In this document: positions 1 to 64,000 of the stretch, one piece after another
Numbering within the stretch: the first letter of the stretch is position 1
Layout of the letters: every line of letters begins with the position of its first letter
From: Corallium rubrum
Taxonomy: Eukaryota; Cnidaria; Anthozoa; Scleralcyonacea; Coralliidae
DNA length: 64,000 nt
Direction of reading: 5' to 3'
Assembly (NCBI GenBank): GCA_964035015.1
Contig: OZ036001.1
Location: 16,543,611 to 16,607,610 of the forward strand
Made by a program: the position numbers and the translations under genes
Notes under the pieces: model-generated
The model's database searches: none
Told to the model about the DNA's origin: nothing
Seen by the model: the letters and a program-made list of their open reading frames with translations, nothing else

Positions 1-1117
1 TGAGCGCAAATATCAAATTGCATTATTTACGCTATTTACTTGGCCTACGGTCAAACGCGGTCATATTTAAAGTAAATCAAATGACTCAATCGTCTGTAGG
101 TTTGTGCCATTTGGGAAACTTGCACGGTTAGATAGAGCGTTAAATTCTGTACAACATATGTGAATTAGAGAACATGGTATAGAATAACAACGGAGAAAAG
201 ACTATTTGAACTGACATGAGCGCAAATATCAAATTGCATTATTTACGCTATTTACTTGGCCTACGGTCAAACGCAGTCATATTTAAAGTAAATCAATCGT
301 CTGTAGGTTTGTGCCATTTGGGAAACTTGCACGGTTAGATAGAGCGTTAAATTCTGTACGACATATGTGTGAATTAGAACAAATCGTATAGAATAACAAC
401 GGAGAAAAATATATCAGTTGAACTGAGATGAATGAGCGCAAGTATCAAATTGCATTATGCGGCTATTTACTTGGACGGTCGAACGCGGTCATATTTAAAG
501 TAAATCAATCGTCTGTAGGTTTGTGCCATTTGGGAAACTTGCACGGTTAGATAGAGCGTTAAATTCGGTACAACATATGTGAATTAGAGAACATGGTATA
601 GAATAACAACGGAGAAAAGGCTATTTGAACTGACATGAGCGCAAATATCAAATTGCATTATTACCCTATTTACTTGGCCTACGGTCAAACGCGGTCATAT
701 TTAAAGAAAATCAATCGTCTGCAGGTTTGTGCCATTTGGGAAACTTGCACAGTTAGATAGAGCGTTAAATTCTGTACAACATATGTGAATTAGAGAACAT
801 GGTATAGAATAACAACGGAGAAAAGACTATTTGAACTGACATGAGCGCAAATATCAAATTGCATTATTACCCTATTTACTTGGCCTACGGTCAAACGCGG
901 TCATATTTAAAGAAAATCAATCGTCTGCAGGTTTGTGCCATTTGGGAAACTTGCACGGTTAGATAGAGCGTTAAATTCTATACAACATATGTGAATTAGA
1001 ACAAATCGTATAGAATAGCAACGGAGAAAAATATATTTGAACTGAGATGAGCGCAAATATCAAATTGCATTATTATGCTATCACTTGGCGTACGGTCAAA
1101 CGCAATCATTTTAAAGT
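1..1117. repeat. Satellite array, left copy (~206-216 bp monomer)
   Basis: Head-to-tail monomers begin at 1, 217, 433, 636, 842 and 1048 with TGAGCGCAAATATCAAATTG or a close variant; the last is cut off after about 70 bases. Lengths are 216, 216, 203, 206 and 206 bases. Units share blocks such as CGTCTGTAGGTTTGTGCC and ACGGTTAGATAGAGCG. No open frame is conserved. The array may continue left of the window. Confidence 0.93.
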
Positions 1118-1280
1118 ATCCCTGAATCATACTACTCCAATCATACAGCATTGCAATTGACTTTCTTCGAAAATAATGTTGTTCTTCGTCTCACTCCGTA
1201 GTTCATACAACATGGCGAGGAAATATAAACAGTCACACTACTGCACACATTACAGGTCAGCGGTTACACCAAAAAGTTAA

Positions 1281-1282
1281 CC

Positions 1283-1312
<30 letters not shown>
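1281..1312. repeat. (CA)n microsatellite
   Basis: Uninterrupted CA dinucleotides followed by AAACACAC. The matching tract in the duplicate (about 8411-8441) is two repeats shorter, which makes it a length marker between the two copies. Confidence 0.9.
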
Positions 1313-1313
<1 letters not shown>

Positions 1314-1339
1314 AACGCGATAGCAATATACCTGCGCGT

Positions 1340-2690
1340 TGCGCAGATACAAAAACTGTTGCCGCGGCATTTACGCAAAGTGGATGATGTTTCAATGTTT
1401 TGGAAGACTTGTGAAGACGGTCTGATTCAAGTTTTCCTGCATGACTTTCGAAGACGTCTTTTTCCGGACGAGTAAAGTTGTTTCATAAACCACGAATTTG
1501 TATGATTACGATTTACGACCTGTTTCCAAAATCTAATGTACATTTAATATAAGCCTCCTCCGCAGGCAACTCTCTGTTGATTTTATACAAAAATAGCGCG
1601 GAAGGTTTGCTTCTATTTGTCCCTTGAGTTGCTCATACCGCTTGCAAAATGGTAAAGGATCGGAATACATGAAGATAATACACGCATAAAAATGCGAAAA
1701 CATGGCTAATAGGTTACCAGTTTTCTAGACAAATTTACCAAATATTCCTGTCAGTAAAACACCTTGCCGCGTGCGTATCGAATGTCCAAAAAATATATAT
1801 CTTCCGCCGCAATTGGTTTTGTCTAGCCTATACGTCGATAGGTGCGGTGATAAGTGCGTAAATTTTAGCGTGTTTTACGACCCTCGATCAACTACCCTCG
1901 ACCCTCGACTTGCAACCCTCGACACTCGACCCTCGACCAAAATCCAAACTCACTTTAGTTAGTAAACGTTTGCAAAATTCCTACTGATAAATATTTCACA
2001 ATATCACTTAAATCAGAGTGAGTTAAGGCTCACGTGGATTAAAAACTGACAAGTAAAATTCTTGATTTCTTTCACCATTGTTCCAGGAAGAGTTCGGGTT
2101 TAGGTCAAGGGTCGTGAATTACACTAAAATTATTTTTGAAATATAATAAATATGAATTAGTTATTTTTTGTTTCAAGTAAAAAACTCTTGTCGCGGCATT
2201 TACGAAAGTGCACGATGCTTCAATCAGTTCAATGTTCTGGAAAACTTCTCAAGAAGGTCCAATTCAACCTTTCCTGCATGTATGGCTTTCCAAGACGGCT
2301 CCCCTTGACGAGTAAAATCGTCAAACGTTAGAGTAAAAACGATGAAGTTGTTCCACAACATCAGTGCGCATGAAAGGGTTAAAACTAACATATGGCTTCC
2401 CACGTCGAAATCTAATGTACATTAGGTTTGGCCTAGTAAGAATGCGAAAAGTATGGCTAATAGGTTACCAGTAAAAGTCTTGGGGGCAGGATTTTTGTAG
2501 ACAAATTTACTAAATATTTCCTGTCATTAGTGCCGAGTAAACACCTTTTGCCGCGCGCATGAAATGTCCAAAACATATATATCTTCCGCCAAAATATTAT
2601 TTATGCCGCTAGAAGGAAATAAATTTTAGCGTATTTTACGACCCCCAACTTGTTACCCTCGACAATCGACCAAAACCCAAACTCCTGCCG
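1340..2690. repeat. Diverged internal tandem duplication
   Basis: The stretch from about 1350 (GCGGCATTTACG, then TTTCAATG, TTTCCTGCATG, GACGAGTAAA) is echoed from about 2190 in the same order with substitutions and indels. Both halves continue into blocks with AATCTAATGTACATT, CTAATAGGTTACCAG and a CCCTCGAC-rich tail (1885-1942 and 2640-2672). The period is about 0.8 kb. No coding potential was recognised. Confidence 0.7.
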
Positions 2691-3304
2691 TCTTTCTTAC
2701 ATGCGTTTATTTTCTAGGGGATTAGGGTATAGGATTTATATTTTAAAATCTTGCACAATATTTTCAAACATGGGTTTTATAGCATAGTCAAAAACATGCG
2801 TGAATGTTTAATATGATCAAATTCGTATGTTGAAGCTTCGAGCTTTTGTTCACTTAGGCAATTGTATAGTTAAAATCCAATATAACTATCATTTGTCTGT
2901 GTCCGTACTATGGAAGACATATCCGTAGTAACTCAATCAACAATTTATTTGTTGCATTTGTGCAATCATGATGCTGCAATAGTACCTTCTACGTGCGCAA
3001 AACGCTAAATGTAATCGTCTTAATAAGAATACCCGTGAATGAGTTCAACAGACAGAGCACTTGTGCATTTATATCTTTATAAATGAAGACTTTTGTATTT
3101 ACATCTGTCTTTTTAGATTTAACCAAGCTTCAAAAGGTGGTTTTGCTATGATCCTTAATTAAAAATCGAAAATCTTTTTCTGTTAATCAACCCGTTGTGT
3201 CCGACTTAACACTTAGTAAATTTGAAATGAGACACGTATATTTGCGCAATCATGGCAATCAAAAATATAAAATCTCTTTCAACAATTACGCGTATATATG
3301 TACG

Positions 3305-3490
3305 TAATATGTCTAATCCAATAACCTTATTTGAAGTATCGACGGCAGACCAGTTTCAGTCTCGGCTAATAAACGTAAATGAATGTATTTTATTAACCGT
3401 TTGTTAGTGAGCGATTAACCAAATTTCCGGCAGATTCCGTTGATTCCATTCATTCCGTTGATTCCTTGATTTTGTTAAATAGAGATGCCG
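3305..3490 (+). repeat. Left terminal arm (pLTR) of PLE copy 1
   Basis: This segment is the inverted complement of 5709-5903 and flanks the PLE coding remnant, as expected for the pseudo-LTRs of Penelope-like elements. It includes a degenerate 9-base repeat (ATTCCGTTG) and ends at GATGCCG. The same sequence recurs at 10430-10607 in plus orientation. I found no hammerhead core in this arm. Confidence 0.8.
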
Positions 3491-3663
3491 TGTTATCGAG
3501 CACTCTTTGCGTTTTGTAGACCAAAACCCACACGTATATTCGCACCCGTATATCGGTTGTGCACTCTTGTTTACGTTATTCATTTCTATTTAACTTCAAA
3601 ATGCGGTAATTTCGATTTGACTATTCACTAAAGAATATCCCAATACCATCACAGGATGCTTAT

Positions 3664-5815
3664 TTGAAGAATTTGATTGAAAAAGTGGAAAGTGTAATAA
3701 AACGTATGAGATGGAAAGCCAACTTCTTTCTTAAAAACAAACAGAGAAAATCAAAACAACCCTTTCGGCCTTGCGTCCAACAAAACACCTCCTTCTATTC
3801 CGGAAATAAGACCTTTCGAAGACGACCTTATAAACTCATTGAAAATATACAATTTCGGCCATATACAAACCAGTTTCAGAAATGTTTGGCTACCGATTTA
3901 AAGAAAATTAATTCATCTCCCAACATTTTCATTTTTGCAGACAAAACTAGGAACATTTATGAAACCCCGCTCGACACATACAACAAGGTCCTACATGACA
4001 ACATCACAAAAACAGATAAGCATGGATCCGAAGACACTATAGATGAAATTCATTCGGAACTAAAAGAAATTCTGAACAGTTTAGGAATCGGCGACAAAAT
4101 TGAAAAAATGAAAAAACGCGAAGCATTTATATCTTTAAAAGACCACAAAGAAAATTTCGAAAACAATCCAAAATGCCGATTAATTAACCCCGCTAAAAGC
4201 GAATCCGGAAAACTAAGTAAGGTGATTTTTGACAAAATTAATACTAATTTGAGACAAAAACTGAATTTAAATCAATGGAGAAATACAAAACAAGTAATTG
4301 AGTGGTTTGGCAATATAAAAGATAAGGACAGACACAGTTTTATTTCGTTTGACATTGTCGATTTCTATACGTCTGTTTCTGAAAAACTATTGGACCAAGC
4401 ATTATCTTCGGCTTCGAATTTGGCTACTATAACTGAAAACAATATTTCAATAATAAAACACGCCAGAAAATCTCTCCTTTTCAATACCGGAATTTCATTC
4501 AAGAACGCAATAGTTTGTTTGACGTTACCATGGGTTGTTTCGACGGCGCGGAAGTTTGTGAGTTAGAAGGCCTTTTCATTTTAAATCACCTAAGTAAGAA
4601 ATTTGGCAAAGAAAGCATTGGCCTATATAGAGATGACGGTTTGGCTATTATAAAAAGTAAATCAGCACGTTTAGCAGACAAAACAAGGAAAGAACTCCAC
4701 AAAATTTTCGAGCAGTTTGACCTAAAAATTACCGCCGAATCAAATTTACGCATAGTAAACTTTTTAGATGTAACTTTCGACCTTAACAATGGAAATTATA
4801 GGCCCTATAGGAAGCCCAATGACGATCCGCTTTACATAAATAAGCACTCTAACCACCCACCAAGCATCACAAGACAGTTACCTGCATCAATCAATAAGCG
4901 CATTGCACTTCTCTCATCAGATGAACAAGTTTTTCAGGAATCTGCACCCATATATCAGAACGCACTTAGGCACAGCAACTTTGATCATGATCTTAGCTAC
5001 ACTCAACACACAGCACAGCAACCATGCAGGAATAGGCAACGCAACATCACTTGGTTCAACCCACCTTTTAGCAGGAATGTAAGCACAAACATAGGACGTA
5101 ATTTCCTAAACCTAATTGACAAGCACTTCCCACCACACCACAAGCTCCATAAGATTTTTAACAGAAACACAGTCAAAGTAAGTTACAGTTGCATGAACAA
5201 TGTTAAGTCAATAATCATTAAACACAACGCACACATATCTAGGAATAACATGCCACAGGATAAGGACACTAGCAGTTGCAATTGTAGGAAAAACACGAAT
5301 TGTCCACTTAGAAAACAATGCATGACTAGGGACATAGTATACAAAGCAACAGTCACAGTAAACAACACAAACACGATCAAGAATTACATTGGCATGACTT
5401 CAACCACATTCAAGAGCGATTGGCCAACCACACTAAATCTTTTCAGCATAAAAAGCATGCAAACGACACCGAACTTTCGAAATATATTTGGGCATTGAAA
5501 GAAAACAATAAGGATTTTAGTATTAATTGGCAAACTTTAAAACATTCTATTTCGTACACGGGAGGTTCAAAACGATGTAATTTATGTTTAGAAGAAAAAT
5601 TTTATATTTTGAAATATAAAAACAAGAATTGTTTACTCAACAAAAGAGCAGAAATTATCAGTCAATGTCATCATCGAAATAAATTCCGCGCAAACAGCGC
5701 AACAAAAGCGGCATCTCTATTTAATGGAATCAACGGAATCAACGGAATCGACGGAATCAACGGAATCAACGGAATCAACGGAAATTTGGTTAATCGCTTA
5801 CTAACAAACGGTTAA
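3664..5815 (+). pseudogene. Penelope-like element, reverse transcriptase plus GIY-YIG endonuclease, broken
   Basis: Coding remnant of a Penelope-like retroelement, whose family product pairs reverse transcriptase with a GIY-YIG endonuclease. The first frame (3664-4500) carries the RT palm motif SFDIVDFYTSV. After a frameshift near 4510, DVTMGCFDGAE and the catalytic YRDDGLA follow, then the linker ITWFNPPFSRNVSTNIG and Cys-rich NCRKNTNCPLRKQC. A second frameshift near 5420 splits the endonuclease: NYIGMTSTTFKS lies before it and RLANHTKSFQHKK after it. The C-terminus runs through a GGAATCAAC repeat that reads as Asn-Gly-Ile and overlaps the right terminal arm. The two shifts make the copy inactive. 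PLE assignment is secure from the RT/GIY-YIG layout; the exact clade is not determined. Confidence 0.9.
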
Positions 5816-5903
5816 TAAAATACATTTATTTAGATTTATTAGTTGAGACTGAAACTGATCTGTCATCGATACTTCAAACAAGGTTATTGGATTAGACATA
5901 TTA
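5709..5903 (-). repeat. Right terminal arm (inverted pLTR) of PLE copy 1
   Basis: Reverse complement of the left arm at 3305-3490, running from CGGCATCTCTATTTAA to AGACATATTA. It overlaps the last ~35 codons of the PLE frame. It has an expanded 9-base array (GGAATCAAC, about six units at 5726-5782), longer than in the left arm. Confidence 0.85.
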
Positions 5904-6116
5904 AACAGTTTGTTTATCAGACAGTATTACCACTAAGGACAAGGTCAAACATTTTAATTTAATTTAGTCTTTTATTAGATGTTTACGAGTAATGGAGACA
6001 ATCCGGTTTCTAATGTTCTTTGATCATTTATTTGAGTGAGATGAGAAATATGATGTTTTGGAAGCTTCTGAGTGAAACCAGAACCGCCAATATCTCATGC
6101 CTTAAAGAGATAGTTT

Positions 6117-6217
6117 ATAACTCATTCCTGTCCGGGGGCTTCCCCAGATGTGAATAAAATCGTCTGGCGTTAGCCAGAATAAAATACTAAAGACCAATTC
6201 GGACAAGAAAGAGTTAA
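6117..6217. mobile_element. Short MITE-like element
   Basis: About 100 bases with imperfect terminal inverted repeats (TAACTCATTCCTGTCCG at the left, CGGACAAGAAAGAGTTA at the right) and a core GAATAAAATCGTCTGGCGTTAG. Core relatives occur near 2300, 26900, 28950 and, inverted, at 54950-55027, so this is a dispersed family. Confidence 0.7.
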
Positions 6218-6495
6218 AGGTGTAGAATTTTTGTTAAATTCTTAGTTTCTGCAGTGATTTATCCTTGTGCATGCCAATTTTCAGAGACAAAACTCAAGAA
6301 TTGAGCGCGCGGTGAGTATTTTGGTGAAATATTAAGATTCTATCATATAATGTAACCTTAAGTTAATACGCATGCACCGCCATTTATTGGTAAGGCTGGA
6401 GAAAAGTCCGCGGGTACGAATTCGTCTGGGCCAAAGTCAAGTTTTCGCATGGCACGTTAGAAGTATCGCAGTTTAAAATCAAACTTTATTTTCGA

Positions 6496-6590
6496 GCAGA
6501 CCAACTTTAGATGAGTTCGGGTTTGGTTGAGGGTCGAGTGTTGCTAGTCGAGGGTCGAGGGTAGTTGGTCGAGGGTTGTAAAATATGCTA
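6496..6590. repeat. Inverted copy of the CCCTCGAC-rich repeat
   Basis: GGTCGAGGGT-type motifs here are the reverse complement of the CCCTCGACCCTCGAC tail at 1885-1942. The sequence that follows (TTGAAATATA ... TTTCAAGTAAAA) resembles 2135-2185. Confidence 0.65.
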
Positions 6591-6705
6591 AAAATATTTT
6601 TGAAATATATAATATTATCAATTAACTTATTTTGTGTTTCAAGTAAAACAAAAGGTCCGCTATGCGTACATGTATCTGCGCAAACCCACCACTGTGAGAA
6701 TCATG

Positions 6706-6815
6706 TCAAGATCTTGTGTGATCTTGGAAAATCTTGTAAGATCTTAAGAAAAAATTTAAGATTTTTACACATAGATCTTATAAGATTTTAGCGAGATCTG
6801 ATAAGATAATTAAAG
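6706..6815. repeat. Degenerate GATCTT cluster
   Basis: A 110-base stretch with repeated AAGATCTT, TGATCTTGG, AATCTTGTAAG and ATCTTATAAG words, a low-complexity degenerate short tandem repeat. Function unknown. Confidence 0.6.
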
Positions 6816-7072
6816 AGAAAGTACACGTTCTCTGACCTTAATATTTTTTATCATGACTCATCATGACTCACAAAAACTGTGGTAGATCACACTCACAAGT
6901 TTACTATAAGTCACGTTAAAAATACTTAACCAGTTTATCAGCAATATCCCCTGTCTCCGAAATGTTTTTGTGCAAAACTTTGTCGGAAATATAGAATTTA
7001 ACGGCTAACTGGCCGGAAGATATATCCCAATGGCCAATAATACGCCTACCGCGGGTCTAAATGCCCCTGAAT

Positions 7073-8243
7073 CGTCTGTAGGTTTGTGCCATGTGTGTAG
7101 GTACGGAGAAAAGGCTATTTGAACTGACATGAGCGCAAATATCAAATTGCATTATTTACGCTATTTACTTGGCCTACGGTCAAACGCGGTCATATTTAAA
7201 GTAAATCAAATGACTCAATCGTCTGTAGGTTTGTGCCATTTGGGAAACTTGCACGGTTAGATAGAGCGTTAAATTCTGTACAACATATGTGAATTAGAGA
7301 ACATGGTATAGAATAACAACGGAGAAAAGACTATTTGAACTGACATGAGCGCAAATATCAAATTGCATTATTTACGCTATTTACTTGGCCTACGGTCAAA
7401 CGCAGTCATATTTAAAGTAAATCAATCGTCTGTAGGTTTGTGCCATTTGGGAAACTTGCACGGTTAGATAGAGCGTTAAATTCTGTACGACATATGTGTG
7501 AATTAGAACAAATCGTATAGAATAACAACGGAGAAAAATATATCAGTTGAACTGAGATGAATGAGCGCAAGTATCAAATTGCATTATGCGGCTATTTACT
7601 TGGACGGTCGAACGCGGTCATATTTAAAGTAAATCAATCGTCTGTAGGTTTGTGCCATTTGGGAAACTTGCACGGTTAGATAGAGCGTTAAATTCGGTAC
7701 AACATATGTGAATTAGAGAACATGGTATAGAATAACAACGGAGAAAAGGCTATTTGAACTGACATGAGCGCAAATATCAAATTGCATTATTACCCTATTT
7801 ACTTGGCCTACGGTCAAACGCGGTCATATTTAAAGAAAATCAATCGTCTGCAGGTTTGTGCCATTTGGGAAACTTGCACAGTTAGATAGAGCGTTAAATT
7901 CTGTACAACATATGTGAATTAGAGAACATGGTATAGAATAACAACGGAGAAAAGACTATTTGAACTGACATGAGCGCAAATATCAAATTGCATTATTACC
8001 CTATTTACTTGGCCTACGGTCAAACGCGGTCATATTTAAAGAAAATCAATCGTCTGCAGGTTTGTGCCATTTGGGAAACTTGCACGGTTAGATAGAGCGT
8101 TAAATTCTATACAACATATGTGAATTAGAACAAATCGTATAGAATAGCAACGGAGAAAAATATATTTGAACTGAGATGAGCGCAAATATCAAATTGCATT
8201 ATTATGCTATCACTTGGCGTACGGTCAAACGCAATCATTTTAA
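7073..8243. repeat. Satellite array, right copy
   Basis: Same monomers as 1-1117. The array is preceded by a truncated monomer at 7073-7129 (GTCTGTAGGTTTGTGCC, then GGAGAAAAGGCTATTTG), so the left boundary of the duplication is not fixed by position 1 of the window. Confidence 0.92.
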
Positions 8244-10429
8244 AGTATCCCTGAATCATACTACTCCAATCATACAGCATTGCAATTGACTTTCTTCGAA
8301 AATAATGTTGTTCTTCGTCTCACTCCGTAGTTCATACAACATGGCGAGGAAATATAAACAGTCACACTACTGCACACATTACAGGTCAGCGGTTACACCA
8401 AAAAGTTAACCCACACACACACACACACACAAACACACAACGCGATAGCAATATACCTGCGCGTTGCGCAGATACAAAAACTGTTGCCGCGGCATTTACG
8501 CAAAGTGGATGATGTTTCAATGTTTTGGAAGACTTGTGAAGACGGTCTGATTCAAGTTTTCCTGCATGACTTTCGAAGACGTCTTTTTCCGGACGAGTAA
8601 AGTTGTTTCATAAACCACGAATTTGTATGATTACGATTTACGACCTGTTTCCAAAATCTAATGTACATTTAATATAAGCCTCCTCCGCAGGCAACTCTCT
8701 GTTGATTTTATACAAAAATAGCGCGGAAGGTTTGCTTCTATTTGTCCCTTGAGTTGCTCATACCGCTTGCAAAATGGTAAAGGATCGGAATACATGAAGA
8801 TAATACACGCATAAAAATGCGAAAACATGGCTAATAGGTTACCAGTTTTCTAGACAAATTTACCAAATATTCCTGTCAGTAAAACACCTTGCCGCGTGCG
8901 TATCGAATGTCCAAAAAATATATATCTTCCGCCGCAATTGGTTTTGTCTAGCCTATACGTCGATAGGTGCGGTGATAAGTGCGTAAATTTTAGCGTGTTT
9001 TACGACCCTCGATCAACTACCCTCGACCCTCGACTTGCAACCCTCGACACTCGACCCTCGACCAAAATCCAAACTCACTTTAGTTAGTAAACGTTTGCAA
9101 AATTCCTACTGATAAATATTTCACAATATCACTTAAATCAGAGTGAGTTAAGGCTCACGTGGATTAAAAACTGACAAGTAAAATTCTTGATTTCTTTCAC
9201 CATTGTTCCAGGAAGAGTTCGGGTTTAGGTCAAGGGTCGTGAATTACACTAAAATTATTTTTGAAATATAATAAATATGAATTAGTTATTTTTTGTTTCA
9301 AGTAAAAAACTCTTGTCGCGGCATTTACGAAAGTGCACGATGCTTCAATCAGTTCAATGTTCTGGAAAACTTCTCAAGAAGGTCCAATTCAACCTTTCCT
9401 GCATGTATGGCTTTCCAAGACGGCTCCCCTTGACGAGTAAAATCGTCAAACGTTAGAGTAAAAACGATGAAGTTGTTCCACAACATCAGTGCGCATGAAA
9501 GGGTTAAAACTAACATATGGCTTCCCACGTCGAAATCTAATGTACATTAGGTTTGGCCTAGTAAGAATGCGAAAAGTATGGCTAATAGGTTACCAGTAAA
9601 AGTCTTGGGGGCAGGATTTTTGTAGACAAATTTACTAAATATTTCCTGTCATTAGTGCCGAGTAAACACCTTTTGCCGCGCGCATGAAATGTCCAAAACA
9701 TATATATCTTCCGCCAAAATATTATTTATGCCGCTAGAAGGAAATAAATTTTAGCGTATTTTACGACCCCCAACTTGTTACCCTCGACAATCGACCAAAA
9801 CCCAAACTCCTGCCGTCTTTCTTACATGCGTTTATTTTCTAGGGGATTAGGGTATAGGATTTATATTTTAAAATCTTGCACAATATTTTCAAACATGGGT
9901 TTTATAGCATAGTCAAAAACATGCGTGAATGTTTAATATGATCAAATTCGTATGTTGAAGCTTCGAGCTTTTGTTCACTTAGGCAATTGTATAGTTAAAA
10001 TCCAATATAACTATCATTTGTCTGTGTCCGTACTATGGAAGACATATCCGTAGTAACTCAATCAACAATTTATTTGTTGCATTTGTGCAATCATGATGCT
10101 GCAATAGTACCTTCTACGTGCGCAAAACGCTAAATGTAATCGTCTTAATAAGAATACCCGTGAATGAGTTCAACAGACAGAGCACTTGTGCATTTATATC
10201 TTTATAAATGAAGACTTTTGTATTTACATCTGTCTTTTTAGATTTAACCAAGCTTCAAAAGGTGGTTTTGCTATGATCCTTAATTAAAAATCGAAAATCT
10301 TTTTCTGTTAATCAACCCGTTGTGTCCGACTTAACACTTAGTAAATTTGAAATGAGACACGTATATTTGCGCAATCATGGCAATCAAAAATATAAAATCT
10401 CTTTCAACAATTACGCGTATATATGTACG
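7130..10429. repeat. Right copy of 3.3 kb direct duplication
   Basis: Colinear with 1-3304 (offset 7129, then 7125 after the shorter (CA)n). It contains the satellite, (CA)n, the internal duplication and the unrecognised 600 bases. The frame at 8896-9087 is the twin of 1771-1962 and is not a gene. Downstream the two copies part company inside the PLE arm. Confidence 0.92.
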
Positions 10430-10607
10430 TAATATGTCTAATCCAATAACCTTATTTGAAGTATCGACGACAGATCAGTTTCAGTCTCGGCTAATAAACG
10501 TAAAGGAATGTATTTTATTAACCGTTTGTTAGTAAGCGATTAACCAAATTTCCGGCAGATTCCGTTGATTCCGTCGATTCCGTTGATTCCGTTAAATAGA
10601 GATGCCG
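10430..10607 (+). repeat. Solo PLE terminal repeat
   Basis: Third copy of the PLE arm (compare 3305-3490). It is followed not by coding sequence but by about 170 bases absent from copy 1 (10608-10780, containing a hammerhead), then by TGTTATCGAGCACTC, which also follows the arm at 3491. Copy 1 has therefore lost an internal piece that this copy keeps. Confidence 0.8.
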
Positions 10608-10701
10608 CAACAAAAGCCATGAATGCATGTATTGTTTCGCCCCCACACTCCCACGTTCCGGCAGGAAGGATATAAGCACCCCCTGTTTTCGAAAATTGTC
10701 A

Positions 10702-10744
10702 TCTGCCTGAAGATTCTTTTTTAGATGAAACAGCCTGTTGCAGA
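10702..10744 (+). ncRNA. Hammerhead ribozyme, weak stem II
   Basis: TCTGC then CTGAAGA (10707-10713), a T-rich stem II (TTCTTTTTTAGAT, three pairs after a U-U mismatch), GAA, stem III ACAG/CTGT around a single C, T at the cleavage position (10739), then GCAGA, which pairs perfectly with TCTGC as stem I. It lies just downstream of a PLE arm, where PLE hammerheads are known to occur. The weak stem II suggests low activity. Confidence 0.6.
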
Positions 10745-10818
10745 CTTTTGAGGTAAGCGAAAATCTATTTGCTCTAACTATATGTTATCGAGCACTCTGC
10801 GTTTCGTAGACAAAAACC

Positions 10819-10822
<4 letters not shown>

Positions 10823-10853
<31 letters not shown>

Positions 10854-10889
10854 CATATATAATATATATATAACATATATAACATATAT

Positions 10890-10962
<73 letters not shown>
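10823..10962. repeat. (TA)n microsatellite
   Basis: About 140 bases of TA with AACATA interruptions. Frames reading YIYI here on either strand are repeat translation, not genes. Confidence 0.95.
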
Positions 10963-10963
<1 letters not shown>

Positions 10964-11019
10964 AATGTCAGAGTCAAAATCATATAGATTAGAGTGCTCA
11001 ATACCGAAGTAGAGCGGAT

Positions 11020-11142
11020 ATAACAATAATAAAAGACAAAGTTGGTTACTTCATTCGAATTTTATTTCACTACAGACTGTTTCGTATGGCAAGTAATACT
11101 TGCCACACTCATCAGGTGAATACTGCGGTTGTTGTTACACGC
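11020..11142 (-). repeat. Left inverted arm of PLE copy 2
   Basis: Nearly perfect reverse complement of 12272-12393 over about 120 bases, bounding a truncated PLE. It carries a hammerhead on the minus strand. Confidence 0.9.
11066..11120 (-). ncRNA. Hammerhead ribozyme in left PLE arm
   Basis: Read on the minus strand it is identical to 12294-12348: stem I UUCAC/GUGAA, CUGAUGA, a ten-pair stem II with loop UAUUA, GAA, stem III ACA/UGU with a three-base loop, cleavage after GUA. It lies on the strand opposite the PLE coding sequence. Confidence 0.9.
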
Positions 11143-12196
11143 TTTCAACAAAACACCAAAGCAGATAGAGAATATCAAGAAAGATATATGCGCAACCTTT
11201 AACGAACACAACCTCAAAATAACTATCGAAGCTAACAAAAAATCCGTCGACTTCCTAGACATCACACTAAAACTCACATCCGGCTCCTACAAACCATTCT
11301 CCAAACCAAATAACATCCCACAATATATTAACCGCCAAAGCAACCATCCTCCTTCAATAATACGCAACATCCCAGAAGCAATAAATAAGAGACTGTCCGA
11401 CCTGTCATCTGACGAACAATCCTTCAATGCAGCCATTCCACCCTACCAAGAAGCGCTCAAGAAAAGTGGATACGACCACACACTGAAGTTTCAACACGAA
11501 CCCGTCAACCCCAGGCCAACAAGAAACAGAAACAGAAAAATTATATGGTTCAACCCTCCTTACAACTCAAATGTCTCCACCAACATTGGCCACAAGTTCT
11601 TGCAACTAATTAACCAATGCTTCCCGGAAAACCATACGCTGAATAAAATTTTTAATCGAAACACCCTTAAACTAAGTTATAGTTGCATGCCAAATGTAGA
11701 AAACATAATCTCCACTCACAACAAACTTAACCTGAAGAAGGAACCCGTGCAGAATACCGCAACCAGAGAAAAGAATTGTAACTGCCGACAACAAAACCTT
11801 TGTCCACTTAACGGCAACTGCCTCACCAAAGGAATCGTCTACCAAGCTACAGTGCACACCAGAAACGACAACAAAGAAGAATCGTACGTAGGCCTAACAG
11901 AAAATGCCTTCAAAACAAGATACGCGAACCACCTAACCTCATTCAGAAACGAAAAGCACAAATCGGCCACCGAACTAAGCAAGCATATATGGAAACTAAA
12001 GAACTCTAACATTAAATTTGATATGAAATGGAAAATAATTAAGAAGTGTAAAACGTACTCTAACGCTACCAAGCGCTGTAACCTATGCTTGTACGAAAAA
12101 TTTATTATCATTTACCACCCTGAACTATGTTCTCTAAATAACAGAAACGAACTCGTATCAACTTGTAGACACCGCAGAAAACATTTAGCTGGTTGA
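11129..12196 (+). pseudogene. 5'-truncated Penelope-like element (RT thumb, linker and GIY-YIG)
   Basis: A 355-codon frame without internal stops. Family homology starts at about 11143, after the inverted arm (KTPKQIENIKKDICATFNE), downstream of where the YxDD motif would lie, so the catalytic RT core is absent. It keeps SVDFLDITLKL, the linker IIWFNPPYNSNVSTNIG, Cys-rich NCRQQNLCPLNGNC and the endonuclease signature GIVYQATV ... SYVGLTENAFKTRYANH. It belongs to the same family as 3664-5815 but is less decayed. The open frame suggests recent insertion; without the RT core it cannot move by itself. Confidence 0.88.
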
Positions 12197-12271
12197 CAGC
12201 CGCATACCATTTTCATAATTAATTATTCAAACATGTAAATACGTCATAGATCAACACATATTAAGTTTCTC

Positions 12272-12390
12272 GCGTGTAACAACAACCGCAGTATTCACCT
12301 GATGAGTGTGGCAAGTATTACTTGCCATACGAAACAGTCTGTAGTGAAATAAAATTCGAATGAAGTAACCAACTTTGTCTTTTATTATTG

Positions 12391-12393
<3 letters not shown>
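12272..12393 (+). repeat. Right inverted arm of PLE copy 2
   Basis: Reverse complement of 11020-11142, running from GCGTGTAACAACAACCG to TTATTATTGTTAT, then a (TA)n tract. It carries a plus-strand hammerhead. Confidence 0.9.
12294..12348 (+). ncRNA. Hammerhead ribozyme in right PLE arm
   Basis: Stem I TTCAC (12294-12298) pairs with GTGAA (12344-12348). The core is CTGATGA (12299-12305). Stem II is GTGTGGCAAG/CTTGCCATAC, ten pairs with one G-U, loop TATTA. GAA is at 12331-12333; stem III is ACA/TGT with loop GTC; predicted cleavage follows A12343. All conserved core positions are present. PLE terminal repeats are a known host of such motifs; activity is inferred. Confidence 0.92.

Positions 12394-12463
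<70 letters not shown>
12391..12463. repeat. (TA)n microsatellite
   Basis: About 70 bases of pure TA directly after the PLE arm. PLEs and other hammerhead elements in this window repeatedly abut TA tracts. Confidence 0.95.
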
Positions 12464-12468
<5 letters not shown>

Positions 12469-12539
12469 TTCTTTGAACGTTTTCATGGCGATAAAGTAAT
12501 ATAAATAAGTTTTGTGGAAACACCACGCAAAATATTTCT

Positions 12540-12583
12540 TTGCTAAGCTTTCGGCCTGTTGACTCAGGCCATCATCAGAGCAA
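12540..12583 (-). ncRNA. Hammerhead ribozyme downstream of PLE copy 3
   Basis: On the minus strand: stem I UUGCU/AGCAA (five perfect pairs), CUGAUGA (complement of 12572-12578), stem II GGCCUG/CAGGCC with a six-base loop after an extra U, GAA, then AGCU followed by U. Stem III has only two pairs with no loop (palindrome AGCU), the short type reported for PLE hammerheads that may act as dimers. It lies 3' of the minus-strand PLE frame. Confidence 0.85.
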
Positions 12584-12691
12584 TGACAACAAGTTGTTGG
12601 CTCACGTCATTTATAAACTAAGCAACTGATCAATTAAATCACGTAAGAATACAATGGCGTATCACGTTAATTTATTAATTAGAAAACAAAA

Positions 12692-14542
12692 TCAAGAATG
12701 TTCTCCGAATAGGGCACGCCACGTGCTATTTAATGGCTGTCCCTCCTGAGAAATAGTGTGATGTTTGGCGATCTCAATGGATTCTCTAGTTCTTCGCGTG
12801 AAGTATTGCTTGTCGCTGGCTAAGAGTGATGACTCTTCCCATTTAACACGATGGTCATACTTCCAAGCGTGTTTGGCAACAGCAGACTTTTCTTGTTGCG
12901 CTTTTATGCAACATGTCTTGTGTTCCTTCAGGCGAGTTGAGAGATTCCTTCCCGTTTCTCCGATGTATACCAAGCCGCACTCACAAGGAATGCGATACAC
13001 TCCAGGCTTAGATAAGCTATCCACTTCATCTTTATGTGTGAAAAGTACCTTGAACAATTTGTGCTGACTACTGTGAAATACCTTCATACCAGCACGATTT
13101 AGAATCCTCTCAATCTTGTGAGATGCTGGTCCGATATACGGAAGAGAAACTGAAGGTGGTTCTTGCTGGGGCTGTGTATTCGGCTCTGGATGTACCGAAG
13201 GAGTCATAGAAGCTTGAATCATCTTCCCAGGGAAACCGTTGTTAGTTAAAACCAACTTAAGGTGATCTAATTCTTCCTGAAGATGTTCTTCGTCGCAAAT
13301 TGTTCGCGCTCGATGAACGAGAGTTTTGCACACAGATGATTTAATACTTGGATGATGGAATGAAGTGTAGTTAAGGTATCTGTCAGTGTGTGTTGGTTTT
13401 CGATACACAGTATGACTTAAAGTCCCATCTGATTTAACGGAAAGCCAAACGTCCAAGAATGGGATAGATTTGTCTTGATTTTGTAATTCCATCGTGAATT
13501 TGATTGAAGGATGTATGCTGTTAAGGTGGTCAAGAAAATTAGACAAAGCATTCAAACTATGTGACCAGGTACTTAGCGTATCATCAACATAACGTTTCCA
13601 CATACCTGGTTTTAACGGGGCAGTTGCAAGAGCCTTCTTCTCAAATTCCTCCATGTATAGGTTAGCCATGATTGGAGACAAAGGGGAACCCATTGCTGCT
13701 CCAGTAGTTTGTTCGAAAAATCTGTTCCGCCATTGAAAACAAGCTGAATTTAGGCACAGCGTTAACAGTTCATAGACCTGATCTGCAGAAAGATTCGTTC
13801 TTGTAGCGAGCGTTTTATCTATTAGAAGTCTTTCTTTCGCAATCAGGCACGCTTCTTCAATGGGAACATTCGTAAACAAACTAACAACATCAAAACTAAC
13901 TAATATCTCATCATTAGACAACTTAAGTGTCTTAATTTCAAGGACAAATTCCTTAGAATTTAATACATGGTGAATGGACTTACCAACCAAAGGCTTCAAA
14001 ACAGTAGCAAGATATTGTGCTAAGGCGTATGTTGGAGAGCCTCGTGAAGCCACAATTGGACGAAATGGGACATTCGTTTTATGAATCTTTGGAAGACCAT
14101 AAAATTTAGGACACACTGAAGCAGAAGGGCGTAAACGTCGGTAGAGGTTTTTAGGTAAACTTTCCATCTTACAAAGTTCTAACAATTTACTAGAAACCTT
14201 ACGTTCAATGCTAGGTGTCGGATCACGTTTTAACTCTCTATAAGTTGGAGTATCTAAGAGAGCACTTACCTTGTTGTTATATTCTTCATGATCTAAAACA
14301 ACAGTAGCATTACCCTTATCTGCTTTTAAAATATGTACTGACTTATCTGCTCTTAGGTTTGATAAGGCAATCTTTTCTTCTTTCCTAAGATTGCTTTGCG
14401 GTAGCTTGGCTAGGCGGATTGTTTCAGCAACTTGGACTCGAATGTTGTTGGCAGTTTCACTCGGTAGGAAATACAGTTTAGGTTCAAGTTGTTGAACAAT
14501 TTCTTCCTTTGGTATAGATCTTGGCACTACCGCAAAATTCAA
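12692..14542 (-). CDS. Penelope-like retroelement protein, reverse transcriptase plus GIY-YIG, intact frame
   Basis: A 616-codon uninterrupted frame of a retroelement enzyme that would copy its own RNA and nick target DNA. N-terminal half: KADKGNATVVLD, FYGLPKIHK, RPIVASRGSPTYALAQYLA. Palm: SFDVVSLFTNVPI, GAAMGSPLSPIMANLY and catalytic KRYVDDTLS. Then IPFLDVWLSV and YRKPTHTDRYLNYTSFHHP. C-terminal GIY-YIG nuclease at about residues 510-590: GVYRIPCECGLVYIGETGRN with Arg in TRLKEH. PLE proteins are often longer at the N-terminus, and the 5' end here turns into an inverted duplication (14551-14628), so the start may be truncated. It is a different lineage from copies 1 and 2. No frameshift is seen, so recent mobility is possible. 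Confidence 0.93.
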   Translation of the reverse strand: MNFAVVPRSIPKEEIVQQLEPKLYFLPSETANNIRVQVAETIRLAKLPQSNLRKEEKIALSNLRADKSVHILKADKGNATVVLDHEEYNNKVSALLDTPTYRELKRDPTPSIERKVSSKLLELCKMESLPKNLYRRLRPSASVCPKFYGLPKIHKTNVPFRPIVASRGSPTYALAQYLATVLKPLVGKSIHHVLNSKEFVLEIKTLKLSNDEILVSFDVVSLFTNVPIEEACLIAKERLLIDKTLATRTNLSADQVYELLTLCLNSACFQWRNRFFEQTTGAAMGSPLSPIMANLYMEEFEKKALATAPLKPGMWKRYVDDTLSTWSHSLNALSNFLDHLNSIHPSIKFTMELQNQDKSIPFLDVWLSVKSDGTLSHTVYRKPTHTDRYLNYTSFHHPSIKSSVCKTLVHRARTICDEEHLQEELDHLKLVLTNNGFPGKMIQASMTPSVHPEPNTQPQQEPPSVSLPYIGPASHKIERILNRAGMKVFHSSQHKLFKVLFTHKDEVDSLSKPGVYRIPCECGLVYIGETGRNLSTRLKEHKTCCIKAQQEKSAVAKHAWKYDHRVKWEESSLLASDKQYFTRRTRESIEIAKHHTISQEGQPLNSTWRALFGEHS

Positions 14543-14550
14543 ACCCAGAG

Positions 14551-14628
14551 AAACCGAGTGAAACTGTCAACAACATTCAAACCTAGTGAAACTGCCAACA
14601 ACATTCGAGTCCAAGTTGCTGAAACAAT
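14551..14628 (+). repeat. Inverted microduplication at the PLE copy 3 5' end
   Basis: 14586-14628 (GTGAAACTGCCAACAACATT ...) is the exact reverse complement of 14418-14460 inside the PLE frame, and a shorter diverged tandem copy sits at 14562-14584. This looks like a rearranged 5' end made during insertion. It places a copy of the same PLE codons on the opposite strand. Confidence 0.85.
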
Positions 14629-15297
14629 TTTCCTTTTAACTCACTGTGGTTCTGACACACCACCCGACACTATTTTTCATGACTGCTGTGATGTCTGCTG
14701 TAGGGAATGCAAGTGCTCGTGCTTTTGCCTTGATCAGTGCACTTGTATTGCCAGATGTTCTGAAGTTGAAAATATGTCAGTGATGGAGACACATTTAAAG
14801 TCTATGAAGGAAAGTTGTGAAACACAAGACTAAGGAAATGTTAATAATGTATCGCAGAGTGGTATAAAGAAGTTACAACATGATCTTTTAACATATAGAT
14901 CAGGATTAGCCAAAAAAAGCAACCAGGGAAGTAAGTTAAACCTTCTAACAAGCATTGATGTCACTACTGGCTATAGCATAAGTCTTATCAACCAAGTTAT
15001 CAAGAACATAAATAACATCAGGGATGAACAGTATCTAAAAGAACATTTTGCATTCTTTTCAGATGAGCATGTACAAGCAACATGGGCTTTTGTGTGCCCT
15101 GTGCTTAATAATCCTGATTCAGATCAGGATACTAGTACCTGTAATGATACAGGTAATCTAAGTGTTACAGTTCATTCTAACAGTTCCGATGACTCTGATA
15201 ACTGTAACTTGTCTTGTAGCAGCAGCAGCAGCAGCAGCAGTTGCTGTGAAAGCATTGTTTTACAAAGTTCTAGTCATGAAAACTCTGATTATACTTG
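14629..15297 (+). pseudogene. Cysteine-rich C-terminal fragment of an unknown multicopy gene
   Basis: Frame from the PLE boundary: FHDCCDVCCRECKCSCFC, then helical sequence, one stop at 14831, then continued coding through EHFAFFSDEHVQATWAFV to a Ser/Cys-rich tail ending at 15297 (a TCT/AGC run codes about 14 serines). Dense CxxC motifs suggest a zinc-binding region like the C-terminal tails of RecQ-like helicases, but I cannot assign a family with confidence. The upstream part is not next to it because PLE copy 3 ends exactly at its edge, so the gene was probably interrupted. Confidence 0.5.
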
Positions 15298-16138
15298 AAT
15301 TTTACAACTTATAGTATTATAATACATGTGTCAGAGAAATTCACTATGTACATTAATTGCATTTACGCCATTTAATACTAGTAACTTAATTGATTGTCAA
15401 AATTACAATATCACATTACAATGGGTGACTTGCACTAAGAGGTCACATGATCATAATCATTTTAAAATAGCAGGTATACTGTATAATTATAACTCTATAA
15501 AACGGATATAGCATGGTTTTCAAGTAAAATTTCAGAATTTTCATTTCCAAAACTTGCATTATCTTAGAAAGAAACAGCGGTATTGTTACTGGTCACATGA
15601 CTATAAATATTTCACACTGTATAAAATATTCTTCAAAAGCAAGTCTTTCACTCAAATTACAAGGAACATGTAACAAGTCAGTTTGATATTGTTCATATCA
15701 AGTTTTAGCAGTAGTTATAACTTATAACCATTCATAGTATCTAAATGTATTTTGATTTTTGCCACCATGTTCCATGACAAATATGTGTCATCCAACATAG
15801 TGGCCAAAAACAAAATGTGTTTTGATCATGCTAAACGTTATTTGTTTCTGCTAAAAATCGACATGCTCGATACCAAACCATTTTTCTACATGTTTGTTGT
15901 CAGAGGTTGACTGTATTTTTTAAATTGCTTTTGAAGAAGATTCTACAGGTACATATATGAATTTATTTAAGTGACATGACCAGCTACTCACTGTTTTCTC
16001 TAAGACAATGCAATACCAACCTATATCTGTTTATAAGGTTATAATCCCATACCAGCTATTTTAAGAGTATTGAGGTCACATGACTTCTTAGTGTAAGTCG
16101 CCTTAATACATAATTATAATATTCATTACACTGTGACA
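15298..16138. other. Gene-free spacer with three GGTCACATGA words
   Basis: No credible frame. The ten-base word GGTCACATGA occurs exactly at 15441, 15591 and 16074, an unusual recurrence in 640 bases that contains the E-box CACATG. Whether it is regulatory is unknown. Confidence 0.6.
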
Positions 16139-16757
16139 TTACTTATAATAGTGTTTTTGACTGAATTTCTTTAACGACTTGTTCACACAAATCTTAAACT
16201 TTCCCATGTCCAGCTTGTCTAATATATCATTCTTCATAGCAGGATAAGCATTGTGATGACGTCCAGGAATGAAATCATAAACATTTGCATCTTGTAGCTG
16301 CTCAACAATGACCATAACATCATCTTTTGTTGATTTACGGGTATGTTGAGCCGATGGTTTCCTTACTGCAGTCTTCTTGTCATAATTTGCAACAATTTCA
16401 TCTGTTGACTCCACACTTCTGCTGACGCGATTAATACTCTTGTCAGTAACCTCCCCTCTGTAACTACATATATCATTCTTAAAACATTTGTTATCATGCT
16501 CCACGTCCAAATCCATAGGCTGGTTTGAATAAATCTGTCCCTGATGGTTAACAAAACGATTCCATGTAAGGGAATATGCCATCCTTGGAGTTAACAAGCC
16601 ATTCACCTGGGCTAGCAACTCCAAAGTGGCAAATGCATACTTTGGACAATTGGAAATCTTGAAATATAAATAAAAAAACTTGTAAAGACGAATCACTCTT
16701 GATCCATCACCAAGACTTATTATTGCATTGTGATTCATTTGCAACAATAACAATACT
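16139..16757 (-). CDS. DUF6589-family gene copy 1, exon 5 (C-terminus)
   Basis: Last exon of a minus-strand multicopy gene. An acceptor-like TTAG sits just 5' of 16757, followed by MNHNAIISLGDGSRVIRLYK, then KYAFATLELLAQVNGLLTPR and AYSLTWNRFVNHQG, ending at a stop near 16139. The pattern GDGxRVxR ... YAxxxLELL ... R(F/W)xNxxG matches what I recall of the C-terminus of DUF6589 proteins, abundant in cnidarians and of unknown biochemical role, possibly transposon-derived. The tail is basic (SLKKFSQKHYYK). Confidence 0.7.
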
Positions 16758-16786
16758 AAGACTTACACACAATACACAGACTACAC

Positions 16787-17259
16787 CTTATCATCTTCAC
16801 TGGAGGTTTCTGTAGTATCTCTGGTGGCCACTTGTCCATGTTGCTTTTCTTCATGCTTCTTAAGATAAGTTGGATGCACATACCGTTTTCCACAATATTT
16901 GCAGGTTAGGTTGTCTTCTGAAGGTGTGTTGAGGTCGAATTCTTGCATATGTTCATGACATGTTTGTCGATGAAACTTCTGACACTCTTCCGCACATACT
17001 CTTCCTTGCTAGGGTTGTGATTTGGTGGTCCAGTATACACATTGGTAGTTGGTTCAGCATCGACAGTAGCCATCCCAAAGTGACCTAATGCACCAACGAT
17101 TAGATAGGCATCACAAAATTTCTCCAAAAGTTCTTTAGCTGCATAGTAATTCTTTGCTGGATCTTTGGTGACATTCCTGACATCAATCAGGTTTCGTACT
17201 TGATACAGTGTCCCAGTATCTCTTGCAGACAATGTGCTGTACAAATGAAACCATATTAC
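16787..17259 (-). CDS. DUF6589-family gene copy 1, exon 4, with C2H2 finger
   Basis: Acceptor TTTTTAACAG precedes 17259; the exon reads VIWFHLYSTLSARDTGTLYQ, NLIDVRNVTKDPAKNYYAAK and GALGHFGMATVDAEP. A one-base frameshift near 16955 is needed to continue into TCKYCGKRYVHPTYLKKHEE, a classic C2H2 zinc finger (CxxC ... HxxxxH), before a donor GTGTAG after 16787. The finger points to nucleic-acid binding. The frameshift may be real decay or a sequence error. Confidence 0.68.
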
Positions 17260-17400
17260 CTGTTAAAAACCCCAAAAAAGTACAATGTTGTTGTGAGATT
17301 GTGTTGTGGCCTCGAGTTGAAGGTTATCAATATACAACATGGCTGCTTATGTTGTATATTACTTAATATACGAATCCCTGCATCTAAATAACCATATTTA

Positions 17401-17472
17401 CCAACTATTTTGCAATTATCTCTCTCTCTCTTCCTCTCCCTCCCTCCCTTCCCCTCCCCTCCCTCCCTCCCT

Positions 17473-17528
<56 letters not shown>
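17401..17528. repeat. Pyrimidine run followed by (TA)n
   Basis: CTCTCTC/CCTCCC low complexity (17420-17474), then about 50 bases of TA. It lies at the 3' end of exon 3 of the DUF6589-like gene and replaces the expected donor region. Confidence 0.9.
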
Positions 17529-17529
<1 letters not shown>

Positions 17530-17665
17530 TCTTGTGCCTTTCATGGGTTAGATAGTCTCCATCATCATCATTTGAACGACCAGGTACATACTGGTGAATC
17601 CATTCCAATAAGTCAATCATGTCCTCCTCTTGTTGCTCATGTTTTCGCAAAACGCCAAGATGCAC
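17530..17665 (-). pseudogene. DUF6589-family gene copy 1, exon 3, truncated by (TA)n
   Basis: Acceptor TTTTGCAG, then VHLGVLRKHEQQEEDMIDLL and EWIHQYVPGRSNDDDG, running directly into a (TA)n tract. From memory of the family, a segment with a GDxLT...R motif should follow before the exon 4 sequence; none is visible between 17259 and 17530. The core of the domain is therefore probably missing from this copy. Confidence 0.6.
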
Positions 17666-17825
17666 CTGCAAAACATGTGAACTAAATTAATAAATATATT
17701 TTCATAAGTTATAAAGATCTTGTTCACAAATAAGGCCAATTTATCAGTTTTTAATGTACTTGCAAATTGCTCCACCTTGACCATTGAGTGGCCAGTTTGT
17801 ATGAATATAAAACATAAAATAGTGA

Positions 17826-17907
17826 TGTACTGCACTGTACTGTACTATATTCCACTGTATACTGTATTCCACTGTATTGTACTGTAGTGTACTGTACTGT
17901 ACTGTAC
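17826..17907. repeat. Degenerate ACTGT/GTACT repeat
   Basis: CTGTACTGTACTATATTCC and similar words, a short imperfect tandem repeat inside the exon 2 - exon 3 intron (17666-18007). Nothing else is recognised in that intron. Confidence 0.85.
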
Positions 17908-18007
17908 AAGGATGATTTTGTTTGCCTTAAACATTAATTGAAAATTCAGTAGAAAGGTCATTTGGGGCCATCCCTTTCAGCTATGTACAGTGTAACTCCT
18001 ACGGTAC

Positions 18008-19081
18008 TTTGTTTGTTTTCTTTTTTACTTCCTCAATGTGCCTATGGTGTATATGATCAGGTAAGTGGTCCCCAAACCATTTCAGAGCAGGTATGTACTC
18101 TGACCATTTTTGGCCCACCAATGTTGTAAACTCTTCAGCCAAACGTTCTTGCTCTTGCACACTGGGAAGGAAGGTGGTTAGTGGAATACTTTTGATGTCA
18201 GCAATGGGTTTCTCGTCTGGAAGATGGTTTGCAGAAATTCCATTTTCATAGGCCACATACTGAAACATATGGTAATCCTTATTTTGATTACTTTTCATCA
18301 TTTCCCTCGGTTTCACGATCATATCAACGTTGTCTCCAGTGAACGAATAACCTGGATGCATGTCTTCTCTCAGTTTTGTTAACTTCAATAAGCGTTCCAC
18401 ACTTCCTGCGTTTTGTGAACTTGTTTGGTCACAAGAATTCAGTTCTGTCAACAACTCTTTCTCTTTCTCTACATCTTCTTCAACTTGTCTTTTCCACATC
18501 AGAAGTTTACTGTCAAAATCGTTGCCAAAACTTTCAAACATTTTGATCGTTGAATTATATCCCATGCACGTGTACGTCGCTGAAATTCTTTTGAAACCAA
18601 CCTTTTTGAGGCTTGCTTTTTTAAGAATTATACTTTTAATTCTTCTCACAGCTGACATTCCCTCGTTGAATACAGAAACCAAGTGACATGCGGCATCGCA
18701 CATCGAAGGTATAAGAACATCGTTCTTCTTGAGGACATTTCTCGATTGGGAAGGGTTTCGTACAGCAGCTTCGACAAAACCAAGAAAGACCGGTGTTCTT
18801 TCCTTCAGTTCTTTGTGCACATCACTCCAGTTAAATCTTTTAAGATCTTCCTTGGGCGTTTTGCGCAACAGAGAAAGATTCGACACAGCACAGAGCCCTT
18901 GTATTTCATTAGTGACGCTGCGAAATATCACCTGTAAAGATTCCACTTTGATTTCTTCAACTATCATCAAAGAAGATGCAATTGACTTCGGACTTCCAAG
19001 TGCAAGCTGTCGCGCAACTTGAAAATATTTCTCTTGCAAAACGACTTTCTTGGGTGGGTTGTTAGGGTACCTCATCACAAC
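18008..19081 (-). CDS. DUF6589-family gene copy 1, exon 2 (main domain)
   Basis: About 358 codons between an acceptor CTTCTAG (19082-19088) and a donor GTACCG after 18008. It reads LSLLRKTPKEDLKRFNWSDV, a Lys/Glu-rich segment (RQVEEDVEKEKELLTELN), then HPGYSFTGDNVDMIVKPREM and KDYHMFQYVAYENGIS. The GDNVDM-type motif is the hallmark I associate with DUF6589; its first acidic residue is conserved in copy 2 (FDNIDI). Both junctions keep phase 0, so the exon could be spliced correctly. Function unknown; family members behave like multicopy mobile or domesticated genes. Confidence 0.75.
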
Positions 19082-19180
19082 CTAGAAGAAGTATATAAAT
19101 GTAAATAGTTTTAAGGTACATTTGTCAAAGGAGCATGTAGAAATAAGAAACTATTCGTATAACGAAACGTTGAAACTCAC

Positions 19181-19711
19181 GCTGACTGACGAAGTTCCTT
19201 TGCCAACTTCTAAAGGTTGCATTTCTTGTTCTGAAGTTATTGGCAGTGCTTGGTTTTCAGGAGATGGCTGTGAATTAAGATCCGTACCAGAGGAGAACAA
19301 TACCCTCCTTTTCACAGGATTTGTGGAAGCACATGGTTCACAAGCATCGTTGCGACTTTCGCTGTGCTGTCGCTTTGTAACGCTTTCTCCACGCTCTTCC
19401 GTTAAAGTAATGGCAACGGAGGTGAATAGTTCATTTACTGATTTGATTTTTTTAACCAACGAAGCATTTTTATCGGCACAAGAACGGCAAACAACGTTGG
19501 TTAGAGCAATATCGCTACAGAGATCCCTTCCAATTATTAGTTCGATGTTTTCGCAAACGTTCGTCTTCTTCTTTCCAACAAAAAGTCGTCGTCGCGTATC
19601 TGGGTCGTTTACATCTCTACCGCATTGCAAACACAGCCCGTCCTTCGAAGTGGGAGAAAGTATTACACGTTGAAATGTCTTAGTTGGCGTAAGAACTGTT
19701 GAAGTAGCCAT
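19181..19711 (-). CDS. DUF6589-family gene copy 1, exon 1, zinc-binding N-terminus
   Basis: Preferred start ATG at 19711 (MATSTVLTPTKTFQRVILS); an in-frame ATG at 19789 would add 26 residues. It has CLQCGRDVNDPDTRRRLFVG then NVCENIELIIGRDL and NVVCRSCADK, two CxxC pairs resembling a THAP or ZAD-like DNA-binding N-terminus, although I cannot name the fold. It ends at donor GTGAGT just below 19181 in phase 0, joining exon 2. An E2F-like site lies ~125 bases upstream of the start. Confidence 0.68.
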
Positions 19712-19803
19712 GAAAACATTGCCCAGCGCTATAGTACAATACGAACTGAAATTGACAACGTGAAGCAGGTCGAGGTGTGAAACTGACATACCACGCTATT
19801 TAA

Positions 19804-19846
19804 CCCCCCCCCCCCCCCCCCAAATTATAATTAATTTTCGCGCCAG
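19804..19846 (-). promoter_or_regulatory. Poly-C tract and E2F-like site upstream of DUF6589 copy 1
   Basis: Eighteen consecutive C bases (19804-19821; G-run on the gene strand), then TTTTCGCGCCAG at 19835-19846, a match to the E2F-type TTTSGCGC consensus. It sits 93-135 bases upstream of the chosen start. Confidence 0.5.
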
Positions 19847-19879
19847 AATTGCTAATCAGATTTAAATCTCTGCAAGTGA

Positions 19880-19957
19880 AACAAGTCGAGCTCACGCCTT
19901 CGGCGTTCGCGCTCGCACCTTCGGCGCTCGCTGCTCGAGCTTGAGATCGACTTGTGG
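19880..19957. repeat. GC-rich palindrome
   Basis: ACAAGTCGAGCTCACG at the left and CGAGCTTGAGATCGACTTGT at the right are imperfect complements around CTTCGGCG repeats. It ends exactly where gypsy gag homology begins, so it may mark the insertion or deletion junction. A related AAGTGAAACAAGTC word occurs near 56197. Confidence 0.55.
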
Positions 19958-20906
19958 CAAGTCTACTATTATCACTGTACCTGAGAGCTTCAAAGGCGAT
20001 CAAGATTTTGACACTTGGATCAAGAGATTCGAAGTTTGTGCGACAGCTAATGGTTGGAACGCTACACAGCGGTTAGCCGTTCTTCCTGCTAAACTGACCG
20101 GCCTGGCTTTTCACGTCTACGAGGATCTCAACGAGGACCAAACAGATACGTACGACCACTTGAAAGCAGCTCTTAAGGAAAAATTTACGCCTGTCGGGAT
20201 GCGAAGTGTGTACGAAGCAAAATTTCGTAACCGGACCCAAAACTCGGGAGAAAGCATCGACGATTACCTCGATGCTCTTCGCCAACTACTAAAGAAGGCT
20301 TACCCCAGCATGGATGCAGACACAAAGAAAACCATGATCCGCGAGCAGTTTATCCGAGGTTTTGAGGTTAGAATACAAGAGAAACTCCATTGGCTTGGCT
20401 TAGACAACATCGAGGCAATCCTGACCCGAGTAAAACAATGGGAAGCAAGGGACAAAACCGAAGGAACCAAAGCAAGTACACCAAGTGACACAACAGCCAG
20501 TTTAAATGATCGTTTTGACCAAGTTTGGGTATCTAGAAACGATCCAATACCCGAGGAAAGTGAATCTTGTTGGCTTGTTGGTGGTTCGAATTATAGTGGT
20601 CGACAGAACCGGAGGGGAAGACAAGGGGTACCTCGGGACACAGGGCGCCCGAGAGAAACACGGGATGTTGGGAGAAGAGGAACTACTAACCTTAGTTGTC
20701 ATCGCTGTGGAAAAGTCGGACACTTTCGTCGGGACTGTACAGCAAAAGTTACTACTCGTGATCAATATTGCTATGAATGTGGTGGTGTCGCTCACATCCG
20801 TTCAGAGTGCCCAGTATTTATTCGACGTCAACAAAATCAACAAGGACGACCGTCAAATTACAGGTCCCTCGAGTACTCGGTCAAACATCGGGGGACATTT
20901 CCATGA
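19957..20906 (+). pseudogene. Ty3/gypsy gag, N-terminally truncated
   Basis: Capsid-like region: DFDTWIKRFEVCATANGWN, LPAKLTGLAFHVYEDL, GESIDDYLDALRQLLKKAYP. C-terminal nucleocapsid with two CCHC knuckles, CHRCGKVGHFRRDC and CYECGGVAHIRSEC. The homology begins abruptly with no upstream LTR or primer-binding site, so the 5' end is lost. The frame is open to 20906 and overlaps the pol frame by ~130 bases in the -1 register, as in elements that use programmed -1 frameshifting. Confidence 0.88.
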
Positions 20907-21718
20907 GCGGTAATGTTTCAGAAACTGTTTCTACAAATTCTTCTAAATGCGTGAAAGCTGCTTTTGTTAACATGAACATAGGAAAAACACCAGCCAAAGT
21001 TCTTGTGGATATGGGTGCTTCGATAACACTTATTGACGAAACCCTTTGGCAAAACATTATTCGAAGTAGGAACTACCAGTTAAACCCCACCACAGTCAAC
21101 GTGACTGCAGCTGGTGGGCAGTCTATGGATGTTCTGGGTACATTCTTTGCTGATTTAAGCGGTGGTAACCTAAAAATTAAGCACACTGTATTTGTAACCA
21201 GAAACCTGTCATCCGGTGGCATATTGCGAATGGATTTTCTCAGCACACATGGTGGGGTCGTTGCTCTTAAGACCAAGAGACTACGCTTGATCAATGGTAG
21301 CATTCCCTTACAGATTGTACCACGCCCCTTATTGAAAGCATCTGCTGCTCTACCTAGTGATGTTACCTTACCTGCACGATCTGAGGTTATTCTAAATGTT
21401 CAACTGGATTGCACTAGCTCTGTTGATTGCCCAGCCTCTGATTATGAAGGTGTGTTGGAACCTACCTTAGCCTTCTGTGAACGCTCAGATGTACTTGTAG
21501 CTAAATCCATTGCTCGATGTGTCAAAGGTACCATCCCAGTTCGCATGGCTAACCGTTCCCCAACTCCTGTAATATTACACAAGGGCATGCATATTGGAAC
21601 CTTCAGTCCATTGGTTCACATTCCACCTGATGGTATGATTCCACCTAACAGCTACTGTTTAGCCGAAGAACGTACAGCTCATGTGGCCCGGGTAGAACTG
21701 AATGAATCTCGTCGATGA
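20777..21718 (+). pseudogene. Ty3/gypsy pol, protease region
   Basis: Pol begins in the -1 frame relative to gag. The aspartic protease segment reads AKVLVDMGASITLIDETLW, where the family has D-T/S-G: the Thr/Ser is replaced by Met, which should abolish protease activity. A retropepsin flap region follows (GQSMDVLGTFFADLSGG). It ends at a TGA at 21716-21718 before the RT, in the same frame. Confidence 0.85.
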
Positions 21719-22545
21719 CGCACTCCTGGCGACACCCCTTTGAACTTTCAGTTTAACCAAGCCGCTGTTCAAGGAAAAGAACGAGAACGTCTTGCTCGAT
21801 TGTTGCACAAATATGACGACACATTTGCCAAGTCGGATGATGATCTAGGCCAAACTGATGCCATTTATCACAGAATTGAAACTGGAACCACACCACCTAT
21901 TCGACAATCAGCTCGTCGCACATCTGTCCCTCAGAAAGAAGAGATCTCAAAACAGCTGAAATCTATGCTGAATCGAGGTGTTGTACAACCAAATACCAGT
22001 CCTTGGTCATCACCTGTTGTTCTGGTACAGAAGAAGGATGGGACAACGCGTTTCTGCATTGATTTCCGGAAACTTAACTCTGTCACCTACAAGGATGCTT
22101 ACCCATTACCGCGTATCGATGAATCTCTAGATGCCCTCTCCGAAGCACGCTATTTCACCACCTTAGACCTGGCCTCTCGGTATTGACAGGTAGCAGTCCA
22201 TCCACATGATCGACAGAAGACCGTTTTCACAACCCACCAGGGATTATTCGAATTTAGAGTGATGCCTTTTGGTCTATGCAATGTGCCGGCAACATTTCAA
22301 CGCTTAATGGAGTTCGTTCTTGTGGGATTGCAGTGGACAACATGTCTTATCTACCTTGACGATATCATCATTTTCTCTGCCACGTTTGACCAACACTTGG
22401 AGAGACTTGAAGAGATATTGCAGCGACTCAAGTTGGCTGGATTAAAACTCAAACCAAGCAAATGTCAGTTCGTGCGAAGTGAAGTTGTTTATCTTGGTCA
22501 CCATATTTCTGCACAAGGAGTTTCGCCCAACCCAGACAAAGTCTG
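21719..22545 (+). pseudogene. Ty3/gypsy pol, reverse transcriptase
   Basis: RT motifs in order: SPWSSPVVLVQKKDGTTRFC, DFRKLNSVTYKDAYPLPRID, FTTLDLASRY, FEFRVMPFGLCNVPATFQRL and catalytic CLIYLDDIIIFS, then VYLGHHISAQGV. In-frame TGA stops at 22184-22186 (a TGG-type position before QVAVHP) and 22543-22545 break it. Catalytic residues survive. Confidence 0.92.
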
Positions 22546-23453
22546 AACAGTCCTCCAGTACCCTGTCCCTTGCAACCCACACGAAGTTTGCCAGTTTTTA
22601 GGACTTGCTTCGTATTATCGCCGGTTTATACCTTCGTTCGCTACAATTGCATCTCCATTACACCACCTGACTGACAAAGGGCGTTCTTTCACCTGGACAA
22701 TGGAGTGCCAGTCCGCCTTCGACACACTTAAGCGCTGTTTAGTGTCAGCACCTGTTTTAGCCTTTCCTCGGTTTAACACGGTATTTCGGTTGCAGACGGA
22801 TGCAAGTGCATATGGAATAGGCGCTGTTTTATCTCAGACTCAAGACGGACAGGAAAAACCTCTTGCCTACGACATGTCGACATATGACAAAAGCAGAGCG
22901 CAACTACTGTACGACCGAACGCAAAGCCTTGGCAATGGTTTGGAGTCTCAACCAGTTTCGTCCTTACCTGTATGGTCGTTCATTTATTTTTGTAACTGAT
23001 CACAATCCCCTCTGTTGGTTACGTTCAATCAAAGAACCATCTGGTCGTCTAGCTAGATGGATCATGCAACTCGAGCAATACGACTATAGCGTGGTGTATA
23101 GACCCGGGAAGAAACACTCCAATGCTGATTCTCTTTCACGAATTCCAGAAGAAGCGAAAGAACCCAGATCTGCTGTGTCCGCCGTTTCCATCTCTCCCGT
23201 CCTACCAAATGATGAACCAGCTACTCCTTCTCAAGCAGGTGACGATAGCGGTCTGAGCTGTCATGATATAAGCAACGCACAACGGCAAGACCCAGATTTT
23301 GCACAAGTTTTAGCTTGGAAACATGACAACCGACGCCCTTCACGAAACACGTTAAGAACAGCAACCTCATCCGCGAAGAAATGGTTACACCAGTGGAACA
23401 AACTAGTCGTGATTGATGGTGTGCTACATCGAACATGGAAACCAAGACGGTGA
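22546..23453 (+). pseudogene. Ty3/gypsy pol, RNase H and connection
   Basis: FLGLASYYRRFIPSFATIA (connection), then RNase H with FRLQTDASAYGIGAVLSQT. A one-base frameshift near 22880 is followed by ERKALAMVWSLNQFRPYLYG, VTDHNPLCWL and YRPGKKHSNADSLSRIP. Another stop lies at 23451-23453. Confidence 0.9.
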
Positions 23454-24918
23454 GCGGAAAGTACCCATCAAGTGGTGGTACCAAAGGCGTTAGTTCCAGT
23501 CGTTCTCAAAGGATTACACGATGACCCTATGGCTGGACACCTAGGAGTGACTAGAACTGTGGCACGCGTTCGTCAGAGATTTTATTGGTTTGGTGTCCAA
23601 GAAACGGTGGAACAATGGTGTAGGGAATGCGTCAAATGCAGTACAAGGAAATCACCTGTCAAAACAGAACGAGCCCCAATAGTTAGTGTTCCTGTTGTTG
23701 CCCCTTTTGACATGGTCGCACTAGATTTTGTTGGCCCTCTACCGAGAACTGATCGTGGTAACACCATGCTGCTGGTTGTCGCCGACTACAAAGTGTGGGG
23801 AAGCGTTTGCTCTACCTAATCAAGAGGCAGAAACCGTTGCACGAGTACTCGTTGAATAATTCATCTGTGGACACGGTGTACCGAAAATTCTCCACTCAGA
23901 TCAAGGTTCCAACTTCGAATCTAAACTTCTCAGAGAAGTTTTTTCCCTGCTCGGAATTGAGAAGCGAAGGACAACTCCTTACCATCCTCAGGCTGATGGG
24001 CTAGTTGAACGCCTCAATGGTACCATTACAAAGATGCTTTCTACGTATGTCGCAGAGCATCAGCGCGATTGGGATATATGGCTTCCCCATGTAATGATGG
24101 CCTACCGCAGCAGTGTACAAGAATCCACTCAACAAACCCCATTCTTTCTCGTCCACGGTCGTGAGGCACGTTTGCCTATTGATGCCACGATTTCGACACC
24201 ACAGTCAGTTTCCTTGCAGACGACCACTCAGTATGCACAGCAACTGCAGAAAATAATTCGAGACGTCCAGGACAAGGTGACAGCACAGGTGCAGAAAGCA
24301 CAAAATCGCCAGAAAAAGCATTACGACAAGAAAGCGAATGGTGCTGGTTTCAACCCAGGCGATCGAGTTTGGTTACATTGGGCAAGACGGAAACGTGGTC
24401 GTAGTCCCAAGCTTCAATGTCCCTGGCATGGCCCTTTCATCGTCATCGCAAAGACGTCTGAAGTGAATTACAAAATTAAAAGGGAAGGAGGAAGGATTAC
24501 CCAGGTAGTTCACCGTAACCGACTAAAGAAATGCCACAGTGAAGTCCCGGTTGCCAAACGGTCAGATAACCCACGTCCAAAGCCTCAAAGCGAAGAACCG
24601 AATAACCGCAGAGAAATAGTAGCAACGAGACCAGCACAAGAGAATCCAACAGACATAGAGTTGTTACCAGAAGATCGTGTTGGCGTCAATCCTGATGACA
24701 GCGAAGAAGCAATGAATCCAGCACCACAACCTTTACAACCAGGGGTCGTCCCAGAAGAACCAAATCATCGACCTGTCAGGCAACGAAGACCTCCTCAACG
24801 TTTTGGCGACTTTCTTGGACCAGAGTGGGTCGATTTGGAAATGAATGCTTGTCATGATGGTAGCAGTCACGAATGGTTCGAGTGGCTAAAAACTGTTCGT
24901 AGAGAAACTACAAACTAA
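23454..24918 (+). pseudogene. Ty3/gypsy pol, integrase and C-terminus
   Basis: HHCC region GHLGVTRTVARVRQRFYWFG and CRECVKCSTRK; catalytic core with D in VALDFVGPLP, D in ILHSDQGSNFES and E in LVERLNGTI. A frameshift near 23788 and a TAA just after VARVLVE interrupt the core. The GPY/F-type C-terminal module (CPWHGPFIVIAKTSEVNYKI) is present and no chromodomain is seen. It ends at 24918, 29 bases before the polypurine tract. Confidence 0.9.
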
Positions 24919-24946
24919 GACGCGAGACGCGCGGACGTGTCTTTTT

Positions 24947-24959
24947 GTAGGGGGAGTAA
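24947..24959 (+). other. Polypurine tract
   Basis: GTAGGGGGAGTAA immediately upstream of the LTR; it would prime plus-strand DNA synthesis of the gypsy element. Confidence 0.8.
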
Positions 24960-25117
24960 TGTCACGCGTGTATCTCGAGGGTGTTTGACATTAAGAACAT
25001 GTGACGGCAGTGACGTCACTGGTAGGACTGACTTGTTGTTTTCCTTGACTGCCTCGTGTTTAGGAGGCTTGTTCGAGTTGTAAATAAACTTAATAGAAAC
25101 CTGCTTGTTCTTGTCAG

Positions 25118-25126
<9 letters not shown>
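24960..25126 (+). repeat. 3' LTR of Ty3/gypsy element
   Basis: Starts TGTCACGCGTG, ends GTTGTTTACA (TG...CA), 167 bases, with an AATAAAC polyadenylation-like signal near 25083. Its right end abuts a TA tract. I found no matching 5' LTR in the window. Confidence 0.8.
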
Positions 25127-25545
<419 letters not shown>

Positions 25546-25584
25546 ATATAGAAAAAGTTCAGACTCAACAGTTGTGATTTGACG

Positions 25585-25642
25585 TTTTATTACTAGTTAG
25601 TTTCGTGACACACGCGTATGGTGTGGTACTCTTCAGATAAAA
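25585..25642 (-). ncRNA. Hammerhead ribozyme, type with long stem II (copy 1)
   Basis: Minus strand: UUUUAU, CUGAAGA, stem II GU-x-x-CACAC/GUGUG-x-x-AC with loop CAUACGC, GAA, stem III ACU/AGU with loop AACU, A at the cleavage position, then AUAAAA, a perfect six-pair stem I. Two stem II mismatches. A 32-base tandem duplication (CAGATAAAATGGTCTAATG ...) follows at 25634 and 25666. Confidence 0.8.
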
Positions 25643-25984
25643 TGGTCTAATGATAATGCGGCTTTCAGATAAAATGGTCTAATGATAATGCGGCTTTCCC
25701 GAGGGGGCAACCCCCGGGCAACCCGCTGGCAACCCACGGGCATGGCACGGGATTTGTTTTAAAATCACGCCCCAGAGACAGGGGATTTAGCCCACTTTTG
25801 TATTTTGTCAAATTACCCCCGGGGACATACCCCCGGGATTTGCACATCTCCTGTTGTTACATGGGTCAGCGGCGATTCGTCGAGAAACGCTTCAAAGAAA
25901 CAATCTCGCGCAACACGAGGTAAGTGTTTGTAATCGAAGAATCCTTCATATTTGGATGAATAATTAAGTTATCCATCACCAGAA

Positions 25985-26046
25985 TGTGCTCTTAATTTTA
26001 AAGAAGAAATTTTGGAAGCCTACGCAAAAAAGTTTGAGGAAAACAG
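25985..26046 (+). pseudogene. SAM-domain exon A, left unit, start deleted
   Basis: Encodes LNFKEEILEAYAKKFEENR before a donor at AAACAG|GTATTC, but the 33 or so bases carrying the ATG and WREFFR of the right-unit exon are missing. This copy cannot start translation at the same place and is probably dead. Confidence 0.75.
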
Positions 26047-26149
26047 GTATTCTTGCGCAGGTTTTGTTCCGGCAATGTCGATGTATTATAAACTACCAGT
26101 ATGCAATGCAACTGTTAATATATCTTGCATGTTTATGTTAAACATGAGT

Positions 26150-26375
26150 ACCTGGGGCCGGGGTTGAAGAAATTGGAATTCTGAAAGAACTATTACACTT
26201 CCCGGAATTCCACATTGCATTTAAAAGCTCCCTGGAAATGTTAAAAATATGGTTATCTCATTGGGCCTCCCATGGAATTCCAAGTAATTTTATAACATGT
26301 TTAATCCCCATTGGAAATTCATTATATTAGAACTTGTATCCCCTCCAGGAATTTCCAAAGTGCTCAACCCCAGGT
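26150..26375. mobile_element. MITE in SAM-gene intron, left unit
   Basis: Terminal inverted repeats CCTGGGGCCGGGGTTGAAG and TGCTCAACCCCAGG bound ~220 bases with internal near-palindromes (TGGAATTCC, TTCCACATTG). A second copy lies at 28209-28440. Confidence 0.65.
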
Positions 26376-26400
26376 GCATGCTTCTAAGATGCAGTTGCAT

Positions 26401-26443
<43 letters not shown>

Positions 26444-26448
26444 GTAAA

Positions 26449-26553
26449 GGTTAGTAACCGAAACCGAGGTCACTATACTGGTTATGAACCGGAGGGCCGC
26501 AGGCCCGAGGTTAATAACCACCATAGTGACCAAGGTTGAGGTCACTAACCGAC
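26449..26553. mobile_element. Palindromic MITE (GGTTAGTAACC type), left unit
   Basis: An imperfect hairpin: GGTTAGTAACCGAAACCGAG at the left pairs with GGTTGAGGTCACTAACC at the right around GGGCCGCAGGCCC. It follows an (ATA)n tract. The right-unit copy is at 28489-28593. Confidence 0.7.
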
Positions 26554-26744
26554 TTCGTTTATTCATGACACAGATGATATTTGTCATTATTTAACAAAAA
26601 AAAGTATTCTAGACATGGTTCTAAAGTGATATAGGAGGTCATTTAATATGCTAGGTCAATAACCTATTTATTAACCGCGGCGGTACATCAAAGATAATTT
26701 ATGCATGAATAAACTAGTGATAATAATCACACAACTATTTGTAG

Positions 26745-26850
26745 GATACAGCAAGAACACTTACCTCAATTAACAAAGGAGTGGCTACAAGAAATGGGCA
26801 TTTCTGTGATTGGGGACATTATGACTATTTTGAGTAGTGCTAAGAAGCAG
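26745..26850 (+). pseudogene. SAM-domain exon B, left unit
   Basis: 106-base exon between acceptor TTTGTAG and donor CAG|GTTAGT, encoding QQEHLPQLTKEWLQEMGIS and VIGDIMTILSSAKKQ, the C-terminal helices of a SAM domain. Identical in coding content to 28784-28889. Its partner exon A lacks a start. Confidence 0.75.
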
Positions 26851-27395
26851 GTTAGTATACAGGAATAAATTAACCTATTCCTGCCCAGGTCAGCCTAGTC
26901 TTTCTTTTGCTGAATAAAATCATCTGACATTAGCTAGAATAGAATATTCTGTTGTTAATTAACCAGAATAAATGGATGAGAAATTCATAAAACTCTGTCT
27001 AGCTTTTTGTGTAGATGAGAGAATGAATAAAATGTTGTAAAACACTTATATTATACAAGCAATATTTCCAGACAAATGGAATATTATTGATATATGTGAG
27101 GACGTCAATGTTCATCAAGCCCAAAATGCTCAGAAAATGTTTCTAAGACTCAGACAGGGATTGAACCTGCAGGGACAGATTCCAGTCACAAACTTGAAGA
27201 ACATTGGCATTATTACAGATATCAATAGTAATATTAAATCGGTCACCTTTACTCATTTAAGTAATATTATTATCCAAGCTTGTACATATGCCACATGTAT
27301 ATCAGTTATCACTTACATCAACTGCTCGATTTATATATATAACGTATATAACATATATAGAAAAAGTTCAAAGACTCAACAGTTGTGATTAGACG

Positions 27396-27453
27396 TTTTA
27401 TTACTACTTTGTTTCGTGCCACACGCGTATGGTGTGGTACTCTTCAGATAAAA
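27396..27453 (-). ncRNA. Hammerhead ribozyme, type with long stem II (copy 2)
   Basis: Second copy of the motif at 25585-25642: CUGAAGA, stem II GU-x-CCACAC/GUGUGG-x-AC with a single mismatch, GAA, a two-pair stem III (AC/GU), A, and the same perfect stem I (UUUUAU/AUAAAA). It sits at the junction between the two duplicated units. Confidence 0.82.
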
Positions 27454-28024
27454 TGGTCTAATGACTAAGATGTAATTACACAGAGAATTATATAAGAATC
27501 TAGATGAGGAAGCTTGTTGAAGTTCTTAACGTCCATTTGTTAGTTTGAATTTTCAAAATTTTCAAAATTTAACCGTTTTTATGCATGTAATGTTATACTA
27601 TAAACATGAATAATCCACTTGAACTAATAGATAAGTAGTTGTCAAAAAAATGAAGGAAAAAAAATGAACAAGAGGTCCCGGAAGGCTTATAATAAGTATT
27701 AAGTATAATGCGGGGTATCAGCGGCTTTCCCGAGGGGGCGACCCCCAGGCAACCCGCTGGCAACCCACGGGCATGGCACGGGATTTGTTTTAAAATCACG
27801 CCCCAGAGACAGGGATTTAGCCCACTTTTGTATTTTGTCAAATTACCCCCGGGGACATACCCCCGGGATTTGCACATCTCCTGTTGTTACATGGGTCAGC
27901 GGTGATTCGTCGAGAAACGCTTCAAATAAACAATCTCGCGCTACACGAGGTAAGTGTTTGTAATCGAAGAATCCTTCATATTTGGATGAATAATTAAGTC
28001 ATCCATCACCAGAATTAAAGGTTC

Positions 28025-28107
28025 ATGGATTGGAGAGAATTTTTTCGTGCTCTTAATTTTAAAGAAGAAATTTTGGAAGCCTACGCAAAAACGTTTGAGG
28101 AAAACAG
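28025..28107 (+). CDS. SAM-domain gene, exon A with start codon
   Basis: ATG at 28025 gives MDWREFFRALNFKEEILEAY then AKTFEENR, ending at donor AAACAG|GTATTC. Together with exon B this forms a SAM-like fold (W...L-x-F ... YAxxFxEN ... LxxMGIxxxGDxxxIL). SAM domains mediate protein-protein or RNA contacts. Part of a multicopy gene that continues at 28784, 30206 and 32226. Confidence 0.72.
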
Positions 28108-28783
28108 GTATTCTTGCGCAGGTTTTGTTCCGGCAATGTCGATGTATTATAAACTACCAGTATGCAATGCAACTGTTAATATATGTTGCATGTTTATGTT
28201 AAATATGAGTACCTGGGACCGGGGTTGAAGAAATTGGAATTCTGAGAAAGAACTATTACACTTCTCGGATTTCCACATGGCATTTAAAAGCTCCCTGGAA
28301 ATGTTAAAAATATGGTTATCTCATTGGGGCTCCCATGGAATTCCAAGTAATTTTATAACATGTTTAATCCCCATTGGAAATTCATTATATTAAAACTTGT
28401 ATCCCCTCCAGGAATTTCCAAAGTGCTCAACCCCAGGTGCATGCTTCTAAGATGCAGTTGCATGTAATAATAATAATAATAAGTAAAGGTTAGTAACCGA
28501 ATCCGAGGTCACTACACTGGTTATTAACCTGAGGGCCGCAGGCCCGAGGTTAATAACCACCATAGTGACCAAGGTTGAGGTCACTAACCGACTTAGTTTA
28601 TTCGTGACACAGATGATATTTGTCATTATTTAACAAAAAAAAGTATTCTAGACATGGTTTTAAAGCGATATAGGAGGTCATTTAATATGCTAGGTCAAAA
28701 ACCTATTTATTAACCGCGGCGGTACATCAAAGATAATTTATGCATGAATAAACTAATGATAATAATCACACAACTATTTGTAG

Positions 28784-28889
28784 GATACAGCAAGAACACT
28801 TACCTCAATTAACAAAGGAGTGGCTACAAGAAATGGGCATTTCTGTGATTGGGGACATTATGACTATTTTGAGTAGTGCTAAGAAGCAG
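28784..28889 (+). CDS. SAM-domain gene, exon B
   Basis: Joins exon A in phase (ENR|IQQEHLPQL) and completes the SAM domain with WLQEMGISVIGDIMTILSSA. Consensus acceptor TTTGTAG and donor CAG|GTTAGT. The intron between A and B carries two MITEs. Confidence 0.75.
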
Positions 28890-29370
28890 GTTAGTATACA
28901 GGAATAAATTAACCTATTCCTGCCCAGGCCAGCCTAGTCTTTCTTTTGCTGAATAAAATCATCTGATATTAGCTAGAATAGAGCATTCTGTTGTTAATTA
29001 ACCAGAATAAATGGATGAGAAATTCATAAAACTCTGTCTAGCTTTTTGTGTAGATGAAAGAATGAATAAAATGCTGTAAAACACTTATATTATACAAGCA
29101 ATATTTCCAGACAAATGGAATATTATTGATATATGTGAGGACGTCAATGTTCATCAAGCCCAAGATGCTCAGAAAATGTTTCTAAGACTCAGACAGGGAT
29201 TGAACCTGCAGGGACAGATTCCAGTCACAAACTTGAAGAACATTGACATTATTACAGATATCAATAGTAATATTATTAAATCGGTCACCTTTACTCATTT
29301 AAGTAATATTATTATCCAAGCTTGTACATATACCACATGTATATCAGTTATCACTTACATCAACTGCTCG

Positions 29371-29416
<46 letters not shown>

Positions 29417-29417
<1 letters not shown>

Positions 29418-29606
29418 ATGAAACAGTGAAAAGTGATAGACTGTCAATAATGTAATGTTTTATGCTGACGTTTCGAGCGAAGGCCCTTCATCAGAGCACA
29501 CTGAGGTTCGAAAATAAAAGTATCTGTTTTTATGTTCTAGTCTAGGGGCGTGTCAAACTTAAAGGCCAATCATTATTGACAGTCTATCACTTTTCACTGT
29601 TTCATC
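29417..29606. mobile_element. 190 bp hairpin element carrying a hammerhead
   Basis: Perfect 36-base terminal inverted repeats (29417-29452 and 29571-29606; GATGAAACAGTGAAAAGTGA ...) enclose a 118-base interior holding a complete hammerhead on the minus strand. No coding sequence. The layout copies PLE copy 2 in miniature, so it may be a non-autonomous PLE derivative. Confidence 0.82.
29461..29500 (-). ncRNA. Hammerhead ribozyme in hairpin element
   Basis: Minus strand: UGUGCU, CUGAUGA, A, stem II GGGC/GCUC with loop CUUC, GAA, ACGU (two-pair stem III, no loop), C at the cleavage position, then AGCAUA pairing with UGUGCU (one G-U) as stem I. The ACGU palindrome suits a dimeric hammerhead, as described for PLEs. 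Confidence 0.85.
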
Positions 29607-29769
29607 TCGTATTCTACACTGTCTATGCAGCACCAATACTTTTTTGAAATATATATATATATATAATCCAAATAGTGTAATAAAAGTAGTGTGCTGCGTA
29701 GGCAGTGTTGAAACGAAAATCAAAATATGGTATAGTAGGTTAATACTGCCGAAACAGAGAACGTGAATG

Positions 29770-29805
29770 GTCTAACGTTTCGAGCGAAGGCCCTTCGTCA
29801 GAGAG
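29770..29805 (-). ncRNA. Hammerhead ribozyme, CUGACGA variant
   Basis: Minus strand: CUGACGA (position 7 is free in the consensus), the same stem II as 29461-29500 (GGGC/GCUC), GAA, ACGU, U, then AGA pairing with UCU. Stem I is only about three pairs, so it is a weaker candidate. It is embedded in a separate ~300-base element (29660-29965) without coding sequence. Confidence 0.7.
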
Positions 29806-29978
29806 AAACGTAAAGAGTAAAACAAACAACGAGCTTATATACGCGAGATAATCACGTGATAAAAATTAGCCAATCAGATAAAGGTAACCAAGACAAACTA
29901 ATAATGAGATTCAAAAGAATAAGCCAATCAGAGCAAAGTAACAATAACAAATAAATAATGAGATGCGAAAGCCATTTG

Positions 29979-29979
<1 letters not shown>

Positions 29980-30075
<96 letters not shown>

Positions 30076-30078
30076 CAC
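29980..30078. repeat. (TA)n-(CA)n compound microsatellite
   Basis: About 40 bases of TA followed by about 56 of CA with one CG interruption. Confidence 0.95.
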
Positions 30079-30205
30079 AAAAGTGCTGTCATGGACCAAA
30101 GAACAAAAATCTATTCTTGCATAATATTGAAGTAGGAATGAACTCATGCAATGAAGCATTCTATTAAAATTTTAATAATCTTACATGATCTGCACTTCTT
30201 CTCAG

Positions 30206-30248
30206 GTGCCACTTAAATCAGTTGATGTCCATCAATCAAATAAATCAG
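30206..30248 (+). CDS. SAM-domain gene, possible exon C
   Basis: 43 bases between TTCTTCTCAG and CAG|GTGAGA, encoding VPLKSVDVHQSNKS in phase with exon B. It ends in phase 1, which does not fit exon D at 32226 without a stop, so another exon or a different acceptor must be missing. Confidence 0.45.
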
Positions 30249-30660
30249 GTGAGATATAAAAAACATTAAAATATGCTATGTGTTATAATTATAGCATATT
30301 TGATAATAATAATAATAATAATGACATATTGCCTTTTTGTTGGGAAAACTACTTTACATGTATACATTGAGTGCAATGCTGTACATTTGTTTACCTTTAT
30401 TTGCATTTTCGTTTTTTTTTTGTTTTGTTTTGACAACTTTATTGGGAATAGCTAGATTTAAATTACATACTAACAAAAAAACCCCAAAAAAACCAAACAA
30501 AAAACAAACAAACTAGCTATTAGACCCAAAAGGGCACGTGCGAACGGGAGCGATGCACCCATGCAAGGCACCGCCCCTAGGGTAAAAATAAAAAAATAAA
30601 AAAAATATTTATATCTAATTATGAGAAAACGAATTATTTACATGTATAAATTGAAGTTAA

Positions 30661-31665
30661 TTAATGGCCAGATGCTCGATGGCATGAGCAGGTTCTTACT
30701 AAGGACCGAGTACAAAGTCTATCAGGATCAAAAGTTGAATGTAAAAGATTAACCATTCTTTGGTGGACAAAGTGTTGAAAAGATTTAGAGCTAGAAAATA
30801 CACTTTCAGTTGCTAAGGTATGAATAAAGTTCCATAATTTAACGATACGATTAAAATAGGAGCCCTGAAACGAACTGGTCTTACATAGAGGAGTTCTCAG
30901 ATTCAAGGAGTTGCTTTGTTTTGTGCGGCCATGAGATATTAGGGTTACAAAGTTATACGCATTCAGGTCAGTGTTACCATGCAGGCAATTATAAAAAAAT
31001 ACTAGGTCTTTCTGCTCTCTGTCGTAGACTAGCGGCAGTAGATCCAGGGTGACAAGCCTTTCTTTATACGATATTTCACCACGGCGAGTTCTAAGAATCC
31101 ATCTCGTGGCCCTCCTCTGAACACGCTCAATTTTTTCCTTGAGGCAGGACTGGGTCGGAGACCAGACTTGTGTCCCAAAGCAAAGTTGCGATTTGACAAG
31201 CGATAAATACAGTGTCCACCTGACTGTCACATCCGTCAAAAGTGGACAGTTCCGCTTAAGTAGTCCAAGAAGCTTATTGGCTTTAGCTACAATGACGTGC
31301 ACATGTTTATCCCATGAAGGGTGCTAGTATTAATCACTCCAATATCTTTCTCTTCTGAGACACGCTCAAGCGGCACTTGATTAAGGCTGTAATTATATGT
31401 CAAAGGGTTTCTCTTCTGTGTCACTGTTAGCGCTTTACACTTAGACGCATTAAAGCGGATGTTGTTTCGCTTTGTCCACTCGTCCAAGCGTGATAGAGTA
31501 TTCTGTAAGGCTATGCAATCATATGCGGACGTTATACTACGATAGATTTTGGTATCGTCGGCATATAGCGCAACCATCGCTCCACCTTCCACTACGTTCG
31601 GTAGATCGTTTATGAAAATTGTGAACAATAGTGGGTCCAGGAGGCTCACTCTATTTTCTAGCCCA
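30661..31665 (-). pseudogene. CR1/L2-type LINE reverse transcriptase, 5'-truncated
   Basis: Starts inside the RT (LLDPLLFTIFINDLPNVVE; catalytic LYADDTKIYRS), continues through DEWTKRNNIRFNASKCKALT, shifts frame near 31310, then KANKLLGLLKRN and the C-terminal domain (ERVQRRATRWILRTRRGEIS) to a stop at 30661. 5' truncation is typical of LINE insertions. The 3' part (30460-30600 on plus) is A- and AAC-rich, consistent with a tail region. It lies in an intron of the SAM gene. Confidence 0.9.
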
Positions 31666-32225
31666 CTAAAGTGATTGAAGGGACTAAAACGAGTCCTGGA
31701 TTTAAACAGAAAACCCTAGTGTTCTCACAGGAAAGTAGAACTCTGGAAATTGGACCCACACTTTCGGTAAGTGCAGTGTATTTATTGCAAATTTACTTAT
31801 TGTACGTGTACTTTTTGTATTACTATTAGTAATTTGAAACAACCTGAAGCTGTACTGCTTTAACAGTAAGTCAAGTTATAAGTGTATTAAACAGTATAGC
31901 TTGAAGGTGTTTCAAGCATAAACAAGGCCGTAAAGTGTAAAATACACATGGTACTAATTTATTTTCAAAAAAGTGAAATGTCAATAATAGGCCAATACAG
32001 GGACGACCCCCAGCCGGTGAAGCAGTGTTAAACGTTAAAAGAGACTGAATCTTCTCCACAAAAATATCCAATATCTTGATAACCCTGCTGGATTTTTTTC
32101 AGCTATCTGACATATCTCGTATCTGGACGGATAGTAAAGATCACTCACTATTCGATGCACCCTAACAAACTCCCTTGCTGAATTTGTGCTATCATGGTAA
32201 AATATTTAATTTCCTGTGCTGTTAG

Positions 32226-33558
32226 GATTCCCAGGAAAATGTTAATGCAACTACTGTCACTGTTGACAGAGAGGTCCTGGAACGAGAGAGTAGAATATAT
32301 CGCCGCTCAGCATCTCGGTCACTTTCAAAATATGAAGAAACCATTAACTCATATGCATTGATCTGCTGTGAACAAGATGCAACTCTTCTCAAAGACAGAA
32401 ATAGGCTGTTTAAATTGGCGAGAGAAAAAGCTGATTCTGAGGGTTACCAGTACAAGAAACGAAAGTCTCAATCAACAGTATTTGGTAATGAAGAAGAAAC
32501 CAAAGGTGCTACAAAGAGTTTGAAATTGGTGACCAAAGAGCGTCAAAAGAGAACATTACAGTTGACTGAGGATATTAAGAGTTCTACTGATACAATAAAG
32601 TTGCTGGAGCTACAAAGAGAGAAGTTTGTCAATGCAACAAAATACCTTCAAGCTGCTGAAGTGGTAACAGATTTCAGAATGCAGAAAAAAGCTAAGGAGA
32701 CTACAAGATGAGCTTACAAAGCTTCAGAAGGCTGATGTTCGTTCGAAGAAGTACCATAAGGGTAAAAGCTCCAGTAAAAGCAAAAGTCTGGATAGTTTTA
32801 CCATTCGTTCATCTAAAGTATCCCCTATGACCAGTGCAACTGACAGATGAAGTGGTTCTACCAGTACTGTGCTCGAGAGTGACGTTGACATACAAGATGG
32901 TTTACATGAAAGTGAAGAGTGCATTGAAGTAGAGAGTGCCTCCATTCCCGTTGCCAAGAGAGGTGAACAGCGTATAGATACGTTCGCCATTAGTTCATCC
33001 AAAGCATCTCCTGTGACAAGTGTGGTTGACGGATCAAGTGGTTCTATCAGTACTGTGCTCGAGTGTGACGTTGACATACAAGATGGTTTACATGAAAGTG
33101 AAGAGTGCACTGAAGTAGAGAGTGCCTCCATTCCCGTTGCCAAGAGAGGTGAACAGCGTATAGATACGTTCGCCATTAGTTCATCCAAAGCATCTCCTGT
33201 GACAAGTGTAGTTGACGGATCAAGTGGTTCTACCAGAATTGAGCTCCAAGAGAGAGTCACAGGACAAGAAGGTTTTCATGGAAGAAGTGAAGAGTGCATC
33301 GAAATAGAAAGTGCCTCCATACTTGTTGCCAAGAGAGGTGAACAGTTCATCGCCATTAGTTCATCAAAAGGATCTCCTATAGCCAGCGAAGCCTGCAGAT
33401 CAAGTTGTTCTACCAATATTGAACTACAAGGTGAAATTACAGTGCAAGAGGTTTCTCCTGTAAGAAGTGAAGAGCAGCATGGTTCTCTACAAACCAACCA
33501 AAGTCAAGATGACCAGAGTGCTGATACGCTTTTTGCCAGAGCCCCGCAGACAATGTAG
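32226..33558 (+). pseudogene. SAM-domain gene, exon D: coiled coil and Ser-rich repeats
   Basis: Acceptor GTGCTGTTAG, then DSQENVNATTVTVDREVLER, a charged helical region (QDATLLKDRNRLFKLAREKA, KLLELQREKFVNATKYLQAA) likely to form a coiled coil. A frameshift near 32690 leads to DELTKLQKADVRSKKYHKG and a Ser/Lys stretch. A TGA at 32848-32850 stands where later repeat units have TCA. The C-terminal half is a 186-base tandem repeat. Downstream it borders the transposase-like segment. No function assigned. Confidence 0.6.
32869..33470 (+). repeat. 186-base coding tandem repeat (62 residues)
   Basis: Units start at 32869, 33055, 33241 and 33421 (GTGCTCGAG / GAGCTCCAAG / GAACTACAAG). Each encodes VESASIPVAKRGEQ, DTFAISSSKASPVTS and DGSSGS. 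The first two units are almost identical; later units diverge. The frame is conserved across units. Confidence 0.9.
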
Positions 33559-34660
33559 AAATCTCTTTGGGGCACATGGAAACGGTCTCGCTGCGTTACA
33601 AAAAATATTTGTCATGTAACCTCTCTAACTTTTCTTCTACTAAGAACGGACTTTATTACAGCCAAATAACTGACTTGTCCTTGAAAGAGTTTGTAATTGC
33701 ACGAAGAGATCACTGTGAAAAGAATCATTCGGTTTCGTGTAAAGAATGCAACAGCCTTATTGCAGCGGCAGAGCAAATCAATGGAAATGGCAGAGAAGAG
33801 TTTGCTGAAAAGAAAAGTACCAAAACGTGCTTCGAAGTTACTTAAACAATTCCCCAGCCTCGGAAAAGATATTGTAGATTTCGTTCATGAAAATCGAATT
33901 GGTGCAGATGCCTGGAGGAGGACTGGCGTGGCCACGTTTGATGGTAACGTGAAGAGTGGACCTCGTGTGACATATCGCAAAATCAAGGAACATTTAGAAA
34001 GCAAATATCAGAGAAAGTTTAGTTATGGAGCAATTGACCAGCTGTCAGTTGTCCGAAATAAGAGGCGCCGATCCTCCAAACACTATTGGGGTGCAGCACA
34101 GATAACTTGCCGAAGGGCTCGAAAGGGATTTAACATAAAGCTGAATCCAGATGCACATTGGAGCGCTGCTTTTTACAAAGGATTGGACAAGATCCAATTT
34201 GAAGATGGTAGAGATAAGTGTATGATAAACCGTGATGATGCATCTGGATTTAGGCTCGATACGAAGCAGTCTCGAACGAGAGTCGTCAAGAAGTAACAAC
34301 GAGGACGGACTATGTTAACAAATATTCATTGGTATTACAAGTAACATCATACCTCATTCCAGCTACGAAAACAACTCTTCAACACTCCGCGGGTCTGGTG
34401 AAGGCGCATATTCTGTACCCCAAGGATCCTTCACAACATGCAGCAGATCTTGTTATACTGGGGAATGACCCAGACTTCAAGTTTTGTTTCAAGAACAAAC
34501 CAATAGATTGCATAAGAGTGGATGGCGCAGGTAACGAAGGTCCAATACACACGGAGGTGCAGTTTTTGTGGACAGAGAGACACCTGGAACAGGAAAACGT
34601 TTGCAAAAATACAGCTACAAAGTCTAGTCAAATGATACAAATAACCATCTAACTGCTTGA
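33559..34660 (+). pseudogene. Transposase-like multicopy protein fragment, broken
   Basis: Cys-containing start (HCEKNHSVSCKECNSL), frameshift near 33790, then LLKQFPSLGKDIVDFVHENR, ADAWRRTGVATFDGN, VRNKRRRSSKHYWGAAQIT, NPDAHWSAAFYKGLDKIQFE and CMINRDDASGFRLDT. A second frameshift near 34290 leads to TDYVNKYSLVLQVTSYLIPA, HAADLVILGNDPDFKF and CIRVDGAGNEGPIHTEVQFL. Spaced acidic residues (NRDD, RVDG, HTE) could form a DDE-type catalytic site, but this is inference. Similar genes recur in cnidarian genomes as I recall them. Two shifts make it inactive. Confidence 0.6.
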
Positions 34661-34663
34661 GTT

Positions 34664-35000
34664 ATTCACTCACATGTATGTACGTTTTTTTAACTTTCAA
34701 ATAAGTCTGTTAATATACTGTATTTATCTTTTTGACTTCTATGACCCGGGGATTTTGACGTGAGGATGTTTTGACTGGTAAGCATCCAAGGCATGCCCTC
34801 CCAGAAAAATTTTACCACTTAATTACCAGCAATGACTGTGGGCTGTAGCTATTAAAGTTTGAAATAAACAACTATTTTTTGCTATATTGTGGGTGGGCCC
34901 TTTTAGTACTACACTAAATATCTCTTGGAAAATTTATACATATATATCTATATCTATCTCATGTATTAATCTGTTATACTGTATTACAATGTACCTTTAG
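34664..35000. other. Gene-free spacer
   Basis: AT-rich, no supported feature; it ends in a pyrimidine-poor acceptor ACCTTTAG used by the next gene's first recognised exon. Confidence 0.6.
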
Positions 35001-35258
35001 GAAAGGTCTCATATATTAGAAGAACATCCAAAGTAAAATCAAGTGGAAGACCAACACTCACCCTCCCACTTGTTATATTCAGTGATGAGACAAGTGGGAA
35101 CACAACAAAGAAATGGAACCGCCTTGAAACATATTCCTTTTTTCTTGCATCCCTTCCAAGACAAGAAATTCATCAGTTTAGTAACATAAAGTTCCTTTCT
35201 GTGTCAAATCTGGTTGATTCCATCAGTCTTGGAAAAGCTATTGCAACTGATCTGTCAG
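35001..35258 (+). CDS. Tnp2-like spliced gene, exon 1 (first recognised)
   Basis: After ACCTTTAG the frame reads GKVSYIRRTSKVKSSGRPTL, then VIFSDETSGNTTKKWNRLET and FFLASLPRQEIHQFSN. The DxTSGN..KKWN pattern is a conserved block of a Tnp2/KDZ-like transposase family, with its acidic residue a likely metal ligand. Donor CTGTCAG|GTGAAC. The gene probably starts upstream, but I see no earlier exon. Confidence 0.7.
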
Positions 35259-35467
35259 GTGAACAATCTAAAATAAAAATTGTTAGAACTTTTATCCTTT
35301 TACCTCAGTATACAGTGAGTGTTTATAAAACTTTCTTAAATGGAAAACCCCTATATAATTCTATTCCAATGAGAACCCTAGTAGATTATAGCTGACTTGT
35401 AAGTGAACAAAACCACTTTCTTATTGTGGCACAGTGTAATTGATCAAACCCTCGTAATTTTTAATAT

Positions 35468-35813
35468 TACAGTCAAACTGGGTGTTCTCTTGCGACCTGT
35501 TGATTGATAAGTTCCGGTGAGCAATTTGCAAACGTTTCAGGAATATTTATTTCCAAAATTCAATATCTTGTTACTTAAACTACAGCCATTTGCATGGCTG
35601 AAAATACATTAAATACTACCTACCCACCCACAGTAATATTTTAAACATAAATTTGTATATTTACTCAAAAGAAAGACGAACCTTTAAAGGAATCTACTGA
35701 GGAATCTTCACGAGACATTTGCAAGTTGCTCAAGCCAAATTGACAATCAACATTGCAATGTTGTGATGCAATATTGCAAAATCGCATGCAAGAGAACATC
35801 CAGTTTGACTGTA
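35468..35813. mobile_element. Tc1/mariner-type MITE in intron 1
   Basis: Terminal inverted repeats TACAGTCAAACTGGGTGTTC and GAACATCCAGTTTGACTGTA with TA at both ends, as expected for TA target duplication. It lies wholly within the intron and does not alter splice sites. Same family as 37925-38246. Confidence 0.82.
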
Positions 35814-35838
35814 AATACATTTTGCATTTATACTGTAG

Positions 35839-35993
35839 AGCTTGAGAATGGAATGCTAATGTATGATTCCTTGAATGAAGAAGAGGTGTTTGTCCAGTGT
35901 CCTGTGATATGTGTAATGGCTGACAACCCACGAGCATCAGAATTTTGCCATCACCTTGGAAGTTCAGCAAAGAAGTTTTGTCGTTACTGTGAC
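35839..35993 (+). CDS. Tnp2-like spliced gene, exon 2
   Basis: Acceptor TACTGTAG, donor GAC|GTACGT. Joins exon 1 in phase (LS|ELENGMLMYDSLNEEEVF) and encodes CPVICVMADNPRASEFCHHL and SSAKKFCRYCD, the conserved DNPxASE...C..C zinc-binding block of Tnp2-type transposases. Confidence 0.78.
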
Positions 35994-36286
35994 GTACGTA
36001 AGGGTCATTAAAATTACTTTAAAATTTATGAAGGAAGACAAGGAATGGTCTGACAGAAGTCATGTAACACTGTAGATCTTGATTTTTTTGCATCAAAAAA
36101 TCACCTATAATCAGCCATACTGTATACACTACAGGTATGGTACCTCATATTTTTGGGTACAAGATTCATGATCAGTCTTCTTTTTTTTTCAAGTTGAACT
36201 TCAAGTTGAACTTGAAAACTAATTTTCAAATAATTAAATTTAAAAAACATTAAATAATTAACAAATCTAAATGATGTTTTTCCCAG

Positions 36287-36372
36287 GCAACCAAAGAAAC
36301 AGCAACAGAACTTGGCCAATTGAAAACTGATGATGGAATAAGAGAAACAGTTATTCAAATCAATAATTGCCG
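36287..36372 (+). CDS. Tnp2-like spliced gene, exon 3
   Basis: Acceptor TTTTTCCCAG, donor CCG|GTACAG; encodes ATKETATELGQLKTDDGIRE then TVIQINNC. Phase matches both neighbours. Confidence 0.72.
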
Positions 36373-36522
36373 GTACAGTATGCATGGTGCTACATTAGAA
36401 TTACTGTATACAGGCAATTACAGCATACATCTAGGCAAGGCAAATGTTGCAAAGTAATTTCATGTGAAATATTAATTCATGTCCTGTCACTCATATATAT
36501 CTATCCACCTTTTTCTTTTAAG

Positions 36523-36615
36523 GTCTGTCACAGCCAAAAAAAAGCTTCGTAAAGAGACTGGTGTGACAGAGAAAGGAGGCCAATTTGATGACTTGAACAA
36601 TTTTAAAAGCCCAGG
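36523..36615 (+). CDS. Tnp2-like spliced gene, exon 4
   Basis: Acceptor TTCTTTTAAG, donor CAGG|GTAAAT; encodes SVTAKKKLRKETGVTEKGGQ and FDDLNNFKSPG, in phase with exons 3 and 5. Confidence 0.72.
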
Positions 36616-36651
36616 GTAAATGAGAATTTGGTTTAGATATGCACTGATTTT

Positions 36652-37277
36652 TTTAGTGGTGCACCAGATAGTGCTTTTTACTATCTGGCTGGATACCGGA
36701 TTTGCCAGATAGTTGGGGAAAAAATCTGTCTGGATACCGGATATTTTTGTGTACAGTTTTGGTACCTCTATCTAGTGGAATACTTTGAATTGATTAAAAA
36801 AATAGTGATGTTTAACATAGTTTCTGAGTTGTAACCTACTTTGCAACTGAATTATCAGTATTTCTGCCTCAAACTCTTCTGCAAAATAAATATTATTTCA
36901 GATAAACGTTGAAAATAATGTACAGAGAAAAAGTTTTTGCCACCATTTTGTACGTGGCCATCCTGAGAACAAGTTATTTAACTGCAACAATGGACTTGTC
37001 CACGGCTTGTCCATGATCTTGTGTGCACTTTTATGAGTTTAAATGCCCTGACAAAATTTCACTCTTTGAGAAATAAATGAAGCTGGATATTCTATACATA
37101 TTATACTATTATTACTTCAAGAATTGACTTGGATCCTGGAAAATTACCCAAAAGTAATGCCAAATTATCAAAAAATAAATTATCTGGGATCTGGCTGGAT
37201 AGTAGAAAATATCTGGCCAGATACCGGAGAGTGGGATTTTTTTATTATCTTGCCAGATAATCCAGCCGGATAGTCAT
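36652..37277. mobile_element. Inverted-repeat element in intron 4
   Basis: The ends carry ACCAGATAGTGC ... ACTATCTGGCTGGATACCGG and its complement ATCTGGCTGGATAG ... CCAGATAATCCAGCCGGATA, repeated several times around an AT-rich centre. A fragment of the same family is at about 46240-46285. Confidence 0.6.
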
Positions 37278-37320
37278 TCTTGTTGAGCAAATGTTTTCTG
37301 ACAGTGTTTCTTTATTACAG

Positions 37321-37603
37321 GCAAACACCAATAGAAATATTACACACCATTTTATTGGGAGCCCAGAAATATTTTCTCGCATCAACATTTGAAAAAATGA
37401 ATGCAGCAGACAAAAAGAAGCTCAGTGCAAAAATATTCGCTTTTGACTTCTCATCATTCCCTCGAAAAATAAGAGGCAATATCACAAGGAATTACAGATC
37501 GTATGTTGGAAGGGATTACAAACTATGGGCACAAATTGCAGTCTTCCTTTTAGATGGAATTATTCCTGAAGACAACCTGAATATTTGGGAACAATTAAGT
37601 GAG
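37321..37603 (+). CDS. Tnp2-like spliced gene, exon 5
   Basis: Acceptor TTTATTACAG, donor GAG|GTTCAT. Encodes QTPIEILHTILLGAQKYFLA (the TPxEILHTxLLG block, equivalent to the DxMHNxFLG block of classical Tnp2), then KIRGNITRNYRSYVGRDYKL and WAQIAVFLLDGIIPEDNLN. In phase on both sides. Confidence 0.78.
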
Positions 37604-37686
37604 GTTCATGTAGATAAATGTTTTCATTAAATTTTGAGTTAACCATTACGGCAACCCAAATATAATTATGCACTTACGTTTATTAG

Positions 37687-37880
37687 ATTTTTGAAATGGC
37701 TTATGTATCAACTGTCAGCAAAGATGACATTGAGACATTGCAAGAACTAGTTTCAGAGTTCCTTGACAATGTAAAGACTTTTCAACCAAACATGCTGAAC
37801 AGATCAAAACTCCATATGCTGCTCCATTTGCCCAGTGACATTAGATTATTAGAACCACCTTCAGGATTTTGCACTGAAAG
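37687..37880 (+). CDS. Tnp2-like spliced gene, exon 6
   Basis: Acceptor TTTATTAG, donor GAAAG|GTTTGA. Encodes SKDDIETLQELVSEFLDNV, then NRSKLHMLLHLPSDIRLLEP and PSGFCTER. The KxHxLxHLPxDI...FCTERFE block is typical of the C-terminal catalytic half of the family. Confidence 0.78.
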
Positions 37881-37924
37881 GTTTGAGAAAGATAAATCAT
37901 TATGTGTATTATAAATAATGTGCT

Positions 37925-38246
37925 TACAGTCAAACCGGATGTTCTTTACAGCGCAACCTTGCAATATTGACAACACTGGAATGTTGACTTGCTAACAGTA
38001 CATGGTGATTCCTTGGCAAGTTGCTAAAAATTCGCATTTTAAATATTGATCTTCACATAACATGAAGTTTACTTAGAGTTAGTTGTTCTGACTTTCAATA
38101 GAAGTTACTTCATATTATGCGAAATTTGATATTTAAAATGCGATTTTTTAGCAACTTGCTAAGTGCAATGTTGCTATCAATATATATTGCAATGTTGCTA
38201 TAAATATTGCAAGGTCGCATGGGAAAGAACATCCAGGTTGACTGTA
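37925..38246. mobile_element. Tc1/mariner-type MITE in intron 6
   Basis: Second member of the 35468-35813 family: TACAGTCAAACCGGATGTTC at the left and GAACATCCAGGTTGACTGTA at the right, with long near-palindromic arms (GCAACTTGCTAA words) inside. Confidence 0.82.
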
Positions 38247-38338
38247 AAAATAGAATAACATGCATGCAATATGCCAGTATAATTATATAATAGATTTTTA
38301 ATTTTAATTTTAAATTACTTTTTAATATGTTATACTAG

Positions 38339-38482
38339 GTGTGAGGCTTTTAATTCTGTCATAAGGCAACAAAACATTTTTTCAAACCGACATGCAGTCA
38401 GCAAAGACATCTCCAAAAAATTTATTTCAAATGAAAAAATAAAGTTTATCATTCAAGGAGGAATTTGGGGAGAGAGTGAGAA
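38339..38482 (+). CDS. Tnp2-like spliced gene, exon 7
   Basis: Acceptor TTATACTAG joins exon 6 in phase (TER|CEAFNSVIRQQNIFSNRH), then VSKDISKKFISNEKIKFIIQ and GGIWGE. The end is uncertain: TAG at 38484 follows GESEK, with a possible donor AA|GTAGGT just before it. Confidence 0.68.
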
Positions 38483-38531
38483 GTAGGTCTTGCTATTCTA
38501 TTGCAGTAAACCTGATTAATATTGTTACTGC

Positions 38532-38802
38532 ATGCTTGTACAGTATGGAATAGGATATGATGAATATATAATATCGTCTGGCTACTATAAGCCTAGAGTG
38601 AATAATTTTCTTGTTTCCAGATTACATACAACAGCTAAACATACAACAGCTTTCTTCTACAACCAGATTCAGAAATTTTTTTATGAGGAAGACACTACTG
38701 CAGCCAGTGACAAACTCATCCATCAACCTGGTGCCTTGAGACTAGTAAATAAATGTTATATTATCATAGGAAGGGTAATTGGCAGCCATTTTGTTGGAAC
38801 AA
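38532..38802 (+). CDS. Tnp2-like spliced gene, possible exon 8 fused to LINE ORF1
   Basis: After CTTGTACAG an open frame reads YGIGYDEYIISSGYYKPRVN, HTTAKHTTAFFYNQIQKFF and HQPGALRLVNKCYIIIGRV, with no LINE features, and continues without a stop into LINE ORF1 (MSNLEEVLADF at 38803). This could be the last transposase exon, with the LINE inserted in frame. Phase with exon 7 could not be made to fit, so the assignment is tentative. Confidence 0.45.
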
Positions 38803-40415
38803 TGTCTAACCTGGAAGAAGTTCTCGCTGATTTTAAGTGCGAAGCAAAAGCAGACGTCGTCCAGAAGCTAACTGGGCTTCGATCTGTAGACAAACTGATG
38901 ACTACGAAACTAGAACTCTACGAGAAGTGCCGAAATATCAAAGATTTTCCTAAAGGAGAATTTTATAGTCGACGAAGGACGAAGGGAGGTAGTGTATTTG
39001 GTTGTCTCGAAAGGCGTCTGGCAGAAGATATATACGAACTTCTGAATTGTTTGGATACTAAAACCATCTCGCCTGAAATACGAGCCATGTTCAAGCCGGT
39101 ATCTGTGATAAAGGTGGAAGACCATGGCAATGGTCGACATGAGAGTCCTGATATTGAGCCACTTGTCAGTGGAAGATTGTCGTTTTCTTCTCCTTCGACC
39201 CGTGAGAGTGGCTGGTCTGGCATCAAAACCCAAATTGCATCAATACAAAGCGGGTATTTGCTCTTTAAAGAGGAGACAGAAAGTAATATGGCAGAACTTA
39301 AAGATAAAGTCAATGATTTGATTTCTGTTGTGGAATTTCAGAAACACGAGATAAGCGTTCTAAACGAAGAAAATAAATGTCTTCGAGATATTTGCATAAA
39401 CTGTGATTCTTCTTCAACGCCTCGTCTTGAAGGATCTGGTAATGTATTCTTGAATAAATTAATTTGCGAGTCAACGAAAGCCAAGGCCTGTTCGAAGAAA
39501 AATATTGAAAAGGGACACAGTGTCGTCATACAGACAGTTTTAACCAAGGAAACAGCACGGGGTGGCGAGGAGAGTGTTTTAGAAGTGTTTCCTGAAGACC
39601 CAAAAGTTACGGAGACAAATCCTGTTTTTGTCCCTGACAATACACAATTGATCATCCACGACCAACAAATTTCCCAAGGTTTACATCCCGGTCCATGCAC
39701 CTCAGTAATGCCGGAAAAACTGTCGGAGTATTCACTTGAGTCCCAAATTCATAATTATAGAGAAAAACACAAAGCTGTGTATTCAACTAAATTACAAAAG
39801 AAAAATTCATCGCCTTCGAAACGAATGACTCAATTAGAGAAATCTATGTATCCAACCAGGTCACCCAAATGGAACGAGGAATTTAAACATAATCAAAGAA
39901 ATAAAATTACCTCCATGCCTCGTGTACTTATCTTGGGTGATTCTACTACAAAAAAACTGATCCCCAAGAAACTTTCTAAAGATGTAGCTGGAAAGGTTTT
40001 CTGCCAATCAAATTGGTTCAGTAAAACTAAAAACGGTTATGATCAGCTGAACAATTTGGTTAATTGTTATGAACCAACCGCGTTAATTGTTCAGACGAGA
40101 GTTGAAAAAGTGCCTTCAGGAACAGCCGACCAAATAGCTGAACAGACCGTAGATCTACTAATGCAGGCGCGACGGCAATTGCCAAAAGCAAGAATTGCAG
40201 TTTCAAGCGCAATCAACAATCGACCCGTCCGTCCGAAAATTTCTTTTGTAAACCAGCACCTACGGCACTTTTGTCGAACACATGGTTTCGACTTTATTGA
40301 CAACAGTAACATTCCTCGTACCAGCTGTGGTGATACATCTCTTCATCCCTCTCTTAGTGACGATAGATCAATATTGCTGGAAAACAATCTCCGCACTTAT
40401 TTACAAAGTCATTGA
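38803..40415 (+). CDS. CR1/L2-type LINE ORF1 with SGNH/esterase-like domain
   Basis: Taken from ATG 38803 (MSNLEEVLADF). A central coiled coil is likely (SNMAELKDKVNDLISVVEF, KHEISVLNEENKCLRD). The C-terminal ~160 residues resemble an SGNH hydrolase: VLILGDSTTKKLIPKKLS holds the GDS block and DTSLHPSLSDD the D..H block. Esterase-like ORF1 domains are known in CR1-group LINEs; their role in retrotransposition is unclear. The frame is intact to a TGA at 40413-40415, 102 bases before ORF2. Confidence 0.78.
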
Positions 40416-40517
40416 CTAAATATTTCCTATTTAACGCACGACGACACAGCTTTTCCCACTATCTTTGTCAGTTATCCTACTTTAGCTGCGGCCCATAGGG
40501 AAACCAACCATATACCC

Positions 40518-43424
40518 ATGTCTAATACCAGACAACTACAATCTTACAACTCAGTAAAATATGTATACAATTCTCCGATACCTGTTAGAATCACTAACCG
40601 ATATGTTGTCTCTAGTCTACGCAGCGCTGGTATAAACAGACAAAGACCTCATATAAGAGCGTCTTACAAATCTACGAATTGTATTAAAATATCTATTGAT
40701 GCAACTGTCAATCGAAACCAATTTGTTCCTCGCATAATGTTGTCGAACACTATGTCACTAGTCCCTAAACTAGACGAAGTTCAGGAATTTCTCTTAAAGA
40801 ATAATGTTGACATCGAATTTATAACTGAGACATGGTTAAAAGATCGTATATTTTACTCAGTTGTAAACATACAAGGCTATACGATTTATCGAAAAGACCG
40901 ATCTATTCAAGAACACGGAGGCGTTTGTATATACATTAAAGATCACATCAAACATGAAATTCCCAACAATTTACAATGTTGTGACGAACACGAAATTTTT
41001 TGGATAAAATTACACCCCACGCGACGACCTCGTAGGTTTTCGTGCATAATTGCCGCAGTTGTTTATCATCCGCCCGCATCGGACATACAATCGATCTCTA
41101 ATCACCTTTTTCAAAGCCTGTCAGCAGCAGAATCCATGTTTCCTAACTGTGGGATAATTGTTGCAGGGGATTTCAACCGCCTTAACACCAGCAGCCTGCA
41201 AAGACATTTCAAGTTAAAGCAGCTCGTGAAGTCTGCTACTAGAGGTCAAGCAATACTCGATTTGATTCTTACAAACATGAGTCAATATTTTTCGTCACCG
41301 GAAACCTCTCCCCCTTTCGGACTATCTGACCACAATACGGTTCTCTTAAAACAAGAAGCTAGAGTAACAGGACAGTCAACCAGGAAACTCATTACTGTCC
41401 GTGACATGAGGGATAGTCGTAAGATGTCACTGGGCCGCTATCTTGGTAACGTTGATTGGTCAATCATGAACTCCTGCAGTGACTGTGATGGGAAACTAGC
41501 AGTCTTTGAGGAATTGGTGAAGATTGGCTTCAATCATATTATCCCTGAAAAAACGATGAAAGTGTACCCTAAGGATGCTCCCTGGATAAGTACCAAAGTA
41601 AAAAAATTGATACGCTTACGTCAGCGTGCCTTTCATTTCAACAGGGAAGGGACTCTTTACAAGTTCTACAGAAACGCTGTAAATAAAGAGAGGAAACTCT
41701 GCAGGGTGAACTACTACGTCTCAAAAGTTCGTGACCTGAAAGAAGTCAATCCCCGTCAATGGTGGAAAGAAGTAAAAAAGTTAAGTGGATCTGGCAGGAA
41801 CAACGACAACGACTTGTTGAACATCCTTAACGTCCCAGAATACGAAAGTTTCTCACGACTGGAAGTAGCAAATGCTCTTAACACAGTCCTTCTGAAACCT
41901 TTACAAGCCTATGAACCACTCGACTCCGGTGCAGCCTATTTAACTGTAGAAGAAGATGCTGATGTTTTTGAGGTTGCCACTCATCGCGTGTATAACACCC
42001 TGTTGCACCTAAATAAGTATAAAGCCTCAGGCCCGGACGACATTCCCAACCGGCTCTATAAAGAAAATGCCGATCTTGTAGCAGAACCCGTTACCGACAT
42101 ACTGAACGCCTCTTTTAGGGATCAGAAGTTGCCCTCCAGTTGGAAACTTGCGAACATATCCCCACTTCCCAAAGTCAAACAGGTCACTGACCCAAAGAAG
42201 GAACTTCGTCCAATCTTCTCACTTACCTCATCCCTTTCCAAAGTTGCAGAAGACTTTGTGGTAGCAGACTATGTGAAACCAGCTGTAACAAAGTCGATCG
42301 ACCCTAATCAGTATGGGACAATTTCCGGTTCTTCCACTGTCTTGGCTCTATTAAGCATGTTTCATAAATGGTTAGGGGAAACTGACGGCACAGGTTCATC
42401 AGAACGGATTCTATTATTTGACTACCGTAAAGCTTTTGATCTGATAGATCATACTACACTCGTTATGAAATTGAAACAGATGGACCTTCCGTACAGCATC
42501 ATTAACTGGATCATAAGTTTTGTCACTAATAGATCACAGAGGGTTAAATTAGGAAAGGACTGTTTTTCGGAGTGGGGAGTTGTTCCATCGGGGGTGCCCC
42601 AAGGAACTAAGTTGGGGCCTTGGTTGTTCTTGGTTATGATCAACGATCTCAATATCGCAGATCCATTTAGCATGTGGAAATATGTCGATGACACCACTGT
42701 GTCTGAGACCATCGTTAAGGGAGAGCAGAGTAAAGCACAACAAGCAGCTGACCAGGTTCATGAGTGGTCAAGAAATAACTTGTTCCAACTTAACTGCGAC
42801 AAAACAAAGGATCTCGTCATCAGTTTCAACCGTTCTTTGCAAGATCAATCATTTCCAACTGTTTACATAGAAGGGAAACCCATTTGTACTGTGACTAGCG
42901 TCAAACTACTAGGAGTTACTATTAACTCTAGTCTAACATGGAATGACCACATCGAAGACCTTATTAAAGGAGCATATAGGAAGTTTTACTTCCTTGTACA
43001 GCTTAAGCGCACTCATGTTCCACATAAAGATCTTGTAATCTTCTATTGTACATGAATTAGATCAAGTATTGATTATGCTTCTCCGGTCTTTCATTATGCA
43101 CTTCCCAAATATCTACAAGCAGATCTAGAAAGAGTTCAAAAAAGAGCATTATCTTGCATTTTTCCAGGGACTCCCTATCAAGACGCGCTAGCTTTGGCAG
43201 GTATTGATTCCATTCATGATCATCACGAAATTCTAACCAAGAAACTGTTTAAGTCAGTTGTGAGAACTCAAATAATAAGCTGAACGACCTACTTCCAAAG
43301 AAAAACACAAATAACATATACGACTTAAGGAAAAAGAGAACCTTTGATGTTCCCCTTGTAAAAGCGAATCGATTTTTTAACTCTTTTATTATGCAAAGTT
43401 GCAATACACATAACAATGAGTGAC
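40518..43424 (+). pseudogene. CR1/L2-type LINE ORF2, endonuclease plus reverse transcriptase
   Basis: The APE-type endonuclease covers the first ~280 codons: LSNTMSLVPKLDEVQEFL, FITETWLKDRIF, GGVCIYIKD, VAGDFNRL and the catalytic LSDHNTV. RT: KYKASGPDDIPNRLYKENAD, FDYRKAFDLIDHTTL, GVPQGTKLGPWLFLVMINDL, catalytic MWKYVDDTTVS. Open from 40518 to a TGA at 43053-43055 inside the C-terminal domain; the same frame then continues (IRSSIDYASPVFHYALP, ERVQKRALSCIFPGTPYQDA) to about 43280, where a frameshift precedes the true end near 43424. A young but damaged copy. Confidence 0.92.
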
Positions 43425-43496
43425 CAGGTTTGTTAGCTTATTTAGTATATACCTATATAGATTTTATAAGTAATATTGGGCATTTCACTCGATTAC

Positions 43497-43619
43497 ATAG
43501 CATGTTCTAAGGATTTTGGGTGAAGGAAAATTCGAGTGTAGAATATATACATTTAGTCTCCAAATGTATATATTCTACACTCGAATTTTCCTTCACCCAA
43601 AATCCTTAGAACATGCTAT
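43497..43619. repeat. Perfect 58-base inverted repeat
   Basis: Arms 43497-43554 and 43562-43619 are exact complements with a seven-base loop (AGTCTCC). No coding sequence. Such a perfect hairpin in decayed DNA implies recent origin, perhaps a MITE or a replication-made inversion. Confidence 0.95.
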
Positions 43620-43859
43620 ATAGATTTTAGATGTATTAGATGTATAATATGATATAAAACCGTTGTAATATTCATATCACTAACATTGTAAAAGATACTC
43701 AATTCAGCATTTAATTGCTGCAATGTAACTTTGATTTTTTAAACTATTAAACTGTAAATTACAGTACAATACATGGTTTCTCAAAATAAAAATGTGTTTA
43801 TCGCAAACCTTTTGACTTTTTAGATTTGATGTACTGTATAATAAACGAGCAGGAGTGTT

Positions 43860-45106
43860 TTATCAGATATAACGCTAACACTCTTTACTCCCCGGTAGCA
43901 TCAATATTCAACGCTTCGATTCGTTAAGGTAAAGTCCCTCCTCTGTGGAAATCGGCCAATGTTTTACCGATTTTAAAGAAAAACACCGCTCAGGTTACAG
44001 ATGATGATCTTCGACCAATTTCATTAACTCCTACAATCAGTAAAATCCTCGAAGGCTTCGTCTTCAAGTGGTTATTTGAACAGATCGTACCTTATATTGA
44101 TCACTACCAATACGGAAACATGAAGAAGTGCTCTACCACACTTGCTCTTATTCATATGATCCATCATTGGTTAGCAGCTACCGATTCCACCGGTTCTGTA
44201 ATACGCGCTTGTATGATAGATTTCTCCAAAGCGTTTGACAGAATAGATCATAATATTCTAATTAAAAAGCTGCAAGCCCTTGGTGTCCATCCTTGTCTAA
44301 TAAATTGGTGCGCCGATTTCCTTCGCTGTCGGTACCTAAGAGTTAAAGTAGGAACAAACAAATCGTCTTGGAAACTAGTGCATGCAGGAGTTCCTCAGGG
44401 CACTAAGCTTGGTCCCCTTCTATTCTTAGTTATGATTAATGACCTAAAGACATATTTTCCTTTGTACAAATACGTGGATGATTGCACCCTCTACGAAGTC
44501 GTATTAAAACCGTATATCAGTGAAATACAAGAAGATTTCAACGAATTACAAACCTGGACAGCTAACAACAATATGCTTCCAAACGTCAAGAAAACAAAAG
44601 AGCTCCGAATTTCCTTTCTGAATGAAGAACCAACGTTTCTCCAACTAACTGCTAGTAACAATACAGTGGAAACGGTACCTTGGTTTAAACTTCTTGGCCT
44701 TATTATCTCATCAGATTTGACTTGGGACCAACATGTCAATTACATTTGTGCAAAGGCGAGTAAAAGACTGTACGCTATCAGAATATTAAAGCGGTCAGGC
44801 GTCTCAACCCCTGATCTAACACGTATTTATTGTTCATTCGTCCGTCCCATTCTAGAGTATGCATGTCAAGTTTGGCACTTCTCTCTCACCGAAAAATTGT
44901 CTTATCAGATTGAACAAATACGAAAAAGAGCAGTCAAAATTATCCTACCTCTGCAGACATCGTATGAAACAAGCCTGGCTAAGTTAAAACTATTAACATT
45001 GGCAGAACGCAGACAAGAACTCTGTTATAAATTATATCAATCGATTGTCCAAGACGAAAATAATAAATTAAACGAACTGTTACCAGAACCCAAAGAACAC
45101 TCCTAA
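43860..45106 (+). pseudogene. CR1/L2-type LINE reverse transcriptase, 5'-truncated, second copy
   Basis: Begins inside the RT fingers (VASIFNASIR, a stop near 43925, then KVPPLWKSANVLPILKKN), then an open frame from 44120: CMIDFSKAFDRIDHNILIKK, HAGVPQGTKLGPLLFLVMIN, catalytic LYKYVDDCTLYE, and the thumb/C-terminal region YCSFVRPILEYACQVWHFSL and IEQIRKRAVKIILPLQTSYE, to a stop at 45104-45106. It diverges from the LINE at 40518 and is a different subfamily. Confidence 0.9.
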
Positions 45107-48100
45107 CCATTAAGAAACCCACGATATTTCCCAATGATTAAAACAAAAACGGACAGATATAGGAAATCATTCATATGTGAAGCTATTAAATTATTTGACA
45201 ATTGTCGTTAGTGGCAGTGGCAATAGACGAGTTTGCCTAAACTTGAAATTTTTATATCTTAACCTCAATAAATCTTAAATTGTTGAACATATTAATCTTT
45301 TAAATTTTGTAAATATAATGTCGTAAACATACTCTTGTAAATATAATTTTTATATACAGTATACATATATAGTTAATTTTATACCAATCCATGTAAAATC
45401 AAGTTTTTTATGTTGTTACATCGTAAACAGCATACTAGTTGATTATGAATAAACACTTAATAATTAATATCTGATAAAGCACGAACTGCGAGTTTATTAT
45501 ACGGCTTCAAAAACGAACCACTTGGTAAGTTGATTGGCGGAGTTAGTTTGAAAAATAACCTTGTCTAAGCCGAGAAAATCAAAGCTAAAGTTTATGTAAA
45601 TCAGGAGAAATCTTTATCACATATAAAGATACGATACGGTAATGATTTTCTTTTGTGTTTTCCTCATGAATTATTAATGAGTTTTTGAAACTGTAACTAA
45701 AAAACCATTAATAATTCATGAGGACATTTTATTATTGAGAAAATTACAGCATTAATTAAGATATGTGTTTGGTTCTTAGTTGTTTATGGCAGTGCTGACT
45801 CTAACCCTACTGCCACAGTAACCATTGCAAAGTACACATACCTAAACCCAACCAAAGCCATGCATCTAATTAGTGTGAGGTAGTGAAATCCATTATGTGG
45901 ACGTAACATGAAGCAGCTATAAAGGAGGCTGCGATCCTTTGCACTGATCAAAAGGATTGTGGCTTCTGTCTGTAGGCGAGTTGCCAAAATCTCTATTCAA
46001 TAAATCTCACTGGAAGATTAATGGGAAAAAACGACCTAACTTATAAGTATATAATTTGGTACTGCTCATTCGTAAAGGTGAAGTGTAAAACGGTATTAAT
46101 AACAACAGATCAATACTTGGAAAAAGTCAAGATTTGAAAGTCGAAGAAATGTCATTTAATTGTATCGTGCATACACAAATAATTTATTCATCATTCAGAT
46201 CGAGAATTAAAACTCAATCCCAGGAAAACCAAATTTCAGTATCTGGCCAGATAATTATTAAAAACTATCCAGTGCACATCTAGTATTAATGTAATACACT
46301 GTATATTAATGTTGATTTTTCTGACTGATTCTCAAAAATGGATTTTTCCTTAGGAAAGATGTTTTATAATATAGTGACTCAGTGGTTGTTACATGTATGT
46401 GTGTGCCAATACTCCATAGAGCATTAATGGGATAAAAACAGGGGGAAACATTTGTAAGAAAATAGGGGGAAAATTGTCAATGATTTAATAAATTACAATG
46501 AATAATTTTTGTTCAATTGTTTATTGTTCAGTTCTATTATCTATTTCAATTACCTTCATGTTGTATCCCATTCTTGATTAGCACTTTTCACTGCAGCCCT
46601 TACGGTACGCTAATAATTGATTATTAAACGATTAGTTATTGTAAGGCATCATACCCTAGACTATTTAATTTTTTTAATATAATTTTTTCCTCTTCATATA
46701 GAGTTGAAAATGTAAATCATCAGTTTGATCCCCAAATCAGTTGGATTTTATACTCATTGGATCTTTGCTCTTACTGTCCCAAGCTACTGTACAGTACTTT
46801 AATAGGAAAAAAAGTGAAACTGGTAACAAAGTATGAATTCAATTTGACTTTCAAGTAGATACTGTGATGATACAGTTGATGAAACATATACATGTGTTGC
46901 AAGGCACTGCCAACAGCTGTACAATAGTAAACACACATTTCAAAAGGTGAAAATTACCTCAACTAATGAAATTTACTTTTTAGCAGCAAATTTCATTTCA
47001 AAAATATTTTCTAGCAGGCACTTTCTACCTCTCATGCTCTATAAGCATTATGCTATGTAACAGCAAGTATATGTTTCTTATGCCACTGTACTGCTACATG
47101 TTAATTGTATTTTTCTAATGATTCCATATATATATATATTATAAGGTAACATTTAGTAGCATATTTATTCAAACATTTATTACAGTATAGCTTAATCCTT
47201 TTAAAAAATTGAACAACAGATGTCTGCAATTTTAGTTACCAAACTTTTTTTATCGACTAATTATTATCTACTGTGTAAAAGTTTTACCATGTGAAGCAAA
47301 AGGTGTGTAGTTAAGTAAAACAGCCTTTTGAAAAATATTGTGGCAAACAAAATCTTAAACAAAATTTTAATGTAAAAAACGATTAGTATAATGTACAACT
47401 TTTGATCAACCAGTCCCTGTGCAACATTTACATTGCGAATGAGCGTAGTGTCACCCAGCAGATTGTTGCTGCTATGGAAATTAAATCAGTTTTCACCTTG
47501 AACATTTGCTTTTGACTAATTAATGCGAGATTGATTTAAGCATTGGAGGAAACACTATACTTCATGGGCTGAAAGCCGAGTGATATAATTAGCTATGATA
47601 AAATTATAAACACTTTGCTTGTGGGTTTCTAGAAAGTGTTGACTGGATTGCGATTTATGCAATCAGGACGATCATGCTCTCCAGATCTCTCACTGTGGCC
47701 TTGCACACTCCAACTTCTTGCACAGCTATATGTACATGTATTTAAGGTATATAAATGGAAAACATTACTCTATACTCTCAATATGTCAAGGGATATGCAG
47801 CTAGTATATACAATAGGAATACAGTAACTTTTTTGAGTACAGTAGTTCATTTTCTCCATGTACAGTACACCCTAATTGTTTTTGCAACTCATGTGAATGG
47901 CTGTTGTCTGCAATGTCAGTAGAGCCTCATTCTAGTTCAGAGCAACCATATGTGCTCAACAACAATTTCCTCTCTCGATGATTAAAACCACGAAGTCTTA
48001 AGCTATTTCTACTTGATCTCTAGACTGTACTTTTAGCTTAATGTCTTAAATGAGCTGCTACTGAGTACAAACTACCTTTTATTGTTACCTTCTGCTTATT

Positions 48101-48322
48101 TCTTATACTCACAATGATGTTTTGACTTGGTATTCAGTTACAGTATACTCTGTGAAAAATTGTTGTTGCAGGGATGTATGTTCGATAGATGAAAAAATTG
48201 TCCTTAATTTTACGATATTTTGTCTCCATACAAAGCATCCAGACTGAGAGAAAAGGTTAAATATTGATTTCTGAACAGCATTAATTGTTGTATTATTTTA
48301 TTTGCATATACAACATCTCAGT
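45107..48322. other. Gene-free AT-rich region
   Basis: No credible gene in ~3.2 kb. It contains the LINE 3' trailer (to ~45480), an 18-base inverted repeat CCTCATGAATTATTAATG at 45662-45679 and 45706-45723, a fragment of the CCAGATA-type MITE (46240-46285) and short TA runs. Small frames at 45784-45987 and 47636-47827 lack support. Confidence 0.65.
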
Positions 48323-48520
48323 TTATCTTCTTGAACTTGTCGTATTAACCTTAACAATCAAAGGGACCTTGTCCCTGGCAATTTTGCTTGTCTCTCTTTC
48401 TTCCTCCCATGTCCTTTCCTGCCGTTGGACAATCTTGGTGTTTTGCTCCATGAGTAGCTTTTGGTTCTGTAAGATCTTCTTCATTATCTCTTTGTGGTTG
48501 ACGTTGTCATTTCTTTCCAT
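48323..48520 (-). CDS. Small coiled-coil frame, unknown
   Basis: 65 codons from ATG at 48520: MERNDNVNHKEIMKKILQNQ, KLLMEQNTKIVQRQERTWEE, ending at SSRR. The composition is helical and charged. It lies divergent to the Tnp2 gene, separated by ~240 bases that include an E2F-like site and an 11-base tandem repeat (TTTTGAAAAAGC). It might be a second product of the same transposon, or an exon. I do not recognise it. Confidence 0.3.
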   Translation of the reverse strand: MERNDNVNHKEIMKKILQNQKLLMEQNTKIVQRQERTWEEERETSKIARDKVPLIVKVNTTSSRR

Positions 48521-48623
48521 GGCAAAGCCAGTCTTAATATTCCTTTGTACTTTTTGAAAAAGCTTTTGAAAAAGCTTTTGAAAAAGAGACCTTCGAAGGC
48601 TTCGATTTTCCCTCGTCTCCTTA

Positions 48624-48635
48624 TTTTCGCGCCAA
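48624..48635 (+). promoter_or_regulatory. E2F-like site upstream of Tnp2 gene
   Basis: TTTTCGCGCCAA, 129 bases before the Tnp2 ATG at 48764, overlapping a CCAAT box (CGCCAATAAG) with an inverted CCAAT (ATTGGC) at 48650. Confidence 0.5.
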
Positions 48636-48763
48636 TAAGCTGTTTTCTTATTGGCCTGATTAGGTCATGTGATAAGGAAAATAACCCCTTATGTCCCCAA
48701 AATTCCCGATATTAAGGGGGTGATATTTGTTTCTATGGCAACTAAAGAGATTATGTTAGTAAT

Positions 48764-50170
48764 ATGGCTGATCGCAGCTATCTTACGTTGTGTCCTCACT
48801 GTGAAAGTTATTTGCCTGGTAGAACGTTTAGAAGACATAGAGAAAGTTTTTTCGATGCACGTAATAATAGATGGGAAAAGGATGAATGATTGTTGGAAAG
48901 CAGTAGTGGAGACGAGACCCCTTTTATGGAAATAAGTCAAGGTATTGATCATTCAGTGTTTCGTGATAGTGATAGCGATGTTGACGACCCCGGGCAACAA
49001 GCCACGGATGACAACTTGGGCGAGTTGCTTAACAACGAGGTATGGGATGATACATTAGTAAATGACATAGATGAGGATTTTAGTGAGAACCATGAAGTCC
49101 CATCTATTGAAGTAAATTCATCAAATCGTTCATCTAGTCGTACCTTAGTTAATTGCTTGATAATATTACTAGCGTACTTTTGGACTTATTTTCGCATATC
49201 TGACAGTGCCATGGAATTTCTTTTGTCTTTCTTAAAAAAGTTTTTTGAAGTAGCAGCGTTATCGAACAATTGGTTTGCTGCGCTGGCATTGGCTTTCCCG
49301 GGAACATTGTATTACTTTCGTAAAGAAATTGGTTTTGTCAAGGACAGTTTTACCAAGTACATTGTTTGCCCAAAATGCTCCGCTATATATAAGTTTGAAG
49401 ACAGTTGTACTGTTGGCAGTAGAAAGGTTTCGAAGACATGCTCGTATGTTAAATTTCCCAATCACAGACAGCGTCGAATGCGCAATCCTTGCGGTACAAC
49501 TTTGTTAAAAGAAGTTACACTAAAAGATGGTACTAAACGTCTTTACCCGCACAAAGTGTACTGTTATAAAAGCATTATTGCCACCTTGAAAGAGTTTGTT
49601 AAAAGAGGGGGTTTTACTGAGAGTTGTGGCGCAACCGTGAAATTCGTTCTGTTCATCAAATTATGTGCGATGTTTTTGAAGGGCGAGTTTGGAGAGACTC
49701 TCAAACATATAGTGGTTCTCCGTTTTTATCTGCTCCACGTAATTACGCTTTCGTGCTTAACGTAGATTGGATGCAGCCATTTGATCACACCCAGTACTCT
49801 ATTGGGGTACTTTATTTAGCTTTAATGAATCTGCCACGAAGTGAACGCTTCAAAAGACAAAATATTTTTCTCGTCGGAGTTATCCCAGGTCCAAATGAGC
49901 CTGAACTAAACATTAATTCATATCTATCCCCACTGGTTGATGAGCTATTGATACTTTGGGAAGACGGAGTATAGCTTAGACATTCGGGATCACCCCTCTT
50001 TCTGGAAGGCTTCAAGGTGGCTTTACTGTGCGTAGCATGTGATATGCCTGCAAGTAGAAAGGTGTGTGAGTTTACTGGGCACAATTCAAGATGTGGGTGC
50101 AATAAATGTACAAAGGAATTTCAATGCTCAGGAATTGGCGAGGCAACTGACTATTCCGGTTTTGAGCCAC
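48764..50170 (+). pseudogene. Tnp2 (EnSpm/CACTA-like) transposase, 5' part
   Basis: ATG at 48764: MADRSYLTLCPHCESYLPGR with CxxC...H...H, a putative DNA-binding finger. A TGA at 48887 is read through to an acidic region (DSDSDVDDPGQQATDDNLGE) and FVKDSFTKYIVCPKCSAIYK. A frameshift near 49630 leads to the transposase core: FLSAPRNYAFVLNVDWMQPF, FLVGVIPGPNEPELNINSYL, a TAG at 49972, then LLCVACDMPASRKVCEFTGH and CGCNKCTKEF. These blocks match the Transposase_21 (Tnp2) family. The gene is cut at 50170 by a DNA transposon and resumes at 52801. Confidence 0.88.
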
Positions 50171-50509
50171 AGGGGCAGATCCAGAGTGTAGCGAAGGATG
50201 CTTAAGCATCAGTCAAAATTTGTAAACAAATACAGAAATTTGATGTATTGCGCATTCTTCTGTACTAATACAGGTCGATAATATGACATCCGTTGTTGTA
50301 GAATACTCAGGCAAAATCAATGTCAAGTTATTAAACTTCGAAGAACTCCGTCTTCTATGATGTTTATTATTCGCGCGTAAATTAATCGAATATTAATAGG
50401 AACTCATCCGATCGGTTTATAGAATTCACGCCCCCACAAGACAAGTTGCCAATGCGTGTGGCTATTTATGTCTGCCCAATCACATCTATTTTTTACAATG
50501 TAGCGCATA

Positions 50510-50612
50510 TTTGGCGGGAGCTACACTGCTTAGACTTAGCCAATCAGGTACATTGTTGAGTATAGCTCAAATTTGGCGGGAGCTATACTGATTAAGAGTA
50601 TCCAATCAAGTT
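50510..50612 (+). promoter_or_regulatory. E2F/CCAAT promoter cluster in nested transposon
   Basis: TTTGGCGGGA at 50510-50519 and 50572-50581 (both inside a repeated TTTGGCGGGAGCTA), with CCAAT at about 50476, 50540 and 50602, and a TATATATT stretch at ~50684-50700. The frame starting at 50782 is the likely target. Confidence 0.6.
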
Positions 50613-50781
50613 TTTTGATGGGCGATGCTTGCATGTTTAGGCAATTTGAGTAAACACGAAGTCATAATCGCGCCTGGTGCGCTTTTATATATTATATATT
50701 ATTTGTCTCGAGAAGACACTACCAAAACAGTGAGAACCGCGGTGAGACAAATATCAGTGGAATATTCGCTCAAATTGTGTG

Positions 50782-51040
50782 ATGTCTGAGCTCTTACTAG
50801 AGTTAGAAAGGCTAGTACCTACGGACGCTGAAGACGGACTGCAACGTGTCGTCAAGAAAATGTAGTGCGTTTAAAGCAGTTTTGTCTTGACAAGCTCGCA
50901 AACGTTGTAAATGAATATGAGCAACATGACCATGGACCGGGGTGCCCTGAAGGAAATACATCGTTGCGCGTTAGTCAATTTAGTGACCTCCAGTTTCCTA
51001 ATGGTCAAAGGATATGGTCAGGCGAACTACGACCAGTAAG
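50782..51040 (+). pseudogene. First-exon-like frame of the nested transposon
   Basis: MSELLLELERLVPTDAEDGL then VVK, a frameshift near 50860, then VRLKQFCLDKLANVVNEYE and LRVSQFSDLQFPNGQRIWSG, ending at a donor-like CCAGTAAG|GTAAAT. Family unknown. The downstream exons appear to be missing, replaced by repeats. Confidence 0.4.
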
Positions 51041-51284
51041 GTAAATAAACGTTCATATATCTGTATGATGATCAAACAATTTTAAATAACTATAGATTTT
51101 TACAGAAGACCTTCGCGCAACAATTCATTATTTTGTTTTATCTTAAAGAGCATTTTGCCTTTATATGCTAATTTTAATAAACCAGTGAGTAGTTGTGATA
51201 ACATTTGTGCTTGATTTTATATGCGCACGGTGACGCGGTACATGTTTGGAAACATTGCGTATAATTTGCCACACGGTTTTAAGG

Positions 51285-51409
51285 CTATGTGCACACGGTA
51301 ACGTTTCCAACCGTTTTCGTATTGTTTCAAGTAATGAACTGATTGTTCTCGATTCCCTTGAGAACAGCAAACAATGCAAAAACGCTCGGAAACGTTACCG
51401 TGTGGACAT
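51285..51409. repeat. Imperfect inverted repeat (CACACGGTAACG)
   Basis: TGTGCACACGGTAACGTTTCC at the left is matched by GGAAACGTTACCGTGTGGACA at the right, with further pairing (CGTATTGTTT / AAACAATGC) and a ~45-base centre. Probably another MITE inside the nested transposon. Confidence 0.7.
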
Positions 51410-51528
51410 CGCGCATCTCTCGCAGGCTACCGCATTTCACAGCTGTTGAAATGCGTTTGCCATTGGGATGGAGTATATACACTATTGTAGACTACAGCAG
51501 CGGTGTAATGTTTGAAATAGGTTCGTAG

Positions 51529-51591
<63 letters not shown>

Positions 51592-51597
51592 TTCAAT

Positions 51598-51639
51598 CCA
51601 CAGACACGTGTTTCGCTGTACTACAGCTCATCAGTATAG
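51598..51639 (-). ncRNA. Hammerhead ribozyme, satellite unit 1
   Basis: Minus strand: CUAUA, CUGAUGA (complement of 51628-51634), stem II GCUGU/ACAGC with loop AGU, GAA, ACACGUGU (four-pair palindromic stem III), C at the cleavage position, UGUGG. Stem I has five pairs with two G-U wobbles. Confidence 0.87.
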
Positions 51640-51872
51640 CTTGGAACAATCTGAATGAATTTCACCAATTACTTATACACATGCGATCGTCGGTGACAAC
51701 CGCATGTGGGAGAGCATCGGTGAAGTACATTCAGATAATGTGAAGTGTGCATGGGCCCAGAGTGCTCAAACTTCCACAAGGGTAGTGAGCGTTGCATTAT
51801 CGCCAATAGGTACCCATGGCAACTTCACAGAGTGCTCAACAACACCGAAGTGAAGGAGCGTACATAGTTCAA

Positions 51873-51915
51873 TCTACAGACACGTGTTTCGCTGTACTAC
51901 AGCTCATCAGTGTAG
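51873..51915 (-). ncRNA. Hammerhead ribozyme, satellite unit 2
   Basis: Same core as unit 1, with stem I CUACA/UGUAG perfectly paired. Differences from unit 1 in both strands of stem I preserve or improve pairing. Confidence 0.9.
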
Positions 51916-52149
51916 CTTGGAACAATCTGAAGGAATTTCACCAATTACTTATACACATGCGATCGTCGGTGACAACCGCATGTGGGACAGCATCGGTGAA
52001 GTACATTCAGATAGTGTGAAGTGCGCATGGGCCCAGAGTGCCCAAACTTCCACAAGGGTAGTGAGCGTTGCATTATCGCTAATAGGTACCCATGGCAACT
52101 TCACAGAGTGCTCAACAACACCGAAGTGAAGGAGCGTACATAGTTCAAT

Positions 52150-52190
52150 CTACAGACACGTGTTTCGCTGTACTACACTCATCAGTGTAG
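52150..52190 (-). ncRNA. Hammerhead ribozyme, satellite unit 3, damaged stem II
   Basis: Same motif with perfect stem I (CUACA/UGUAG), but one base of stem II is deleted (plus strand CTACACTCATCAG instead of CTACAGCTCATCAG), which disrupts the first pairs. Probably weak or inactive. Confidence 0.75.
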
Positions 52191-52297
52191 CTTGGAACAA
52201 TCTGAATGAATTTCACCAATTACTTATACACATGCGATCGTCGGTGACAACCGCATGTGGGACAGCATCGGTGAAGTACATTCAGATAGTGTGAAGT

Positions 52298-52349
<52 letters not shown>

Positions 52350-52800
52350 AACTTCTAGCAATTGCCTTCCAATATATATTTCCGTCAAAATGAACCTGAC
52401 TGTAATTTATTTTATTTGGTAATATCAGTTTTAAATTAATCATTCGTGATGTTTAAGTATTGATGTGATTGCTTGTATTGCTTTTTATTTCTATCGCTTT
52501 TAACTTGAATATTTACAATTTGTTATATTTTCTACAAAGATCGATAGTTTAAGCTCTTGTTAAAATGACGTAACGGAGGTGTCAAATTTCCCTAACAATA
52601 AGATTTACAGTAAAGATGATGTTCTATGTTGTTGGTGTCATGAGATCACTCATGATTTGCTGTATTTTTACAAATTCCTGGCCTTTTCTGACATAACATT
52701 CCATACAAACTATGACATCATATACAGGTTATGACGTCATATACAGACTATGACGTCGTAAAGCTGCACTCAATTTTTTTGCTGGATCCGCCCCTCAGCC

Positions 52801-54246
52801 ATGCCCTCAAGAAATACGGTTCAGCACAGAAGACAAGTAAGAGAAATACAAGAAGAACGTACCCAAGACGCGCGTAATGCAAAAGAATCCTTATACGGAG
52901 TACGGTACTCTGAGCTGCTTAGGTTACCATACTTTGACTGCGTAAGATTTACAATAGTTGATCCTATGCACAATCTGTTCTTGGGAACTGCTAAACGCAT
53001 GATGGAAATTTGGCTTCAATGAAATATTTTGACGCGAGCTGATTTGGAAGCTGCCCAGAATAAGGTAGACGCAACGCATGTTCCATCGAATTTAGGTCGG
53101 ATTCCATTTAGGATTGCAACGTCATTTGCTGGATCTACCGCAGAACAATGGAAGGCCTGGGTCACTGTTTTTTCTTCGTTTGCTTTGTTTGGTCATCTTC
53201 CTGACAACGATTACATTTGTTGGGTGAAATTTGTCATGGCTTGTAAACTACTGTCGCGACCATTGATAAAGATAGCAGATGTAGGCGTGGCACACGCTCT
53301 TCTCCATGACTTTTGCAGTGCCGTGGAACAACTATATGGTAACTCTCGCATTACCCCAAATATGCATACGCATACTCATTTAGCGGATTGCATTTTAGAT
53401 TACGGTCCCATATACAGTTTTTGATTGTTCAGTTTTGAACGGTATAATGGTATACTAGGCGATTACTACACAAACAACAAATCAATCGAATTGCAAGTGA
53501 TGCGAAAATTTTTAAGAGATCAGAACTTAAGGAACTTAGAATTTCCAGAAGAGTTCAAGGGGCACTTTGAACAAATGATTGATAAATTGGAACAGAGTAA
53601 CATCGACGTCTCTGGAGTTGATGTAAAGGCCTTGATTAATGTTCTTCAGTTAAGTCAAGATCGCATTGATTTAACAGATGACTTACGGTTCTCAGTTGCT
53701 GATATTCTTTTGGGTCACCACACGTTGTAGAAAATTTCGATGATGACGAGCTTCAGTACACCGCGGAGGTGTATAAGCTTTTTCTTCCAACAATATCATC
53801 TCAGGATATCCCGCAACTGTACGACAAATAAGCGTCTGTCGAGTGTGCTGGAGAAAGATACGGATCTGAGTTTTCTCGTCTGAATCGCTCTTCATTTGTT
53901 CTCGCTAGATGGGTTGGTAGATTTGACGGTAGCGTCGATGCTGAAACTGCAGATGAAAGGCCGTGTGTCATCCGGTATTTTGCAAAGCAGTCCATTTGTT
54001 TCGGTCTTCGTAGATGTACCTTTTGTTTTGCACGCGTTAGCTGGTTTCAGCGCCACCTTCATCAGTTCCTGTGTGGCAGATCCGAAGGAACCCCTAAAGT
54101 TTGGTGCGCTAACGTATTCGAGAGTTTTGGTCCTGCGTCGTTCATACCAGTCCAACGAATTTCCAGAAAATACATAGCTGGGTATGACAAGGTGGGTGGG
54201 GAAAACGTTCTATTTGTGTTGCCATTGGAGAAGAAGTCCCTTTTAT
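52801..54246 (+). pseudogene. Tnp2 (EnSpm/CACTA-like) transposase, 3' part
   Basis: Continues the gene cut at 50170: PSRNTVQHRRQVREIQEERT, YGVRYSELLRLPYFDCVRFT, VDPMHNLFLGTAKRMMEIWL (signature DxMHNLFLG), stop at 53020, IPFRIATSFAGSTAEQWKAW, PNMHTHTHLADCILDYGP, stop at 53422, FSFERYNGILGDYYTNNKSI, a frameshift near 53722 and a TAA at 53829. Then SFVLARWVGRFDGSVDAETA, a C-terminal domain with WFQRH and SFIPVQRI. The stops and shifts make it dead; the family call is firm. Confidence 0.88.
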
Positions 54247-54403
54247 AAAAGACTGGAATTGATGTTTGTATCCCGCAGTGCAATGTTTCATATATTTTAT
54301 AGCGGTTGATCCAAGCAATATTTTCAACTATTTGTGTTTTGGCGCAAACATTTCTTAGGTCACTATAGTGTACCTTTGATGTTCAAATTGTGCGCACAGA
54401 CTA

Positions 54404-56328
54404 AGTGGCGTAACTCTAGGTGCTCTACCCGGTAAGAGCCGGGTACACCCTGGCTCTGGGGATGAGGTGTCCTGCTAGCCCTGAAGCCTGGTCTTCTAAA
54501 TGACGTTTTTGTTCTTTAATTTCTTTAAAACGAACTTCGCCGTAATAAGCTCCCTTGGAATCGACCATCTTGATTTCTGCACAATAAAGCACACCATGGC
54601 CATCAATTTATGCTTCTGGGCACAAGTGCTTTACTGTTTTTTAAGAAACTTCTAGACTTGCTCCAAGTCCGCCTCTCTTTTTCTGACGGGAGAGAGGCAG
54701 GCGGGTGAAATCGGAAAGGTGGTAGACGAGAGGCGGACGAGAGATAACTAAACGCTGATAAGCGTCGGAAATTATTTAACGGCTAAAGAAAAACCTAGGC
54801 GTGTAGTATTTATTAGAAAGAGTTGTCGGAGTTTGCCGTTTGTATACTGAAAGATACCTGCTTGTCAAATACGTCATTCTTGTGCTGACAAAACTACATT
54901 ACCTAAAAGTGAAGATTGACGCTGTATTAACTATTTTCTGTCTGAATCAGTCTTTAGTGTTTTATTCTGGCTAACGCCAGATGATTTTATTCACCTCTGG
55001 GGAAGCCCTGGGACAGAAATGAGTTAAAACATATGTAAGATAGTTTTGAAAATCGAATATATGATATATGTAGTCAGTTCACGCGATCCGGTACGTCAGG
55101 CCATATGATCAGAAAAACGGCAGTGAAAGTTGTTATGTTCACACAAACCCGTTCGAATTTCTTGACAGTTCAATAAGATACGAAACTTTAATGCTATCCC
55201 GAGGAATCAAGACGCTTAAAGTGCAAATGACACGAAAATTTAGATTGTTTTGTTTGAAAGAACACGTAAAACATTAGAGTAACTTCTTTTGTAGTTTTGG
55301 TTTTCTTGCTTCCTCCTTGAGATATTTCAACTTGTTTGATATGTAAATGTAAAATGTTGGGACGTAAGATGCATAATGACTTAGTGGAGAAGCCCATACA
55401 TCTTTGAAATACTTAAACGAAACTACTTGAAATCCTGCGTGTTTGGTGTTGTGGGTGAAACCTACGCATACACTTCCTTTAAATTAAGTTTGGTTTGGTA
55501 ATAGCAAAGATATATAGCTTTTTCTGATAGGTCATCATGCGCGTGTACGTCACAACATTAGACATAAGACATTTACATATCAAACAAACTGAACTATTTC
55601 AAGAATGAAGCAAGGAAATCAAAAACTGCAAAAGATGTTAGTCTATCATTTTAAGTGTTCTTTCAAATAAGACAAATTTAATTTTCGTGTCATGTGTACT
55701 GTGTCGTATGACGGCTGCTGAAAGCGCCTTTGATATGCCTCGACACGGCCACGTTGATCTGCGTCCTCCGCAATTCAGCCGCTGGCTGCAAGTAAGGATG
55801 ATTAGCCCCCAGTCCCTTTACCTTATCCTCCGTGGGATTCTCTTTTCGGAGTTTGCTTTTTATTGAACTCTATGAAGTGCGGATACATATTTCCCTGTAA
55901 ACTTGCTTTAATATTTTCAGATCTCGCTGAGAATAGCGAGTAAAAGTCTTCACAGAGGCGTCAGCGACTGGTAGCCCAATCTTCGAAGACCAAATTCTAT
56001 TTCTTCGCCGAATAAGTTCATTTGATCGTTTAGAAAAGAACAATAATGTACCGTTCAATGCCAAGAGCAGTGTTGTGAAGGTGTCGTCAATCACTTCCCG
56101 ATTTACATTTACATGTAGCTTGTTTGGCTGTTACCACAACCAGAGACGTCACAGGCAAACGGTGGAAAAATCCACCGGTAAATTTTGGCGCGCTGTAAGT
56201 GAAACAAGTCCGTCTCTCAGCTCGCACCGCCCGCCCGTTTTTCCGCCCGCCGGCCTTTTGGCCTGCCCCATGCCCACCGGAAGAAAATTTCGAGTACCAG
56301 AGGCACCCTGACCCAAAGTTACGCCACT
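54404..56328. mobile_element. 1.9 kb terminal-inverted-repeat element
   Basis: Starts AGTGGCGTAACT and ends AGTTACGCCACT, exact 12-base inverted repeats of a kind common in hAT-like elements. The interior has no recognisable transposase. It contains an inverted fragment of the 6117-type MITE (54950-55027), a large hairpin (55205-55715) and a GC-rich end. Frames at 55870-56094 and 56075-56311 are unsupported. Confidence 0.78.
55205..55715. mobile_element. Long imperfect hairpin nested in the TIR element
   Basis: About 175-base arms (55205-55380 and 55543-55715) are complementary along their length: GACACGAAAATT, TTTGAAAGAACAC, TTTGATATGTAAATG at the left recur inverted at the right. The loop is ~160 bases without repeats. 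A foldback-type MITE. Confidence 0.82.
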
Positions 56329-58865
56329 GTCAAACTCTGGTCGTCTTAGACCAGGTGTGTATAGTCTGACCTTAGTGTTTCAAACGTTAACAGATTTTTG
56401 CACACTTCGATTTTGATCATGCTACCTGTTTTTGATCATGATATTCTCTGTGAGGGCCTTATGTCGATTATAGGGCACTATAATCGACATAAGGCCTTCA
56501 CAGAGGCCATGCCAGACCTGTAGGCGAGTTTCAAGGGTGTTGCGCGCGCATCATCTTCAAAAAGAACTTACAGGTTCCACTCAAATTAAACATACTGTTT
56601 CAAACAAAGAAAGTATGAACACACTTTCTGGATGTTTAACACTGTTATTCTGCTGTTTTTGACTCGCTTATACCATAGTTAATAGAAAATATACATGGTT
56701 TGGAAGCTCACAAAAGTCATTGTTTTATATTTTTGTGCAGGTTTATGGAAATTTTTGCACTTTCATGGTTACTGAACATATTGTGTTTTCTGTATAATGA
56801 AGCAATCATCCAATAGCAACGTTTGGCTTCAATCACTCAACCGTACTGTTTAAATATTAATAAACCTAAAACAAAGGATTTGGCACCTTCGTGTACCTTT
56901 CAAGATGAATCGTAGCTTGATTGTTAACCGCTTTGAAGTTTGCCGGGTTTCCAAACCATGTATATTTTGTATTAACTATGCTTATACAATTAAGACATTT
57001 TTGGACTTTGAGCACCAAGAGCCCGACAATTTACTGAAAAGTGATGCGCACGCAACACCCTGAATGTCGCGTATATGATATGCACATAAATTAATTTTCG
57101 ATTATCATTTATACTTTTTGTGCGAAATGAAAAAAACGTTTTTACGCACCAATGCGTTCAGCATGAACGTGCGTCCAGCCAGGCCATCGCTCATAGACTA
57201 CAATCTGCATTCTGATTGGTTGAGAAGAGTAGAATAATTTTTATCAATTATATTGCAGTACAATAAATCATTTGTCATTTATATGATAACGAAGTAATCA
57301 TATGACACTGCTCATACAATTAAGGATTTACACCAATCGTGATATTTTAAAATTGTGCCAAATTGCATATCGCCTAACGTCTCGTACAATTTTGACACAA
57401 TTTGAAATTATCACTCATGTTGTAAATCGTTAATTGAACTCTCTATCATTGATTACCTATGCAAACTAACCAGTCAGGCAAACTTCGGAAGAATACGAGT
57501 TTTCTGTCCTTGTTTTTTGTTTGAAAACCGACTCCTTTCATCAATGGAAAGTAGCTCAGCCAATCACAATGCACAATTTGCTGGTAATAGAAGGCATTGT
57601 ATGATATGGAGAACACATTGTAAGAAAAGGGTTTCTCTTGTAGTATGTAATGATCCGTTGTAAGTTGTTTGTTATTATTCAAAATTCATTGAATCACTCG
57701 GGTGATTTTTAACGTTTTGTTCAAATATCAGTTGTAATTATATTTGAGATTAATTACGTAGTCTTTTGAAGCTTTCACGTTTTATGGTTAAAATTAAAGT
57801 GCCTACGTCATGGTTGTGAATTTGACATGTTTGTAATATTTTGAACAGAACTAAGAGGGTTCGAAATATCACAAATAAGCGAAATCCACAACCATGACAT
57901 ACGTGTAGCCACTTTTATCAGAAAAATTTGTAGTTATTAAAGCTAGCGTTGTGCTGTGTTGTTGTTAAATATGAAGCTTGCAAGTTTGAAAAACATTTTT
58001 ATCAAAACGATTTGACAGTTATTAAAATTTAAATTTTATACTGACCCATTTCTTCCGCATTGGTGTTTGTACTGTATTAACCCCATATAAGCGTACGCGT
58101 TTTATTAGCGAAAATTTAATATTTTTCGATTATTTTTTTAGTCAAATGTTCGTTTACAATGTACATGAGCATGCTCCTATAAAAATTCGAAAAAAGGCGC
58201 ACCTCCAAACACAGGCCAATAAAGACAATAATGTGACTCATAAAAGAATATCTTGGAAGGAGAAACCACATGCAATGAATATTGCATCTCATTACCGTTA
58301 TACGAACGTTTTTCAGACAATGTTTAGTGGTTTACTGTAAAAAGTATGGCAGTGCATGTAAAATGTAATTACTAAAAATGCGGTATTTTTTTCTTGTCTG
58401 TCAAAGGCGCATGCGCATGTATCCGGATATAAGCGCATGCGCCTTTATCTGAGGTGCGCTTATATTTGGGAGAGGTAATGATTTTTGGGTTTGGCAATCT
58501 GAGTGTTGGGATTTAGCGAATAATTATGTTTGCTGCTTTATAAATAGCAACTGCCACTGCTATTATATTTGAATACAACATATCGAATATATTTGAATAA
58601 TAATGATAATTATTGCAAAGGAAAAATAAATATGGAACTGTTCCCCATCATTGGACTCATCCAAAGATTTAAATACTCTTAATTCAGATTTCAGATGTGA
58701 CCCACATTGTTCCTGTCCGATTTACTCATCCTTCCGATAGTGCGCCTCGCACGTTTGGTATTATAGTAGGGTGAAACCGTAATCTGTGCAATCTAACACC
58801 AATCCCTTGTACCGATATGCCAGTCTCCAATGTGCAAACTGCATCTGTTCGTTCATTCATTCATT
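56329..58865. other. Gene-free region with small palindromes
   Basis: No gene recognised in 2.5 kb. It contains a 27-base-arm hairpin at 56446-56505 (CTCTGTGAGGGCCTTATGTC; loop GGGCAC; one mismatch), an imperfect inverted repeat at 57340-57415 (GTGATATTTTAAAATTGTG type) and another at about 57805-57905 (CATGGTTGTG / CACAACCATG). Frames at 57446-57682 and 58146-58340 lack support. Confidence 0.65.
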
Positions 58866-59070
58866 CAAGGGTTTCTTTGCCCTTTGTTCCTTTCAAACAC
58901 AAGATCTCTCGTTAATAAAATAGAGGATTTAGAGGTCGTTATTAATGAGAACGATGCAGATATCGTTTGCATTACAGAAACTTGGCTGACTGATAATATC
59001 TCAAATACGGTAGTCAAAATTAAAGATTACTTGTTAGTTCGGAAAGACCGAGGGGTTAATGACAAACGTG
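58866..59070 (+). pseudogene. LINE endonuclease fragment (CR1/L2-type)
   Basis: FLSNTRSLVNKIEDLEVVIN, then NDADIVCITETWLTDNISNT and KIKDYLLVRKDR are the N-terminal APE-endonuclease motifs (SNTRSL, ITETWL) seen also in the LINE at 40518. The fragment stops abruptly after ~70 codons. Confidence 0.85.
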
Positions 59071-59216
59071 ATATGACAAAAAATAAGATGGGAACATGGA
59101 GTTAAGTTTTATTCATTGTCGCTGTTAAGTAAAGAACTCGACGTTGTTCGCCGTTTCGTCAATTCTATTTTTTATTAAAGGTAAAATACTAAAATTGCAT
59201 GGTTGAAGTGTTATTA

Positions 59217-59380
59217 ATAGGAAATAACACTTGTTCTCGAAGAGTTAATGAAAAATCGCGCCTGTGTTTGGCGAAATATTCATAACACCACTCGTGTTTC
59301 GCACTCGTGGTATTATGAAGATTTCGCTAAACACGCATGCGATTTTTCATTAATTCTTCTCGAACCATGTTATTTCCTAT
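59217..59380. mobile_element. Palindromic MITE
   Basis: ATAGGAAATAACACTTGTTC at the left and GAACCATGTTATTTCCTAT at the right bound ~78-base arms (GAAAAATCGCGC, GCGAAAT, ACCACTCGTG) around TTTCG. Near-symmetrical throughout. Confidence 0.85.
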
Positions 59381-59639
59381 ACAAATTTTAATTAAAATGA
59401 TAGCGTATTGGATGGCGTAATCTATCGATGTTTTCCATAGTATAGAAAAACCGCTTTTAACCAATCACCGCTTGTGTTTTCAAAGTGTTATTTTATAAGT
59501 ACATATTCCAACATAAATTTTGACACTAAATGCACTCAAAACGATCGTAATCTAAAGCATGTCTAAAGAAAGACTGATATTTATATTGTTAAAATTATGA
59601 CAAATCTCTTCATAAAATCTTTAAAACGTAAGACGTTCT

Positions 59640-60965
59640 AAATTATTTTATTTGATTTGCACCAAAATTTTCATATCAAATTTATCTGCAGATTTAAATC
59701 TGCAAAGTTAATAAAAAAAAGACTGGCGAAAGTTTGTGCAATTTTGGTGTATTACCTTTGCAGTAAATTAATTTTGCTCTATATTGCAAATTTAATGCAA
59801 ATTTAACTACAGATTTGCAATCGAATTTTTCATATGCAAATGTGCAAAGATGATAAGACACATATGCAAATTTGATTTGTGTAACGTTATATTTGCAGTA
59901 AATTTGCACTATATTGTAAATTTAATGCAAGTTTAACTACAGATTTGCAATTGAATTTTTATATGCAAATGTGTGTTCAAATTTGTTGCAAATCCAGACT
60001 ATGCAAAAAGACACATGTTCAAATTTGATTTGTGTAACAAATAAGAAGTTTTTAGTTAGTTATTTGCGCTGCATTCTTTGAAAATGAAGAATGTGGCATT
60101 GTTAAGAAAAATATAGATTCTTAGAATTAGTGAAAGATTGTGGTCTTCATCACTTGTCAAACTCAGCTGTCCTTAAAGAACTTTGTGCTTGTGCTCTCTT
60201 GAAAGTCATACATTCATGTACGAGGCACTTGATTCCTACAATGAGCTGCAGTATTCTGTCCCAGCATTGGTGCACATTCAACTCATAGTACACTTGCATA
60301 TCGCGTCTGGTTTAGGCATTACGCCTGGTCCCTTGTGGGATGTCAGATGGCTCTAGTACACAGATACATTTAGGTCATCGCCAGCCGGCAACCGGTTGCA
60401 TGTTGTACGTTAGGGCGTTTGAATGTTAGCATGTGATGAAAGAGCCAGCTAAAGCATATGTTGTACAAATTCTTTAAGTACTTTTTCCGACATAAATTTT
60501 GACACCAAATACACTCAAAACAATCGTAATCTAAAGGAAGACTAATATTTATTTGTATTTGTTAAAAATCTCTATGGAAACTCTTTTTATAAAACCGTCA
60601 AAACGTAAGACGTTGTTTGTAAGTTTGTGCAATTTTGGCGTATTACCTTTGCAGTAACTTTGCACTATAGTGAAAATTTAATGCAAATTTAACTACGGAT
60701 TTGCAATTGAATTTTTCGTATGCAAAAGTTTGTGCAAATTTGTTGCAAACTTTTAATCCGCAAAGTTGAAAATACACATGCGCAAAGTTGTGCAAATTTA
60801 GGTGTCATTCTATTGCAAATTTTGTATTAAATTTGCATGGGGGCAAAGTTATGGGTAAAGATGATGCAAATTGTATTAAGTGCAAAGTTGAAAATACACA
60901 TGTGCAAAGTTGTGCAAATTTAGTTTATTAAATTTGCAATAAATTTGCAGGCATGCAAATTTATA
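59640..60965. repeat. GCAAAT-rich repeat region
   Basis: Two zones (59640-60045 and 60600-60965) with dozens of GCAAATTT, ATGCAAAT and TTTGCA words. A ~135-base unit (TTTGCAGTAAATT ... AACTACAGATTTGCAAT ... ATATGCAAATGTG) occurs twice from 59755 and again, diverged, from ~60648. The 550 bases between zones have no recognised feature. Confidence 0.75.
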
Positions 60966-61086
60966 GTCTCCTACACAGCCTGTTCGCGGGTGCGAGGTAT
61001 TCTCCCCACTCACAGACTGCTTACAGCAGCAACACATTCCATTCCGGTGTTTCAGCTCGACCAATCACAAAACAGCGTGACGTTAT

Positions 61087-61099
61087 TTTCGCGCCAAAT
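61087..61099 (+). promoter_or_regulatory. E2F-like site upstream of DUF6589 copy 2
   Basis: TTTTCGCGCCAAA, 110 bases before the ATG at 61209, with CCAAT (GACCAATCAC) ~30 bases upstream. The site is followed by TTAATTAA, and the copy 1 site is also flanked by AATTAATT. Confidence 0.55.
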
Positions 61100-61208
61100 T
61101 AATTAACGACTATTAATAACTATGAATAACTTGCTCAGTGTTTATACTATAAATTGTTACATTGTTTAATACACGCACGCTGAAATAGTCAAATATTTAA
61201 ATCATGGC

Positions 61209-62426
61209 ATGAACGAAACTCCAAAGAAAGTGATTGGCGGTGGAGAAAAGTGTTCCTTTGTTCCGAGTCCGCTTTAAGTAGCAATAGAGTTTTTATTTTC
61301 GGGAAAAGTGCTCTTGATATAGCATACCTTATCAAGGAATCAACAACTTTTGATGTGAACAACTATTCCGACAGTGACGATTTATTCGTTTGCAAAAACA
61401 TGTGTTATAAACGGCTGTTGAGGCTGAAAAGTGCGCTGGATAAATGCAAAGGAATTAAATCGGAAATAAAAGAAAAGTTTGTTCCAGTGGCAGTGAGGAC
61501 CAAGCGAATGCGGCGCCCAGAAAATAAACAACACGAAGTCGAAGACGCGACTCAATCTAGGCATGTACAACAACGACCTCGGTGCAAAGCCTCTAAATCG
61601 ATCGAGTTTTCAGATGCAAGTAACACTATAAGTCCAGTAGTTGTTGCTACTTCTCCAAACGAATCGAACCAAGGTATGGAACAGTCGTTACTTCCAAGTC
61701 GTAATCCGTGCCAGTGGAATAATTTCCATCGACCCAACTTTTATCGACGATTACAGACTGACATTTTCAATACAAGCGCGTGTGATCCTTTTGCTGAGTA
61801 TCCACTTATATCTCCCGTTCCTACATCAGTGTTCACTAGAGGAGGCAGCAGGTTAATAGACGATTCGGGTTTCGCAACGGAATTTACCTATACCTATCAC
61901 TTCTCCCGTTGCTGCCTCTACAAAATCAACTCGAGACGTTCATACAGCTAGCAGTTCAGGATGTGTTAATATAACCATCAAATATCCCTCAAAAACCGTG
62001 AGTAAAACTGTAGATGATACCTGTAAAACGCTGGGAAAAGCGTTACTATATGGACCATCGTCGAGAATCGCCACAGCAGTTATGAATGCCGCCCCTGTCC
62101 GTAAACTGGTCATTGAAAAAGTACTTAATATCGTTTCAAAAGAAGTTGGCGAATTGTGTTCAAGAAAAAACCCGTCAATGCTAAGACAAACGAAAAAGGA
62201 TGATCTTGTAAAATTTAGTGTCGATCAGCTATGTGAGGAATGGAAGAGAAGAGCCCCTCTCTTTTATTCCTTTCTCGTTACATCTTCTGCAACAAAGAGT
62301 ACGCGAAATACTTCTTGGCTTGCAAGTGTCGCTGTTTCTGGGTCTGTACTTCTGAAGCAAAGAAATGGCGAGATGAGCGCGACCGCCTATGTGTTAGGTA
62401 TCCTTCTGAAATCTCGTTCAACAGAG
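61209..62426 (+). pseudogene. DUF6589-family gene copy 2, exon 1
   Basis: ATG at 61209 (MNETPKKVIGGGEKCS); a one-base shift near 61257 gives CSESALSSNRVFIFGKSALD, matching the zinc-binding N-terminus of copy 1. Then FVCKNMCYKRLLRLKSALDK and a Ser/Pro-rich linker. A second shift near 61886 leads to VNITIKYPSKTV, VEKVL-type sequence NIVSKEVGELCSRKNPSMLR and KKDDLVKFSVDQLCEEWKRR, matching LSLLRKTPKEDLKRF in copy 1. Donor CAGAG|GTTAGT in phase 0. The two shifts may be decay or sequence errors. Confidence 0.7.
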
Positions 62427-62958
62427 GTTAGTCGATCAATTTATCCTAAATAGAGTGCAATGTCTCAAACTATTTTTTAATTCTGTTTATTTAATTCCGC
62501 GTTAAAATGCACTATATATATGAAATTGACAACTTGTCAATTTCAAATGTGTTATTGTTATTTGAAACTCGAACAAAAACATTCAATTGTTCTCCAGTTA
62601 ATCTATAGACTATACTTTTGTTCTGCTATATTTCATATGCTATTTGTTAAATTTCTTAAAAACTAAAAAAATAAATGCAATAAAGTGAAGACTATTATGA
62701 CATGAAAAAGTCGCAAATTAGTTAAACCGGTCTTTATAGCTTGTGCAAACTGACTTTTGTCAGATCTGGTCTATTGTATATACAAATATGAGTGAGATTG
62801 ACCGGTGAACAGCTCGGGTTTTGCATACATTCGTTAAATCGTTAACTTATTTTCTCTTGCGTATAAACTGCGCTATTGTGATGAATAGTAAGCTGTAACG
62901 ATCTGACAATTTTGATAACCAGTCTCAATACTCAACTTTAGTATTTACCCAACTTTAG
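62427..62958 (+). other. Intron 1 of DUF6589 copy 2
   Basis: AT-rich, no recognised feature; it ends AACTTTAG. Copy 1 has no intron at this position: the two protein segments are continuous in its exon 2. Confidence 0.65.
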
Positions 62959-63573
62959 GCAAATCCAGCAAGACTCACAAAGTTGAAGCTAACATGCTCA
63001 AATAGAGCAATACTGGGCAAACTTGATCAACTTGGTGAGGACCATGACATTAAATTGAAGATGGTGAAGGGAACAATAACAGATGGAAACAACATCCTGC
63101 AAGCAAAGGTTCAAACGTTGGAAGTTCTGAAATCCAGTCAAACCTCAAAATCAGTGTGTGATACAAGTTCTGAAAGTATCCTGAAATTAAACAATGAAAT
63201 CAGCAGCCTGAAGAAATCATTCCACCCTGGGTTTGTCGTAGCATTTGATAACATTGACATTGAGTTGAAAAGAAAGAACATGACATTGTCTGCACAAAAC
63301 AGGAACTTTCACTGGGTTAACCACAAGATGGCGACTAACCGTATCTCTGGTAATGAACTTGCCGCAGATAGGCCAAAGGCAGATCTACTAAAAGTTCCAA
63401 ATTTGAGGTTCATTCCAACCTTAGTGGACCACCAGCAGCAGAGGGAAAACTATATTGTACTTGTATCTCGCATGTTGGTCGACTACTTTGATGCATTGGA
63501 ACCACTGAATGAGATATGTATTAAACATATTCCCCACAAGTACCAGAAGGAAATGTCACAAAAATCAGTTGAG
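62959..63573 (+). CDS. DUF6589-family gene copy 2, exon 2
   Basis: Joins exon 1 in phase (STE|ANPARLTKLKLTCSNRA). Then LGKLDQLGEDHDIKLKMVKG, a helical linker, HPGFVVAFDNIDIELKRKNM and NFHWVNHKMATNRISGNELA, the equivalent of HPGYSFTGDNVDM...KDYHMFQYVAYENGISAN in copy 1, which identifies the family. It ends EVHYSN-coding beyond the donor GAG|GTACAT at 63573. The rest of the gene would lie right of the window. Confidence 0.75.
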
Positions 63574-64000
63574 GTACATTACAGTAATTGTGATAATTTA
63601 ATTGTTTATATACTACACCAGTCCCTAATGCATACTTATTAAGACCATCCATTTAATATGCAGGAGGGGACATTTGCTTGTCTACTACTAAAATTTCATT
63701 GGACAGGCTAAAACAATAAAAGCAATTATGATGTGTTTGAGCACGGATGGGGAAGCTAAATTTGCATGGCCCAAAAATTGTATATAAGTATAATAACGAT
63801 TAATGTGGTCTACTACCACATTAATAGTTATTATACTTATATACATTTTTGGGCCATGCAAATTTAGCTTCCTGATCCATGCTCAAACACATCATAATTG
63901 CTTTTATTGTTTTAGCCTGACCAATGAAATTTTTGTATGTTCTACCATCTGTATATACATGTAAATATTTATATTTCAAGTGTTTTCTTGCTAACATATT
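63574..64000. other. Intron 2 of DUF6589 copy 2, to window edge
   Basis: Occupied mainly by a palindromic MITE (63690-63934); no further exon is visible before 64000. Confidence 0.6.
63690..63934. mobile_element. Palindromic MITE in DUF6589 intron
   Basis: Arms of about 120 bases (63690-63809 and 63815-63934) are complementary with few mismatches around CTACT: AAAATTTCATTGG, GATGTGTTTGAGCA, GCATGGCCCAAAAAT recur inverted. A foldback element of the same general class as 59217-59380. Confidence 0.88.

Follow-up and report, generated by a model that had tools for sequence, protein, structure and literature searches.

The closest described relatives of the element analyzed here are the animal non-LTR retrozymes (PMC7229834). 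As presented in the available text of that paper, they resemble our element in their tandem noncoding units of a few hundred bp and type I hammerhead with a short stem III, in the strongly paired circle predicted for the unit, and in sharing a genome with Penelope-like elements (PLEs) that carry minimal hammerheads. Targeting of TA microsatellites, a fixed 3′ start, and a hairpin in common with PLEs are not described in that text, and the 276-bp length of the Corallium unit is a further difference. Plant LTR retrozymes also have hammerhead-made circular RNA as presumed template, but the available part of PMC4918200 gives them LTRs, a PBS, and 4-bp TSDs, and that of PMC7229834 type III hammerheads; the hammerhead of the Corallium retrozyme is of type I, and its (TA)n shows no obvious 4-bp TSD.

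Among PLEs, PAc elements (PMC11167929) are alike in having a hammerhead near the end, an internal start of reverse transcription, and an AT-rich target, and their two adjacent starts give ends with and without a tail, as in PLE2, described below. The main PAc template is unprocessed RNA (PMC11167929). In contrast to PAc, whose start and cut site are not homologous, the retrozyme is noncoding, and its start word and target can pair. A preference of Penelope for AT-rich targets was already known (PMC11167929 and the available part of PMC3846280). In its accessible text, a 2020 review (PMC7761336) describes repeats, which we take to be the animal ones, without a conserved motif revealing their autonomous partner, and the Discussion of PMC7229834, as far as available, names PLEs as a strong candidate mobilizer, without such a motif.

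Here we analyzed an array of Corallium rubrum that lies in a stretch of 64,000 nucleotides (the window; assembly GCA_964035015.1, contig OZ036001.1, positions 16,543,611 to 16,607,610). Judged from its sequence, the element belongs to a known kind, the non-LTR retrozymes of animals; what is new is how it seems to move.

A Tandem Retrozyme Array Nested in Two DNA Elements

TRF run on the window found a period of 276 with 2.6 copies and 97% matches at 51588–52303. Together with genome-wide relatives, this delimits a minus-strand array (51588–52303) of two full 276-nt units and a 5′-truncated third, its 3′ end lying at low coordinates. The direct repeats of about 275 bases claimed in the original prediction are thus confirmed, between (AT)n runs at 51532–51591 (3′ of the retrozyme) and 52302–52347 (5′ of it), which TRF and flank analysis mark as the probable target microsatellite. 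The TRF array, descriptor matches, and genome-wide relatives likewise support its reading as a tandem hammerhead retrozyme, and three hammerhead cores on the minus strand agree with the predicted sense strand. The suggestion that the family may be undescribed may be right for the sequence family, which is perhaps unlisted, whereas retrozymes of this kind have been described from animals (PMC7229834, available text).

Unit length (276 bp) and GC content (47.5%) are within the range of animal non-LTR retrozymes (∼150–450 bp, GC <50%). The unit is noncoding, the longest stop-free stretch in a unit trimer being 91 aa, and its predicted circular RNA is 70% paired (MFE −93.5; z −4.3 against 200 shuffles). 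The two window units differ by 3%, and the window array therefore looks old.

The array is hosted by a multicopy 2.6-kb TIR DNA element (50170–52796, ends CAGGGGC..GCCCCT) with AGCCA on both sides (50165–50169 and 52797–52801). Upstream is a fragment of a Tnp2 transposase gene (49681–49974, plus strand; PF02992 tnp2, E 2.3e-15), and the predicted nesting of retrozyme in TIR element in Tnp2 gene holds on the strength of this match and the AGCCA flanks. Six TIR paralogues were fetched among 40 scored places; all six have (TA)n at the array site without the retrozyme, and one carries another insert in its (TA)n.

Two other features of these elements were observed. To the right of the array, adjoining the (TA)n, 52348–52377 (TTGAACTTCTAGCAATTGCCTTCCA) is inverted relative to the fetched paralogues and lacks part of their hairpin, which we read as a local inversion. 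One TIR paralogue (L048, about 290–344) has, in the same (TA)n, a short tail piece, including the hairpin, of the PLE-like family E3 described below.

A search of the genome (474 Mb, 312 contigs) with the unit yielded 755 candidate places; the 40 that were scored contain 95 matches. The exact word at the junction of two units is found 79 times, its reversed control not once. Sequence was fetched for 39 loci, each with flanks of up to 3 kb, and the window array brings the sample to 40; these are the best-scoring of the 755 candidates, so full units are favored in the sample. The arrays are dispersed and have 1 to 10 units each (10 in L021).

Hammerheads of the Array

Each unit has a CUGAUGA-stem II-GAAA core on the minus strand. 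Units 2 (51867–51923, type I) and 1 (51591–51647, with two wobbles in stem I) pass the hammerhead descriptor, with cleavage predicted after C at 51879 and after 51603, respectively. Unit 3 (52143–52198) matches the core and fails the descriptor, one stem II base being deleted. Stem I has five pairs, extendable by an outer GUUC/GAAC helix; in stem III two pairs are possible, with a palindromic ACGU tetraloop. The descriptor gave five matches in the window, two of them in the array, and two altogether in 300 dinucleotide shuffles.

Rfam at gathering score gave zero matches in the window. In E-value mode, Hammerhead_1 scored 22.4 bits (gathering 34; E 0.013) at 52190–52150 (minus strand), and HH9 scored 21.3 bits (gathering 52) at 51927–51857 and 14.6 bits at 51649–51587 (both minus strand). 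A covariance check of the predicted ribozyme thus does produce hammerhead scores, but all are under the curated cut-offs. Rfam also gave higher scores to miRNA and other families where the TA runs lie, which we took as simple-repeat noise. The three-way junction was absent from minimum-energy folds of single hammerhead segments, and the minimum-energy circle shows neither a full hammerhead nor hairpin 1 (below). Such folds often miss hammerhead three-way junctions. A hammerhead-pattern search for relatives in viral and prokaryote collections gave no matches in either.

Across the examined loci, 54 of 86 hammerhead copies are identical to the 57 nt of unit 2. The stem I wobbles of unit 1 had been taken as evidence that base differences respect pairing; the wobbles are present, but that argument is contradicted by the 80 copies of 57 nt (six copies of other length were excluded), in which 18 pair changes occur; pairing survives in 4 of them, 4.5 being expected at random, and none is two-sided. 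Because pairing is retained no more often than by chance, we read the wobbles as decay. Rare variants are equally dense in the 57 hammerhead columns (29) and the 219 others (103); shared variants number zero and six, respectively, too few to judge.

Arrays End in TA Microsatellites

The TA tracts are the array's most telling feature. The original prediction treated them as borders; they are present on both sides, but we read them as more, namely as an insertion target that points to the mobilizing machinery. Of 39 scorable loci, 36 have a TA run of at least 12 within 60 nt of the array 3′ end, against a background of 1.1% of window positions and 59 of 3,895 flank windows (range 1.1 to 1.5%). 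L044 was left out of this count although its flank is (TA)n, and the three misses (L025, L043, L047) have shorter or other repeats there. Other terminal repeats are (CTAT)n in L047 and an AGATAT-type repeat in L018. Among 35 new junction-word loci, a further 10 also end in TA runs by eye. On the 5′ side, such a run is present in 31 of 39 loci and missing in 8.

The 3′ end falls at a nearly fixed unit position, just after GAUUGAACUAU, while the 5′ end varies; the exact end word is missing in 6 of 40 arrays. At each of 34 array ends the base that follows GATTGAACTAT is A; at unit-unit junctions it is G in 50 of 52 cases. By this pattern, the terminal base appears to follow the target, not the unit, and the word UAUGUA between units (51861–51866 and 52137–52142, minus strand) is the putative start of reverse transcription. 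The ends look as if a TA-repeat DNA end had been primed on the UAUGUA of a circular or multimeric RNA, since a TA primer on this word, with one T·G pair, would leave just such a terminal A. As far as flanks can tell, the TA tracts are the insertion target.

At the 5′ end, 14 of 39 arrays begin at the unit start and 25 are truncated. Truncations begin at alternating A/T in 14 of 25 cases against a unit background of 12.7%, a figure somewhat inflated by alignment overrun into the TA flanks. Truncations at 61, 64, 109, and 206 recur; segmental duplication was considered as their source and rejected, no flank match >80 nt being listed between loci that share a truncation, and microhomology would fit better. 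Flanks of other loci do have dispersed repeats in common.

A separate observation is that array 5′ ends (L009–L047) cluster just 5′ of the two hairpins described below, at unit positions 1 and 61–64. Such clustering could reflect microhomology, or copying that stops at a bound hairpin.

Circular or Multimeric RNA as Probable Template

Every array examined (40/40) includes at least one unit of at least 265 nt. The start word lies only ∼15–18 nt from the 5′ end of a hammerhead-cut linear monomer, yet arrays hold full units; such a monomer therefore cannot be the template, which leaves a circle or an uncut multimer. Divergence between units of one array is 1.4%, against 2.7% by chance (0 of 2,000 shuffles as low), and in L026 seven units are alike at all compared bases (gaps and the last 14 columns excluded). 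Homogenization after insertion could add to this likeness.

PLEs in the Window and in the Genome

Several hammerhead-bearing PLE-like ends in the window adjoin TA runs. Among the five strict hammerhead matches, three have a TA run of at least 12 within 170 nt (background 3.4%); another is internal to the array, and the last has a TA run of 10. PLE2 (10962–12391, plus strand) is a 5′-truncated PLE with an ORF at 11150–12196, a hammerhead at 12299–12343, and a 3′ end in (TA)n at 12392; an inverted copy of its end (10962–11142) includes a hairpin at 10991–11015 (minus strand). PLE1 (12464–14566, minus strand) has an ORF with a reverse transcriptase domain (RVT_1, E 7.7e-9), its 3′ end in PLE2's (TA)n, and a hammerhead-like core at 12578 (minus strand) that does not pass the descriptor. 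E3 (10690–10823, plus strand) is the 3′ end of a third PLE-like family, with a hairpin at 10771–10798 followed by (TA)n.

The C-terminal GVY..VYIGETGR of PLE1, read by eye, may be GIY-YIG-like. Pfam gave no GIY-YIG match in PLE1 and no match at all in PLE2, and PLE1 matched only distant reverse transcriptases among NCBIfam and PDB sequences. The direct protein link between PLE2 and PLE1 is weak (E 3.9e-4). A window element at 4282–5683 has a weak match to PLE1 in its reverse transcriptase part (E 2.5e-4) and, after it, a strong match to PLE2 (E 1.7e-71); this element would tie PLE2 to PLE1, as would structure. PLE2 has a hammerhead, an inverted terminal copy, and two kinds of 3′ end, short and with a tail. 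Scoring 40 of 398 candidates gave 46 PLE2 matches, 44 of which share its last base. Among 20 ends fetched of the 46 matches, 18 are in TA runs of at least 12, the remaining two being in broken TA-rich sequence; ten have the tail and ten are short, with nine of each in TA.

Other structures in the window involve similar parts. Two different PLE-like elements have their 3′ ends in the (TA)n at 12392–12463, which they enter from opposite sides. At 1–10607, PLE-like ORFs (3610–5815) lie between the copies of a 3.5-kb direct duplication (1–3490 and 7130–10607, 99.5%) that has 206-bp tandem repeats; the whole could be one PLE whose terminal repeats are very long. At 25551–29373 (minus strand), a tandem dimer of a 1.8- to 2.0-kb noncoding element, its units 94% alike, has hammerhead-like motifs near each 3′ end (25636 and 27447, of which the second alone passed the descriptor), and TA-rich repeats border the dimer on both sides; the whole appears to be either a large retrozyme or a non-autonomous element derived from a PLE.

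A Hairpin Common to the Retrozyme and PLE Tails

Directly 3′ of UAUGUA is hairpin 1, GCUC-(CAC UUCG GUG)-GAGC-ACUCU (unit 2, 52105–52135; unit 1, 51829–51859; both minus strand). The hairpin occurs twice per unit, 4 nt past the copy start and again at unit positions 71–102, where hairpin 2 is found (unit 1, 51759–51790, minus strand; its unit 2 copy, 52035–52066, minus strand, is mutated to GGGC). The PLE2 tail starts with GCUC-stem-GAGC-ACUCU. Measured from the last base common to the TA end and the continuing sequence, the hairpin begins 2 nt further on in PLE2 and E3 and 4 nt further on in the retrozyme.

GCUC..GAGC hairpins are also present in E3, in PLE-like ends of L010, L016, and L018, and in copies of the tail in L026 and L033. 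Upstream of the hairpin, PLE coding sequence is present at L010 and L016 and, in the case of E3, at L011; no match to a PLE protein was obtained for L018, L026, and L033. Throughout L009–L053 the hairpin word was observed in retrozymes and otherwise just in nine tails of E3 or PLE-like type; upstream of two of these tails there is no whole hammerhead. The word GCTC-N6..24-GAGCACTCT, defined after being seen, occurs five times in the window and in none of 200 shuffles. The PLE2 tail was found through the PLE, independently of the retrozyme; its alignment score to the unit was reached by 25 of 5,000 shuffles, and its match in register with the copy start by 1 of 5,000.

We built a covariance model from seven PLE hairpins and zero retrozyme rows. 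In the window it ranked its own two members first and then three retrozyme hairpins at modest E-values (rough ones, the calibration being short): both copies of hairpin 1 (19.4 bits each; E 0.037 for unit 2) and hairpin 2 of unit 1 (19.0 bits, E 0.045). The next matches had E-values of 0.38, 0.54, and 0.96, and the mutated hairpin 2 scored 12.1 bits (E 1.4). This ranking is partly circular, and we lower our estimate a little on that account: E3 entered the model by eye, for the word, and four further rows through a search with it, the two PLE2 rows being independent. With arms assigned by hand, 29 of 30 inner hairpin pairs are paired, against 54 of 88 when arms are swapped between families. 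Covariation within the PLE hairpins is weak: there is a single two-sided change, and 139 of 500 shuffles do as well. The PLE2 and E3 hairpins fold as drawn, and retrozyme hairpin 1 prefers a different, longer stem.

Proposed Mobilization and Its Alternatives

We consider it quite probable that the element is a non-autonomous retrozyme living off PLEs, whose proteins are the likely mobilizer. With more reserve, we lean toward a circular, SINE-like PLE parasite with two hairpins marking the start of reverse transcription, whose RNA circle would be copied lap after lap into TA microsatellites primed by the repeat. In such a cycle the minus strand would be transcribed across the array, the hammerheads would cut the transcript to a 276-nt RNA, and a host ligase would close the circle. 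A PLE protein (reverse transcriptase plus endonuclease) would then bind the hairpin and nick TA-repeat DNA, the nicked TA end would pair with UAUGUA (one T·G wobble), one or more laps would be copied, and the 5′ end would be joined via TA-like microhomology.

The least probable of the other accounts, to which we give hardly any credence, is an ordinary DNA satellite grown by unequal crossing-over with the hammerhead as passenger: arrays of up to 10 units, as in L021, and possibly some homogenization would agree with it, but the loci are dispersed, their 3′ end is nearly fixed, and the terminal base appears target-derived. It is also improbable that the TA runs are a 3′ tail made by reverse-transcription slippage, as in LINEs with microsatellite tails, and not the target. 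The 8 of 39 loci with no 5′ TA run of at least 12 would suit a tail, but the run is there in the other 31, all six fetched TIR paralogues without the retrozyme already have one at that place, and the other terminal repeats, (CTAT)n and AGATAT-type, are as expected of a target.

A mobilizing LINE instead of a PLE, with the TA target and the GAGCACTCT word being coincidence or an ancient captured piece, strikes us as unlikely, if less so. LINEs are present (RVT_1 plus endonuclease at 40416–43055), and Nematostella retrozymes have LINE-like 15-bp TSDs according to the available part of PMC4918200. Against this stand the hairpin at a matching offset of 2 or 4 nt, twice per unit, the register match reached in a single shuffle of 5,000, and the limitation of the word in L009–L053 to retrozymes and the nine E3 or PLE-like tails. 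The Nematostella TSDs (PMC4918200, same part) do imply that not all animal retrozymes need the TA/PLE route. By title or abstract opening, in a literature search that covers subscription journals thinly, we found no report of a link between PLEs and retrozymes through hairpin, target, and terminal base.

For the Corallium retrozyme, a common hairpin, a common target, and an apparently target-derived base together make mobilization by PLEs a testable claim, with a defined RNA, DNA, and protein. This claim bears on a question open in print, namely which enzyme spreads animal retrozymes.
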